Below, piece after piece: positions 1-64,000 of a DNA stretch of 64,000 bases. Numbering within the stretch: the first letter of the stretch is position 1; the number at the start of each line of letters is the position of its first letter. This DNA comes from Alitta virens (Eukaryota; Annelida; Polychaeta; Phyllodocida; Nereididae), in contig OW028577.1 in the NCBI GenBank assembly GCA_932294295.1, forward strand, positions 8,638,001-8,702,000. The letters run 5' to 3'. Below the pieces are notes generated by a model. The model was not told where the DNA came from. It worked only from the letters and a program-made list of their open reading frames with translations, and ran no database searches. A program made the translations under genes and the position numbers.

Positions 1-560
1 AGAAAAGGAGCATCCCGGGGACAAAACGTGGGAGTCCCTGGTTGATGACCATCTTTGCATGGTAAAAAACCTCTTGGAGGTTTACCAGGATCAAACTCTG
101 GTGTTCGTTTCGGGCATGCTCCCTAGGATTGACAGGTACAATCAAATTAAGTTATATTAACTAAGATTTGTAAAAAGAATATAATGTACTTGCAATATTC
201 CAGTGCTTGCTGATATAATAGAATCATATGTTCCCAACACCTGAGTTGCTGACAGTCGAAACAAAATGCAAATTCATATGATGTTTTATTTGGCAAAACA
301 ATTGATTTGTATGCTTAAGCCCTCCTTCTTGTGTATACTTTTAAAACATTTATCATGTGTAACGTTATAAACAGTATGCTTATATTTGATTGTTTTCAGT
401 GAGGAGCTAGCAGTACTTGTCTCAGTGTACAACAATGAGAGCTGGCTGCTGCTCTGAGTCACTTCCCTCGGGTGGGCTTCCTTGTCAATGGAAGAGACTA
501 CCTTTTTAGGTATATATACACAACATTCTCAGTGCTCAGCTTGTGCAAAAAAAGAAACCT
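1..560 (+). pseudogene. SGNH/GDSL-hydrolase-like fragment, broken
   Basis: Bases 2-139 are open and encode a peptide ending in a segment like VFVSGMLPRIDR, which resembles the sugar-esterase core of SGNH hydrolases found in transposon-borne proteins. A GT follows at 140. After an AG near 400 the similarity resumes, and after a frame slip near 440 a stretch containing LSHFPRVGFLVNGRDYLF follows. The frame change and lack of a start make this a relic, or an exon pair cut by the window edge. The family call rests on my reading of short motifs only. It could be the end of a retroelement ORF. Confidence 0.35.
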
Positions 561-2048
561 GTATGACTGTGATATGGATGTTAAAAGATTGATTATTGTG
601 CTTGGGGATACGTCGCATGCAATCATTTGTTTTAACCCTACAGTGCGATATTCTTAAAGCAGAGCCTTTCTGTTTTGTGTTTAAGTGCTTACGCTAATTT
701 ACAGGGTTGGCATGGTTTTGTCTATACCATAAGTTTAAGATATTAGCATCTCATGTTCTGATGCTTTCTTTAACATTTTTCATTTGCATTTGTATATTAT
801 CATTTGCATGAAAACCGTTTGTGTATCATTTAAGTTAATAATATAGAATGCATGTTATTAAGAATGATGTAACTATCCCATGTTGAGTTGCTACCTGAGT
901 GTGTCCATGAGGGCATCACGGTTATGCATTTGTTTCAGTGTGCAATTTATGTCTCGCCAAATAAATGTCAAGTTTCTGTCTATGCTTATACAATCTCCGC
1001 TCATTATCTTTATTGCATTGAGTACATTTGCAGCCATCTAAGAGCTGAGAAGAATACAATATTTAAAACTGGGAAGAAAGCGAGATAAAGACAATGATTG
1101 ACTTTTTGTGCATTTCATGAATTTTTTCCTTTTGTGTACATTTAATATGCTTTTGATTTATTACATGCCACCTAATATATACCTTGATTGTGTATTAATA
1201 AACATATATAAATATATAAACGTGGCAAAACTTAGAAGACCTCATAAGTATTTAAGTAAGCTAGTGCTATTCCAAAAGAGATGCCTGGTGCAAGTTTTTA
1301 GACCGCACCCTGTACATATATTTAATTCAATGACATTATGTTTCTTATGGTTAAAAAAATTGGTAGTGTTGAAAATTTGTATCAAATTTCGGCTAAGTCT
1401 GACCTTGACCTTCAGTTTTAAAGAATCTGTAACTGGAAGTAATTATTGTACTATCTTATCATGTAAGACGACCATTCACTCTAATATGTTTTAGGAGATG
1501 GGGTAAAGATCACAAGACTGAATATGAAACTTTCAGATGCTTTTCCTTTCCATTGAATATCTGCACAAAACTTCAGTACCATCCACAGTGAAGTGGTAAT
1601 GTGTTAACTTTGATGATGGTTTAATGTTTTATTATAAATACTGCTGTTTAAATGGTTATGACAGTAAGTAAGTTGGTTATATGTGAAAGCTCTCAGGTTT
1701 TTTTACTAAATATATCTAGTTTTATATCAACCTGACCCTGCTCTGGGCTCTTTGACAAAAACCTAAACACTTTTCCCACCATCATACTGCAAAAATCCAA
1801 TGTTTTAATTACAGTGTTCTACAACAGACACTCTTCCGAGAAGCACATGATAAAATTGAGGGGGGGGGGGGGCTATCTGGTTATCTAAGTGCTCCAAATA
1901 GGAAACACTTTATTGGCAATTTAAAGATGGCTGTTAGTTTGTACTAAAGATAAAGGTGACTATATCGCAAAAAATATCGCAAATAACTACTTTGAAAGCC
2001 CATCTTTGCTCTTAAGGCTGCTCTAATTTCGGACATAATTTAGTTGCC
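561..2048. other. intergenic, no gene seen
   Basis: A+T-rich sequence with only short, low-complexity ORFs that I cannot support as genes. It contains a run of 13 G at 1860-1872. The stretch just upstream of 2049 presumably holds the promoter and 5' UTR of the aldehyde dehydrogenase gene, but I see no clear TATA box. Confidence 0.5.
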
Positions 2049-5000
2049 ATGGCAAATTACCCTCCTCCAATCACCAACCCCAAGATCCAGTACACCCAGG
2101 TAAGTTAATATTTGATGCACTTGTCTGTATCATGCAAGAGTCAGTCAAACCAGTTCGTCTGAATTTTGCAATATTGTGGATTCTAAATTTCAAGGACCTT
2201 ATTCAACTTTGCCCATATTCTGTACCTGAACATAAAATTACAGTAGGATTGACTGTCACCATTTTGAATGAATCTCCTGAAAACTGCCAAATTTAGTTGG
2301 GCATAGAGGGCGTTGCATTGGATAATGTGACAATATAGAATGGTCTGTGAATGCAAATACAACAAAACAGTAAAATGCATATGATTAGTAATTATTACTG
2401 AGAGTTCAATTTACTTCGCTTTCTATTGTAATTGTCAGACTTCACATTCTTTCAGTGTCAAGTATTTTTGCAGAACTGGTGTTGTAATGACTTTTGGTGG
2501 GTCCCTTGGTCAATTGAAATAATCCGATGTAACTGTTGACTTAATGTACATACAGTTCAACCATGAAGTTTAAGTGCAAGAGCAGTACAGTATGATTCAG
2601 GAGAGTTCAGATTAAAGGGGGTTCACACTATCATGGATAATAGCTACGTATTACCACGTATAAAAATATTTTTTCTCTTGTTCATCCTGGGCCAAACGTG
2701 ATCAACTCGCCGGGCGTTTCAAGGATACTCCTGCTAATCCATAGGACGCACCTGTTCGGGCTTGACCACTCACGACCAAACGTGGAGGGGGCAATACTTT
2801 TTAAACATGTTTAAAACTTAAGCGGACGTTCTACAAATAAATTGTTTATATTAGTTATAATACGGATGCCTCACGGATGATCAAGGATGCCTCAAGGATG
2901 CCTCATGGATGCCTCATGTATGCCTCATGTATGCCTGACGACGGACGTTTGGCGAGCGTTTGACAACGTTTGGCGAGTGTTTTACGGAAGTCCGGGGAAC
3001 TATCTACAATTGCCCCATGTACGCTCGTAGAAAGAAGTTATACGTGATTAACAGAGCCACAAGTGAGCACGAATAGTCAATTTTTGACATTGTACATTGT
3101 GTATGGTTTCCTGTATACATTTTGTATTGTCTATTTGTGAAGATTTAATCCAAGATGAAACTATGTTCTCTCTACAGCAATGCATGCTTTTTTTACCTTA
3201 GAAGGTCACATACACACATTTCTACAGTTATCTGCAAGTTAGCAGCAACATATCACTTGATATCACTAACTAAATGATCTTGTTTTGTTGATTGATTGAT
3301 GCAGGTGTTGCTTTATTTATATCATTAATTCATCAGTTAATTACAGTTACACGGAAAAAAAAAAAAACATAAGCTGATGCCAAGTGGCATATATAGCTCA
3401 TACAATAAAATTAATAATTATCTGTACTACAATGGTGGTGAAACAAAGGAAATAATAATGATTAGACAAAAAATAGAAAAAAAAAAAAAAAAGAAATATT
3501 ATAGAAAACAACATCAATAAACTGAATGACAATTTTAGAAATAAAATTGATGTCAATAACATGTGAATATTTTATAATTATTATAATTATTACCATAACG
3601 GATCATTACACTGAAGTAGAAAAAACTTTAACCTTCTTTTATAACAACTGAGACTACATTTTCGATCTATTTTATCATTAAGGATATTAAATACCTTCAC
3701 CCCTGTATATCTAACTCTCTTTTGCGATAATACTGATGTGCACACAGGAATCTGGAATAGACCTTGACCTCTAGTATTGTATATGAAAGCATTTAAACAA
3801 AAGAATTCTATAAAAACACGAGGCAATTTACCTGTCTTATATTTAAACATAAATATTGCCACAGAATATTTGTATAATTTGTTTACAGATAGAACTTTCA
3901 ATTCAGAAAACAAGACCTTTGACTCAAATATTCTAGGAAAATTTCTTTTGTAACTTTAGAATTGGCAGTAAATATGTTTCATAAGCACTGCCCCATGAAT
4001 CTATGCAATACGTCAGGTGAGGATAAATAAAACTATAATACAGAGTTAATAAAGTGTTGCTATTCAAAGATTTTCGAGCTTTTGAAATAATTCCAATACT
4101 TTTTGAAATCTTATTTTTTATACTATTGATTTGTTCAACCCATGATACAGTATTATCAATTATAAACCCCAAAAATTTTATAGATTTTACATTCAACAGC
4201 TGTTTGCCGTCCAGTATGACTGGTGGTAGATCGCCTGGTACAGTTTTTCTTTTTGGTCTGAAAATTATGTAACATGTTTTATCTATATTAACAGAAAGTT
4301 TATTTGCTCTCATCCAAGTTACTACTTTAATGATTCGTTATTAACACTGCTGACAAGATTATACAAATCATTTCCAGTAATATAAAGGCTAGTATCATCT
4401 GCATACATCAGTGGAAATAGTTTGCCAAAAACATTTACAAGGTCGTTAATATATATAATAAATAACAGGGGTCCCAAAAATTTTTTTAAAATCTTATGTC
4501 TGAATGACACATATGCATGTACATGTACATTATTGTACAATTTAATGGTATAGAGATTAAGGATGTCTTTTAACATTTGATAAATTGCATTTTTATCAAT
4601 GTGGATTGTGGAATCGATGGTGTACAGTCTTATGATGAATTATTATGGGCCTAGTTACTGCATCTTGGTGGGACATAAAGATTTTGTGTCAAGTGCAGGT
4701 CGTGAAAATATCCGGCACTCAAAATTCAAAAAGTCATTCATAACACACAGACCATGGGAACTGTAGAAAACAGTTAGTTTCATAAAATATGGTTGACTCT
4801 AGACAGCTGTAGTGACCTTCAAGCCAGCTGCTTCTGTCTACTCTTAACTTCTAGTCGGCTTGAAAAAAAAATACCTTGGTGAATGATATCTGATATGGTG
4901 CTGCACAGTTCTGGCTAGTGGAAGGTAGCATCATATAGCAGAAGTTGTCTAGCTTTGTCTGGGTTCTTTTTCACAGGCCGTTTTTAATGAAACTAACTTG

Positions 5001-8000
5001 TAATTATGTAAGTCCCCTAGAGCCATATTTTTGCAATTGGTAGAATTTATAGAAGTTTACGATAATAATTGAACGAAATTATAATTGTAGGTATTTCTAG
5101 ACATTTTGACTAGTTCTGACTTTATGAGAGTTTGTCAGGCTAGTTAACATCCTGACATAATGTCGTTTTGGGAATTGTAAATTCCCTTTTGCTGATGACT
5201 TAATTCAGACAACCACTGGGGGCCCGGGTTCAATTCCCAACTTGGATGGCTGTTTCGCCCTTCGTCTCATTGCCATGGTCCCTGCTTGTCCTAATAAGCC
5301 CAAAAGGTGCAGAAAAACAGGGTGGAAAGCCCTAATCCACCCATCCACCCTTAATTCAGACATTTAGTTGGCAAGTTTGAGTTAAAGTGGTTCCGTTTAA
5401 AGCATGATGTCCCTTTGATAGCAATGACGACTAATCTTGAATTCACACCACGCCATACATGGGAGTCATAGTCTTGGCTCCATGCATGATACAATTTATA
5501 ACTTCACTGTCTTTTTTTAATATTTATTGGGTACATAACTGATCGATCCATAATATATATTATTATATCTGATTATTGTTAGTACTTGTAGACTTTCGCA
5601 GCATTGCTGGCATTGTGGGCCAGTCTAACCAGACCATGATGATCTGTGTGATGCAGATGCTACACAGTAGTACACACCATACAATTTATAACTGTACTGT
5701 TTCTTTGTGCTTGTAGTTGTTCATCAACAATGAATGGGTAAACTCTGCATCTGGGAAGACCTTCCCAGTCCTCAACCCAGCAACTGGAGAAGTGGCTGCC
5801 CAGATCCAAGAAGGTGACAAGGCTGATGTGGACAAAGCGGTGAAGGCAGCCAAGGCAGCTTTCAGGAGGGGTTCAGAATGGCGCAAGATGGATGCCTCCA
5901 AGAGGGGCAGACTCTTAGAAAAGTTGGCTGACCTTATGGTCAGGGATGTCCAACAGTTGGCTGTACGTTTTAAGGACAATTAAGATTCAAATATTTTCTT
6001 CATAGCCAGGATATTAATTACAATACAGGGTGTTGACCAAAAAATTAACACTTGACCAATAATTAAATAAAACCTGCCGTTTAATTACAAATTTAGGACC
6101 CGGAGATACCATTATGTTTTTTTTTCTAAACTACACTGACTTGATTGACAGAGCTTGCAAACTTTAGACAATGGCAAGCCTTACATTGACTCTTGCTTCG
6201 AAGTTGTTAGAGGGGCCGATGGGGCCAGGTACTTTGCAGGGTGGGCTGACAAGAACCCTGGACAAACGCCGTCAGTTGGTAAGCCAATATTAAGAGGTGT
6301 TTGTCACTATAATATGTCAAGTGTGTCTGATAATGTTCAACTAAAATAACCAATTTCCTACTTACAGATGGTGAGTACTTCACATACACTCGCCATGAGC
6401 CAGTTGGTATTTGTGCCCAAATTATTCCAGTAAGTAAAAACACGAACACCACATCGCTAAATTCACACAAGATCAGTCATCACATAGTTACAATTGATTA
6501 AAGTAAATATGGAAGAACAAATGAAATACTTCTGTTGTCTAGTTGTTACAAAGAGCATTAATTTCTGTTTTCATCGTACATACTCAAATTGGCCCCAGCC
6601 ATTGCCATGGGCAATGTCATCATCATCAAACCAGCTGAACAAACACCTTTGACTGCTTTACATATTGCTGCCCTGGCTAAAGAGGTACTTTTGAGTTTCA
6701 TATATTCTATGATATATTCTATATTATATCAAACCAGAATCTCTACACATTTCTCAATGGACATGTATTTTCTTATTTTCTTTTTCAGGCTGGTTTCCCA
6801 CCAGGTGTCATTAATGTCGTGCCTGATATGGTCCAACTGCTGGTGCTGCCCTCTCTGAACATATGGATGTCAACAAAGTTGCTTTCACAGGTTCAACAGA
6901 GGTACAATAATATATAATCATCAAAATGTTAGAACATTGCATCAAATTAATGATAAGCAATATTAGTAAGCATGAGCAGAAAATAATCTCTTTTTGTCTT
7001 TTAGGTCGGAAAACTGATCCAACAAGCTGCTGGCAAATCTAACCTGAAAAGAGTTACCTTGGAATTGGGTGGCAAGAGCCCTCTTATAGTTTACCCTGAT
7101 GTTGATGGTGAGTTATTATTGTAACAATAAACCAACTACAGTACTATTCATAACAAACGTGCAAGTTAAAGGATTGTCCAGAACAGGAAACTGCTACCAA
7201 AGCTGAAATAAGATGAACCAACCTTATAGTTGACAAAATTTAAACCCCACAGTCATTACTCCAAAATAAATACTTTGTTACAATTAAAGATGTGCCTTCT
7301 TGCAGTTTTAAATATCATTGATCGAGTATGTAACAATTGACAAGATATTATGAACCATGAGGATATATACCCTTTAGTGATAGATCTAGTTGACAGTGTT
7401 AGATTGTTGAGAAGCTCCAGCACTGAATGTAAGGGTTTTACTGTTACAATGTATAAGAATATAATTTTGTCTGTTACAGTGAACTATGCAGTGGAGGTGG
7501 CTCACTTCGGCCTCTTCTCCAACATGGGCCAATGCTGCACTGCCAGCTCCAGGATATTTGTCCACGAATCCATTTATGACCAGTTTGTGGTTAAAGCTGT
7601 AGAAAAGGCACAGAAGAGAGTAATTGGTGACCCCTGGGACCCTAAGACTCAAAATGGACCCCAGGTTTGTGGTTTTTGCCGTAAAGACACCAAATCAACC
7701 TAGATTAAACTTATATTTTCCATTTGACCCTGTAAGGTCATTCGGGTCTGTGATGGTTACCATGCAGATAACTAGACCTGTGTAGGCATAATTCATGATA
7801 AGTGGAGAGCACATTTCGCAAAGCCCTGTGTTGGCCACTGGGTTTGAGGTATTCACCCCACACCTGGTCATGAGGAAGCCCAGGATTGCTCTTGAAAGAT
7901 GTGAATGACCTTATTACAAGTCGAGATGTCGTTAAATATATTTAAAGAACTAACTAACTTTCATTTGGCAAATTCATTTCTTGCTTTCTAAATCAGATCG

Positions 8001-9417
8001 ATGAAGAGCAAATGAACAAAATCCTGGAATTGATCGAAAGTGGCAAGAAAGAGGGTGCAAAATTGCATTGCGGAGGAGGTCGCAAAGGCAACAAGGGATA
8101 CTTCATTGAGAACACTGTGTTTTCCAATGTCACGGACAACATGAGAATTGCCAAGGAGGAAGTATGTATCAATTGTGCAACCCAACCCAAACACAATGTT
8201 ATCATAAAAATAAATTACAACATGGTCATAGCAAGGTTTTGCACGGAATTTAAATCTTTCTTTTTGAATCTGTTGTATCTGTTATATAAGCATAACAAAT
8301 CACTGATGACTCATCTCATGGCTCCAATACTTTTTGAAACTAATAAACTGGCCAACAGAACTGTAACTCAAGCATATAAACAGTGGTCAAAGTGGACTTA
8401 TATTTTTGGAGGGTGCTGTTATTCTATTAGATGAGCAATGTCTCGTGAGCATATGCTATGTATAGTGTACGTGCTCCATATTTCTATCAATGCTATTATG
8501 GGGAGGGGGCCTGGGGGTCTAGCTCAGTGTTAGCATGCTGGGCTTCCAACCACTGGGACCAGGGTTCAATTCCCAGTCAAGCCTAAGTTGGGTGGCTGTT
8601 TTATCCATCATCTCATTGCCAAGGTCCATGCCTGTCCTAATTAGCCAATCAGGTGCAGAAATACAGTGCGTAAAGGCCTAATCCATCCACCCACCTTTCA
8701 ATGCTATTATCATTTCTCTCCTGTTCCGAACAGATCTTTGGACCAGTCCAGCAAATCATGAAGTTCAAGGACACAGAAGAGGTCATAGACAGAGCCAACA
8801 CAACAACGTATGGTCTAGCAGCTGCAGTTCTCCCCAAAGACCTTGATAGGGCCATCACTGTTTCAAATGCTATTGAGGCCGGAACTGTCTGGTAACACTA
8901 AAAGCCTTTATACCTTATGGTCTACCAGTGTATATCCCATAGCAAGGTGGCCATAACATAAAGTTACCTTGGAACACTGTTTGACTAAATATATTTATGG
9001 TCACTTATGACTTTGCATCAGATATATGATTTTTATTAATATCATTTTAGGGTAAATTGCTACCATGCTGCCAACCGCCAGGCTCCCTTTGGAGGCTACA
9101 AAATGTCAGGATTTGGCAGAGAATAGTAAGTTGATTTTTTTTTATCACTGATTTTTTTTTGACATATTAGAATATTTTTTATTTAACAAAACGTTATAAT
9201 TAAACAACAAATTAAAATTATTTTTTTCTAGTGGTTCCTATGGAATTCAACAATACACTGAGGTCAAAACAGTAAGTATAGACTGAATAAGTTTTCACAT
9301 GTTCAATAAGTGTTAGTTTTTGTGATACATGCAGCCTAATTTTTTCAACTCTAAAATCAGGTTTTTTTTTTTTTTAACCTTCAGGTCACAATCAAAATTT
9401 CTCAGAAGAACTCATAA
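2049..9417 (+). CDS. aldehyde dehydrogenase, ALDH1/ALDH2 type, with two coding defects
   Basis: NAD-dependent oxidation of aldehydes (retinal or acetaldehyde class) in the cytosol; no mitochondrial leader is visible. Exons read by GT/AG and phase: 2049-2099, 5717-5962, 6152-6278, 6368-6429, ?-6684, 6789-6901, 7005-7107, 7480-7664, 7997-8161, 8734-8891, 9051-9125, 9232-9271, 9385-9417. Family motifs include [20 protein letters not shown] and the active-site [11 protein letters not shown] (catalytic Cys). The C-terminus [10 protein letters not shown] is nearly identical to vertebrate ALDH1A. Two defects are visible. No sequence between 6430 and 6588 encodes the WNFP segment (oxyanion-hole Asn), and no AG acceptor fits the fifth exon. 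Exon 6 is 113 nt instead of 114, missing one G in the GYGPTAG coding segment near 6829. Everything after the slip is conserved in the corrected frame. Either a very young pseudogene or an assembly error. Confidence 0.88.
2615..3060. repeat. short-repeat-rich element inside ALDH intron 1
   Basis: Begins with GGGGGTTCACACTATC-like sequence. It carries about six degenerate copies of GGATGCCTCA at 2865-2935, then repeated GTTTGGCGAG units at 2947-2990. Its G+C is higher than the flanks. The style resembles the element at 41,970-42,440: a 'gttcacac/gttcccac' opening followed by short repeated words. Possibly a non-autonomous DNA element; no terminal repeats were confirmed. Confidence 0.4.
3350..4600 (-). 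mobile_element. 5'-truncated LINE relic with reverse transcriptase
   Basis: Three adjacent minus-strand ORF pieces (4576-4322, 4313-3933, 3913-3590) read in order as the RT palm and C-terminal part of a non-LTR retrotransposon. [13 protein letters not shown] and the catalytic [12 protein letters not shown] lie at about 4,380-4,480, followed by a [12 protein letters not shown] region and a typical C-terminal segment. The pieces are in different frames, so the copy is dead. A-rich runs near 3355 and 3478 lie on the plus strand. The element sits antisense in ALDH intron 1. Confidence 0.8.
5200..5362 (+). mobile_element. tRNA-derived SINE, 5'-truncated copy
   Basis: Body 5212-5350 is flanked by 12-bp target duplications TTAATTCAGACA (5200-5211 and 5351-5362). 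It contains a B-box-like GGGTTCAATTCCC and then the family tail (CTCATTGCCATGGTCC, CCTAATAAGCC, AGGTGCAGAAA, CCATCCACCC) shared with the copy at 8500. The A-box half is missing. Confidence 0.85.
8487..8710 (+). mobile_element. tRNA-derived SINE, near full length
   Basis: Body 8500-8697 lies between 13-bp target duplications TCAATGCTATTAT (8487-8499, 8698-8710). The head has a pol III A box (TAGCTCAGTGTTAGCATG) and B box (GGTTCAATTCC). The tRNA-unrelated tail is shared with copies at 5212 and 26,223. It lies in the ALDH intron between exons 9 and 10. Confidence 0.9.
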
Positions 9418-9466
9418 ACGGAATAGGAAAGAAACTGAAAAGAAAATTGATATCTGCTGTTTATGA

Positions 9467-9472
9467 AATAAA
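9467..9472 (+). terminator. poly(A) signal of the ALDH gene
   Basis: AATAAA 50 bases after the ALDH stop codon (9415-9417), in the right place for the 3' UTR end. Confidence 0.6.
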
Positions 9473-9785
9473 TGGTTTTGGTTATCAATATAATTGTTCC
9501 TATCTCTTTTCAAATGGTACAAAATCAATGCATATGCAATGTATCTAGTAGGCAAAATTTGACAGAAGAAAAATAAATTATTGCAAAGATATTAGGCATT
9601 CAAATAAGTAACGGGTAAAAAGGCTCAAAAAGCAGAGAAAACATGAAAATTGATTCTTTTTCTGTACCAATTCTTTTTTGAGAGAAGCATCTAATTTAAG
9701 CACTAGCAGTGGTAAATACAAAGAAGGTGGTGGCAGAGGGTCCCAAGTCATTATATGCCCTGCTTTCAGACCCTGTCAGAAAGGA

Positions 9786-10026
9786 ATCAATAGTTCACTA
9801 TTTATTATTTATTAATTTATTTATCCACATTTGTATAGTGCTACAATTGAACAGTTCCTCACATGCTCTTAACACAAAATATAAAAAATATGTAAATATA
9901 CAGTAAGTTATTAATTTTTTTGAAAAGTAGAGTCTTAAGATTGCGTTTAAAAGAGTCAAAAGTGGGGATCAGTCTCAGATTTAGTGGCTTGCAGTCCATT
10001 CCACAATTTAGGCAAAACATAATGAT
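9786..10026 (-). mobile_element. LINE 3'-end relic
   Basis: The minus strand at about 10,020-9,910 encodes a segment containing LIPTFDSFKRNLKTLLF, the characteristic last helix of many non-LTR RT ORFs ('s...FK+.LKT.LF'). Only this end is present. It directly abuts the Polinton polymerase fossil on the other strand. 9,473-9,785 holds nothing recognisable. Confidence 0.5.
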
Positions 10027-10725
10027 CTCAAACAGGATTTTGTTATTCACATGAGACCTCAAAACCTCATCACCGCTAAAACTATCATGGACCAAATGGA
10101 GAAAGTCGTTCAATCTGATCAGAATCTCAGCATTGACAGTTCATTTCGAGTAGACATTGGGGTTCTTCAGCATGACAGTGGAGGAGGTCGGTCTTATGTT
10201 CGGAATGATCCCCGATATTCAGAACTCAGGAAAATACACAGAGCTCACCGTCAGGGACCTAAATCTCAAAAGGGACAGGCACTTTCACTGATGAGAAAGG
10301 TCCATCTACAGCTGTAAGGTCACCATAAGAGATATACCAAGATTTAAAGAACATCTTGACACCCAGATTATCCTCATCGACCAAGAACATACTATCTTAC
10401 ATGGAGGGAGATCTAGAGAAACTACAATTAATCTGTATAAGAATGACAAAGGTATTTGTGCTGTCATTGATATACAAGGATTACTTCACACCAGGCAGAT
10501 CTGTACAAAATGCCCCCAGATATACAGAAAAACCGATGAATGTCGACAGACCGTCTCTGCAACAGTCAAGCAAAACAGATATCCCCCTACCAATCACAAA
10601 TACCGATATCAAAGACAGGAATAATTCCATCATCAAGAAGAAATGTACAATTTTCACCCTGCGCAGCCCGAACCATCTACTGTGTGACCCCCATATTTTA
10701 AATACCACCAGCATTGATTTCACAA
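10027..10725 (+). pseudogene. fossil of a second Polinton protein-primed DNA polymerase (N-terminal part)
   Basis: Bases 10,027-10,315 encode a stretch with HMRPQNLITAKTIMDQMEKV and SIDSSFRVDIGV, then a GGGR segment. This is the conserved N-terminal region of Polinton PolB; compare TADVIMER at the end of exon 1 of the intact polymerase at 58,801-63,063. In another frame, 10,330-10,620 continues with a segment like FKEHLDTQIILIDQE and LYKNDKG, followed by CxxC pairs of the zinc-binding region. The frameshifts and the absence of palm motifs show a dead fragment. No terminal repeats were found here. The fragment differs strongly from the intact copy, so it belongs to another, older lineage. Confidence 0.7.
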
Positions 10726-11097
10726 TGAAGATGAATCTATGACTGAATACAAATGCTCCACTTTGAAACTTTCCACATTGAAGTTGGTTTAAACAGACTG
10801 CTTTTTTTTTCGTTTTTAGTTCGTTTTTTTATTTTATAAAAAGCTATTGTGAAGACTTTGTTTTTGTCATTTTCTAATATACACATTAATCAAAGTTGAA
10901 ATGACACAGAAGTCAGTTTTGAAATTCCATTAAATACAATATATATGCTAGCTCAATGAAATTATTAACCGCATCGTACAAGAATTGTAGGGTTGCCACT
11001 TTGAGCTAGTTGCAATAGATAAAAACAGATTTTTAAAGTATAATGTTCATCGATAGATTTAATTGTAAGCCAATTTCTGAGAGGTCTTAACTAATGC

Positions 11098-12637
11098 TTA
11101 TAAATAGATATTTTTGTAGTCAAACATTAGGAAATCAAGGTCGTAAATCTTTCTGAGTTTGTACTTGAGGCTCGTAGTCAGTTGTTCGAAGTAAAAAGCA
11201 GCTGTTTTCCAGTCGTTTGGTGTTGGAGATGTCGGTCCAAATTCTGGAGACAATGCTTGTAGTGAAGAGTTTCTTGTTAGATGTCTTAATATATGAGGAA
11301 AATCTTCATTAAGAGTCTCCAGTTTTGCTACATAATCATATTTAACAACACAAGGGTGGCACAGAGTCTGATACTGATGCCAATGAGGGTTAAACTTATG
11401 CCTGGTTGTTATGTTAAAACCAATTTCTGCAACGTAATTTGCAAATTTTTTGAAGTCCAAAACTTCGTTTGCTTCTGTATGATTAGTCTGATTTTTGTTT
11501 CCTTGGAACTTCTCATAATAATGTCGATTGATTGTTTCTGTGTACAGCGTTCTGAAAACTCCATCATAATTTTTCTCAAACTTATCCCTGTAGGCTGACA
11601 GTAAGCGAATTGAAGGGTGTCTCACCGCCGTGAACTTGAAATAGTTATCCAAACGATATTTTATTCCCTCTTCATCAAACGCTGACAGGTGTTTTAATCC
11701 AACATAGGCATTAAATTGTGGTGTATGCAGAAAGGAATTTGGGTAGATTTTTAGAAGCTGAAGAAACTTATCACGTGTCCAATTTGTTTCCTCTTTTATG
11801 TGTGGATGTTGGTTTAAAATGCTTTCTGGCAAAAGACTCACAATCCTTCTTATGTGGATCATTGGACTTGTCAAGGCTAGTACTTTAATCCAGTTTGTAC
11901 AACCAGCCTTTGGTATATTGCAATAAATGACTTTCCTTCTGTCATCTACTAGCAGGTAGTGAAAGTCCTTTGGCTTGAGTGATCTGGATATGTTGATGTA
12001 CTGGCAGACATCTTGTATTCTGGCAAGTCTTTTCAATTGGACCCAGTTGTCAGAGATGTTATCTAAGTGTGGTCCATCTTCTTGCATCACAAAGATTTCT
12101 GCAAGTATATCATGAAATTGCAAATGATTAGTTTATTGTATATTGTATCAGAAACATAAAACTAATCAAAAGGAAAGTCGGTCCGGCAACAAAATGACAA
12201 AATCATTTGTGAGGTGAAGTGGGTGCATAAGTTTCTTTCAGAAAATGTTCAGAAACTTTTGAGGGGTTATTGAAATGTTTGTGGTACTGTCAACTGAAAT
12301 CCACTTACTGTAACTATATAGTGCTCCAGCGGGCAGTTTTAACTATGGGATAAATAGCATTTCTAAGAACAAATAATATTTGAGAGACCTTCCCATCTGT
12401 CTCTCTCTCATGCATCATAGCTTTAACAGCATGATTTTAATTCATATATCAGAAAATAATTAAACAGATAATATAGCGCACACATGTATGCTGGACCTTA
12501 CCTTCTCCACATAGACCTGTTGTTGAGAAAATCAGCACGAGGCCCAAATGTTGCAAAATAAATCCTGTTGACAGAATAATCATCAAAAACAAAGCTATCT
12601 TTATCTTGGAGCATGGTGACTGGTGTATGAGGTGCAT
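11098..12637 (-). CDS. carbohydrate sulfotransferase (CHST8-14 / HNK-1ST type)
   Basis: Golgi type II membrane enzyme that transfers sulfate from PAPS to a glycan. The acceptor is unknown; chondroitin/dermatan or HNK-1-type are possible. Two exons: 12,502-12,637 (ATG at 12,637, signal anchor near residues 12-38) and 11,098-12,098. The junction is G|AA, for a total of 378 aa, normal for the family. The 5'-phosphosulfate loop NIPKAGCTNWIKVL is near residue 106 and the 3'-phosphate motif VRHPSIRLLSAYRDKF near 210. Several NxS/T sites fit a luminal domain. The acceptor CAG at 12,099-12,101 precludes the in-frame ATG at 12,123 as the true start. The gene is convergent with ALDH; 10,726-11,097 contains only its presumed 3' UTR. 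Confidence 0.92.
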
Positions 12638-13781
12638 TGTCCATCGATGAGGTCAGAAAATGAATGGTGTCCACTTTTCACAGGTTAGTCTGATATCAAT
12701 TTATGGGAGTTTAATGTGATCATAGAGCCCAAGGGAAGTCCCTGATTTTGCTAGGTGTCTTTGATTGTATTCTAATGGGCTCAGCTTTGGACCTCCTTTG
12801 TTCCTGGGATTCCGCTAGTTCTTTGGTTTTGACTTAATGGCTCCAGGCTACAACTGCTCAAAGTGAACGATTAGCCCAAGGTCATTGAACCCTCGAGGCA
12901 ATGTGATTGTGGCATTGCTATCTTATTGTTTTAAAACCATGCTTTGTAGAAGGTACCACAACAACAAACAATAAAACTGGATAATTATGAATTTATTGCT
13001 AACAAACTATAACAAATCTGGCATTCAATAAACATAATGTCTGCAGCTGAAATGACTCACAGTCGCACACAAATTAACAAACTACATTGGAAATATATTA
13101 TGTACAATATTTATTATTTTATGATACAAAAATATCATATATGCAGCTTAACTCATATAAACATATTACCCTAAGAAAGTATAATGCCATAAAAATTTAT
13201 AAATGCCATTTTGCAGAGGCATATGTACAAAAATAGTTTGCATATCCCAAAATGCTGAGCAGAAGCTCATTCAAACTTTATAAATACATGGAAGCACTTT
13301 TATGTCATTGGTCTATGCTACAAAAACATATTAAAGATTTTACATATGTAGCATACAAGCAAGGGCGGATCCAGAAAACCCAAGTTACCCTTGGAAGTAG
13401 GACTTCCTTTCTGTAGAATAATTGAACATTATATATATATATAGACTAGAAAATCCAAATCACCATCATCTGGCTTCTGTTGTCAGTCACCACAGTTAGT
13501 ATAAAACCATTTGTGAAAGGGTTTTTGACATCCCTGGCTTTGTAACAGGCTCTGGCAGCTGGTCATACGAGCTGTCTAAGCTCTAGCATTGAGACACTGG
13601 CATTGACATTGATTTAATCCAATTGTCAGCAAAAGCTACCTCAAACCATTATTGACAGTTAATTCTTTACAATTTCTCTATAAACACGTTTCTTCAATTA
13701 TTAGCAACCTTGCAGTTTGAGTTAGATTAAGGAGCTGGATATTCTAGCCTTTAGATAGACACATACACAGATGAGTGTTCA
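12638..13781. other. intergenic, no gene seen
   Basis: Lies between the sulfotransferase start and the MATE stop. It holds the likely sulfotransferase promoter (upper side of 12,637) and the MATE 3' UTR. A short TA repeat lies at 13,430-13,442. No coding signal recognised. Confidence 0.5.
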
Positions 13782-16700
13782 TCATTGGTAAAACACAATA
13801 GGGAAAAACCCAACTTGTTTGACTTGTAATGTGGACGTAGTTTCGTTACAATAAGGCAGTGTAATGTTTTCTGGCATTGCAGTGGCAAAAGAGTCATAAA
13901 TGGCAGTACTGTTTTCTATAGGAATACACAGTTCAGTCCACGTTCTGTTTGGTTTGACGAAGATTCGAACCAGGACTCCGGCTGCCAAGATGGCACCAAA
14001 GAGCATAAAGACTGCCAGACGCTTGAACGCTAGCTTGGCATGAGACGAACTAGTTTGGCTGATGGCGACATAGTTCCCATTTTCTTCTGTAGTTTGGACA
14101 CTTCCTCGGAGAAGACCTAAACAAATAGTTTGATGAAAGTTGATGATCAATAATGTTGGCAATTGTCTACTGCAAATTTGTGCCCAAAGAAAGGTTCTTT
14201 AATAAAACTTAGATAGTAATTGGAAGATTATGATGAAACGAAGATTCTTACTGGTTCTTTCATTGGCTTCGTCCAGCAAGTCATCTTTCTTGGTTCCTGC
14301 TCTTATCTGAGCCTGAAAATTAGATTTGTGTATCAGATTTCAGGATCAGGATTATGATAATGAGGTTTGATTGATAAGATAAGATAGGTGGAGTCCATAT
14401 GCAGTGCATTTACACTGTGTGTGGGATCTTTCATTTGCTTCTGTACAGTTACCAAATGCAGAACACTACAAATTTAATGTCTTATGTGAATGATATCCAG
14501 CTGCAATGAACATGTACGAGGTTCGGAACCAGGACCTTCAACAAAACTGGCAAATGTTTTCAGATGGCCAATGCCTTAACCACTAGGCCACTCACTCAGT
14601 ATTGATAAAGTCTTCTACTAAAAAAGCAATGCAGTGTAATTTTTTTATCAAATCATTATGAAATGAGGAATCATCCTGCTTCAGAAGTAAAATCAAAAGT
14701 ATTTGTGAAAGACTTACATCGTCAGCTTCCTTGTTCCAGTCAATTTTGATGACGAAACCCAGAAGACCCAAATCTTGTGTTCCTATTCCGAGCACGTACC
14801 CCCACCATAAGCCTGAAAAGGGGTCAGTTTTATGTCAGTAATATGTTTTCTGTAAGGTGGACAGTCATAAATTGGTCATCTGCAGATGACATCATAGCAA
14901 TCAATCATAGCTTCCTACCCGCTAAGCCCAGGCTAGTGGCAAACATGAGGGGCACACCAACAGGAAGTGCGAAGATGTAGTAGCTGATGAAAATAATGAC
15001 TGCTCCCAAGGTCTGTCTTCCTGTTCCTCGGATGATCCCTACACCCACTCCCTGTAATAAGAATATAAGAAGGAATGTCACCATAGAGAGCTGTCTACTG
15101 TAATAGTCGTCACTTGACATGCCATGGGTGGTATAATAACTGAAGGAAACACTTGTAGCTACTTGTAAAATGCAAGATAGCAAAATGCAAGAATAGGGAA
15201 AGCGGCCGGATAATAGATTCTTTTCACTGAGCAGCCCTGAATTCAGTAAGATATAACTCTTTCTTCTCCATTTATTACCCATTTTCCTTTTCAGACATAG
15301 GAGATCATAACTAACCTGTTCAATAAATATAACTCTCTCAGAGAAATAACAAAAATCAACTATGATGTAGAATATACATGAAAATGTGCTAAAATTCTGC
15401 TGTGGATGCACTTTTCTTCGGCCAATTACAGTTAAGGGCAGGAACTTTTTCAGCTAATAGAATTGCACTATTCTGTTTTAGCCATCTGAAGGAAATGTCG
15501 AGAAACTTCCGCGAAAATATACTATTCCACTGAAGTCTAAATAAATTATGTTTAAATTGGAAAATTCTCAACAGGTTGGTTAATGTTTCACACTAAACTA
15601 TGTAGTCTTGTTGTAGCTGAAATACAGGGTATACAGCTATGGAAAAGTGGATATTACACACATTTACGAATTTAAAATATGTGAAAAGATACAGGAATTA
15701 CTTACACCAAATCCTTCTAGGAGAAGAAACAGAGCAAGAATGGGAAATAGTTTTGCTGTGAAATTCACAATTTCTCTGAAAACACAAATAAATATATCAT
15801 GAAATTCTACTCAATAGTGAGCAACATAGTCCGATGCAATTAATTGTGTAAAGATGATTTCATAGAAGATCTAGATATATAACAACTATGTTTAAATCGC
15901 TGTTTTGAAACTATGACCAGATAATTTATACAGGGTCATGCTTTTGGTTTACTTACGCATTAGAAGTAAACATTTTGGGAATGACGTCTTTCATAGCATA
16001 TGCACTTCCTGCTATCAATATTGACATAAACACTGAAGGAAAGTAAACAACAGCAAGAAATAAACAAATGAAACAAAACATATGAGGAAAGGAATTTAAA
16101 GTAACTGTACAAAAAATAGGAAAACCAAAAAAAGTCACTGAAAATTAAATTTTACGACTACTTATGAATACAGCAATTAACTCACCGTTGTGTAGTCTAC
16201 ATTTTAAGGTAACACAAAATACATATTTACACTACAATGTTTACACTACGATATGACTACATACTACCGCAGAAGAAAAATAAGTAAGATGGAATGATGG
16301 GGAATACATGCATGCAATGAACATGTACTTACTTGTCAGAGGTAAATATTAGTGGAATATAATCTCTAAGGCCATAAATGGATGCAAATACTATGAAGTT
16401 TGAGATCACTGAAAGGAAAGGGAGTTGGATTTAGGAAACAGGAAGGAATCCACTTCAAACATTCACAATCTTACAAAAGGTAGTCTCTAATTGTAAGCTA
16501 ATTTATATTTGTTAATTGAAGGGCATGGTTATACAGAGGTTCCCTCACTTTAAGACCACCTCATCATCAAGACTCATTCACAATTGAGGCCACTAAAATT
16601 AAGACTTAAATAGTGGAAAGCACTTGAATGTATAGTCTTCTCACACACTTATGTCACCTCTAACACCATGCATGAATTTTGCAATAAGGAGGGTCTTAAA

Positions 16701-19700
16701 AGTGAGGTTAGAAATGGTACTAGTGTCTAGCCTACCAAAGACATTTTCATGATTTCAAGCAATGGGCAAGATAGCCAGGAACCACATTAGTGTAACTTAG
16801 TGTAACTCATAGGCTTAGTTTGGAGATCAGTTTATCCACTAGTGACTCACCTGTAACTGTCAATGCCACTCTGGTAGCAGTGAGGGCCCCCAGTGGCTCA
16901 TTTGAACCTAAATATTGACCAACCCTGGCAGCACATGCTCCTCCTAAGCCTAGTGGAAGCTGTAGTAGTAAAAAGAACATGATTACGGTATATAGTTTGT
17001 GTAAGTTATACTAAAATGTGGAACAGAGGCTCTTTACAAATTGTTATGGTGCTTACCATCCAAGCAAAACCTTCCACTTGGAACATGATGGAGTAGGTAC
17101 TTAAATCTCGTTCACTCAAAATGCCTGGAAGTTCAGAAAATGTGCATCAGAATCAAATCACACAAGACACATCAACACCTCAAATTGCGGGACAAGAGAA
17201 CCATAGCTATTTTTTTTTTTTGGGGGGGGGGGGGGGCTATACATACATACAAAACTGTTGGTGTTTAAGGGCGAATCAAAACTGAGACCTGTTACTAGTC
17301 CCTTCAAGAACCTTGTCTCTAAATTTTTTACATTTTATTACAGATCTTATTTCCACCAAAAATTACCAATTCTACCCAAATCTTGCAGACAATTTTGGAA
17401 TTATTCTTAAATTTCGCTTACATTCTGGTACTAATTAATTTTCAAAGCAATAAGCTTGGACATATGGCTTCCTTAAGCAACTTACCTCCTAGAAAGGTTC
17501 CCACTTCAGTACACAGCCAAAATATGAAAGTCATGCCAATGCTGGCAATTGCTGTTTTGCCGAAAGGGCCCCAGTCTTCCAGGCATTCCCAGCTCCAGCC
17601 TAGTGAATGATTACCAGAGTGATTAAGTGTGATGAAATTGCATGTCATGTGTAAAACCTGCTTACAGCTTTTAGTGAGCAGGATATTACAGGCGATATGT
17701 CTCGCTTCCTCACTGAACTTATCAATATAAAAAGGTTTAAGAATTTGGTTCACAGGTCTTGGCACATATTGCGTATTAATTGTGTTATCGTTTCAATTTG
17801 AGGATGAAATTTAACAATACATCGATTATCTGTAAGAGTGCAATGCATATTTAAAGTGTTCATTCATTGCAATTTAAAAGCCATTTTAAAACGTATAATT
17901 GCCACAAAAAACCAGCTGACTAATATGGTGAACCTTCCTAACCTTCCTTAACACTGAAAGTCTCTGAGTAGTTAGTCAGCATCATCTAATAAATTACTTA
18001 ACTTATATAAATGTCATGCATGTTATTCGTGATAATGACCAACTTCGTAGACAAAAACGTGTCATTAGTCATTCTATAGACACAGTCAGAATGTCTAAGA
18101 TCCTCGGTGAAAAATTAACTTCAATGACTTACCATCCCAAGTTTCTTTATAGATTCCACTTCCCCATATATAAGCCACGAAGAGAAAGAGCACTAGGTAG
18201 TAGGAGGACATCAAGGCAATAGCTGACCCCCTGGGGACATAAAGGTCATATTAGAGCAAATGCCATCTAAAATTAAACCATGCCCATGTGCAATCTCACC
18301 TGTAGAAGCAGGCGTTGTAGCAGCAAATCACCAGCTCAGCTTCTTGCATGATCTTAATTAAATTTTCGGGTGAGGAGTGTTATGGTTCAAATTAAGATCA
18401 TGCAAGAAGCTGAGCTGGTGATTACCATTCACCATAAAAATGTATGAACAGACTGATCTGCTCTTGTCAATACTCATATGTTAAAACACCAAATGGCTCA
18501 TAGGTGGCATGCACGTCAGCGGCTTTCGGCCTTGGTGAATGTCTCCTATGACCATAATATAACCAGTTTTCCTTGATTATTTTTGTTTATGTAATTTGTA
18601 AGTTTATGGTCAAAATAAATACTCTCTGTCTGTCTGTCTGTCTGTCATAAAATGAAATTACATTAAAGAAAGTGCATTAGACTCACTTGATGCCCATTTC
18701 AGCCTGGTACAGAAGCCCATAATGGAGAATGGCATTCACAGCACAGGCAACCACACAGATGATGAAATTTGGAATGACACGATTCTGAAACATGTTGAAT
18801 AATTTAAAGGTAAATTCATGTTTTGAAGCTTAGGTGCAAAACGCTTGATTCATAATGAATTGTGATTACGATATTCTACCTGGCATAGGAGATAACGCAT
18901 CAGCAGAAACAGCCAACAGTATGCCTGGAAAAAATAAGTGATATATACAGTGGGCAATAAAACTAAATGATGAAAGCTTTTTTTTAATTATCTATATCTT
19001 TTTCTTTTTGTAATTATCTATCTCTTTTTAATGGCTTTCTTACCAAGACACCAGGCATAAAGAGCAGCACATACTCCTGAGACATGCTGAAAGAGAAAGC
19101 AATTGTTTGCTTCAGGCATTGTGGATAAAATAATAGCAGAGAACAAGGGTGCTGTGAAGCATTGATTTTGCAATAGAAGCTCATATATAACAACTACAGG
19201 TATTGACGTACCTGGCAACATCTGCATCCTGGCCCACCAGTAAGAGGATGGTTTCTGTATTCAGCAGAATGGCCCAAATTGGACAACTGGTTAACACTCC
19301 AAAGAGTAAACCTGGGAAACAGCAAGAGAAAGAAGTTGTAATTAATTAATTGCCTCCACAAATAGATGATATTATAATTGCTATGGAAATTTAGATTGCA
19401 ATATTTACCTTTCTGTAAATAAACCCCCATCTTTTTCTTGTTTGCGCTTCCATAAGTCTAACAACAACAAAATAATAAAAGTTTTTGTATTCAATTAACT
19501 CCAATTTAACGATGTGATTGTAGAATGTTCCCTAATTGACCTCTAAAAACGGAATTGAAAGCCTCGGGCAATTTAGCAAACAATAAAAAGATTGCACAAA
19601 ATATCATGATCAAAGAGGTATATTTTCATCACCTGTGAAAAATATGTGTCACCAGCAAAGGCAAGTCCTCTTCCAAAACTGATTGTCGTAACATAAATCA

Positions 19701-20640
19701 CCTGTGGGGAGAATCAATGATGTAAATGAGAAGTCACGCTAACTATCAATTCATGGGGTTGAGCTGGTGTGAGTCAATACATTGAGTCTTGCTTCTAGCA
19801 AATTAAGTCGATTCACCAGGTTGATTGAACCATACAGAGCTTTCAGAGATTACACTGTGTATAATAAAGGCTTTGTATGGGGTTCATATTCTGGAAAAAT
19901 AAATTCACTGGTACTCACAGATAGTGCCATGGCAACAGCTGCCAACTGATGCTTCCCCAGGTGCCCACAGAAAGCCAAACTGATGGGCTGCATGAGGTAG
20001 TGGAACAATATTGACAGAGACTGCAAGGGAAAGTTTTTACAGCCATGACATTTTTTGTTGATTGATACCAAACACTGACTGGTTAAATTAACCCGTAGAG
20101 AATTGATGAGAATCAATGACTAGCAATGGATTTTAATTTCTATAGATCACTGTCAATGTATTGATGATGTCTGCAGTCATGCAGGTTGAAAAATCGTCAG
20201 AACTCGAGTGGAATTTATGCCATCAAGATTCAAAACATCGCCATTCTATTTATAAGCTCTGTGGAATTTTCTGATATTAACTGCAGCAGAAATGAAATCT
20301 CTTAAAATTTAATATCAATTCTCTGTCACTGATGTTACTGCATGTTGCCTGATAGTTTAATGGTTTTGACATGTCGACCATAAATCATCCATTGACATGA
20401 CCAGGCGCAAATGACCTATCCCATTGACCACTTCAGAGCAATTACCAATCAATGCTTGACATTTATTGATGGCCACAGAGGTCAGTCAGTAATTGGCCAA
20501 TAAAGTTTTTGTGGTTGTCATGAGTGACTTACCAATGGCCATGCCAGTTTGAAGAGAGCCAGGACTTCCCTTTTGAAGCCGTAAGGGTAGAACCCTGACG
20601 AGAAGGTGGTCTCAGGGATACTTGGTTCAAGGTCTGCCAT
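13782..20640 (-). CDS. MATE family transporter (SLC47-like multidrug and toxin extrusion)
   Basis: Proton-coupled antiporter for organic cations in the plasma membrane. The 590-aa model has 18 exons, each with GT/AG and consistent phase: 20,533-20,640; 19,919-20,020; 19,633-19,701; 19,409-19,457; 19,212-19,311; 19,044-19,086; 18,880-18,924; 18,687-18,784; 18,133-18,230; 17,486-17,599; 17,057-17,124; 16,851-16,959; one of 16,333-16,408 or 15,957-16,032; 15,706-15,775; 14,919-15,051; 14,718-14,812; 14,252-14,312; 13,782-14,116. Family motifs are ISFGRGLAFAGDTYFSQ (first repeat) and LPLGLGGACAARVGQYLG (second repeat). The last exon adds a C-terminal 13th membrane helix (AVFMLFGAILAAGVLVRI), as in animal SLC47, and a tail with four NxS/T sites. 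The start is the first ATG after an in-frame stop. Confidence 0.93.
15957..16408 (-). other. mutually exclusive exon pair of the MATE gene
   Basis: Exon a (16,333-16,408) and exon b (15,957-16,032) are each exactly 76 nt, enter in phase 1 and leave in phase 2. They encode alternative versions of the same membrane helix and loop (..IYGLRDYIPLIFTSD versus ..AYAMKDVIPKMFTSN). Upstream exon 16,851-16,959 joins either in frame. Including both would break the frame, so exactly one can be used per mRNA. Confidence 0.85.
17211..17236. repeat. T10 followed by G14 homopolymer
   Basis: A run of T directly followed by 14 G on the plus strand, in a MATE intron. It is prone to assembly error. A similar G13 run lies at 1860. 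Confidence 0.8.
18326..18423. repeat. perfect 34-bp inverted repeat (hairpin) in a MATE intron
   Basis: Arms 18,326-18,359 and 18,390-18,423 are exact reverse complements (AATCACCAGCTCAGCTTCTT... against its complement), with a 30-base spacer. Transcribed in either direction it would form a stable stem-loop. It lies between MATE exons 8 and 9. No larger element boundaries are visible. Confidence 0.9.
18624..18646. repeat. (CTGT)n microsatellite
   Basis: Five to six CTGT units in a MATE intron, following an A+T-rich tract with AATAAA, as at the end of a retroposon. Confidence 0.7.
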
Positions 20641-23600
20641 TTCTTATGTATTCTGTAAAAAGAAGAAAATATGATTTTTAGGTGCACCGGAATCTCGCCG
20701 AATGAAACTCAATCATAAAGTCCTCGTTCTTCTTCTTATTATTATGTTTATTCGCACCTCAATAGTACAAAATTATAGAAATATTAAATCGAGCCGTTTA
20801 TAGAAGCATCAAAATAAAAAATAATAAAATATCAAGATGTACATAAAATATTTAGAAATTGAATATCATCATGTCTGTCCATAATTGAAAACAACTGTCC
20901 TTGTGAGACAAGAACTAATAAGTCTCTAATAGCTGTTCCTGTGATAGTATCTTCTTGTGTGTAGCAATTGGCTTCACAGTCTCTGTTCACTATATGACAT
21001 AATTCCGCTACATCCAAATTCACCAGATTAGCAGTGGCAGTGTTGAGACCACATAAGTTACTAGCATAGTGAAGGTTACGAGTGAACACAGAGTTGCTAT
21101 GGCTGAGGGCCACCTTAAACATATATCTGACAACTGGGAATTCATTTTGCAGTACACTATTTGAAGTGCTCAACAAATTTTCAGTCCAAATGATGTACAT
21201 GTATTTACAGAAGTAAAACAAACCTCACTATTGAAACCACTTAGAACCACAAGTGGCCCTGAAATGGATGGACTAAGGTCAGTATGCCTTATGCCATATT
21301 TTTCCTTTTTTATGTAAAGTATACTTGTATGTCTACCTTTAGTTATATATATGTGTACTACTGTTGATAAGATAAAATAAAGTTTCAATAAAAGTTTCAA
21401 AAAATTACTCAAATAGTTCAAGCTTCAAATATCTGAATCCTCTGTTATAATGTCATGTTTCTTATATCTCAGCAACTTTGGTTTGTATACTGTATAACTA
21501 TAGAATTATCTGTTAGAATGAGACAAATCTGTGCAAGCATGTCTTTTCCTTATCAGTATTGACCAAGTTATATTGAGTGAATAGCATCCAGTTGACCATT
21601 AAAGTGTAGTTCATGAACTGCACCAAGAGGCAGAAATTATGATGAAATGACTGCTAAGTCGCGTTGAATCCGAATTTCAAAATTGGATGAAGCATTCACT
21701 TGCCTTTGCATAGATATACAATACATACGTATATAAAATGAGTAGTGTTCTACAAATTGAATGTCTCTCCTTACTCACACTTAGCTTTCAGATGTAACTG
21801 ATAAACAGTGTCCGAACCATATACATGAGATGAAATGAATGAAGACCTACGTCAGTTGCATGTGCACAGCAGGAAAGTAGATGTGGTTGCTCTGTTGTGG
21901 GCAAATTGGTTGGCCATGAAACCTCCTGGCTTCATACACCTCTGGATCTGGTGGAATAATTTTGGCACTCGGGAGACCCAGAGGATAGAAACCCTGCAAC
22001 TGGCCTCAGCTGTTTTTATTGATGTTTGTGTCCTGTTAACCCTTCCCAAATGTGCACACATTGTTATACTTCTCTCTCCCTAAAGGACCAGTAAAATTCA
22101 TTTTTACATTTGCCCATTCTCTTTGGTGAAGCATCATCCCATTCAGTTCTATCTGTCTGTGGTATTAATATTTGTGTGATTATTGTGTGATTGAATAGAT
22201 CAGTCATAACTTCAGTCTTTTGTGATATGAATGTATCACTGATTAAGAGTAAGTCCCAGCAAAAAGTAGTGTGACAGAAGTTGATGCGTTTGATGTGATA
22301 AGAGTTTATCATTCATTAATTCTGGTATTTAGTACTTTATCTTATTATTTTCGTGGTAGGAATCCAGTATCGATAAAAGACTAACGCATAGACACACAAC
22401 AATATTTGAATATCACAAATTATTATCGTATATTAATGGGGATTATACCCTCAAGGACCAGTGATTCGTTTTGCATAATGTACAGGTGCTTGAGCAGCCA
22501 TAAAATAACACTGGGGTTACAGCAGTTCCGTGGATGACGGACTGCCAAAGAAATCAATACATGACCCAAGTAGCCAGACAACTGCATTGTTACTGCATAA
22601 CTGCCCTATAAAAACAGAGGTTCATACATTACATGCCAAAACAATCTGCTGAAGAATCTGTACATAATAGTTACCTGGCATCCAACATGTCTAGTTGGTA
22701 ATTGTATGTCCAAATGACTCATGTCAAGTGTCTAAATGTCTTAGGAATTATTGTGAATTCAACTGAGATGACCCATTGAGATTTTGCATAGAATAGCTGA
22801 AGTTGAACAGTTGAACCAGCGTGCCATCTTTCCACATGAGGCATCTGTAGTAATTGTGAACAACGTTATCAATGAAGTGAAGGACATATACAAAGATAAA
22901 CAGAGCTGATAAAATATAAACAATAGCTTTCATTACTAGGATATAGGACATAATACATTGTATATGTCTGGGCATTTCATTATTTTAGTCCATCTGTGCA
23001 GTCAGTCTATGAGATATCGCAAAGGCTACAATTCAGGTGTTGACTGCAGTGTGTTGTGGATTCCACTTGGTACAAGACAGTCTCATCACAGTAGCCAATC
23101 GATGGTGTTATTGGATTGCCCTTCCTTCCCAGTTCATATGAGACCAGTCATTAAAAGGCCAACAGCAAGAATAACATTGGAAGTCAATTAGTTGGTCCAT
23201 TTGGTGCCTGGTGGACTGTTCCATCTGAATGGTGCCAGGTCATGCATTGGGATAATTCCTGAATAGCTTGTTGTGTTGCCTGACACACCATTATTGGGAA
23301 ACCACGCCACCACACATCGGAAATATCTAGAGTTGCCATGGCAACCGAATAATACGGAAGGCCAGAGTACCTTATTAAAGTTGTCATGGAAACCTGTCGT
23401 GATGTGAATTGACGATACAAGGGGGCAGGACATGCCAGGCTTACAAGGCCTCCTTCACATCTAAACTTGATGTATGTCTCCAGGAAGGAAGTCCTCGTCG
23501 CTCTCCTTTGTAGAAGACAAGCGATGCTGGAGTGTTCTTAGTACAGACAGTAGATCTTAGTATACTTGTTGCAAAGGGTATACCACAGTCTCTGCCTGTA

Positions 23601-25754
23601 CATACTATATGATGCTCCTTGCACACTCAGGTCATGACCTAGTATCTGTTATATACACCAGATGACCGTTGGTCACTTGGTACTACTCCAATAATTCGGA
23701 AAAGTGCAGCTGGATGCCTTAGTATAGTTGTTAAGTATAGTCCAAGATTATATTTGCAGTCAAACAGTCTTAACTTATAAGTTAAATCTCAGTAGGATCT
23801 GAGATTCCAATACTACTATAGACTTAGAAGAAAATGAATGCATGTTACCATGTGTAACATAATGTGGACACCTGTTTATTATATGATTAAAAGACAATAC
23901 CATGAACAACAGCGAGTAGTAGATGCAATAGACAGATGATTACAAGTGATTATCGGCTGAAAAAAAAAAACTGCTCAAGCTTCTATTCCAGTTTTCAAGT
24001 TTTCATTTCCTCGATTATCCTGCCTCCTGGCCATGACAGAAGCCAAATTAATGTTCTATTTTGCTACTCCGTTTTTAGCTCAAGGTAAACTTGTTTGACA
24101 GACTGCAACTGCATCAGTGCTGTCTGGGAAATAGGCACGTTGTGGTTTTCCTATGCCATCTGGGAACTGTGACATGTAAATTGAATAGAACTTCTACAAC
24201 AGTATACAAATAGATTGTGTTACTACCTAAACGACGTCCATAAATGTATTGATTAACTGAACATAGAGAGGCTTTGGTCAGAATAGTATAAGTCTCAATT
24301 GATAGACAAGAGTTTGGTTCAACAATCAGTCTCAAGTTCACCAATGAATGAATGAATGAATGAATGAGTATTCGTACAATATAATGCACACAAAAGGAGA
24401 TATATTTTGTGTTATTATGCTGGACAAATGACAGTTGTTATTATGTGTGTGCAAGCTGTATGGGAGGGCCAGAGCCCAGCAATTGTTGTGACCCGCGTTT
24501 AGCTGCATAATTCGTGATAATGTCCCATTTATCACCACTCAGGGTCAATGCTGTTTCCTCTGCTTTGAGGTCAGCTACCCAAGTGCAGCATGAAAATTTC
24601 CTTCCATCGAATTTTGTTTATCTTATATCGATTTAATCTGTGGCTCCGTTTTTCATTAATAAATTGTGTGTATTGATTTTCACAGTTGGGTTGACTCGCA
24701 ATATGGCGTACATACTTTTCTGCAATTGACTTGGTTTGGGGATTATGAAACCCATGCATTTGCCAATCATATCAATAATTCAAATCCACAACATTGTCCA
24801 TTCACACATATCGTTATCATGAAAAACATTGTCATGCCGTTATGCCGAGTAGGCAACAGTATATGTTCCATGTCTGTGTACATGTGCAATGTCATGCTTG
24901 AAGAGTTACCACTGAATATCATATGGCACTGTTTATATCATGGATGTACAAGAATTATATATCCACGGTTTATATTGTTTACTCCTGGTACTTAACACAA
25001 AGACTGTGCACTAAACATTGTAAAACATATACTTACTGTCAATACCAGGCAATGATAAGTAGCTGTAGTAGGTCTATATGTCAGTGAGATTTGATGTAAA
25101 TCCTCGCATGCTGTTTGTTGTGTTCTTTGTGTAACTGAAGTGTTGGGAACTGATGCCCCATTCATGCATAATCCCAAAATGTGGGTTACTCCGTGGCCTT
25201 GCTGCTCATATATATTTATAGCTGCAGCAAGAACCCAGGTTCCCAGAGGGGTAACAGTCAGCCTGCAGTAAACATGCAGGTCAGTGGACCAGGGGGTTCA
25301 AGGACAACAACCCATCAGTTATCATTGATAACCCATGATTATTGATAATTTCGGGTATCTGACAGTTGGGTGTAATTAAGTAAATATATGCTAATCCCAA
25401 GTGCTGTTATGCATTTATATGGTAAATTTCAATGAATGTCACTTGAGATTGAATCCTAATCCGTGTTACTTATCCCAATCATTCCGCTCATTAGTGAGCT
25501 GTGTCTGCGGATAACACCAAAACCCCAATGAGCGCATTTGCTGCTTTGTGGATATCAATATAGATTCGCACGGCTGTAGTGCTCACACTTACCTGTTTGT
25601 GCCATCAAAGTATCTCAGTGCTACAAGAAGATGCGAGTCAGCAGCACACCATCAACGGATTGCGTAATATGCCAGTGGTGCCCAGCTGACTGCTGGATGA
25701 GGAGTTGACCGTATTAGTGAGCGCATCGTTTATGTTGGTAAATTTACAGTAGCA
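20641..25754. other. gene-poor intergenic region
   Basis: Holds the MATE promoter side and no gene I can support. The minus strand at 20,832-21,221 has a 129-codon ORF with a sequence style like the C-terminal end of a non-LTR retroelement (VVRYMFKVALSHSNSVFTRN), but the match is weak. A plus-strand 3'-end-like segment with AATAAA and A-rich words sits at about 21,370-21,410. (GAAT)n lies at 24,343-24,366. A poly(A) run of 10 sits near 23,961. Confidence 0.45.
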
Positions 25755-25789
25755 TCAATTGGACCTTGGTGAAACACAATGTAGACTGA

Positions 25790-26065
25790 TGGATGTTGCA
25801 GTTGCTGCTGTTGCTGCTGCTGCAGGCATTGTGTTGGTAGCATCCTTGGTCTTCCCCATTCCCTTGCAGTTCTTGTTGCTGCAGCAGTACTGCCTGAAGC
25901 CAGTATGCGTGTGACTTCCTTCTGGCCTTCTCCCTAGCTCGACCCTCTGCCTCAGCAGCGAAACCTCCTGCAGCTGCTGCATGCAGTGTATCTACAAGAG
26001 CAGTGCATCCACTGCACCATCAACTGCACCTGCTGCAGGCAACGATGCTGCTGATGCACGGCCGA
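25790..26065. repeat. CTG/GCA trinucleotide-rich tract
   Basis: Degenerate (CTG)n and (TGC)n words with interruptions on the plus strand. The minus-strand ORF over part of it (25,755-25,982) encodes alanine-rich low-complexity peptide with no domain. I regard it as simple repeat rather than a gene. Confidence 0.6.
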
Positions 26066-26222
26066 GACACAAATGGGTGCATTGATCTTTAACAACTACA
26101 CCATCTAGGTAATGCAATACTGGAAACAGTTTTAAAAAGTTTCCCTCCTCAATCTTTTAATTTACTTTCTTTTTTAGTAGATAAATCACCAACTTGTAGC
26201 CAGAGCATATATGTGTGTGTGT

Positions 26223-26404
26223 GTGATTAGGGCTTTACGTCCTGTATTTCTGCACCTGATGGGCTAATTAGGACAGGCAGAGACCATGGCAATGAGACAA
26301 AGGAGGAAACAGCCATCCAACATAGGTTCGACCGGGAATCGAACCCAGGACCCAGCGGTTGAAAGCCCAGAGCGCTACCTTGCTTAACTGGCTGTGCAGG
26401 CATC
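26223..26404 (-). mobile_element. tRNA-derived SINE, third copy, reversed
   Basis: The reverse complement gives the tRNA-like head with a B box (GGGTTCGATTCCC at about 26,333-26,345) and the same tail words as the copies at 5212 and 8500 (TCATTGCCATGGTC, CCTGTCCTAATTAGCCCATC, AGGTGCAGAAAT). It ends at the (GT)n tract at 26,212-26,225. Confidence 0.85.
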
Positions 26405-29400
26405 CTTGGTTCAGAAAAAATTAGCAAGTTCCTGGTTACAAGGTATGAAAGTAAATGTTTTGTATTCCAAAAAGTACCCCCATAGACAACAGAGGTAGCA
26501 AAAGTTTGGGATTGCAAGCTTACCACAGTGCTCCTGAATAAACTTTAGGATTTAAAAAAAATTGAACAAAAATTCTGTCAACGCACGATTTTCGTATGTG
26601 GTCTAACCTTAATTTTAATGCAAAAAATTCAATTTTAAGTTTTTGGTTTATCACACCCCAGATTACTTTATAGCAACTAGGTATAAGAAGCTGAAACTAA
26701 ATGTTTACTCTGTAAAAAGGAAGTATAGACAATCATTAGTAAACAGTTATTATGAAGAAATATATCAAGATAATTATTCAGGAGCAATGTGTTACCTTTG
26801 TACGTAATCCAAGAATGGCGAAGTATATTGTAAATGCAGATTTTGTTTTTCCATTAGCATCAATTTGATTAAGGAATAGATCAGCTACAGATACTATCTT
26901 ACAAGCAGACATGATAACTTTGCAGTAAAAATATAGGTTACAATATAATGGTATCAAAAAAAAATATTGTAAATATTTTTTTTTTTTTTGGCAAAATAAA
27001 AATAATCTAAATCTGAATCTGGTAAATCTGAAGAAAAAAAAAGAGCTTAAAAAAGTGTCCTACTTTTATTTCTCACTTGATAGTGACTGTCATACACCAG
27101 GTATTAAAAGCTGATCATCCTTGATTTCGCTAGTTTTATTGTTGGCCACATCTAAAGCAAATTATAACTGCAAGTAACGGCAACTGATTTCATTTTCCAT
27201 GCTAGTTGAGTGAGGAGCATGGTGACAGAAACCATTATAGAAGGCTGCAGATAGATTGCAAATAGGAAGTAATATCAATGCAACATCCACTTTGGGAAAA
27301 AGTGGGTTAAATGAATACTTATCCCCATATTTACTGGGCTTGGAGCCAGCAGCTGTAAATTGGGCCAATATTTTGGAGCCATGAGTTATCCCGACGATTT
27401 ATCCATGCTGTTTCCCACTCCATATGAATTTCAAGGAAAGGTGAATATATACGAGGAGTTCGTAAATAATTAAGGCATACATTGTATACAGGCAACAACG
27501 AATATTGCCCACTGTGTATCTTGCAGGTCAGTCTATTCACAGGCATTTGCCAACATATAGAGCATTGCTCAGTGATGACATCACTTATACTTTAACTAAT
27601 ACTAAGTCTTCTGACTGCTTCTCATCTCAAGAGGCAGCCATGTCATTTGCAACAGCCAATCAGAATGTAGCTGAATACATTAGGAAATGCCCTGAGCTTG
27701 ATGGCAATTCTTTTGTTAGTATACCAGTTAGACTTAAATACAAACAAATTTACCTAATAGCCTATAGGCTGGCTCTCAGCACTGAATATAAAACAGTGGA
27801 ATCAAATATCAATTAGTTTTGTTAGCATTGATTACACTCAATTTTAAAACAAAGATTGCTCAGTTAGGTAACTTAATTGGCTTAAAGCTGATAGTACACA
27901 ATGGTTGGTAGATATTAGCCAATCAGGAAGCACCATCATGTGTGCAAATGGTGAAATATGCAAATTAGCTGCCACTAGAGATAAGAATTGAACATTCTTG
28001 GCGAACAGGCAAGAAATTCCCTGAAAATAAGTGGTACATACCCATAAATAATGAATGTTAGAATAATAAGGAAAATAATTTGTGTGTTTAGTATTGCCAT
28101 TTTTAAGGTGTTACATGATGTTTTTGACTGAAACTGGGGGGTGTAAAAGCTGTTTTTGACAAAGTCAGTAGCCTTGGTCTTGTTGTATGCTAACTTGCTA
28201 AGTGCTGTCATGATGGCAAACGCCGGTGGTCTATGGAAGGATTTTTCTGTAAGTGCAATAACATCCAGGCTGATCTGATATGAAGGGAAAGACAGAATTG
28301 CCAATAAGGGAGTAACTATACTGGAAGGATTACCAATATTCGGGCAACTTTCTCGAAAGCAGATGAGCGCAAAACTTTGATAAACAGTGGAAATATAATC
28401 ATGCTCATATTACAGACGTTTCCAGACATTTCTCAAAAGGATGCTGGTGGTTAAAATGAACGTCAGAGACAGGATTTTGACATAACGGACTCAAATAATG
28501 AATTGCAAAAGGCAAAAAATTAAGTGATGGATTTTTAACGAATAATGAACTTGATTTGATTATAATTCATCTTTTGCAGTGAGTGCTATTCACTCAGTCA
28601 TATTTTAATGTAATAATATACCCCCATCAACGGGCAATTACCCCACAGCAACTACAAAAGTGTTACAGCATATGATGATAATCATATTTAATGGGGTCAT
28701 TCCACAGAAACTATGCAGTTTGACCACAGAACCACTCCATGGTTTGAGTGTCTGCAGAATTTTCTCAGTGATAATAGCAGAAAACGTTCTCCTTCTGCCA
28801 GAAAACATAGCATTACCTAATCAGCAAACCCTCAGCAGGGCTGCTCCAGCAGCTCAGCGAGCGAACGGAAACATGGTAGGATGATGGCACCATCCCTCCT
28901 TCAAAATATTACTCAGGGAAAAACCCTGAGACTAAGGCTTGGGATAATATACAGAATCATTCAATGACCCTTGTGGGCATGTGGCATGTTGAATTCCACA
29001 TATTATAAATATGGCGTTCCAGATGTTCAGTGGTACGAATGGAAAACACTTGCACTGTGGTATGGTCAGTCACAACCATCTTTTTTCAGATACTATCTTA
29101 TTTGCCAATATACCAAGTGCTCCAAATGTAACCACAACAAATTAAAACCAACTCAGTTGCAGTTAAGCCTATGGGGTTTATTATGCAGTGTGCAGAAAAA
29201 GGATAGTGGCGGAGTACCACTATTCAGTATCATCATACTGCCTTTGGTATCATCTGTAGGCCACATTCATGAACACTACAATAAACAAGACTGATATTAA
29301 TTGTGCAGCTCCCCGATTATATTTCAGGTCGAGCTACCTGGCGACCCGGGTTAATTAGCACACCGCTTTGTCGGAGAGCGACACCAGAGCTTCCGGTATT

Positions 29401-32258
29401 ATGGTCTTGGGTAAGAAATTAAGAATTTGCTGAAATCTCATTGGATATGAGCTTAATGATTATATTTTATAATTAAGGATTTAGACCAAATGAATCAGGT
29501 AGAAAAATGAAAATAAAACCAATTTCGAATTGTGGGTGATCAAAACCTTTACTAAATTTCAACTTTCAGAACTTTTGGTGTCACCCTGTAGAATATACGA
29601 GCCAAATTTGGTGCAACCAAAACAGAGGTTCCAGTATTTTACCCCATCATGGGGTAATTACCCCAAGGCAACCATAAAAGTTTAGAACTCCAACCCGAAA
29701 TAACATCCCATTCTCCATGTTATGTTCACTTAAAGAAGTAACTATACTCTCACCAAATATTTCATTTTATAAAGTGCAGAGTTACTAATTTCGGAGAGCA
29801 CGGCTTTCCAGCTGGGTTTGTGCTAAAGTATCCCACACTTTACCTATATTAACCCCAATTAAATTGATAATGAGACTTGTCTCATATTATTTAGATGAAA
29901 TAGTAAGAAGTTATTTTCTTCTATTTTTTCCAGCTGTCAGTTGACATTAAAATATATAAGAAAATGTTTTGGTGCTCTTCAACCACTACACACAGGTTAA
30001 GTAATTTACCACCAGGTGGCTGATAGACTACTCTGCCCTCTATGGACAATATCAACAATCAATACAATAAAAATAAAACTACACCTGTGTTAACCTTCAC
30101 ACAGTTAAGCTAATTGGATCTCCCCATGATTGGCACACCATTTTTGAAGAAAGAAACTCTTGATTTTTAATATTAATATGACTTATGGTCTCCTGTTTTG
30201 CTTCATGTCAATGTTCTCATCAATATGGAAATAAAATTCAGTTGATTACAGTCAAATATGGTTTAAACTGTTGATGGTCATTGGTACCAAAAAAGAAGGT
30301 ACTTCTATAATCTTTGCTTCCATGGTCGTTGGTACCACAAGCTAAAATAAGACCAGTGAGACAGACCAGATAAACAAAATGGTTTCAAATTCCAAACACC
30401 AACACATCTGGATAAGACTGTCAAACTTCAAACCAAGTATTTCTAAACTGCAGTCAGTTTGTCATATTCAAAATAAACCATAAAAGACACTGCAGGTAAC
30501 ACATAAGTACAAAGTCACCAGTTGCAGCGAAAAGATTAATTTTATAGTTACTCTCACAAACACAATATGATACATGCAGAATGCCAGATATCTCTGGTCT
30601 CTAAATAATAAATAAACAAATTGCTAAACACTCTCAAATAAGAACTTTATTTACTTAGTTATACATAATCTAACAATAGATGTATTATGACATGCATGTT
30701 GGGTTGGTATTTCACTTTTTGACAAACTGTTACGAACATCGAGTTCACAGATAACTGGTAAAAAAGATTTCCAAATAAAGAATTCTTGATGAAGAAAATA
30801 TTTCATGATTAAGAATAACCGTATAGGGCTAAACTTAGCATAAACATGACCAGAATATGAGAAATCAATTAAAGAATCATTGCTGTTTTGATATCATACA
30901 TTTAGCATCATCACCACTGCTCGATTTTCAGCAAGGGCACTTTAAAATGACCATCAGAACACCACATCACACACTATCAATCTGCCGAGTAAGAGGCTTC
31001 AAATAGTATTGAAGAGCAGCGACCATACTGATGATGCGGTGGAAGGCTAATAACCATTGATGAACATTATGAGATCAATTAAATGCACGATTGCGTTTAA
31101 TGGAACAACTTCACAGCACACTTACGCTACAAGCACTTGACCCAAGTACATTACACAAGCAACCAAGACATTGGAATTTAACTGAAAATTTTTAAATCTC
31201 GACCTGTTGTTCCCTTCTTCCTTAATTAGCTATGAAGTTTTGTAAATTATTAGCTCCAGGTAACACTAATGCTAATTTACCACTGTATAGTATACATCAA
31301 TGAAATGCCTAAAAATCAACACATTTTGAATCATAAATAATGTTTTTTTTTAATTTAGAAGAAACATAATAAATTGAGAACCATCATTAAATTTTAATTC
31401 TTTCCAAATCTGATACCACCCACACACAATTCATCTGGAGCCATTATAAATATCTTCCTTGCAAGGACACTCTTCACTGCAATTAAAAGAACTTTTCCTA
31501 TTCAGTGTCAAATTCAACTCCTAACAAAAAACTTTAGGAGGCATGGCAATGTGATTTACCAGTACAAAAGGGGAATATTTAATACAATCGTTAGTATATA
31601 AGCGACTTAATACACTCTTCGCAATGTTATATTCACTATTGAGTGATGTTAGGATAATGATACGCTGATGTCGATATATACAAATTCGGCCATAGGCCTT
31701 GGTCTATTCACAACGTTATATTTACAGGTGTCTCAATTTTCACCCACCGAATGTCCACAGTATTACACGCCCCAACATACGTATGCCAGGGGTCAACACG
31801 GTAACAGAACAATATGATCAAACTACAATAAAAATATGCTCTGACAAAATCTTCAGATTAACAACATACAAAACCAAGTTCACTTCTGGAATCCGGACCA
31901 GGCTGACTCAATACACAAGTCTCTCGTAAGTCTTACCTCTGAGGTAAATGAAGAGGAAATCAGTGAGCTAAATAACATAGGATAATTTTTGCACTAAAGT
32001 AATATGATTTACATATGGATATCATTCAAAGTACACTTGTAAATCTATTACAAAGTATGAAATGATAATCCATAGTTCTTGAAGTATGACAAGGCTGAAA
32101 CTATATGATTTTATAAGATGTTGCCTAATCTGAAGAAAACTGCTGGAATTTCAAGTGAGACTTGGCGGCAGAGGAAAAGGATGGTAGTGAAGGTGGGTGG
32201 GTGATGGTGCACATCCAGTCCTGGACACAGCCTGGTGCTTTTCTGAGTGGTGACAGTC
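26405..32258. other. gene-poor intergenic region
   Basis: No gene or recognisable domain on either strand. The longest ORFs are ~110 codons and without motif. Two words sharing CCCCATCA..GG.(A)ATTACCCCA occur near 28,621 and 29,642. The lower-coordinate side of 32,258 likely includes the ENSA 3' UTR. Confidence 0.45.
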
Positions 32259-34004
32259 TCATAACTGCAGGTCAGCTACGAGTTTGCTCTGGACAAGAGA
32301 TGGCTTGCGAGATTGGAGCACTGTTTCAGGAGTGGGATGTTCCTCGCCAGTTATTCCAGTTCCTGGAACTATCAGTTTACCGCCTGCAGCCATGGGTACT
32401 TGCTGCTTGGGTCCTCCCAACTTTGATTTGGCCATGTTGTAATCCCCGGAATCAAAATACTTAGGCTGGAAAATCAAACAAACACACTGTCATGTAATTT
32501 TGTACTGGAAGGAAGTCGAAACTACAAATTCAATCAAAAAACATACACTGTCACAAAGCAATTTAATCCCATACTGACATCATGCAGTTCAACACTCACA
32601 TTTTTAGCTAATCGCTTCTGTAGAAATGATGAGTGGTGGCCCCCAGTGCTTTTGATGTTGGGGTACTTTGCTCGTAGTTTAGCTTCTTCTTCTTTTTCCA
32701 TTGCAAGACCAGTTTTGTTCTAAAATTTAAAAGCACACATTCAAGATCTTGAACACATGCAACAATAACATCTGGATAGATGTATGGTTCCAGTAAAATA
32801 GGGTCAGAAAGGTCACAAACTGTAACAGCAACGCTTCCAAATTGGCCAAAAAATTAACAGCCACAACGTATCATAGCCCAAAAGATCTTAAAAATGCACT
32901 GAAATATATCATGCACATTCTGAATATCTCGTACTCATTGGATATATATATAATATATCTCGTCAAAATCACTTTACAAAGCAATGATTTCTAGAGCTCT
33001 ACACAAATAAGCATTGACAAATTAGAGGAAGGAGATTTCTTCAGTGAATTGTCAATGGCAATTACAGCAGAGGATTAAACTAAATCTATTAAGTTTTGGA
33101 CCCCTTCGATGTGATAATTATAAATATGTGTTGTGTGGCCAGCTTGATTGTAATTAATGTTGATTGCACAAATGCTTATAATTAAGATTCATGTCAGGGG
33201 ATTTTTGTGATTGACAATTGACAAGACAACACCTAAAATAGTTGGACAAGTTTCCTGAAATAGTCAATAACACAAAAGATCCAACTCAGGCCTAAATTAG
33301 ATAGACATAGACCATATAATGACACTAATCAACTGACAGCAGCTAATATGTTCCTGCCAATTATACAATGTGGCCATTTCTGTCTGTTGTCATTCATTTT
33401 ATGGCCATTAGTAATCAGGGATCGAAATAAGTCGAGAACGATTGTTCAGGTTACCATAATTGTGTTTCACACAACTGACTGCAATTAAGAAACACCGACT
33501 GTCACTCAATGTTATTTGTGGTTTCCAGTCTTAACACTAATTATTGTTAAGTTCCCTACGTTTTAGCATGCAGTTCACTACGACTGGATCTTATATATCA
33601 GCACAAGGATCAAAGCCATGGATCACATGATCACATCCCTGACAACACCAATTTTGCAAGCAGCTGTAATTATTAAGTTTTCTAGAAAAGCTTTTCAAAA
33701 GCTACAAATAACACAGACAATTCCGAGTTAAGCCTGGAAAGTGGAAATGCTCCTTTTCCAAAAGAAAATAAATGGATCACATTTAAGATACTGCATTATA
33801 CTGCATGATACACTTCCTGAAAATAGCAGTTTAGGAAGACATCGTGGTCGTTCAGAACACTCCAGTTTTTCAATTTCGTACGCGAAATATCGGATCATAA
33901 TTCGCAAGATTATCCCGCTTTCAGACCGCCAATCATACCGTTTCTTCTTGCGTTTCCTTTCCTGTGGACTCTACATCTTTCTGATTCTCCTTTTCCGCCG
34001 ACAT
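32259..34004 (-). CDS. ENSA: alpha-endosulfine / ARPP19 (PP2A-B55 inhibitor)
   Basis: Cytosolic phosphoprotein. Once phosphorylated by Greatwall/MASTL it inhibits PP2A-B55 and allows mitotic entry. Three exons, all phase 0: 33,939-34,004 (ATG at 34,004), 32,600-32,719, 32,259-32,465. Total 130 aa, as in the family. The invariant Greatwall site [10 protein letters not shown] opens the last exon, a conserved AEEAK-like [12 protein letters not shown] helix is in exon 2, and a C-terminal PKA-type site RKPSLV is present. Vertebrate ENSA and ARPP19 are paralogues. An invertebrate usually has one, so the symbol stands for the family. Confidence 0.94.
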
Positions 34005-34291
34005 CTTGCGTCGCTTTGTGTAAATTTTACTTGCAATTATTCCTGCAAGACTTCACAAGTTCAACAGAAAAACCAAGATGGCGAAAACTGACGTCACCGT
34101 CTATAGTTCCAAAAATAACGGAAGACGGCGCTCCTGTCAATCCTTGCGGAATTATCGATCTGCATGAATTTCGACCAATGAAATCGCGTCCAGTTTGACA
34201 GACCGGGCCGAAACAAAATGTCGCTGTCAGAAGTCATCTTTGCTGTGATTGTCTAAAGAAATCGCCGTTTTTCTCCAAATATACTTGCACA
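34005..34291. promoter_or_regulatory. shared bidirectional promoter of ENSA and PIGO
   Basis: Only 287 bases separate the two divergent start codons. The segment is richer in CG dinucleotides than its surroundings and has a CCAAT box (GACCAATGAAATCGCG near 34,173) but no TATA box. This fits a housekeeping bidirectional promoter. Confidence 0.75.
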
Positions 34292-37200
34292 ATGAGGCTC
34301 TCTGTGCAATATTTTCTTGTTCTAATATGGATTTTTTTAATTTATCTTATTGGAGTCTATTGGTTTGGCAGGGGCTTTCTACTAACAAGAATTGTGGTCA
34401 ATGACACCAGTTCATGTGATGTCAATTTCACCATGAAGGCTGATCACCCTGAAGTTGAAGGATGCTGGATGCACAAGAGTTATAACAGGGCTGTAGTAAT
34501 TATCATAGACGCACTGAGATTCGATTTTGCAAGGTTTAACAGATCTCTGCCTCGCAAGGATGAGTTGCCATTCCAGAACAAGCTGAGAGTAATAGCAGAA
34601 ATGCTTAATGACCAACCTCAAAATTCTAGACTGTACAAGTTTGTGGCAGACCCACCAACCACCACATTGCAGAGACTTAAAGGCTTAACTGCCGGGAGTC
34701 TCCCTACATTCATCGATATAAGTCAGAACTTTGCCAGTTCAGAAATAGTTGAAGACAATATTATTGATCAATTGCGGCATATGAAAAAAGAAATTGTTTT
34801 CATGGGAGATGACACTTGGATGTCTTTATATCCTGATAGATTTAAACGTGCTTATCCTTTCCCATCATTTAATGTTAAGGATCTCCACACAGTCGACAAT
34901 GGGGTTATTCACAATCTTTATCCGCAACTGAGGAAATCTGACTGGGATGTGCTCATTGCTCATTTTCTTGGTGTGGATCATTGTGGACACAGATATGGAC
35001 CCTATCACCCTGAAATGGCTGCCAAACTACAGCAAATGGATCAAGTCATTAGGTATTTTTTGAAAACTGAGTTATTGAAATATTAAATAATTTTTATCTC
35101 AATTTAAACAACCACGTATCTAGAGTTAATGATGAGCATTAGCAAATTAAATTTATTACTACTTAAAGTGTGTTGGAAAAGTTCAAAAATATATAATATG
35201 TTATATAATTGTAATGTTTTAAGCTTTAGAAAAAATACACTGGTTACATTGTCTTTATTTGTAGAAATGTTATCAGAGAGCTGAAAGATGACACAATTCT
35301 CTTTGTGATGGGTGACCATGGAATGACCAGGACTGGGGACCATGGAGGTGACAGTGCCAATGAGCTTAATGCTGCACTTTTTGTGTATAGTCCTGCCCAG
35401 ATCACTGCAACTAAATCAACCAAAGTAAGAAAAATGTTGTGAGAACATTGGTTACACAAGATAGCACTGAAATAATGTATTATGACTTGATCATCCCAAT
35501 TTTTGTATTTTCAGAAATTTCCAGAAGTTGCACAGGTCGACTTTGTCCCAACCATTTCGCTGCTTCTTGGAATACCTGTGCCCTTCCCTAGTCTGGGGAT
35601 GCTCATTCCAGACCTTTTCAATCACTGTCCTCATTGGGAAACAGACAAGAACAAAATTAAGCAGATTTATCACACTGTGAAGGCCTTGAGACTCAATGCT
35701 TACCAAGTAAGTATCCTTCTGTGTTATTGTGGGTTTACAATTTGATCTCGGGTAAATGTGATAGTGGCCTAGTCACGTAATGAATATGAATGAATTAGTA
35801 ATACTTTGGAGTATTTTATAGTTTTTTTGGATAATTGCACTTGCAGAGTGCATTAGGGAGGGACTCCCATGCTACTATCATTTGTTCTGTATTATGTTTC
35901 AGGTGCAGTCATATTTGAGGACTTACAGTAAACAGAGCAGTGAGTTTCCTTATATCCAGTTTGCTGAGTTAGAACTGCAATTCCATGATTGCGAAGTGTA
36001 TCTGCAAGAAATGGTCACTTTACTGCAACTTGAGGGAGATGATCGCAACCTGAAAGAGAAATTAACAGAACTTCGCAACAACTATAAGAAATACCTTCAG
36101 GGTGCTCGTGAGATGTGTCAGGCTATTTGGGCCAAGTTTGATAACAGCTTACTCTTGTTGGGTGTCTTGACCTTGGTAGCAGCAGTAGCAATGCAGGCAT
36201 ATGGTCTGATAAACACTAATAATGATTTGCCCTATGTCCCATTACAAATGCTTGCAGGTATTATAGGATCACTGTGGCTTGTGATATTTCTTGCCTATCT
36301 CCATCATGTTGGTCTTAATCCTGTTGGTCTTGTAGCATCATTGTGTTTAGGGTTTCCTGCTATAGTCATATCTACTGTAATAGTTTGTCGCTTCTTGAAT
36401 ACATCACGTAAACCTGAATCTAATGAGGAGAGTCAGTCTAATGGAACCAAACGTGATGCCCCTTTCAGCGCCCTCAAGCACTGGGATGAAGCTGATCTCT
36501 TCGGTAGTGTTTGTTTGATATTTTATGGCATGGGAACATTTTCAAATAGCTATGTGGTCCATGAAGACCAAGTATCAGTATTTTTACTAATTTCTCTAGT
36601 CTCTGTGATGTTTTGCAAAGCGTCAATTTATCTTAGTCGAATACATAAATCTCAAGAGCCTGTTGGACCTGGAGGTCACAAACACCTGTTCAAGAAATTT
36701 GACCTTGGAAGGACATTGACATCTCCGAGAAGTTTGATGATCTTAATATTAATGATGCTAGGGCTGTTGCTAAAGATCCAGGCCTTGTTCAGAGCTTGTC
36801 GTGAGGAACAGTGGACTTGTGATCCACCTGCTGTTCTGCAACCTCTGTCGGCAATTGATGATCATCTTGTTGCATACAAAAACATGCGATACTTCTGCTC
36901 AGTTGGTTGTGTGGTAGTGTTAATGATAGCATCTCATTGGTGGCTCAGACATCATGGAAACCTGAATGGTTACTCTCCTATGGTTTTGCTTGTCAGATAC
37001 TGCTTGCCTGTTGGTGCAGGAGCGATATGCTTTTATTGGGCGGTGCAAGGTCTACCTCATAAGATGGATGTTCCATTATGGCCTTCTGTTGCTTTACCTT
37101 TCATTGTGTATGGAGTGGTCGCTTTGACGCTTTTATTTGTCTTTTGTTCCCCTCTTATGGTGTATATGATCGTTAAAGTGCGGTCTGATAAGTTATCTGT

Positions 37201-39128
37201 TCCTGGTGGGACAAGTAATGAGAATATTCTACCCCATGTTTACAAACAAGTTAAGCAAAACTGGCAGGCTCATTTAAATCCTGGTGAAGTACCTCCTTCA
37301 CCAGAGGACAGGAAGCCTCCCATGGTTTATGGTTTAGCAACAGTTTATTCTTCAACATTTATTGTTGTGGTGTTGAGTGTCTCGCTTCTTCTTATGATGT
37401 TACTTGGAGATGGACTTAGCGGATCGGTACTTCTCCAGCTGATGTGTGCTGTCTTGTTCTTGGAGTTCCATTCTGCATTCTTGTTCATCAAGGGCAAGTG
37501 TAAGTAAAATATGACCTGATTACTATGTTGTTTACAGAATTAATTCACACTTATGTAACCGCACATTTCAAACTGAAAATAGTTTCAGCGATTTAAGAAG
37601 GCTAATTGTTTCAAATATCGATTTTACTGTTCTTAATTGATTGAGGTTGTGATGATAATGATTAGAAAAGATTAGTTAATACTAGTTATAAAACGACTAA
37701 TGTGCTATGAGAATAAGGAGTTCTACAATATTTCTTTCAGGTCAGATTGTTGAAGACATCCCCTGGTGCAGCTGTGTGGCATGGGGCCTGCTTACATCCC
37801 AGTTCTTTTTCTCATCGGGGCATCAGGCTACATTTCCGAATATTCGATGGCAGGCTGCATACACAGGATTTCATGGGGATTTTGAAAACTGTGCCATTCC
37901 AATTATACTCATCACTCTGAATACATTTGCAGCACAGGTTGGTTCATGTTCCAATGTCAATTGTCCGAAAAATAAAAATGATGAAATATGAAATACAAGT
38001 CAGTTTTGATATCTCCTTATTCTCTTGAGATTTTTTTGTCAATATGATATATTTCTTTACTCCAAAATTTTTTTTCTTTCAGATATTAAGCACTTTTAGT
38101 GTTCCCTTGTTACTTTTCTGGCCCCTGGTGCGTGGCAAAAATGTCTTTTCTTTTGAAAAACTGACATATCCAGACACTATGCAGAAAGGGGAGTTTGTAT
38201 TAAATGAACAGCCAAACAGATATCGATCGTCCGCTGCAAGACTGCTGATGGCACACATTTTCTTTCATGGGTTCAAAGTGAGTATCAAAATATTTACAGG
38301 AGAAATATACATCAGGTAATCTGTGTCATATATTTCAGAATTCAATTTCTGCAAAGGTTTTGTTCAGGGTTGGTAAAGATCATGTTTTTTGTTTTTAAAA
38401 AATCATATATTTTTTATAATGATGCAATTAGGGCTCAAGTAATGTCTAGCATGAGCCAAGTTAAACTTACTGAACTGTGCTCTAAAAATTAACAGTATTT
38501 TGATTTACTTGACAATTTGAGTTAATAATAATAATAAACTAAAAAAAATCATGTTGTATTCAAATAAATCATGTTTTGAGTTGTAATAAATCTAGTATTT
38601 AACTGAATAAACTTGTTAAATTTAAAAAGAAAGTGAAATAAATCCCAATTGTTGATATTTTTTTTTTTTGCCTTTATTTAAATCGCTTGATTTTGTTTGA
38701 CTTTATCATATATCTGGTTTTGTTTGACTTTGTCATATTGCAAAATGCTTGGAATTTATGTTGCAAACTGTCATGGCCCTACATTTTTATGTTATGGCCC
38801 TTGGTAAAATCACTAATCCTTATATATCACTTACTGATCTTTGTAAAGCCTTAGATGCAGATTGACTAATTCATACATCACTGAAGTTGCTTTCTAGTGC
38901 AATATGATTTTTAAATGACGTAAACCTGCTTACTTCCAGGTGTTCAGTGCCATATTTGCAGCTGCCATACATCGACGTCACTTGATGGTTTGGAAAATCT
39001 TCGCTCCTCATCTAATTTTTGAAAGCGTTTCATGTGGAATAGTAGCAGTATTATCTTTATTTGTATATTTGATATTAATGAGAATAGATAGTGCCATAAA
39101 CAAATGGGTGGATAAGTTGCCAAGTTAG
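34292..39128 (+). CDS. PIGO: GPI ethanolamine phosphate transferase 3
   Basis: ER multi-pass enzyme that adds ethanolamine phosphate to the third mannose of the GPI anchor precursor. Seven exons: 34,292-35,052; 35,265-35,424; 35,515-35,706; 35,903-37,499; 37,741-37,937; 38,083-38,277; 38,940-39,128. Phases agree, giving 1096 aa (human PIGO 1089). N-terminal membrane anchor at residues 7-27, followed by FLLTR. The alkaline-phosphatase-type catalytic domain has metal-binding IIDALRFD (71-78), the PPTTTLQRLKGLTAG nucleophile region, HFLGVDHCGHRYGPYHPE and MGDHGMTRTGDHGG. Exons 4-7 hold the multi-helix C-terminal half. AATAAA at 39,423-39,428 may end the transcript. Confidence 0.96.
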
Positions 39129-39812
39129 CTCTTTATAGTTATTTAAGTCGATCTCAGTCTTATGTTGTTGTGTCACATTTTAAAAATCAGGTGACAAGAT
39201 TTGTATTGATCCAAAAGGTATATACCCAAACCTGATGCTCATTTCAGCTCTGGCAACTGGTAGGTGAGCATTCCACCTCTAAATGACCTCCACTCCACAA
39301 TTATTTTTTGCATTTTTGATGTAGCTAACAATGTTGTGACATCATCAGATAATAGATGATAATGTCACATCCTACTAATTTTCACCTGAGTAGATTTTGA
39401 GGTGCTTATATTAGAATTGAGCAATAAAATGAAAATTTCATGTCCCCTGATTTTTAAAGTAATATCTGTTACATATGTGTTAGGAGTAGTGTGAATGCTT
39501 GACAAATCAAACAGGAAAAGAAAGTGTATTTTGAATTGATTAGAAACTAAGTGCTAAACGTGACTGCCAAGTGGTGCGCACCCATCAATCAAGTTTGTTT
39601 TATCATTACTGTGTCAGTATTTGTGATTTTTGCAGTAAATGTTGTAGTTGTGATTAAATTAAAACCGAAGGATGTCCCATCCAGAAGTAGCTAGGTGTCT
39701 CCATCCATGAGGCCAATTTGTAAATGACATCATTGTTGTAGAACTGCAATTAAACCTTTTTTCTACCTAGTTTCTCTCCATCAGTGTCATGGCATTGAAA
39801 ATGCTGTTTAAA

Positions 39813-41275
39813 TTCAGCTTGTGATTTTCGTTTGAAGAAGGTATTATTATATCAACTGACAGTTGAGCTCATGATATATATTAAAATGCTAATATTTCAA
39901 AGCATGCAAATTTCATCTTTAGGATTCATTGCTTAAATTCAGAAGTTACTACCATACCAACAACTTGTGATGTTAAATGCTAAGGTTTTAAAGCATGTGA
40001 ATTTCATCTAAGACATTTGGAGTCATTGCTTAAATTCAGCATACAATATTTATTTTTTTATTGACTATATTTTTTAAAAGAGTGGAACAATCAGCAGGAG
40101 CTGTGTTTTGATTGAGGCCCTTGTGTGTGTAGTAAAGACAAACAATAAAAGTAATAGAAAGTATATTTAAAAAGAGTACATAAATATTAAAATGCTATAC
40201 AATATATACAACATTATGTTATGCATTTCCAGTGGTGTTAACCAACCCTGACATTCCAATACATATAATACCTTTGTAAGTGGGTTGGCCCATTCTGACC
40301 CGACCTTGATATACCTGTTGCTTGTGGCTTCAATCAACTAGTTGAAAAACTTACTAACAGCTAGAAATTTTAAAATGCTAAAATTTCAAAGCATGTGAAT
40401 TTCATCTAAGGTATTTGGATTCATTACCTAAATTCAGCATGTGATACATGTATTGCCATGCCAACAGATCATGAAATAAAATGCTGAGATTTCAAAGCAT
40501 GTGAATTTCATCTAAGGTATTTTATTCATCACTTAAATTCAGCATGTGATTTTCAATGTACATGTATTGCCATGCCAACAGATCATGAAATAAAATGCTG
40601 AGATTTCAAAGCATGTGAATTTCATCTAAGGTATTTTATTCATTACCTAAATTCAGCATGCGATTTTCAATGTACATGTATTGCCATGCCAACAGATCAT
40701 GAAATAAAATGCTGAGATTTCAAAGCATGTGAATTTCATCTAAGGTATTTTATTCATTACCTAAATTCAGCATGCGATTTTCAATGTACATGTATTGCCA
40801 TGCCAACAGATCATGAAATAAAATGCTGAGATTTCAAAGCATGTGAATTTCATCTAAGGTATTTTATTCATTACCTAAATTCAGCATGCGATTTTCAATG
40901 TACATGTATTGCCATGCCAACAGATCATGAAATAAAATGCTGAGATTTCAAAGCATGTGAATTTCATCTAAGGTATTTTATTCATTACCTAAATTCAGCA
41001 TGCGATTTTCAATGTACATGTATTGCCATGCCAACAGCTCATGAAATAAAATGCTGAGATTTCAAAGCATGTGAATTTCATCTAAGGTATTTGGATTCAT
41101 CACTTAAATTCAGCATGCGATTTTCATTTGAAGAAGGAACATGTATTGCCATACCAACAGCTTATGAAATAAAATGCTAAGTTCAGAAGGAATGGTCATT
41201 CCAACAGCTCAGGTCACATATTTTAAAATGCTAAGTTTTTAGAGCATGTGAATTTCATCTAAGACTTAGGATTCA
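39813..41275. repeat. 114-bp tandem satellite
   Basis: Unit contains ATGCTGAGATTTCAAAGCAT, GAATTTCATCTAAGGTATTT and GCCATGCCAACAGATCATGA. The last word recurs at 40,455, 40,569, 40,683, 40,797, 40,911 and 41,025, exactly 114 apart. The central copies are near identical. Degenerate copies flank on both sides (39,870-40,050 and 41,060-41,270). About 320 bp of unrelated sequence (40,055-40,370) splits the array. Confidence 0.93.
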
Positions 41276-41354
41276 CTGGTTCCTGTCGGTTTAATATTGC
41301 AAATTTCTGATGTAGTGTAGTACACATGGTACAGATAATCTCCCCTGTAACATA

Positions 41355-41700
41355 GGGTTACCGATGGCCAAATGACATGTTAACTCAAAGTCAGCCCAGT
41401 GTTGGTGTAATGTTGGCCCAGTGTTGGCCATACATCAGTGTGGCCCACTTATGGTCAACAGCAGGTAAGCTCCACTGTAGCATGTGAATATTGATGGCCA
41501 AATAACATGTTACCTTGAAGTCGGACCAGCATTGGCCTAATGTTGGCCCAATGTTGGTCCAACATTGAATTGGCCCATTTTCGGCTAATGCATATGTAGC
41601 AGGTTGGCCCACCATCAGATATAGACCCAGCCTAGGGAAAATTACATCAAAATCCAACCTGCACACTCTGCTGATGGCCTGCACACTCTGCTGTGGGCCT
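41355..41700. repeat. tandem duplication rich in GTTGGCCCA words
   Basis: Two diverged copies of a ~130-bp unit (GATGGCCAAATGACATGTTA at 41,362 and the related word at 41,493). Each carries several GTTGGCCCAGTGTTGGCC-like words. Confidence 0.6.
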
Positions 41701-41969
41701 ACCCACTCTCCTGTTGGCTTGCTGTAAAGACTTTCATGAAAAAGGTATCATCTGTTCCCATAAATTATTTGACCAGAATCTGTCCTTTCGTAAAGGCCCA
41801 GTAGCATTGACTATATTTACTGGAACAGTATTCCAGATCCCATCCGGCATATGATCTGAATCACCCCCAAATTTTATCAGCATTATCCACCTGCCCCCAA
41901 ATTTCATCCAGATCCATCTGTAACTTTTTGAGATATCCTGCTAAAAAACAAAGAAATAAATACATGAAT

Positions 41970-42440
41970 AAAGCCCCGTTCCCACATAGCCGAGTTTCTC
42001 GTAGTCAACTCGTAGTATTACGTAACACGCCTCTCGGGCCCAATTCGTACTAAACTCTGCGATTACTCCTCGCACTCGAGAGATGTTCGGCGAGAAACTC
42101 CTGTGACTCGTAGCGAACTCGTGAGATTTGGAGCCGATAGCCAAGTATGCCGCGCTGCACGGCACACTCGGCGGATTTTCCCGGAGTTTCAAAATCTTGG
42201 TCATGACTAGCCGAGTACCAGGAGTCACTCGGCGAGTAACTCCTCTAACTCGCCGAGTTACTCCTGGTACTCGGCGAGTTACTCGGCGAGTTACTCGGCG
42301 CTAATTTCACTCGTATTACACTCGGTGGGATGTTCAGGAGTGCGAGGAGTAACTCGGCGAGTTGTAGGAGTAACTCACCGAATTGTAGGAGTAACTCGCC
42401 GAGTAACTCGCCGAGTTCTACCTTTAGTACATGCATCATC
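41970..42440. repeat. foldback-like element made of GAGTTACTCGGCG words
   Basis: Opens with GCCCCGTTCCCACATAGCCG. Then ACTCGGCGAGTTACTC and its complement occur many times, in both orientations, between 42,215 and 42,420, so the strand can fold on itself repeatedly. Minus-strand ORFs here are repeat translation, not genes. Similar in style to 2,615-3,060. Confidence 0.6.
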
Positions 42441-42462
42441 AGCGTAGGGGGTCGTATATAAT

Positions 42463-42818
42463 TTAAAAGGCCGCTGCTCCTCTAATATCAGTCCGATTTT
42501 CGTCAAATAAAGATTGTTTTGTAGTATAATTCATAGTGACTCCATAGGTGTTTTCGGATTGAAAATAGACCAAATATTAAGCGAGATATTCGTCTGAGAA
42601 GGCAGCTAGGTTGGCGGAGGCAAACAGTGGTGCTCTCGCAGACGTCCGCGCCCGGACTGTATCAATGCAGGTAAGGCTGAGCGCTACTTTAAAAGGCTGC
42701 TGCTCCCCTAATATTAGTCCGATTTTCGTCAAATAAATATTGAATTATAGTCGAGTTCATACTTATTCCACACAGATTTTCAGATTGAAAATAGACCAAA
42801 TATATAGCGAGATATGTG
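42463..42818. repeat. direct duplication of ~125 bp, ~227 bp apart
   Basis: TAAAAGGC(C/T)GCTGCTCC..., AGTCCGATTTTCGTCAAATA and GAAAATAGACCAAATAT occur at about 42,463-42,593 and again at 42,690-42,815. The LINE poly(A) end abuts the end of the second copy. Confidence 0.75.
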
Positions 42819-43229
42819 TTTTTTTTTTGTTTTTTTTTTTTGGCTCAGATTAGAGTTTTTCCATTATTCAATAGGAGCTTCATTGTTGGTTTTCTTTAAT
42901 TCACAGGATCTTAGTTTCCCAACTCTTCTACCGTTTTTGTGTCCCCCATCAGTCGGGAGAGGAAATTCTCAACCCATTCGAGGCTGGACACTAGGGCAGT
43001 TGCTCTAAGTACTTACTCTATAGCTTCTTCATCGCCCCTTGGGTGTTTTGTTGTGCATCTTTAAATTTATGATAGTGCGATTTAGTTAGTAATTTTATAA
43101 GTATATAAGAATCACCCAAGGTTTTTGGTTTTTGCTCATTTAGTTTTTTATCTTTATTTTTACCATAATTGTATGTGAAAGATATTTTTGTGATGTTATA
43201 TCTTTTGTATGTATCTTTACCTTTTATCA

Positions 43230-43348
43230 GAGCACATTTTAATATGATTACTCTTTTTACCATGTCCAGAGTGCATTTTAGTATGTTCACTCGACAAAAA
43301 CCTTTTATTATTTTATTTACCTCAGAGTACATTTTATTATGTTTACTC
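43230..43348 (-). repeat. three imperfect-hairpin words in the LINE 3' region
   Basis: 24-bp words GAG(T/C)(A/G)CATTTTA.TATG.TTACTC-like at 43,230-43,253, 43,269-43,292 and 43,325-43,348. Each is close to an inverted repeat (GAGTACAT...ATGTTTACTC). A fourth copy is at 44,759-44,782 in the spacer between the RT and SGNH-NADAR ORFs, which ties the two ORFs to one element. Confidence 0.7.
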
Positions 43349-43414
43349 TGTATACTCGGGTACCTTTGGGTACCTTTTATTCCTTGTCCGGACTCTTATT
43401 GTTTATTGTTTATT

Positions 43415-44683
43415 CTAAAGGATTTCGGGAATCTTTCTTTTGATGTCTTCTCTAGTTGCTTTGTATCTGTCTTGGTTGTCCCAGAGAACTCTTATTTCCA
43501 TCAGGATTTGTCCCAGTTCATTTTGTCCTTGACCTTTCTTGCCTACAGCCCAAAATTCATCTATAGTGTCTTCCGACAAACTATGTACTTTGTTCTCCAG
43601 AAGGAAGTAACGGAAGGGCGTATCTTGATCCATTTTAGACATGAGGATATATTTCATGATGTCTCTTTTTATGGAATGCCAATGCTGTTGGTTGGTAATG
43701 CATATTCTTCGTGATGCTGATTTGGCCCCTCTTCCGGTTCTTTCCTTCTGGATCACTCTGCACATAGTTATATCGCCACTGTGGGCTGCCTTTGCATATT
43801 GATATGCAGATTCTGATGTTGTGAATTTCTTTCCAAAGATTGACAAATTGGTCTGGGTAAAATTTGAGACAATACTGTTTTCTCCTTTGAAAAAAATTGT
43901 TCTATTTTTTACTCTTAGGGCTGGTCTATAATTTAGGTTAGGTGGCAAGTTGATTATCCTCGTACTTACCCTGAATCTGGTCATGTAGGTGATAGTATCC
44001 CTTAGGTCCCTGTAGATGATGTTTAGTATTCCAATTGCCATCCTCTCTTTCCCACTGGTTGACAGGTGGAGGCCATCTTGCAGGAAGGCGTCTTCCACTA
44101 ATTTCCTTCCTTCCACTGTGTTGCATGTCTCAACTTTGTATGGGTTCTTGAAAAGAAACCCAGGGTGCCTTTGTGCTGCCTTTTTCAGCTCTATGTTTAT
44201 GTACTCTCTAGACTCTGTCCTGGAATTCTGTTTTGAGAGGTCCCACCCAGTATCCTGTGGTCTTATTCTGATGCCTAGGATTATGATGTAAGTGTAAGGA
44301 TAGTGTCTTCTCATGCCTATACACATAGTTTCCAAGTGGAACCTTATGTCGGTGGTGTTTTTACCGACATTATTTGTTCCTATTAATATTATTATGGCGT
44401 CTGGTACTCTATCTTCCTCTTCCGTTGCCTCGGGATCATGGCTGTACCTTCTTGCCAATTCCTCTATTTTTAAGCCAGAGGTTGCAATTGAGGTGGATCC
44501 AGAAACTGGCAGGTGTCTAACCATAGAGTCTCCTTCTATCATTATGTTTATTCCATTAAACATTTTGTTCATTTTTGCCAGTGTTGGGTTTTTTACTGTC
44601 ATGTTGTTTCTCCATTTGAAGACTGAGGTTCTACTTGCCCTGTTCTTATTCAGGTATTGGGGGCCCTTGCCAACTCGGTCCAT
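43415..44683 (-). CDS. SGNH hydrolase + NADAR (YbiA-like) fusion ORF of the LINE
   Basis: 422 aa, ATG at 44,683 just after an in-frame stop. Residues about 45-230 form an SGNH/GDSL esterase-like domain with block I EGDSMVRHL, block III-like GTNNVGK and the C-terminal DGLHLSTSGKERM (catalytic Asp-His pair). Residues about 255-405 form a NADAR domain: FFKGENSIVSNF, FTTSESAYQYAKA, DEFWAVGKKGQG and NELGQILMEIR are its signature blocks. NADAR proteins act on ADP-ribose-type substrates or as N-glycosidases. Esterase domains are known in ORF1 of CR1-type LINEs, where they precede the RT. Here the ORF is 3' of the RT stop, 133 bp away. All key residues look present, so it may be functional. Confidence 0.85.
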   Translation of the reverse strand: MDRVGKGPQYLNKNRASRTSVFKWRNNMTVKNPTLAKMNKMFNGINIMIEGDSMVRHLPVSGSTSIATSGLKIEELARRYSHDPEATEEEDRVPDAIIILIGTNNVGKNTTDIRFHLETMCIGMRRHYPYTYIIILGIRIRPQDTGWDLSKQNSRTESREYINIELKKAAQRHPGFLFKNPYKVETCNTVEGRKLVEDAFLQDGLHLSTSGKERMAIGILNIIYRDLRDTITYMTRFRVSTRIINLPPNLNYRPALRVKNRTIFFKGENSIVSNFTQTNLSIFGKKFTTSESAYQYAKAAHSGDITMCRVIQKERTGRGAKSASRRICITNQQHWHSIKRDIMKYILMSKMDQDTPFRYFLLENKVHSLSEDTIDEFWAVGKKGQGQNELGQILMEIRVLWDNQDRYKATREDIKRKIPEIL

Positions 44684-44816
44684 TCTTCTGGTGTTGTTGC
44701 TGCTTTATTAGATGGTAGCTCTGAGAAATGATCAAAAATATGGGAATAGTTGTATTTTGAGTACATTTTATTATGTTCACTCAAAACCACTGAAGAGATA
44801 CCTTTGGGGGACATTA

Positions 44817-45977
44817 CTATATTTTGGCTAGAGTTTTATTGAAGCAATGAAAGATGGTATTTCTATTGGGTGTACCCCATTTCCCCTTCCATGCTTTTGT
44901 TAATTTCATGATGGTATATATGTAGCTTAGAGCTATTCTATATTTTTTATCATGTCTTGCTGGCAAAGACAATGGAATGAATGTAATAACAACAAGTTGC
45001 ATTCAATCTTACCTTGCATTCAAAATAAAATACCTAGTAGGTTCAATACTCGCAAAGATCAAGGAATATATCACAGATGCCTCATAGGACATTCAAGACT
45101 TACACATTTACACCTTTTAGTCAATGAACCGGCACCGGTATGCCAGAGTTGTCGGTGCCCCCTAACAATCAAACATATTTTATTAGATTGCAACCACTTA
45201 CAACGCTTTAGAAGACCTTTGTTTCAAGCTAATACCTTACAACATCTCTTTACCAGATATCCAACCCAGACAATTATAGATTTTTTATATGCTTCTGGTT
45301 TCTACTACCAGATATAGTTAATCAATCTTAACCTAGAGAGCCTCTACATAGCCCACTCAGGTGCTGATGAGGCGTTAAACAATAACTCACACACACACAC
45401 ACAGCTATTCTATATTTATCATTAGGGTATTCTTCATAGAATAGTTTGTGGGGTTCCAAATTTAGTCCCCACTGCTGGCGTATGTGTCTATGAAGCGGTT
45501 GTATTCCCAAGCAATTTATAAAGGAATGATCCCGTGACTGTACGAAGGCGAAATCACGTAAGGGGCAGTTTTGTGATTTATTGAAGTATTTTATTTTGTT
45601 GAAATGGTCCGTAATCACTATGTGCATCTGGACCTTATATTTATTACTGAAGGGTCTATGGGCCCACCTACTCCATATTCCTTTCCAGTTAAGGGACTTT
45701 AATGTCGTTTCTATGGAGTACGGTTGGTATATCAATTTAACGTTCTCCATGTATATTTCTTTAAAGGCCACGGTTTGCCATGCAATGGATTTATCGCATG
45801 GTTTTCTATTGAGACTATTGTACGTGCTTCCAACAGTGGGGACCATCGGGCCTTGTCTGCATTGCTCACTTATCTTGAATTTATTTAGCAGGTTACCACT
45901 TAGCTGTTGAAATAATATTTTCCATGGATGCTCCTTTGTCGATAAATAATGGTGAAGCCACATGTAGTGCTGGGATC
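44817..45977 (-). pseudogene. LINE RT ORF, C-terminal part, split by a LINE insertion
   Basis: Encodes the region after the RT palm (WLHHYLSTKEHPWKILF, SLNWKGIWSRWAHRPFSNKY) in 45,977-45,418, then continues in 44,945-44,817 to the stop. The junction is at the 15-bp target duplication AGCTATTCTATATTT. The style (W-rich blocks, GGFNLPDF upstream) matches L1/Tx1-like elements. Confidence 0.75.
44931..45417 (+). mobile_element. 5'-truncated LINE (I/Jockey-like 3' end)
   Basis: Insert 44,946-45,402 with target duplications AGCTATTCTATATTT at 44,931-44,945 and 45,403-45,417. It encodes the last ~118 residues of an RT ORF: GHSRLTHLHLL and the zinc-knuckle CQSCRCPLTIKHILLDC. A short 3' UTR follows, then a (CA)n tail from 45,387. 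The ORF is open up to the truncation point, so the insertion is recent. Confidence 0.88.
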
Positions 45978-45983
45978 TACATT
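45978..45983. repeat. target-site duplication, left copy (TACATT)
   Basis: Identical to 63,579-63,584 on the far side of the Polinton; 6 bp is the length made by Polinton integrases. Confidence 0.95.
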
Positions 45984-46260
45984 AGTAGTTACCGGTACAG
46001 TATAAACCCCCTTCGCAGCGAATTATCACCAGGTTATCGTAAACCTCCGGAATATCGCCAGGCGGCGCTGTAAGTATTAAGATTTGGCACCAGGTGGAGC
46101 TGTAAGTATTAAGATTTGGCACCAGGTGGCGCTGAGGATTGATTATCTGGACACCAGGCAGAGCTATCGAAGTTTTGAGTATTGAGACACCAGGTGGAGC
46201 TATAGAAGTTTAAGATTGGTCACGTGGTGGAGCTGTGTAGTAAATATTTGGGGACTAGGT
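45984..46260 (+). repeat. Polinton left terminal inverted repeat
   Basis: The first ~115 bp match the right end almost base for base (one mismatch seen at 46,017). Inside, it becomes a ladder of ~32-bp units with the core CACCAGGTGGCGCTG and spacer AAGTATTAAGATTTGG. The left end has one unit more than the right. Confidence 0.95.
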
Positions 46261-46328
46261 AATCTGAGTAGTATTTGATTGCGAGGTGAAAGGGTAGCTC
46301 TTGATATAACTCTATAACCGTGATTGAC

Positions 46329-46778
46329 ATGTCTTATACAATAACATGGTGCGCGTATTCATATCCTGATTGTGAGGATTCTAAATGTTTAACATTGTTA
46401 TACAGATCGGAGAATGTCTTTGATACATTAAATGAATGTATAAGCGATTATTATCGCTCTGGTACACCAGCACTGTGTATGAAACGTTGTTCTGACTGGG
46501 TTGTTAAATTTTATGCTTTAGGTGACTGCAAAACTTCGCAAAAAGATACATATAATCTCACATGGGTTGCGTATAATATTGTACAGTGTTTAATGTGTGC
46601 TGAAGAACATTATATAGAGATAACGAGGAGCGATGAGTCTTACACAGACCTTATCACTTGTTTAAAGAACTATAATGATAACATAGATATTGATAAGTAT
46701 AATACTGCTTATAGAACCATAGTTAATGTTGAAGTTTGTAGAAGCGATCCTTACTATGAAACCCCCAGCCAACTGTAG
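46329..46778 (+). CDS. cysteine-rich unknown protein
   Basis: 149 aa from the first ATG; the frame is open nine bases further up through a GTG. Eleven cysteines, no signal peptide or membrane segment, and alternating hydrophobic pattern suggesting helices. I recognise no family. It is the leftmost gene, next to the terminal repeat and upstream of the integrase. It may be an early or accessory function, but nothing in the sequence proves it. Confidence 0.6.
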   Translation: MSYTITWCAYSYPDCEDSKCLTLLYRSENVFDTLNECISDYYRSGTPALCMKRCSDWVVKFYALGDCKTSQKDTYNLTWVAYNIVQCLMCAEEHYIEITRSDESYTDLITCLKNYNDNIDIDKYNTAYRTIVNVEVCRSDPYYETPSQL

Positions 46779-46990
46779 CTCACTCAAAACGATGCTTTAA
46801 AGGTTAGTATATACATCAATACAACAATTAATTTGTAGACACATGTATATATAATTGTAGACACATGTATATATACCAAGGTAACAATTGACATATATTT
46901 TTGTTTCAGAGAGGATGCTAACGTGTATATAAGATGGTATATGGGGAAAATGTATTATATATTGTATTAAATTACATGTTAATAAAACTA

Positions 46991-47060
46991 GTATTTAACA
47001 CATGACGTCAGATGTTACTTTGTGTTAGTGTTTAACACATGACGTCAGATGTTACTTTGT
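46991..47060 (+). promoter_or_regulatory. two CRE palindromes in a 38-bp direct repeat
   Basis: TTTAACACATGACGTCAGAT is repeated (46,994 and 47,031). Each copy holds TGACGTCA (47,003-47,010 and 47,040-47,047), the full CREB/ATF site. It lies ~150-200 bases before the integrase ATG. A second duplicated word (GTAGACACATGTATATATA) sits at 46,836-46,877. Confidence 0.65.
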
Positions 47061-47200
47061 TTTGTATGTATATATTTTGTTTTGAACAATAAACAGTCAT
47101 TTGAGAAAAATCATATGACGTGTGGTTAATACTACTTAATACATGTGTTAGGATATATATTACACATAATATATCAGTAAACTATTTTTTTTTTAGAAAC

Positions 47201-48331
47201 ATGGCTAAGTCGAAGGAAATCGATTTGTTTTTAAGAGGTGTTTACTACACATTAGGACAACCTAGCAGCTACTCGGGTTTGCGTAAGTTATGGAGCGAGA
47301 TAAAAAAGATACAGCTCAAACCACCAGGTATAACATTAAACTTAGTAAGTAAATGGTTGAAAGAGCAGACGACACATCTTATTCACAGTACACCTCAACG
47401 TTTATTCAAAACTGAGCATATAATAGTAGAACATATAGATGAGCAATGGGATAGCGATATTATTCAGTTAGACGATTTAGCAAGATATAATAAGGGTTAC
47501 AAATATATCTTAATATGTATAGATATTTTTTCGCGCTATACATGGGCAAGAGCTCTTAAATCAAAGAGGTCTGCAGATGTCGCTACAGTTTTTACAGATA
47601 TTGTTAATACTTCCAATAGACTATGCAAATCGTTACGCACGGACCAAGGTGGTGAATATACAGGAGCACCATTTCAAAAAATGCTAAAAGATAAAGGTAT
47701 TAATCATATAATTGCTTATGGACGTCACAAGGCATCATATAGCGAACGATTCAATCGTACATTAGAAAATAAACTTTTCAAGTATTTCTACGAACAACAA
47801 ACAGTAATGTACATAGACGTTTTAGACGATGTTATGAGAAGTTATAATAATACTGTTCACAGTTCTATCAATATGGCGCCTGCTGATGTCAATACAGAAA
47901 ATTCGCACGATGTATATGAACGAGTATATATACCTATTCTCAACAGATGGGCTAAAACACCAGTAAGGTTCACTCTAAATATAGGCAATATTGTGAGACT
48001 GAGTTTAGCTGTTAGACCTTTTTCACGAGGGTATCACGAGAAATGGACAGAAGAACTATTTACAGTTTACAATAGGATACCATCACACCCGCCTAGGTAT
48101 AAAGTACAAGATCTCAACGGTGATAAAATCAAAGGATCATTTTATACTGAAGAACTAATGGTAACGCCTGTACAGCAACTCGAAGATATAACGTATAAGA
48201 TCGATAGAGTTATAAGTACCAAAAAAGTTAAAGGAAGGAAACTCAGTTTGGTTAAATGGTATGGTTACTCTAACAAGTTTAATACGTATATACCTTCTAC
48301 ATCAGTAAGGAAGTATATAGGTAAAAAATAA
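47201..48331 (+). CDS. Polinton integrase with C-terminal chromodomain
   Basis: Retroviral-type DDE integrase that inserts the element and makes the 6-bp target duplication. 376 aa from the ATG at 47,201 (MAKSKEIDLFLRG). An in-frame ATG further up (47,120) is less likely because a strong acceptor (T10 then AG at 47,195-47,196) sits between, suggesting a 5'-UTR intron. The Polinton-type N-terminal helix region precedes WDSDIIQLDDLARY (first Asp), LRTDQGGEY (second Asp) and SERFNRTLEN (Glu). The C-terminus is a chromodomain (IDRVISTKKVKGRKLSLVKW, YGYSNKF). Its stop overlaps the next start by one base (TAATG). Confidence 0.95.
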   Translation: MAKSKEIDLFLRGVYYTLGQPSSYSGLRKLWSEIKKIQLKPPGITLNLVSKWLKEQTTHLIHSTPQRLFKTEHIIVEHIDEQWDSDIIQLDDLARYNKGYKYILICIDIFSRYTWARALKSKRSADVATVFTDIVNTSNRLCKSLRTDQGGEYTGAPFQKMLKDKGINHIIAYGRHKASYSERFNRTLENKLFKYFYEQQTVMYIDVLDDVMRSYNNTVHSSINMAPADVNTENSHDVYERVYIPILNRWAKTPVRFTLNIGNIVRLSLAVRPFSRGYHEKWTEELFTVYNRIPSHPPRYKVQDLNGDKIKGSFYTEELMVTPVQQLEDITYKIDRVISTKKVKGRKLSLVKWYGYSNKFNTYIPSTSVRKYIGKK

Positions 48332-48756
48332 TGTTTGTGTATATTTCATCAGATGTTGACAGCGGTAATTATTTTCATGGTAACTCCCCAACATCATTTA
48401 GAGTTAAATTACCCGGTAGGATAACTTTCTTACCTCAAGGTAAATGGGAGGTAGCTCTACTTGATATTGATCTACCTAGACCTCTTGATAAATATCATTC
48501 TATATATATTTCTATCAACTCATCCATATGTAAACCTAGTCCCTTTAATTCCAGTCTTTCGCCTATATTAAACAGAGTATATTTTAACCAGATTAGTAAG
48601 GGGGCACCAGTATACTTTGATAACCCTCGCTATATACAACTAGGTGTGGATAGTTTAGACATTATAGATATATATTTAACAGATAGTTCTGGAGTTTGTC
48701 CGTCATTCAAACAAGGTAAAGTTAACGGAACACTCCATTTCAGATTAGTAGAATAG
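48331..48756 (+). CDS. minor capsid (penton-like, single jelly-roll) protein
   Basis: 141 aa. The opening FVYISSDVDSGNYF, the SFRVKLPGRI stretch and the WEVALLDIDLP core are the hallmark of the Polinton PX/minor capsid protein, predicted to form capsid vertices. It starts inside the integrase stop and lies directly before the major capsid region, the usual neighbourhood. The rest is beta-rich and ends in a strand, as expected for a single jelly roll. Confidence 0.85.
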   Translation: MFVYISSDVDSGNYFHGNSPTSFRVKLPGRITFLPQGKWEVALLDIDLPRPLDKYHSIYISINSSICKPSPFNSSLSPILNRVYFNQISKGAPVYFDNPRYIQLGVDSLDIIDIYLTDSSGVCPSFKQGKVNGTLHFRLVE

Positions 48757-48792
48757 ATTAGTTAAAGGATAATTATATATAGCATAACAAGT

Positions 48793-49257
48793 ATGGCCGA
48801 TAAGTCGCAATATTACTCTCTTAGTAGAGGTGTAGATTACGATATTTTACTAAAACACTTCAAGAACCAGGCGGATGGTGTTATGACCCAGCATATTATT
48901 ACATCGCGTCAGGGTAACAACAATAGTTGTACTAAAGTACGCATGGGACGTATAATAATGGTCAATAAACCAAAAAAAGGCACTAAAACTGTACATGACA
49001 AAACGTTGGATAAAGTAGAAGTTATTGATCCTACAGAGGTACAACGTCTTAGAGCATTAAATGACATAGAGGTCGAAGTTGCAGATATAAATGTAGAACG
49101 TAAAATACAACCTGCTCACTCAATACTGAGCGGCGCTAGCAGTAAGACCTCAGGTAAAAGGCAATTCTCGCAAAAGAGCATCATAGAAAAAAGAAAGAAG
49201 CTGAAGAAAACTGTAGACAAGGTTATACAGAGAACTAAGGACGTTTTTGATGTTTGA
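48793..49257 (+). CDS. basic Polinton protein of unknown function
   Basis: 154 aa, lysine/arginine-rich, especially the last 40 residues (SIIEKRKKLKKTVDKVIQRTK). No membrane segment. It sits between minor and major capsid genes and stops 11 bases before the major capsid ATG. A virion core or DNA-condensing role is plausible by position and charge, not shown. Confidence 0.75.
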   Translation: MADKSQYYSLSRGVDYDILLKHFKNQADGVMTQHIITSRQGNNNSCTKVRMGRIIMVNKPKKGTKTVHDKTLDKVEVIDPTEVQRLRALNDIEVEVADINVERKIQPAHSILSGASSKTSGKRQFSQKSIIEKRKKLKKTVDKVIQRTKDVFDV

Positions 49258-49268
49258 GTAATTACAGG

Positions 49269-50696
49269 ATGACCCAAGAAGTGTTAGATGATGCATATAT
49301 AGGTTATTCGGAAGAATTAGCAATATTCCAGAAACCTATACAAAATGTAGGCATTAAGAATAATCATATAACAACTTTTTATCCTGTAAATGATTTTTCA
49401 ACTCAAGGCGTTATACAGTTTCAAATTAATAATAATAGTAGTAATTATTTAGATCTTCGCAGAACACGGCTTAATATTACGTGCAAAATTGTAAGACAAA
49501 ATGGAGTTAGTATAGAGCCTGTCACAGTAGCAAAAGATAGCAATAGTAGAGAGAAGAGAGCAAAAGATGAAGAAAGCACAGATGCTGCAGCTAGTACCTC
49601 AACCTCTGCTGACACGTCTACTAAACAGGCTACTGTTGGCGTAGTTAACAATTTTATGCATTCAATGTTTAGCCGTGTTGATGTAGCACTACAGAATAAA
49701 GTGCTGACACATTCTGATGAATCGTACCCATATCTAGCTTATTTCAAAGCTTTACTACATACCAACACAGAGATGAAAAATACTACTCTCCAAATGGGGA
49801 TGTTTTACAAGGATACACCTGGAGAGTTAGGAGATCCTAATTGGCAATTAGGAGATAACAAAGGGTTAACAAAAAGATCTAGTTTCTTTGCTAACTCCAA
49901 TGAGGTAGATATGTCAGGTAACTTGTACTGTGATATTTTAGAGATATACAAGTTCATACCAAATGGTGTTAATCTAGGTATCACATTATATCCTAGCACA
50001 CCTGAGTTCTGCTTAATGGCTCCTGAGTTGACAGCTGGTGGTTATAAAGTACAGATTACTAGAGCTTCCTTAAGTGTTTCAATGATCGAAGTAATACCCG
50101 AAATATTGGTATCTCATGCTGAAATAATGCATAACAAACAAGCTATTTTCCCATATATTAAAACAGAGGTTAAAAAATTCACACTGGGTAAAGGACAGTT
50201 TTCATGTACTGTTAATGATCCTTTTGCAGGACGAGTACCATGCGAGATGGTTTGCGGTTTAGTTACAGATGTTAGTAATCATGGCACTCTGTTTACAAAT
50301 CCGTTTATGTTTGAACACACTTCTCTCAATTTCATCCAAGTAACTGTAGATGGTCATGACCTAGGTCAAGGCCCCATCATACCTTCATATAACAAAACAC
50401 CCGAAACAAGCTCATACATAGATGCATACAAAACACTTTGCGGAATTGAGTATGGTGACCATTTTAATCCTCTTTCACGCGAAGAATATATGCAAGGTTA
50501 TACATTCTATAGATTTGTTGCTGATTCTCAATATATTTCTAGCAATGACGATATCCTGCCGTTAAAGCGCACAGGTAATTTACGCATCAGTCTAAGATTT
50601 GCTGCGGCTTTACCAGAACCCACAACACTTATTGTTTTTGCAAAGTTTCCAGCCACAGTTACTATTGATAAATACCGCGGTGTGACGGATGTATAG
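49269..50696 (+). CDS. major capsid protein (double jelly-roll)
   Basis: 475 aa from the first ATG (MTQEVLDDAYIGYSEELAIF); the frame is open 15 bases further up only through a TTG. Recognised from the Polinton PY family: the N-terminal FYPVNDFSTQGVIQFQINNN region, the LTAGGYKVQITRASL strand region and the YMQGYTFYRFVAD block before the final strand. A Ser/Thr/Ala-rich loop at about residues 85-120 is likely surface-exposed. The fold assignment is established for the family; here it is by similarity. Length is in the usual range. Confidence 0.9.
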   Translation: MTQEVLDDAYIGYSEELAIFQKPIQNVGIKNNHITTFYPVNDFSTQGVIQFQINNNSSNYLDLRRTRLNITCKIVRQNGVSIEPVTVAKDSNSREKRAKDEESTDAAASTSTSADTSTKQATVGVVNNFMHSMFSRVDVALQNKVLTHSDESYPYLAYFKALLHTNTEMKNTTLQMGMFYKDTPGELGDPNWQLGDNKGLTKRSSFFANSNEVDMSGNLYCDILEIYKFIPNGVNLGITLYPSTPEFCLMAPELTAGGYKVQITRASLSVSMIEVIPEILVSHAEIMHNKQAIFPYIKTEVKKFTLGKGQFSCTVNDPFAGRVPCEMVCGLVTDVSNHGTLFTNPFMFEHTSLNFIQVTVDGHDLGQGPIIPSYNKTPETSSYIDAYKTLCGIEYGDHFNPLSREEYMQGYTFYRFVADSQYISSNDDILPLKRTGNLRISLRFAAALPEPTTLIVFAKFPATVTIDKYRGVTDV

Positions 50697-50730
50697 TTAG
50701 TACACAAACATCAGTCATAACTGTTACATC

Positions 50731-51408
50731 ATGACAGAGCAAGCATGTTTGATACCTTTTCAACTACCGAAGAATATATCAGTACAGGGCGCTACACAGG
50801 CTGGAAAAACGGAGTTTGTTAAACGTTTGTTAATAAATTATAAGGCAATGTTTACACCTCAAGTTGAAAAGATAATATACGTATACTCTGTATGGCAGGA
50901 TAATTTCGGTGACCTAGAAAATATCTTAGGCGATATTATAGAATTTAGGAAAGACATTCCATCAAAAAAATATTTGACAGAGCTCTGGGAAACATACAGA
51001 GCTCACAGTTTACTTGTTCTTGATGACCAAATGAGTAATTTAAATGATAACCTTCAGGGTTCACATGTTGCTGAAATAGTATGCGTTCTTAGCCACCATT
51101 GTCATGTTTCATGTATTATAACTTTACAGGACATGTTTTATGAAAGTAAAGCTGCTAGATTAATTAGTAGAAATTCTCACTGTATATGCCTTTTTCGTAA
51201 TCATAGAAATGGCCGCCAGGTATCATCTTTAGCAAGCCAGGTTCTACCTGGTGAAACGAAGTATTTCATGGACAGTTATGAACGTGCTACTAAAAGGAGT
51301 TATGGTTATTTAATAATTGATTTATCACCCAATGTTGACAAACGATATAAATTACGTTCTAATATATTTCCAGGTGAGGAAACGATTGTGTTTCTCCCTC
51401 AATCATGA
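50731..51408 (+). CDS. A32/FtsK-type genome-packaging ATPase
   Basis: 225 aa. Walker A is GATQAGKTEF near residue 20 and Walker B is LLVLDDQMS near 95, followed by a sensor-like VCVLSHHCHVSCIITLQD block. This is the short Polinton version of the ATPase that drives DNA into the capsid. Its stop overlaps the next start (ATGA at 51,405-51,408). Confidence 0.93.
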   Translation: MTEQACLIPFQLPKNISVQGATQAGKTEFVKRLLINYKAMFTPQVEKIIYVYSVWQDNFGDLENILGDIIEFRKDIPSKKYLTELWETYRAHSLLVLDDQMSNLNDNLQGSHVAEIVCVLSHHCHVSCIITLQDMFYESKAARLISRNSHCICLFRNHRNGRQVSSLASQVLPGETKYFMDSYERATKRSYGYLIIDLSPNVDKRYKLRSNIFPGEETIVFLPQS

Positions 51409-51731
51409 AACAGATCAAAGAGAACATTACTTTTTTAAAAGCCGTGGCTTTACTTAGCAAGGATCAAGTTAAAGCTATCTTATCACATATCAGTAAGAGT
51501 CAGATTCTGGCAGTGGTTGAAATAGCTAGAAATATTCTCACAGGCATTGTGACATTAAAACGAGGCTATAAGAAGTCTCTTAAATTGTACAAACGCGTCA
51601 TTAGAGATTTGGCTGACAAACATGCAACACTTAACACTCGACGTCATTTAATCACCAGTAAAGCAGATGTTATAACGTTACTGATAAAAAGTGTTCTGCC
51701 TAAGCTTGTTGCAGTTGTAGGCCATGGCTGA
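51405..51731 (+). CDS. small basic/hydrophobic Polinton protein
   Basis: 108 aa, alpha-helical. The first half is amphipathic and the C-terminus hydrophobic (VITLLIKSVLPKLVAVVGHG). A basic stretch TLNTRRHLITSKADV lies before it. Such small proteins are common beside the Polinton ATPase and may be virion membrane-active or core proteins, but I do not claim a function. Overlaps both neighbours by 4 and 8 bases. Confidence 0.75.
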   Translation: MKQIKENITFLKAVALLSKDQVKAILSHISKSQILAVVEIARNILTGIVTLKRGYKKSLKLYKRVIRDLADKHATLNTRRHLITSKADVITLLIKSVLPKLVAVVGHG

Positions 51732-52110
51732 GGAAAATATTGTTATACCTAGAGATAAATATAATAGAATGCTAGAACAACTTAAAAGTGTTAAGGATAA
51801 CAAACTAATACAGTCTACAGATAATAAAGAGGGTGACGAATCCTTAATATCACACTACGATAAGATAAATACTGCACAGAGAGCAAGAGGTGATATAACT
51901 CATAAAGAGACTGATTACCCCCCAGGTCTTAAACATGATGATATAAATACTTTTATAAAGAAGTTAACAAAGAAAAAAAGAAAACATAATCACACAATTA
52001 CTCGTGATAAATGTAACAACAAGACAGCTGACAAACGTAACAACAAGACATCTAAACAACACGATCGAAAATCTAAACTTAAAGCAAATTGGATTAGAGT
52101 TTTCAAGTGA
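51724..52110 (+). CDS. small basic Polinton protein
   Basis: 128 aa, hydrophilic and rich in Lys, Asn and Asp. It has a DYPPGLKHDDI segment, a lysine-rich tract (KKLTKKKRKHNH) and a final NWIRVF. The PPG..., lysine tract and terminal aromatic resemble small Polinton/adintovirus core proteins, but I cannot assign it. Starts 8 bases inside the previous gene. Last gene of the packed block. Confidence 0.65.
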   Translation: MAEENIVIPRDKYNRMLEQLKSVKDNKLIQSTDNKEGDESLISHYDKINTAQRARGDITHKETDYPPGLKHDDINTFIKKLTKKKRKHNHTITRDKCNNKTADKRNNKTSKQHDRKSKLKANWIRVFK

Positions 52111-52495
52111 ATTGGTATTAGAACTAAAAGTTATAATTGAGGTATTAAAGATATATATAGTACAACTGTTTTATAAAATACGTTATTAAGTAATAACAAC
52201 TGTAATGAATATTCATACAACAGACGTTCTGGCGTCATAGCTATTAAAAACTAGCATCACGCACTGTTGTTTTAAGTACACGGGACACGCAATGACACTA
52301 TAACAAGTAAATGGTTATTTAATGACATGATGGTACACGATGATATGTCAAACAAACAAACAAACATACAGCCGGTTAATAATTAAAAATGCTGAATACT
52401 ATAAAAGGCCTGATACTGGATCTATGCATTATATCGTTTCTACGAAGACTTGCTGAACTCTCCCATATCGCAACTGATATATCGCAACACACAAA
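52111..52495 (+). promoter_or_regulatory. promoter region of the PC4-like gene, TATA box
   Basis: Canonical TATAAAAGG at 52,400-52,408, 88 bases before the start codon. No ORF in the stretch. The same box occurs at 53,433-53,441 and 53,902-53,910, each upstream of the next accessory gene. This suggests separately transcribed units, unlike the capsid block. Confidence 0.65.
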
Positions 52496-52788
52496 ATGGC
52501 AAACAATGCGGTGACAAGGAAACACTACAATCAGGGAGGAACGCAGATAAAAGGCCAGTTTTTGTGGCATCGAGAAATTAGCTCAAGGAAATTTCTCACG
52601 CTCCAGCGGTACAGAGGCAAGGTATCAATGCATCTAAGAGTATACACTTTAGACGACCAAAATTACTGTCTGATCCCTACAAAGAAAGGGGTTACGCTGG
52701 ACAAGCAGCAAACGCGAGATTTGCTTGAGAACATGCGTAACATGGCTGCTTTTATAGGTATCGTAAGTATCTTGGTATAATACTGTTA

Positions 52789-52827
<39 letters not shown>

Positions 52828-53391
52828 TATATGTAACATTGTAATAATCTCCCCATTTACTATTTGTTATAGGATAGTAACACGCATCAAACAGACGATG
52901 GAACTGAGGCAATTACGAGTGATTCGGCTAGAACGGACATGATTGATGATATAGAGTATATTACTGAGGATAATGAGATGTTCGATGATACGGCTGAGGT
53001 TGATGAATATTCTCAGAATATTTTAAAGATACACATTGGTAAAAATGTGCACTGTAGGGCAAAAAAGGCCTCCTGTACAGTTGATCTGCGCCACAGTTTC
53101 TTTAGAAACATGTCGCTTACATCTGAACACCCAACACAAAGAGGTGTAAAGCTCACGAAGTATGAGTTTGCGAAACTGCTAGACCTCCTGCCTCAACTTG
53201 AAGACAGATGGAGCGGTTTGGCTGAACTGACAGCATGTTACAACACTCATGATACTCAGGATGATGTGCATGCATGTGACCATTGCACACCTAAGCCATC
53301 TATACCAAGACATGCGCATCGTCCTTACAATATCTCACTCAGACAGCCTACTGCTTCATCCAGTTCTACAGTCACAAATTCTCCTAATTAA
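52496..53391 (+). CDS. tandem PC4-like single-strand DNA-binding protein, spliced
   Basis: Two exons, 52,496-52,762 and 52,873-53,391, phase 0, donor GTAAGT and acceptor TTATAG; 261 aa. The first domain has the PC4 (transcriptional coactivator p15) pattern: LQRYRGKVSMHLRVYTLDD, a short turn, then TKKGVTLDKQQTRDLLENM. The second exon repeats it in diverged form, ending TQRGVKLTKYEFAKLLDLL. PC4 domains bind single-stranded DNA and act in transcription and replication. A role in the element's replication or late transcription is inference. The intron (110 bp) includes an (AT)n tract at 52,790-52,824. Confidence 0.75.
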
Positions 53392-53939
53392 CTTAATAAC
53401 TCGAATATGCTTTATAGGTTATATACTATTGTTATAAAAGGTGGTAGAACATAGTTCGTTATACTATAATTATATATCCATAATATTATATAAGTATATT
53501 TTTTGTATTATTATATATAATCTCTTTATATATATATATATATATGTAAGTACTTTGTTATAATATACAGACACTATGTTTACGCGTGTGCTGCATTTTT
53601 GTCAGTAATGCACCAATATATATCACCACATTAATAAATATATACACGTATATTAAATTGTTGTGTTTTTTATAATGTCAGCCAAAGCATATGTTTCAAC
53701 CGTATTTTAAACAAATAAGATGATCTATTTGAGAAGTCTCAACTACATACGTTAGTACAACAAGTTTAGGTGCGGCATGATGAGTCGTTTATGAGAGAAT
53801 GCTCTACACATGCAGATACTGATAGTCGCACGCAATTTCGTACTTCTCATTTACCGCTTCCTAACCGTATTGTTAATTACATGATAGCTGTTGACTACAT
53901 GTATAAAAGGTAGGACCTGTCCCGCTCTTACAACTCGCC
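53392..53939 (+). promoter_or_regulatory. spacer with two TATA boxes
   Basis: TATAAAAGG at 53,433-53,441 and 53,902-53,910. The second is only 30 bases before the ATG at 53,940, implying a very short leader. Between them lies A+T-rich sequence with AATAAA near 53,634, which may end the preceding transcript. No ORF. Confidence 0.55.
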
Positions 53940-54682
53940 ATGGAAATACTACGAGACTATGCTGATGCATTTATTTACCATGTTAATACCAATGAGATAG
54001 CTATAATGCTACGCTGTGAGGGATTGCTGAAGGATTCTGATTTAATTGTTATTAGGTCACAAACATCACTCCTGGATAAGACTAAAATGCTACTGAAAAC
54101 ATTATACATAGAAAAGTGTTACAAAGCTACAGCATTGTTCTTCAGATTTTTGCAAAGAGAGTACGAGGATGTGTTTAGTACAATTCCAGGATTAATAGGA
54201 GGTAAACGCACAAGTATTATTATTAGTACTTCAATAACTCTCAATGTTATGTGTATAGATGGCGACGTCAGCATCGATCTAACAGATACACAGGTAAGGT
54301 ATACAATATATCCTTAACATATATTTAAAACATACGCATATGTATATATTAATTATGGATAATATCTTTTTAATTACAGGGTACTGTTCTTAAAGAGGAA
54401 CTGACAATATCGCTACCTCTACAGATGTTTATTAACCTGGTACACTACATACCGCCTTTATCATGCGGTGAAGTCAACGCTACTGTGCATCTGGGGGGCT
54501 TTTTCTACCTAATCAAGGAGGGATGTGTAACAACATTGTGCGAGACCATCAGTTATGATCAAAAGAGCGAAGGAGTATCATTAACTATTGATGATCTACA
54601 AAGTATCGACACCGCCCTACATCATGTGGAACATGCTGCACCCGAGATGACTCTTTTGACCCCTTATTTTTGTTTTATATGA
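53940..54682 (+). CDS. CARD-like death-fold domain fused to two PC4-like units
   Basis: Exons 53,940-54,293 and 54,380-54,682, phase 0 (GTAAGG donor, TTACAG acceptor); 218 aa. Residues 1-80 match the CARD helix pattern: LRDYADAFIYHV, EIAIMLRCEGLLKDSDLIVI, DKTKMLLKTLYIEKCYKATA and LFFRFLQREYEDVF. CARDs mediate assembly of caspase and innate-immune signalling complexes. The rest looks like two diverged PC4 units, the second ending EGVSLTIDDLQSIDTALHHV. Same strand and same intron phase as the upstream PC4-PC4 gene, so probably a paralogue that gained the CARD. Interference with host death or immune signalling is inference. Confidence is lower for the PC4 half. Confidence 0.7.
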
Positions 54683-54892
54683 TGTTATTGTACTATTTGT
54701 TATTGGTATTGTACTATTTTTATTATTAAAAATGTATTGAACATCAAAGATGATTTCCGGGTTACATATATATGTATTACTCAAATACATTGTCTATGTC
54801 ATATAGTCTACTAATATATGCTAACCAGACGAACTTAATATTAATGTATAACTCTGTACATATAGTATATACTGTTGTATGATTTTATTTAG

Positions 54893-55480
54893 TATCAAAA
54901 GTAAGTCTTCAAGCGACTTTGTATACACAGTACTAATCAGCAATATATATAATAATAACATATCAAAAGTAAGTCTTCAAGCGACTTTGTATACACAGTA
55001 CTAATCAGCAATATATAATAATACTAGCAGTATTCACAAATATTATAGAGATATATACAGGTGTAGCATTGCAATATGCTAGTCACACAGATCATGGAAA
55101 ATGTAAAAAACAGCAGATCTACTTCATATATATTATAAGAGTGATTAACATCCGTTAGAACATTATATATAATGCCATCTCTATATACGAGTAATTTTCA
55201 TAATCATTACCTACATATACAATATCATAGAAGTAGTAGAGTATATACTTTGAGTATAATATTAAAGGACAGTTAGCATCAATTAGTTCACTGTATAAGA
55301 AGAACATCTCTATACATGAACAATACAAATATATACAAGTATGACATTACAATACGATAGGTATACATATCATAGAATAGTACCTATATAATACCTTGGG
55401 TAATAAAGTGCATTAACAGACATATAATATAAGTACAATTAGCATCAATTAGATCATGTTGTGAGAATATCTCTATACAG
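54893..55480. repeat. repeat-rich centre between convergent gene blocks
   Basis: A 57-bp exact direct repeat (starts 54,893 and 54,961; AAGTAAGTCTTCAAGCGACT...) is followed by about three diverged units. These are marked by AGCATCAATTAG and ATCTCTATA(C/T)A words (near 55,147, 55,276 and 55,440). No ORF. May hold the 3' ends of both gene blocks or an origin/packaging signal; function unknown. Confidence 0.75.
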
Positions 55481-55482
55481 GT

Positions 55483-56828
55483 GTACTTTTGCCAATATAA
55501 CTACGTAGTTTCTTTCTATAAGCATCAGTAGTTTCATCATCATCATCAGAAGTGTCAGTATAAGAAAGTGTAACTTTAACTGTAGTATCCGTAACCTTAA
55601 TTGTAGAATCCAAATCAGTTGTCGGTGTTCCTTGTGACGTATATGGCTGTGCTGATGAGCAGGGAATCGATTCATTTATATCATGGTCGGTGGTATCCGA
55701 GGAATCGTCGCTTGTGCTAAAAAGTATTAAAAAGTATATATGTATTATATCTATATACTGGAGTAATATGTTATATATATATAGTGTTTCTTCTGTTTTG
55801 TTACCTGCTATTAGTAGATTGACCCCCTCCCTGGCGCAGCCTACTCAGTGCCCCCGTTAGCGTATGCCTGGCCATGCTAGTGACACCCGTCAGAATTGCC
55901 GTGCCAGCTGTAGGATTTCTCTATATATAAAATAAAACAGTTAATGAATGAGTAATATTAACATCAGGCGTGAACAATATGTATATATGATCGCATATAG
56001 TTTAATTGAACACATCAGCTAATTGCGAGGTTCGCAACGCCCCCCAAGTAGCCAATCTTAAACATTGTAGCGCCATCTGGCGTCCAAAATAAATCAATAT
56101 GCAGCGCCACCAAGTGTCGATCCTGAACATATATATAGCGCCACCTGGCAATATTATTCTGCTTAAAATAGACATGCTGTTCAACGATACATACAGCGCC
56201 ACCAAGTGTCAAATTTTACCATGTATAGCACAACATTGTAATATTCTGTTTAAAATAGATATACTGTTCAAAATTATATAACATTAGTTCTGAATAACAG
56301 CTATAAAAAATAGCAGCAGAGTCTTTGACAACAAATAATTAAGTCATTAAATAACCTTACCTTATGAAGCCATATGCCAATGCCCGTCGATACAGCTATT
56401 AGCAAAACTCCAGAGATGGATGAAATGATCACTGTAGCGCTGTTTGATTGTTCTATAACGACGTAGCCGTATTGGTGTTCGATCTGATCATTACTGCGAC
56501 TAATGACGGGTTCAGGAATCTTGTTTCTCCTCCTTTGACATACAATTTTTGCCGATATGTCATATGCAGGGAGGGGTATGCTTGAATGACAGTACCTGGT
56601 ACCCGTCATGTCCACGAAAGAAAGCATACCGTATTCCATGTTTGAGAACTCCTCTATGGGTACTCGCTCTAATGCCTGCGACTTCGTACAATCTGCGCGG
56701 ATGTCTTTCCCCTTGTTAGTAACCTTGCATAGGCATAAACGATTGGCGCAAATGTAGCGATATCCGTGTGTCAGTGCTACTAAACTAATAAGCGCAATCA
56801 GAATGTTAAGACGCTGTACTGTCTCCAT
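55483..56828 (-). CDS. type I membrane protein A, spliced, LRR-N-cap-like
   Basis: Exons 56,361-56,828, 55,805-55,920, 55,483-55,716; about 272 aa. The ATG at 56,828 opens a signal peptide (LNILIALISLVALTHG). The ectodomain has the cysteine pattern CxCxx...ADC...RVP resembling the N-terminal cap of leucine-rich-repeat receptors. Exon 1 ends with a transmembrane helix (IISSISGVLLIAVSTGIGIW). Exons 2-3 encode a Ser/Thr/Asp-rich cytoplasmic tail with an acidic run near 55,535-55,550. Related to protein B (57,642-58,475). Could be a virion surface or host-mimicking receptor; undecided. Confidence 0.7.
56030..56235 (-). repeat. internal array of terminal-repeat units
   Basis: Five degenerate copies of the terminal unit (AGCGCCACCAAGTGTC, AGCGCCACCTGGC, AGCGCCATCTGGCGTCC), in the same orientation as the right terminal repeat. 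They lie in the 440-bp first intron of membrane protein A. They end at about 56,215 and are replaced by unrelated A+T-rich sequence. Confidence 0.85.
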
Positions 56829-57641
56829 GTTAACTCTGTAAATGTTTCTAAGCAACTGAATAGAAGTTCTAACCAGTGGCAATTCGTTATGTAATTAACC
56901 ACCCCCCTGACTCTATTATGCAATTAAACCCCTTCTTGTAACGTCTATGGTTAGCTAACAGTACAGTGTGAACTGTTTTAGGGGGGTAATTAGCAGGGTT
57001 GCAATGTCTATACGACAGCAATGAAAACATCGGCTCATGACTGTTATAGTAAACATATGTTACTTTAATGACATAACAATGTTTAAACTGTCGATGTATA
57101 TATATCTTAATGAATAGCATTCACAGTACACCGAATGGTTTTTGTGCATCTTTATTGTCAATGAAAAATTCATTTGTGCAAAGTTATTGTCAATGAGTAA
57201 TTCAGATGTTTTATGCGCAAATTTATTGTCAATGAGGAATTCGGTTTTTTTAACTACTTACTAATATGTGCAAGGATGGCCGAAATTATTGTACTCTGTA
57301 ATATCTATACACATGTACGTGCTAGTACAATCATAATATACATATATACACACCTATCGCTGTAAATACATTTATAGTTATAACTATTGAAGACTATCAT
57401 GCAGATGCTATATATATATATATATATAGCTGTAAAAAAGTACAACAACAATTTAGGTGTAACTCCAAATATGTTTTAATCAAGCAAATAGTACTACTAT
57501 AGTATTTCATGATATATACTATGGTATATAGATACATATCAACAATGCTACAATATATAGTTTTTATAGGTTACTGAGACATATTATTACACATTGGGGT
57601 ATATATAAATATACGGAACAGTAAGTCACGCAAATATTCAA
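56829..57641. repeat. spacer with a three-copy tandem repeat at 57,138-57,243
   Basis: Three copies of TTTATTGTCAATGA(G/A)(G/A)AATTC with an upstream TGTGCA word lie at about 57,140, 57,174 and 57,214, with 34-40 bp spacing. They are upstream of membrane protein A, so they may be promoter elements. The minus-strand ORF at 56,887-57,120 has no recognisable features. A short AT tract lies at 57,410-57,427. Confidence 0.6.
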
Positions 57642-57796
57642 TTAAACAAGGCCCTCTCTGGATTCTGTCATGGCTGAACTTGTGCTTAGTCGGCCTTGCG
57701 AAAGTTGCGACCTCTGTTTTCTGCAGTAGCGTACCATCTTTAATATAGTTGTTATGATCTACAGTGTAAAGACAAGTGTTATTCATGTGTTCATAC

Positions 57797-57842
<46 letters not shown>

Positions 57843-58475
57843 ACTATAAATTATACAAACATACCTTGAACGTAATGTATGCCAGAGCTATACACGACAC
57901 ATTAAATTGGAAGGTGCTAATAGTAGTCGCGTGCTTGCTAACGTCTGACAAACCATTATCATTATGTCTCGTTATAACAGCGAGGGTGTTGACATTTACT
58001 ATATTAGATATAGGTGATGCGCTCGAAGTATCCTGTGTTGATAGGAATCCCGTGTGTGAATACGTAGTACACTGCACAGTTTTAGACATATCTGTAATAT
58101 AAAGCGCATTATATGTATACTGTTGTGATATCGTTGCGATTGAAATACATTTTTTAGCCTAATATAAGACTCACCTTTATCAGTGGCTAGACATACAATT
58201 GAAGCCTTGTGTACACCGGTAACCTTCTGTATTGCATTATGACAGAATGCAGTTCCTGACATATTAACTAGCGTAATATGTTGTACAATGTACGACGAGA
58301 ATGATGGTACTTGTTGTAGCCATGATGATTTGGTGCAATCCGCTTGGATGCCCCCGTCGTAAAGCGTAATACAATCACATACGTTAAAGCGTTGTAAGCT
58401 CTTATAAGATCCACATAATATAGCAGTATTGGTAACTGCGTTTATGCACAGAACAAAGGTAAAAAGAAGAAGCAT
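57642..58475 (-). CDS. type I membrane protein B, spliced, paralogue of A
   Basis: Exons 58,175-58,475, 57,865-58,091, 57,642-57,758; phases 1 and 0 agree; 214 aa. Signal peptide at MLLLFTFVLCINAVTN (ATG 58,475; an upstream ATG at 58,532 is possible). The cysteine-rich ectodomain shares CDC, the ADCTKSSWLQQVP block and the M(S/T)GTxxCH block with protein A, the LRR-N-cap-like pattern. A Ser/Thr-rich stalk precedes a hydrophobic segment at the exon 2/3 junction, then a short basic tail. Exon 3 also has an alternative open frame, so its reading is less certain. Intron 2 holds (AT)20 at 57,800-57,839. Confidence 0.65.
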
Positions 58476-58800
58476 TATCGAGTTGTTATGGCGATCTACA
58501 CTGGATGTATATATTACGATTAAGTAGTTCATAATATAGAATATTTGTGTACAGGTCACTGACTAAAGGTTATAATATAGAACATTCTAAAGCTATTTTG
58601 CAAAACAACACACTCGTATTACAAATCGTACAGTAGAGAATCATGTAAATATATTATAACAGTACTACTAGACTGGTTATGATACAGATATAACAGTAAA
58701 ACGTAATTTGTAAGTTCTAGTCATATATTTAAGCATGAAACTTTCTGGTGTGCTGTAAAGCATTTCTATGACCATACAGTAGGCATTATGTATGCACATA

Positions 58801-61800
58801 TCAGTAACCGTAAGGTAATGTGTTGTATGTATTTTTAATTATTACTCTTTTATCAAACACTTTTCTATATATTTTGCTTGTACGTCTATTATAAACTATA
58901 CCTCTATGTTTAACTCGCGAAATCTGATTACTAGTTGGGAGTTTGACTAATTGTTTTTGACCAAACACTATCTGTCTCATACAGTCAAAATCAACGATTG
59001 CGGAATTTGTGTGGTTTAATGAAATACCTTTGATTTTACGTACAACGGTATCAGTGTTTAATTTGTATGAGTAGCTCTTAGGACCTGTAGACAAGAAAGT
59101 CTTAATATATGTATCCTGTTTGAGCTCATCAGTTAATTGACCTAACAGATCACCTGTTTCAACAACCTGTTCACCATTTTGCTCAACGAAAATAACTGAA
59201 TCGGTGTCGTAATATAGCGTATTACGCCCTATTTTGTTTAGCACTTGTAGCAAATGTAGCCGTGCTAAGGATGTTGTAAAAATACCTATAATCTCATTAG
59301 TGAAAGTTGATTCCTCTTCAAAAGTTTCGGCATTCATAACATCCACTACAATATAATCATTTGAGATTAGATGAAAATTCATTATATTTTTTGTGGGATC
59401 ATTCTTCATCTGAGTATATTCATTTAGGGTTTTCATATAGAATGACCTGGGTAGATTTTGTCTCTGCACAAACTTCCCCCACACACTGTTGAGGAACAAT
59501 TTACAAATTGTTCTAAGTGGTGGATTGTGCGCAATTGCATCTTTATCAAGCATGATACCCTGCTCTCTGTTATAGTAAGATATATAGCTATCTTTATCGG
59601 CATTAGTTGTTACCCACTGAGGATATCCTGATGCCTGTTGTTTCTGTTTAAGGAACATTTTAACATATTCAGTGAATATACTACCAAAAACATCATCATT
59701 TGTAGTGCTAGGAAAGTGATACACTTCATATATCTTAATCAATACGTAACCTTGTTTAATGGCTTCTTTCAACTCTGGTGTTGTCCATGTACCAAAGAGC
59801 GCTCTTTTAACATCACTGCATTTACATTGCGTCTGGGTTTCCTTTGATGAACATGTACCGCATAATGGGAACTTGAGTTTACCTCTACACCTCACCGGTA
59901 GAACAGGTATGTATAGACCTCGTGGCGGCACAATTCGTACCTGCGCTAGACCATAATATGATTCTAGAGTATAATCAAAGATATCAGGGTCCTTAATTAT
60001 TGTAGCGTGGGACGTAGGATAAACTCCAGACATCGTGATATGGGGATATAACGAAGTTACGTCATAGAAACGTATCTTCTCTCCATGTTTAACATCATAA
60101 TAGAGTTTTGTTGGCTCGACTCGTCCGCCAAAAAAACTATCACGTATTTTCAAAGGCTTGACCGTGTCGCACTGCTTCACAAATTCACTCATAATTGTGT
60201 TGGTTTGTAGTAATTTATCATAGTGACACTCCCATATCGAAATAACATTGTACCCTAGTGTTCCTATTTCATGAAGACGTTCTATAGTTCTGTTGTAAAG
60301 AGCTTTCAAAGATAGGTGTGTACGTGGATCCTTGGCCTGTCTGTCTTTCTGACATGTATGACCATGAAAACGACATCCTAGGTATTCGTAAACGGTATTA
60401 CTGTTTATATGTATACCATCGACTGTATACCTTGTTCCTGGTATACGAAATTCACCACCATTCCTAGCATGCTGTATAAATTTGTCCTCTGAGTGACTTA
60501 TCCATTCTAACCATAAAGCTGACTTCTGACTATCATTATGATGTTTACCATACCCCTGTGCGGGTATTTGCGGTATAGGAGAGCTGACGAATGACGACTC
60601 TGATATCATGTCATTATTAATAATTTCGTTATTAAAATACCATTCATCTCTTCTGAGAACAGCCTCACCTGATCTACCATCTGTTAAAGTCACATTATGT
60701 ACTTCATAGAGCATAAGTTGTCTAATTACCTGCATTGCACAAGATGCTAGGGTAGCATGAGCGAAAGGATCTATACCTGCGATGTTTGAATCCTGTATTG
60801 TTGTAACTGCCATTATAAGTTTTCTAAAACTAGTGCATGCTTCCCTCAGAATGGTTACATCAGCCCGTGTGTACTCTAGCAATTCTTTCTGAAAATCAAA
60901 TGTTTTACCCTGTTGCTCATTGTACCAAATGAAGAACTCTGTTCTGTCAGCTGTAGACATAAAATCAACACCATAATAATATGGCGCAAACATTGGTCCA
61001 ATGTATTCTTGGTTCTCTAGTGTATTTGCTAAGTGTGGAAAATCACCTTTCTTCAATTCCCCTTGTAGGCCTAGAGCTTTGGGTAGTGCCTTTAAACGCA
61101 TGGGTAGAAAATTCAAACTATCTATGAATCTAATGCTCACACCCTGTTTAATATTCATCAACATAATCTTTGTGCCAGTAAATATAACTTCTGGGAAAAC
61201 ACCATTATCTACGCAATAACCGAGAACAAAATGGGCATCAAATGCTTTAGCGTTGTGTGCAATTGCCGTAACATCTTTATGTTGAGGCGTTAATAACCAC
61301 TTACAGAATTCCTCTGTTGTATCTGGCCCCTTAAATATTTTTTCCCTCTTACCGCATGTATCATTGTTACATAAATCCCTTATAAAATGTTTAAGGGAAT
61401 TGTCTTTAACAGAGCAGGTATTGCATCTATCGCCGCAGTTCTCACATTTAGAGTAAGGTGTGAACGCATTATCCTCACAATTATCACATACTGTTTGACA
61501 TACTAAAAAGTTAGGTATATGTTTCTGTAAACCGCAATATGGTCTCTTACAGTTTACACATTTACGACATGGAGTGCATAGTTCTAGAGGTATACACTTA
61601 TCGCAGTCATCACGTGGTTTATTCTTGTAACCTTTTTCGCATGTGATGATATTGTTTTGACACGTTTCAAAATCATAATATAAAAATTTTCCTGATGACA
61701 TCTTAGCTTTCTTTATCCTATAGAAACATAAATGTTCGCCTAAAACATACTCATGACAGCATGTACATAACCATTCGCCACACATATGTAAATGTTTGGC

Positions 61801-63063
61801 TCTTTTTGATGTATTTAGTATTACGAAACATGTCTTACACATGTAGTATTGTTCGCAGAGAGAGGGCTGATCTTCATCCTTCAGAACACCTCTGTCATAC
61901 CGTCTGCGTTTTTTATGTCTCTCATAACACAGTGTATTACGACACATCATATTACAGTCTATGCATTCTATAGATGTATTGTCAAACATGCAATTTTCAG
62001 AACAGCATGTTCTACATACTGTATCACAACCGTGCTTTCTATTTTTGTTATATACTTCAAAACAATGATTGCATATCTTACTGTTGACAAAAAAACCATT
62101 GATACCTGTGATACTATGATAGTGATTATCCTTCAGATATAAAAAAATCTTTCTCGGTCTAGTTAATATACCTTTGTATATGACATCGTTGCCTGTATCC
62201 CCCGATATAACAACAATCTGGATGTCTAATTCTGACTCAAACTTATGTAGGTCCTTAACTTTAACAGGCGAAGTTGTTGATACACCCGCCTTTCTGTGAA
62301 GTCTGATGGCACAGCTACGTTGCGAATCGTGCGCTTTACTCATAGACCTATCTTTTCTTATAAGTTTTGCAAATTTTGCTTTGCTCATATTATCTAGTTT
62401 AGCTTTGCATGTTATAATAGCCCTACCTGCACACAAATATTCATTTCTTATCACAGGAATAAACACCATTGAATGTTTTTTTTTGATTGTACAACTAGCT
62501 GATAAGGGATCAGTATCTACAATTGCTCTGCTACCACCGCCTCCTTGGCTGTCAGCGCTCATGATGCCCACGTTAATTTCAAAAGTATCATCAATATCTA
62601 GTGATTTGTTCGATTGGAGAACGGAGTTTATCCTATAAATAAAATAAAAACTGTAACACTATAATATGTTAAATTATTAATGTTGTAAAAAGATTATAAT
62701 TATTATGTCGTCTCATTCTTACCTTTCCATTATAACATCTGCTGTAATGTTGTGTTTTGGTTGACAATGTATAAACACTTCCCTCTCCAATCCTGAGTGA
62801 TTAATAGTGATCCTTGCTTTATCATCACCATTAGGATGTTTCTCATTAACCAACTCTATAACATCCGTGAACATGTTATGTAATTCATTCTGAGCGTTAA
62901 GTAGTTGTACGCCTTGCAAGTTATTATTAAATTTGGTTTTGTATGTTACTTCTTCTATTCCAAACTTTCTAGATATTTTTTGACTCACAGGTCTAATAAT
63001 ATAAGCCTTTGTATCAGCATTAGCGCCCTCTGTTCTACTCCTTTTGGTCAATATATCATCCAT
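58801..63063 (-). CDS. protein-primed DNA polymerase B, spliced
   Basis: Replicates the element from terminal protein-capped ends. Two exons: 62,723-63,063 (ATG at 63,063) and 58,801-62,632. The 90-bp intron has GTAAGA/TATAG, and the phase fits (2+1). Length 1390 aa. Exon 1 is the conserved N-terminal region of Polinton PolB and ends TADVIMER; without it the start would be a GTG. Exon 2 has a cysteine/histidine-rich zinc region (residues ~300-420 and ~445-520), Exo I YYDFETC (~434), Exo II HNAKAFDAHF (~579), Exo III YTRADVTIL (~705), Pol A FYDVTSLYP (~971), Pol B CKLFLNSVWGKF (~1160) and Pol C YYDTDSVIF (~1256). All catalytic residues are present. Confidence 0.96.
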
Positions 63064-63334
63064 TATTAACCTTGCTTAACAAACATCTCTCTCTATATAA
63101 TATATATCAAAATGTTTGTACAGTTAATGACGTTTACCCCTATATATACAGCTTTTACAACAACAGTGTATAGCTCATGCCATTATCACATAGGGCTACC
63201 TACAAAGTTTAACTATCAAGCAACTTCCAAAACCCCCTGAGGTTATAGTATTGTCATGCCTGTATCGTTAAATAATTAGTAATTCATCACGCTTTTACGT
63301 GTATAGGACTCTTCCCAAGCCATTATAACATTTA
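63064..63334. promoter_or_regulatory. polymerase upstream region
   Basis: A+T-rich, no ORF. A TATATAATATAT tract at about 63,096-63,108, some 40 bases before the polymerase ATG on the minus strand, is the likely TATA element. Confidence 0.4.
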
Positions 63335-63578
63335 CCTTGTGCCCCAAAAATATTACATACACAGCGCCACCAAGCGGTCAATCTTAAAAGTCTACAGCTC
63401 CACCTAGTGTCCAAATATTCTACCCGCAGCGCCACCTGGTGTCAAATCTTAATGATCCTCAACGCCACCTGGTGCCAAATCTTAATACTTACAGCGCCGC
63501 CTGGCGATATTCCGGAGGTTTACGATAACCTGGTGATAATTCGCGGCGAAGGGGGTTTATACTGTACCGGTAACTACT
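63335..63578 (-). repeat. Polinton right terminal inverted repeat
   Basis: Reverse complement of the left end. The outer ~115 bp are nearly identical, then four to five ~32-bp units with the core CAGCGCCACCTGGTGTC. One unit fewer than the left repeat. Confidence 0.95.
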
Positions 63579-63584
63579 TACATT
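63579..63584. repeat. target-site duplication, right copy (TACATT)
   Basis: Identical to 45,978-45,983. Confidence 0.95.
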
Positions 63585-64000
63585 TGGTCTGGAAATCTGG
63601 CAGATTGAAGCCCCCATCGGCCACTGGTCTGACCAGTTGCTTATTTGCATATAAAATAGGCCTAGCACTTATAAGAAAATTATTTATCAGTTTTTCTATT
63701 TTCTTTATGTGAATGGCACTGGCAGGTATAATTCTGTTAACATATGCTGTATTAGATATCACCATGGCATTTATTATTGTAGATTTGCCTAACATAGACA
63801 TATGTCTATGTCGCCATTTGTTTAAGCTGCTTCTAATTTTATTGATAGTACCTTCCCAGTTTATATCTACTCTTTGGGTCTTATTATGATGAAAACATAT
63901 GCCCAATATTTCTATTGGGTCTTGCTTTGTTATCTTTAGCTTCTTTCTATATTGCCCAAAGAGTAGCTTACTGGTTTTTTCTTCATTGCACTTGGCACCT
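63585..64000 (-). pseudogene. LINE RT ORF, upstream fragment, continues past the window
   Basis: Open from the window edge down to the Polinton junction. It encodes the post-catalytic RT region (EEKTSKLLFGQYRKKLKI, KSTIINAMVISNTAYVNRII, VADGGFNLPDF), typical of L1/Tx1-like elements. The frame continues into 45,977 on the other side of the Polinton when one TACATT copy is discounted. Confidence 0.8.

What the first reader, a model, noticed from the sequence alone, without database searches (positions are those of the whole stretch)
53940..54682. Polinton gene joining a CARD-like domain to two PC4-like units
The first ~80 residues follow the CARD helix pattern, and the rest looks like a diverged tandem PC4 domain. 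I know of no described Polinton gene with this architecture. A death-fold adaptor domain on a viral DNA-binding scaffold suggests a factor that targets host caspase or innate-immune complexes, perhaps at element DNA. Sequence shows the pattern and splice sites; function is inference.
Basis: partly seen in the sequence, partly recalled or inferred. Interest (0 to 1): 0.92.

Follow-up and report, generated by a model that had tools for sequence, protein, structure and literature searches.

The report
Polinton gene fusing CARD to PC4-like units
A virus-like mobile element in an animal genome carries a two-exon gene that joins a cell-death adaptor domain (CARD) to what looks like a DNA-binding scaffold, and related elements in the same genome keep it, which suggests that these elements interact with the host's cell-death machinery.

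Summary
The finding holds up and is larger than described. The window carries a complete 17.6-kb Polinton (45984-63578: inverted repeats, 6-bp duplication TACATT, PolB, integrase). The gene at 53940-54682 has a 118-codon exon, an 86-nt GT..AG intron and a 100-codon exon. The unnamed 671-Mb host genome holds many copies in several diverged classes with the same exon layout, under purifying selection. The CARD is real: a 73%-identical copy passes the Pfam cut-off (28.4 against 23.9 bits), the family profile ranks Apaf-1 and ASC CARDs first among solved structures, and comparison with host CARDs beats every column shuffle. The window copy alone is sub-threshold. The second PC4-like unit is supported only by profile comparison of the diverged family (E 2e-6); Pfam finds no PC4 there, and the first unit is weak. 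Single-sequence folds were uninformative. A second Polinton-like group carries a stand-alone CARD gene. Best reading: a CARD decoy or adaptor on a nucleic-acid-binding scaffold. Function is inferred, not shown.

The parts
45978..45983 (.). left copy of the 6-bp target duplication TACATT
45984..46139 (.). left terminal inverted repeat (begins AGTAGTTACCGG)
47201..48331 (+). retroviral-type integrase with a sub-threshold chromodomain
   Evidence: Pfam rve E 2.2e-11, Chromo E 9.1e-5 (22.7 bits, cut-off 25.1)
48331..48756 (+). minor capsid candidate
   Evidence: position only; no library match
49269..50696 (+). major capsid candidate
   Evidence: position and recalled motifs; no library match
50731..51408 (+). 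packaging ATPase candidate
   Evidence: Pfam FtsK E 0.016, below cut-off
52496..52762 (+). neighbour gene, exon 1: genuine PC4 unit
   Evidence: Pfam PC4 E 1.6e-9, 37.6 bits, cut-off 25
52873..53391 (+). neighbour gene, exon 2: second PC4 unit
   Evidence: Pfam PC4 E 0.072; profile comparison with PC4 units 25.8, 0 of 200 shuffles
53902..53908 (+). TATAAAA, 38 bases before the start codon
   Evidence: the exact motif is present in 2 of 19 copies examined
53940..54191 (+). exon 1, codons 1-84: CARD
54192..54293 (+). exon 1, codons 85-118: first half of PC4-like unit 1
   Evidence: weak: E 0.014, 1 of 60 shuffles as good
54294..54379 (+). 86-nt intron, GTAAGG...TTACAG
54380..54682 (+). exon 2: end of unit 1, PC4-like unit 2, stop codon
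   Evidence: profile comparison of diverged family E 2.3e-6, 0 of 60 shuffles; no Pfam match
58801..62562 (-). family B DNA polymerase
   Evidence: Pfam DNA_pol_B_2 E 4.8e-42
63455..63578 (.). right terminal inverted repeat
63579..63584 (.). right copy of the 6-bp target duplication TACATT

Best explanation
The gene encodes a 218-residue Polinton accessory protein: an N-terminal CARD (closest among solved structures to Apaf-1 and ASC) followed by a diverged tandem PC4-like scaffold, perhaps derived from a tandem-PC4 gene such as the one next to it. The scaffold most likely binds single-stranded DNA or dimerises, as PC4 does, and holds the CARD where the element is replicated or transcribed. 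There the CARD most likely engages host CARD proteins as a decoy or capping partner, so that the cell does not die while the element replicates. Shown: the element, the gene layout, the CARD homology, the conservation. Supported: PC4-like unit 2. Inferred: unit 1, DNA binding, the host partner, the inhibitory direction.
For: CARD. PC4-like unit 2. Genuine tandem-PC4 neighbour. Same exon layout in 14 near and 13 distant copies; a CARD-like exon 1 upstream of exon 2 in 16 of 16 distant loci fetched, 13 intact-looking and 3 damaged. dN/dS at or below 0.25 in 33 of the 38 values that could be computed. The CARD is about as conserved as the tail (near against far classes: 28% identity for the CARD, 26-31% for the tail parts). 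The host has CARD proteins as possible partners, including CARD with Bcl-2. In Frog virus 3, loss of the viral CARD gene raises apoptosis (PMC4974522, passages).
Against: No partner, DNA binding or effect was tested. Window copy below the Pfam CARD cut-off. No Pfam or PDB match to PC4 in exon 2. Folds uninformative. 13 listed copies match only from about residue 58-70 on; in the two examined the middle of the CARD is missing, yet this class has multiplied, so the CARD may be dispensable. No relative found outside this genome.
Confidence: 0.5

Rival explanations
1. The CARD is a self-assembly module with no host target: CARD-CARD contacts polymerise the PC4-like protein along element DNA, making a nucleoprotein for replication, transcription or packaging.
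For: CARDs are known to form filaments (established knowledge); the protein appears to pair a CARD with a DNA-binding-type scaffold and sits in three distant copies directly before the integrase (L024-L026). CARD and tail are about equally conserved.
Against: A second Polinton-like group carries a CARD without this scaffold. A class with a damaged CARD multiplied.
Confidence: 0.25
2. The protein is a sensor or trigger: on binding single-stranded DNA (its own or that of a competing virus) it clusters CARDs and promotes host death signalling, for release or for exclusion of competitors.
For: Layout of a DNA-binding-type scaffold plus a death-fold domain, as in cellular DNA sensors (recalled).
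Against: The only viral CARD for which I read an effect limits apoptosis (PMC4974522, passages); many near-identical copies persist in the genome (26 of 150 listed rows identical in exon 1).
Confidence: 0.15
3. The N-terminal domain is a helical look-alike rather than a CARD, and the tail is unrelated to PC4.
For: Window copy below the Pfam cut-off; A1 rows also give weak chance-level families (PPI in 4 of 19, Trp_repressor in 3 of 19); a non-CARD chain (MreC) at E 0.022 follows the CARDs in the PDB list; poor models; no Pfam PC4 in exon 2.
Against: A related copy passes the Pfam cut-off; PDB ranks 1-8 are CARDs; 0 of 200 and 0 of 60 column shuffles reach the CARD score, 0 of 60 the exon-2 PC4 score.
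Confidence: 0.05

Closest known systems
Apaf-1 CARD (for example PDB 3ygs_C) and ASC CARD
   Same: Full-length profile match over residues 4-82, E 0.0016 and 0.006
   Different: Apaf-1 has its CARD before a nucleotide-binding domain, ASC after a pyrin domain (recalled); here it precedes a PC4-like tail and is encoded by a mobile element
Ranavirus vCARD (Frog virus 3 64R)
   Same: A CARD gene in a DNA virus of animals; postulated to interfere with host CARD proteins; deletion raises apoptosis (PMC4974522, passages)
   Different: Different virus group; no PC4-like tail reported in the passages seen; sequence not compared here
PC4/p15 (PF02229) and the neighbour tandem-PC4 gene 52496-53391
   Same: Unit 2 matches a PC4 set over 63 columns; two units in tandem and one short intron as in the neighbour
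   Different: Below Pfam detection; carries a CARD; the intron lies inside unit 1, whereas the neighbour has it between the units
Stand-alone CARD genes of a second Polinton-like group in the same genome (L059, L061-L064)
   Same: A CARD gene carried in multi-copy elements
   Different: No such tail seen; the CARDs group apart in a 26-row tree and a direct profile comparison of the two kinds gave no match

Membership tests
Polinton/Maverick element | type B DNA polymerase | tested here: met
   E 4.8e-42
Polinton/Maverick element | RVE-family integrase | tested here: met
   E 2.2e-11
Polinton/Maverick element | 15-20 kb with terminal inverted repeats and a short target duplication | tested here: met
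   17,595 bp, TACATT on both sides; size range from PMC4028283 passages, repeats and duplication as criteria recalled
Polinton/Maverick element | FtsK-like ATPase | tested here: inconclusive
   E 0.016, below cut-off; a chance-looking G-alpha match scored better
Polinton/Maverick element | jelly-roll capsid proteins | tested here: inconclusive
   candidates without library match
Polinton/Maverick element | cysteine protease | tested here: inconclusive
   none found among the frames scanned; short frames not scanned; present in the other group (L061)
CARD | sequence profile | tested here: met
   family level; window copy alone 17.8 bits against 23.9
CARD | six-helix death fold | tested here: inconclusive
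   single-sequence model, pLDDT 46
CARD | homotypic CARD-CARD binding | not testable with these tools
   needs a binding experiment
PC4 (PF02229) | curated Pfam profile match in the tail | tested here: not met
   0 of 15 and 0 of 18 exon-2 rows; hence 'PC4-like', not filed as PC4
PC4 (PF02229) | profile-profile similarity to PC4 units | tested here: met
   unit 2, diverged family: E 2.3e-6, 0 of 60 shuffles; inconclusive with the near family alone
PC4 (PF02229) | single-stranded DNA binding | not testable with these tools
   needs a binding experiment
viral CARD inhibitor (vCARD kind) | blocks host CARD-dependent death | not testable with these tools
   needs expression in cells

The most novel reading that the evidence does not exclude
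Polintons of this animal carry dedicated, old CARD effectors, acquired on at least two separate occasions: a CARD mounted on a tandem PC4-like single-stranded-DNA platform, kept in many element families, and a stand-alone CARD in a second group. The fused form docks the host's CARD death machinery onto element DNA and so controls host cell fate while the element replicates. It would be a viral counterpart of a DNA-sensing death-fold adaptor.
Probability: 0.3. Interest if true: 0.9.

Novelty: new variant of a known kind. Interest (0 to 1): 0.78.

Why it matters
How far Polintons behave as viruses in animals is still an open question (recalled). A gene that joins a host-type death-fold domain to a nucleic-acid-binding-type scaffold, kept under purifying selection in diverged element classes, is what a virus in conflict with its host would be expected to carry, and it makes that question testable with one small protein. 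A separately placed CARD gene in another Polinton-like group would make the CARD pathway a repeated point of contact between these elements and this animal.

Tried and rejected
Tried without result. (1) The large protein database was switched off, so relatives outside this genome could not be sought there. (2) viral-contig scans with exon 1, the near-family alignments of both exons, the capsid candidate and the diverged exon-1 alignment found no relative; the diverged exon-2 alignment could not be scanned. (3) Single-sequence folds of the two exons were too poor to use, so no fold search was made. (4) First PC4 tests with the near family only were inconclusive; a reversed alignment scored as well or better, and shuffles in 2, 27 and 44 of 200 cases. 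One row of the PC4 set (L071, a host-like PC4) runs past its exon. (5) PHROGs gave nothing for the exons; Rfam gave nothing in the window. (6) The capsid and ATPase candidates found no convincing solved structure.

Considered and rejected: a chance helical bundle (shuffle tests); a one-off capture in a single copy; a false intron (same donor and exon length in other classes); the two Polinton CARD kinds being one recent gene (separate groups in the tree, though it has 89 columns and is unrooted).

Rows dropped. A1 (19 rows) leaves out the identical copies L001-L008 and the broken L027, L028. A2 (15 rows) leaves out L009 and L010 (exon 2 split between frames), L014, and L018 (no exon 2 found). 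A4 (20 rows) leaves out L014, L015, L017-L020, L022, L023, L025, L026, L080 (near-duplicates), L089 (shorter exon) and the damaged L081, L084, L093. A5 (18 rows) leaves out L015, L017, L019, L020, L022, L023, L025, L026, L080, L089 and L081, L084, L093. The tree used 14 host, 4 stand-alone and 8 window-kind CARDs. Of the 150 places listed, 8 came as loci and 20 were fetched; of the 150, 16 were fetched.

Full report
The element. The gene lies in a complete Polinton/Maverick-type element. Its ends are inverted repeats at 45984 and 63578 (17,595 bp), flanked on both sides by the same six bases, TACATT. It encodes a family B DNA polymerase (58801-62562, minus strand, E 4.8e-42) and a retroviral-type integrase (47201-48331, E 2.2e-11). 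The ATPase candidate (50731-51408) reaches FtsK only at E 0.016. The capsid candidates have no library match and are named from position and recalled motifs. No adenovirus-type protease was found among the frames scanned.

The gene. A start codon at 53940 follows a TATAAAA at 53902; the exact motif is present in 2 of 19 copies examined. Exon 1 runs to 54293 (118 codons), the 86-nt intron starts GTAAGG and ends TTACAG, and exon 2 runs from 54380 to the stop at 54682 (100 codons). The frame closes inside the intron. In 14 related copies the donor is GT (13) or GC (1) at the same place, with an AG before exon 2. In 13 copies of more distant classes exon 1 is 118 codons in 12 and 113 in 1 (the script asked for GT or GC after the exon, so only the length is independent). 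I take the splice model as sound, although no RNA reads were available. In some copies the frame stays open through the intron (open frames up to 247-301 aa).

Copies and classes. The host genome (671 Mb, 23 contigs, unnamed) gave 150 scored matches of 364 candidates for exon 1. By hand count 26 rows are 100% identical at protein level (the window included), 115 of 150 span the exon (from residue 4 or earlier to 117 or later) without a stop, and 13 match only from about residue 58-70 to 118; in the two of these that I examined (L027, L028) residues 29-57 are missing and the frame shifts. Eight copies with identical exon-1 protein are 97.8-100% identical to the window over about 3.35 kb. Exon 2 of a distant copy (L024) found 150 scored matches of 312 candidates, in identity classes near 100, 57, 55, 53, 44, 41, 39 and 37-38%. 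I fetched 16 of these across the range; all 16 have a CARD-like exon 1 upstream, 13 intact-looking and 3 damaged or truncated. In three distant copies the gene lies directly upstream of the integrase (L024-L026).

Selection. Between the window and the 69% class, synonymous differences per site are 0.75-0.87 in the CARD part and 0.75-0.82 in exon 2, close to saturation, while dN is 0.14-0.20 and 0.26-0.33; in the short exon-1 tail they are 0.39-0.68 with dN 0.23-0.29. Of the 38 dN/dS values that could be computed, 33 are at or below 0.25; the others are 0.30-0.52. Between near and far classes the CARD is about as conserved (28%) as the tail parts (26-31%). The gene is therefore old and under purifying selection.

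The CARD. The window copy alone matches Pfam CARD at E 0.0035, 17.8 bits, under the 23.9 cut-off, over positions 3-82 of 85. Of 19 rows in alignment A1, 15 match, the best (L010) at 28.4 bits and E 1.7e-6; weak chance-level families also appear (PPI in 4 rows, Trp_repressor in 3). Of the more diverse 20 rows in A4, 9 match. Profile A1 against the PDB ranks ICEBERG (E 0.019) and then Apaf-1 CARDs (0.051-0.061) first. Profile A4 ranks seven Apaf-1 CARD sequences (E 0.0016-0.0019) and ASC (0.006) first, followed by an unrelated chain, MreC, at 0.022. Profile comparison with 14 host CARDs of the same genome scores 49.6 against a maximum of 17.1 in 200 column shuffles; the distant classes alone score 35.1 against a maximum of 16.5 in 60. 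The single-sequence AlphaFold model of exon 1 has pLDDT 46 and is no evidence either way.

The tail. Pfam finds no PC4 in exon 2 (0 of 15 rows; 0 of 18 rows), and PDB profile searches find no PC4. With the near family alone, comparison with PC4 units was inconclusive (2, 27 and 44 of 200 shuffles as good in three set-ups; reversed controls as good). With the distant classes, exon 2 matches a set of PC4 units from this genome over 63 columns, E 2.3e-6, 0 of 60 shuffles. The end of exon 1 (residues 87-118) matches the first strands of PC4 only weakly (E 0.014, 1 of 60 shuffles). I therefore call the tail PC4-like: unit 2 supported, unit 1 plausible. The gene next door (52496-52762 and 52873-53391) is a genuine tandem-PC4 gene: its first unit scores 37.6 bits against a cut-off of 25, its second is sub-threshold in Pfam (13.1 bits) but beats all 200 shuffles. 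A genome search for PC4 (150 scored of 568 candidates) lists many rows of identical score, as repeats give.

A second group with its own CARD. Scanning the genome for CARD (150 scored of 272 candidates) showed, besides host genes, large classes of near-identical 93-110-codon CARD frames, most of the 150 rows by eye. I read five pieces around such frames. PolB-like matches lie in four of them (L059, L061, L062, L064), matches to the window's capsid candidate in two (L059, L061), and an adenovirus-type protease (Peptidase_C5, E 3.2e-5) was scanned and found in L061; L063 shows only a match to another Polinton frame. The long PolB-like frame of L064 has no Pfam match and rests on the window's PolB and recalled motifs. 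The three CARDs scanned score 40.0-48.7 bits. In a tree of 26 CARDs these form one group among host CARDs, while the window kind forms another on a long branch; a direct profile comparison of the two kinds gave no match. The tree is short and unrooted, but with the different gene layouts it favours separate acquisitions.

What it probably does. The host has possible partners: a protein with CARD and Bcl-2, two with CARD and a tyrosine-type kinase (one with a sub-threshold SH2), and two with paired CARDs and a sub-threshold ZU5; this also marks the host as an animal (inference). In Frog virus 3 a small CARD protein limits apoptosis (PMC4974522, passages). I think the protein most likely uses a nucleic-acid-binding PC4-like scaffold to place a CARD at element DNA, where it caps or diverts host CARD complexes. 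Shown are the element, the gene, the CARD homology and the conservation; DNA binding, partner and direction are inferred. An assembly role without a host target is the main rival.

What is known. Searches of the held open-access papers for Polinton with 'CARD domain', 'caspase recruitment' or PC4, and for adintovirus with PC4, found no paper. Broader searches showed nothing relevant in their listings (only the top rows are shown, and most concern apoptosis alone). Listings of 40 of 316 Polinton papers and 30 of 50 adintovirus papers were seen. A word search of two preprints found none of the CARD, caspase, death-domain or PC4 terms (PMC11071296, PMC11071308). Most subscription papers are not in that library. 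No relative outside this genome was found (protein database unavailable), so how widespread the gene is remains open.

Noticed in passing
L061:4888-5214, L062:4887-5198, L063:4872-5153, L064:4944-5276, L059:4776-5144: Stand-alone CARD genes in a second, multi-copy Polinton-like group.
   Followed up: partly
L027, L028: A class of 13 listed copies lacks a full match to the CARD; in the two examined the middle of the CARD is missing and the frame shifts, while the neighbour PC4 gene is still found.
   Followed up: partly
window 56301-56828 and 57999-58532 (minus strand): Two frames that look like related membrane proteins with similar cysteine patterns; somewhat alike frames occur in L059, L061, L062 and L064 (by eye).
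   Followed up: no
window about 54893-55020: A direct repeat of roughly 55 bases just downstream of the gene (by eye).
   Followed up: no
L029:658-1773 (minus), L033:1318-3186, L040:1-1998 (minus): Host-side frames joining CARD with Bcl-2 (L029) or with a tyrosine-type kinase (L033, L040).
   Followed up: no
L059 and L060 (neighbouring pieces): Genes of the second group and of a window-type element lie next to each other on one contig.
   Followed up: no
L024-L026 and L078-L092, end of exon 2: In distant classes exon 2 runs on past the window protein's end into a CxxC-containing stretch (by eye).
   Followed up: no
window 43415-44683 (minus): Frame outside the element with GDSL-lipase (just below its cut-off) and NADAR domains together.
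   Followed up: no
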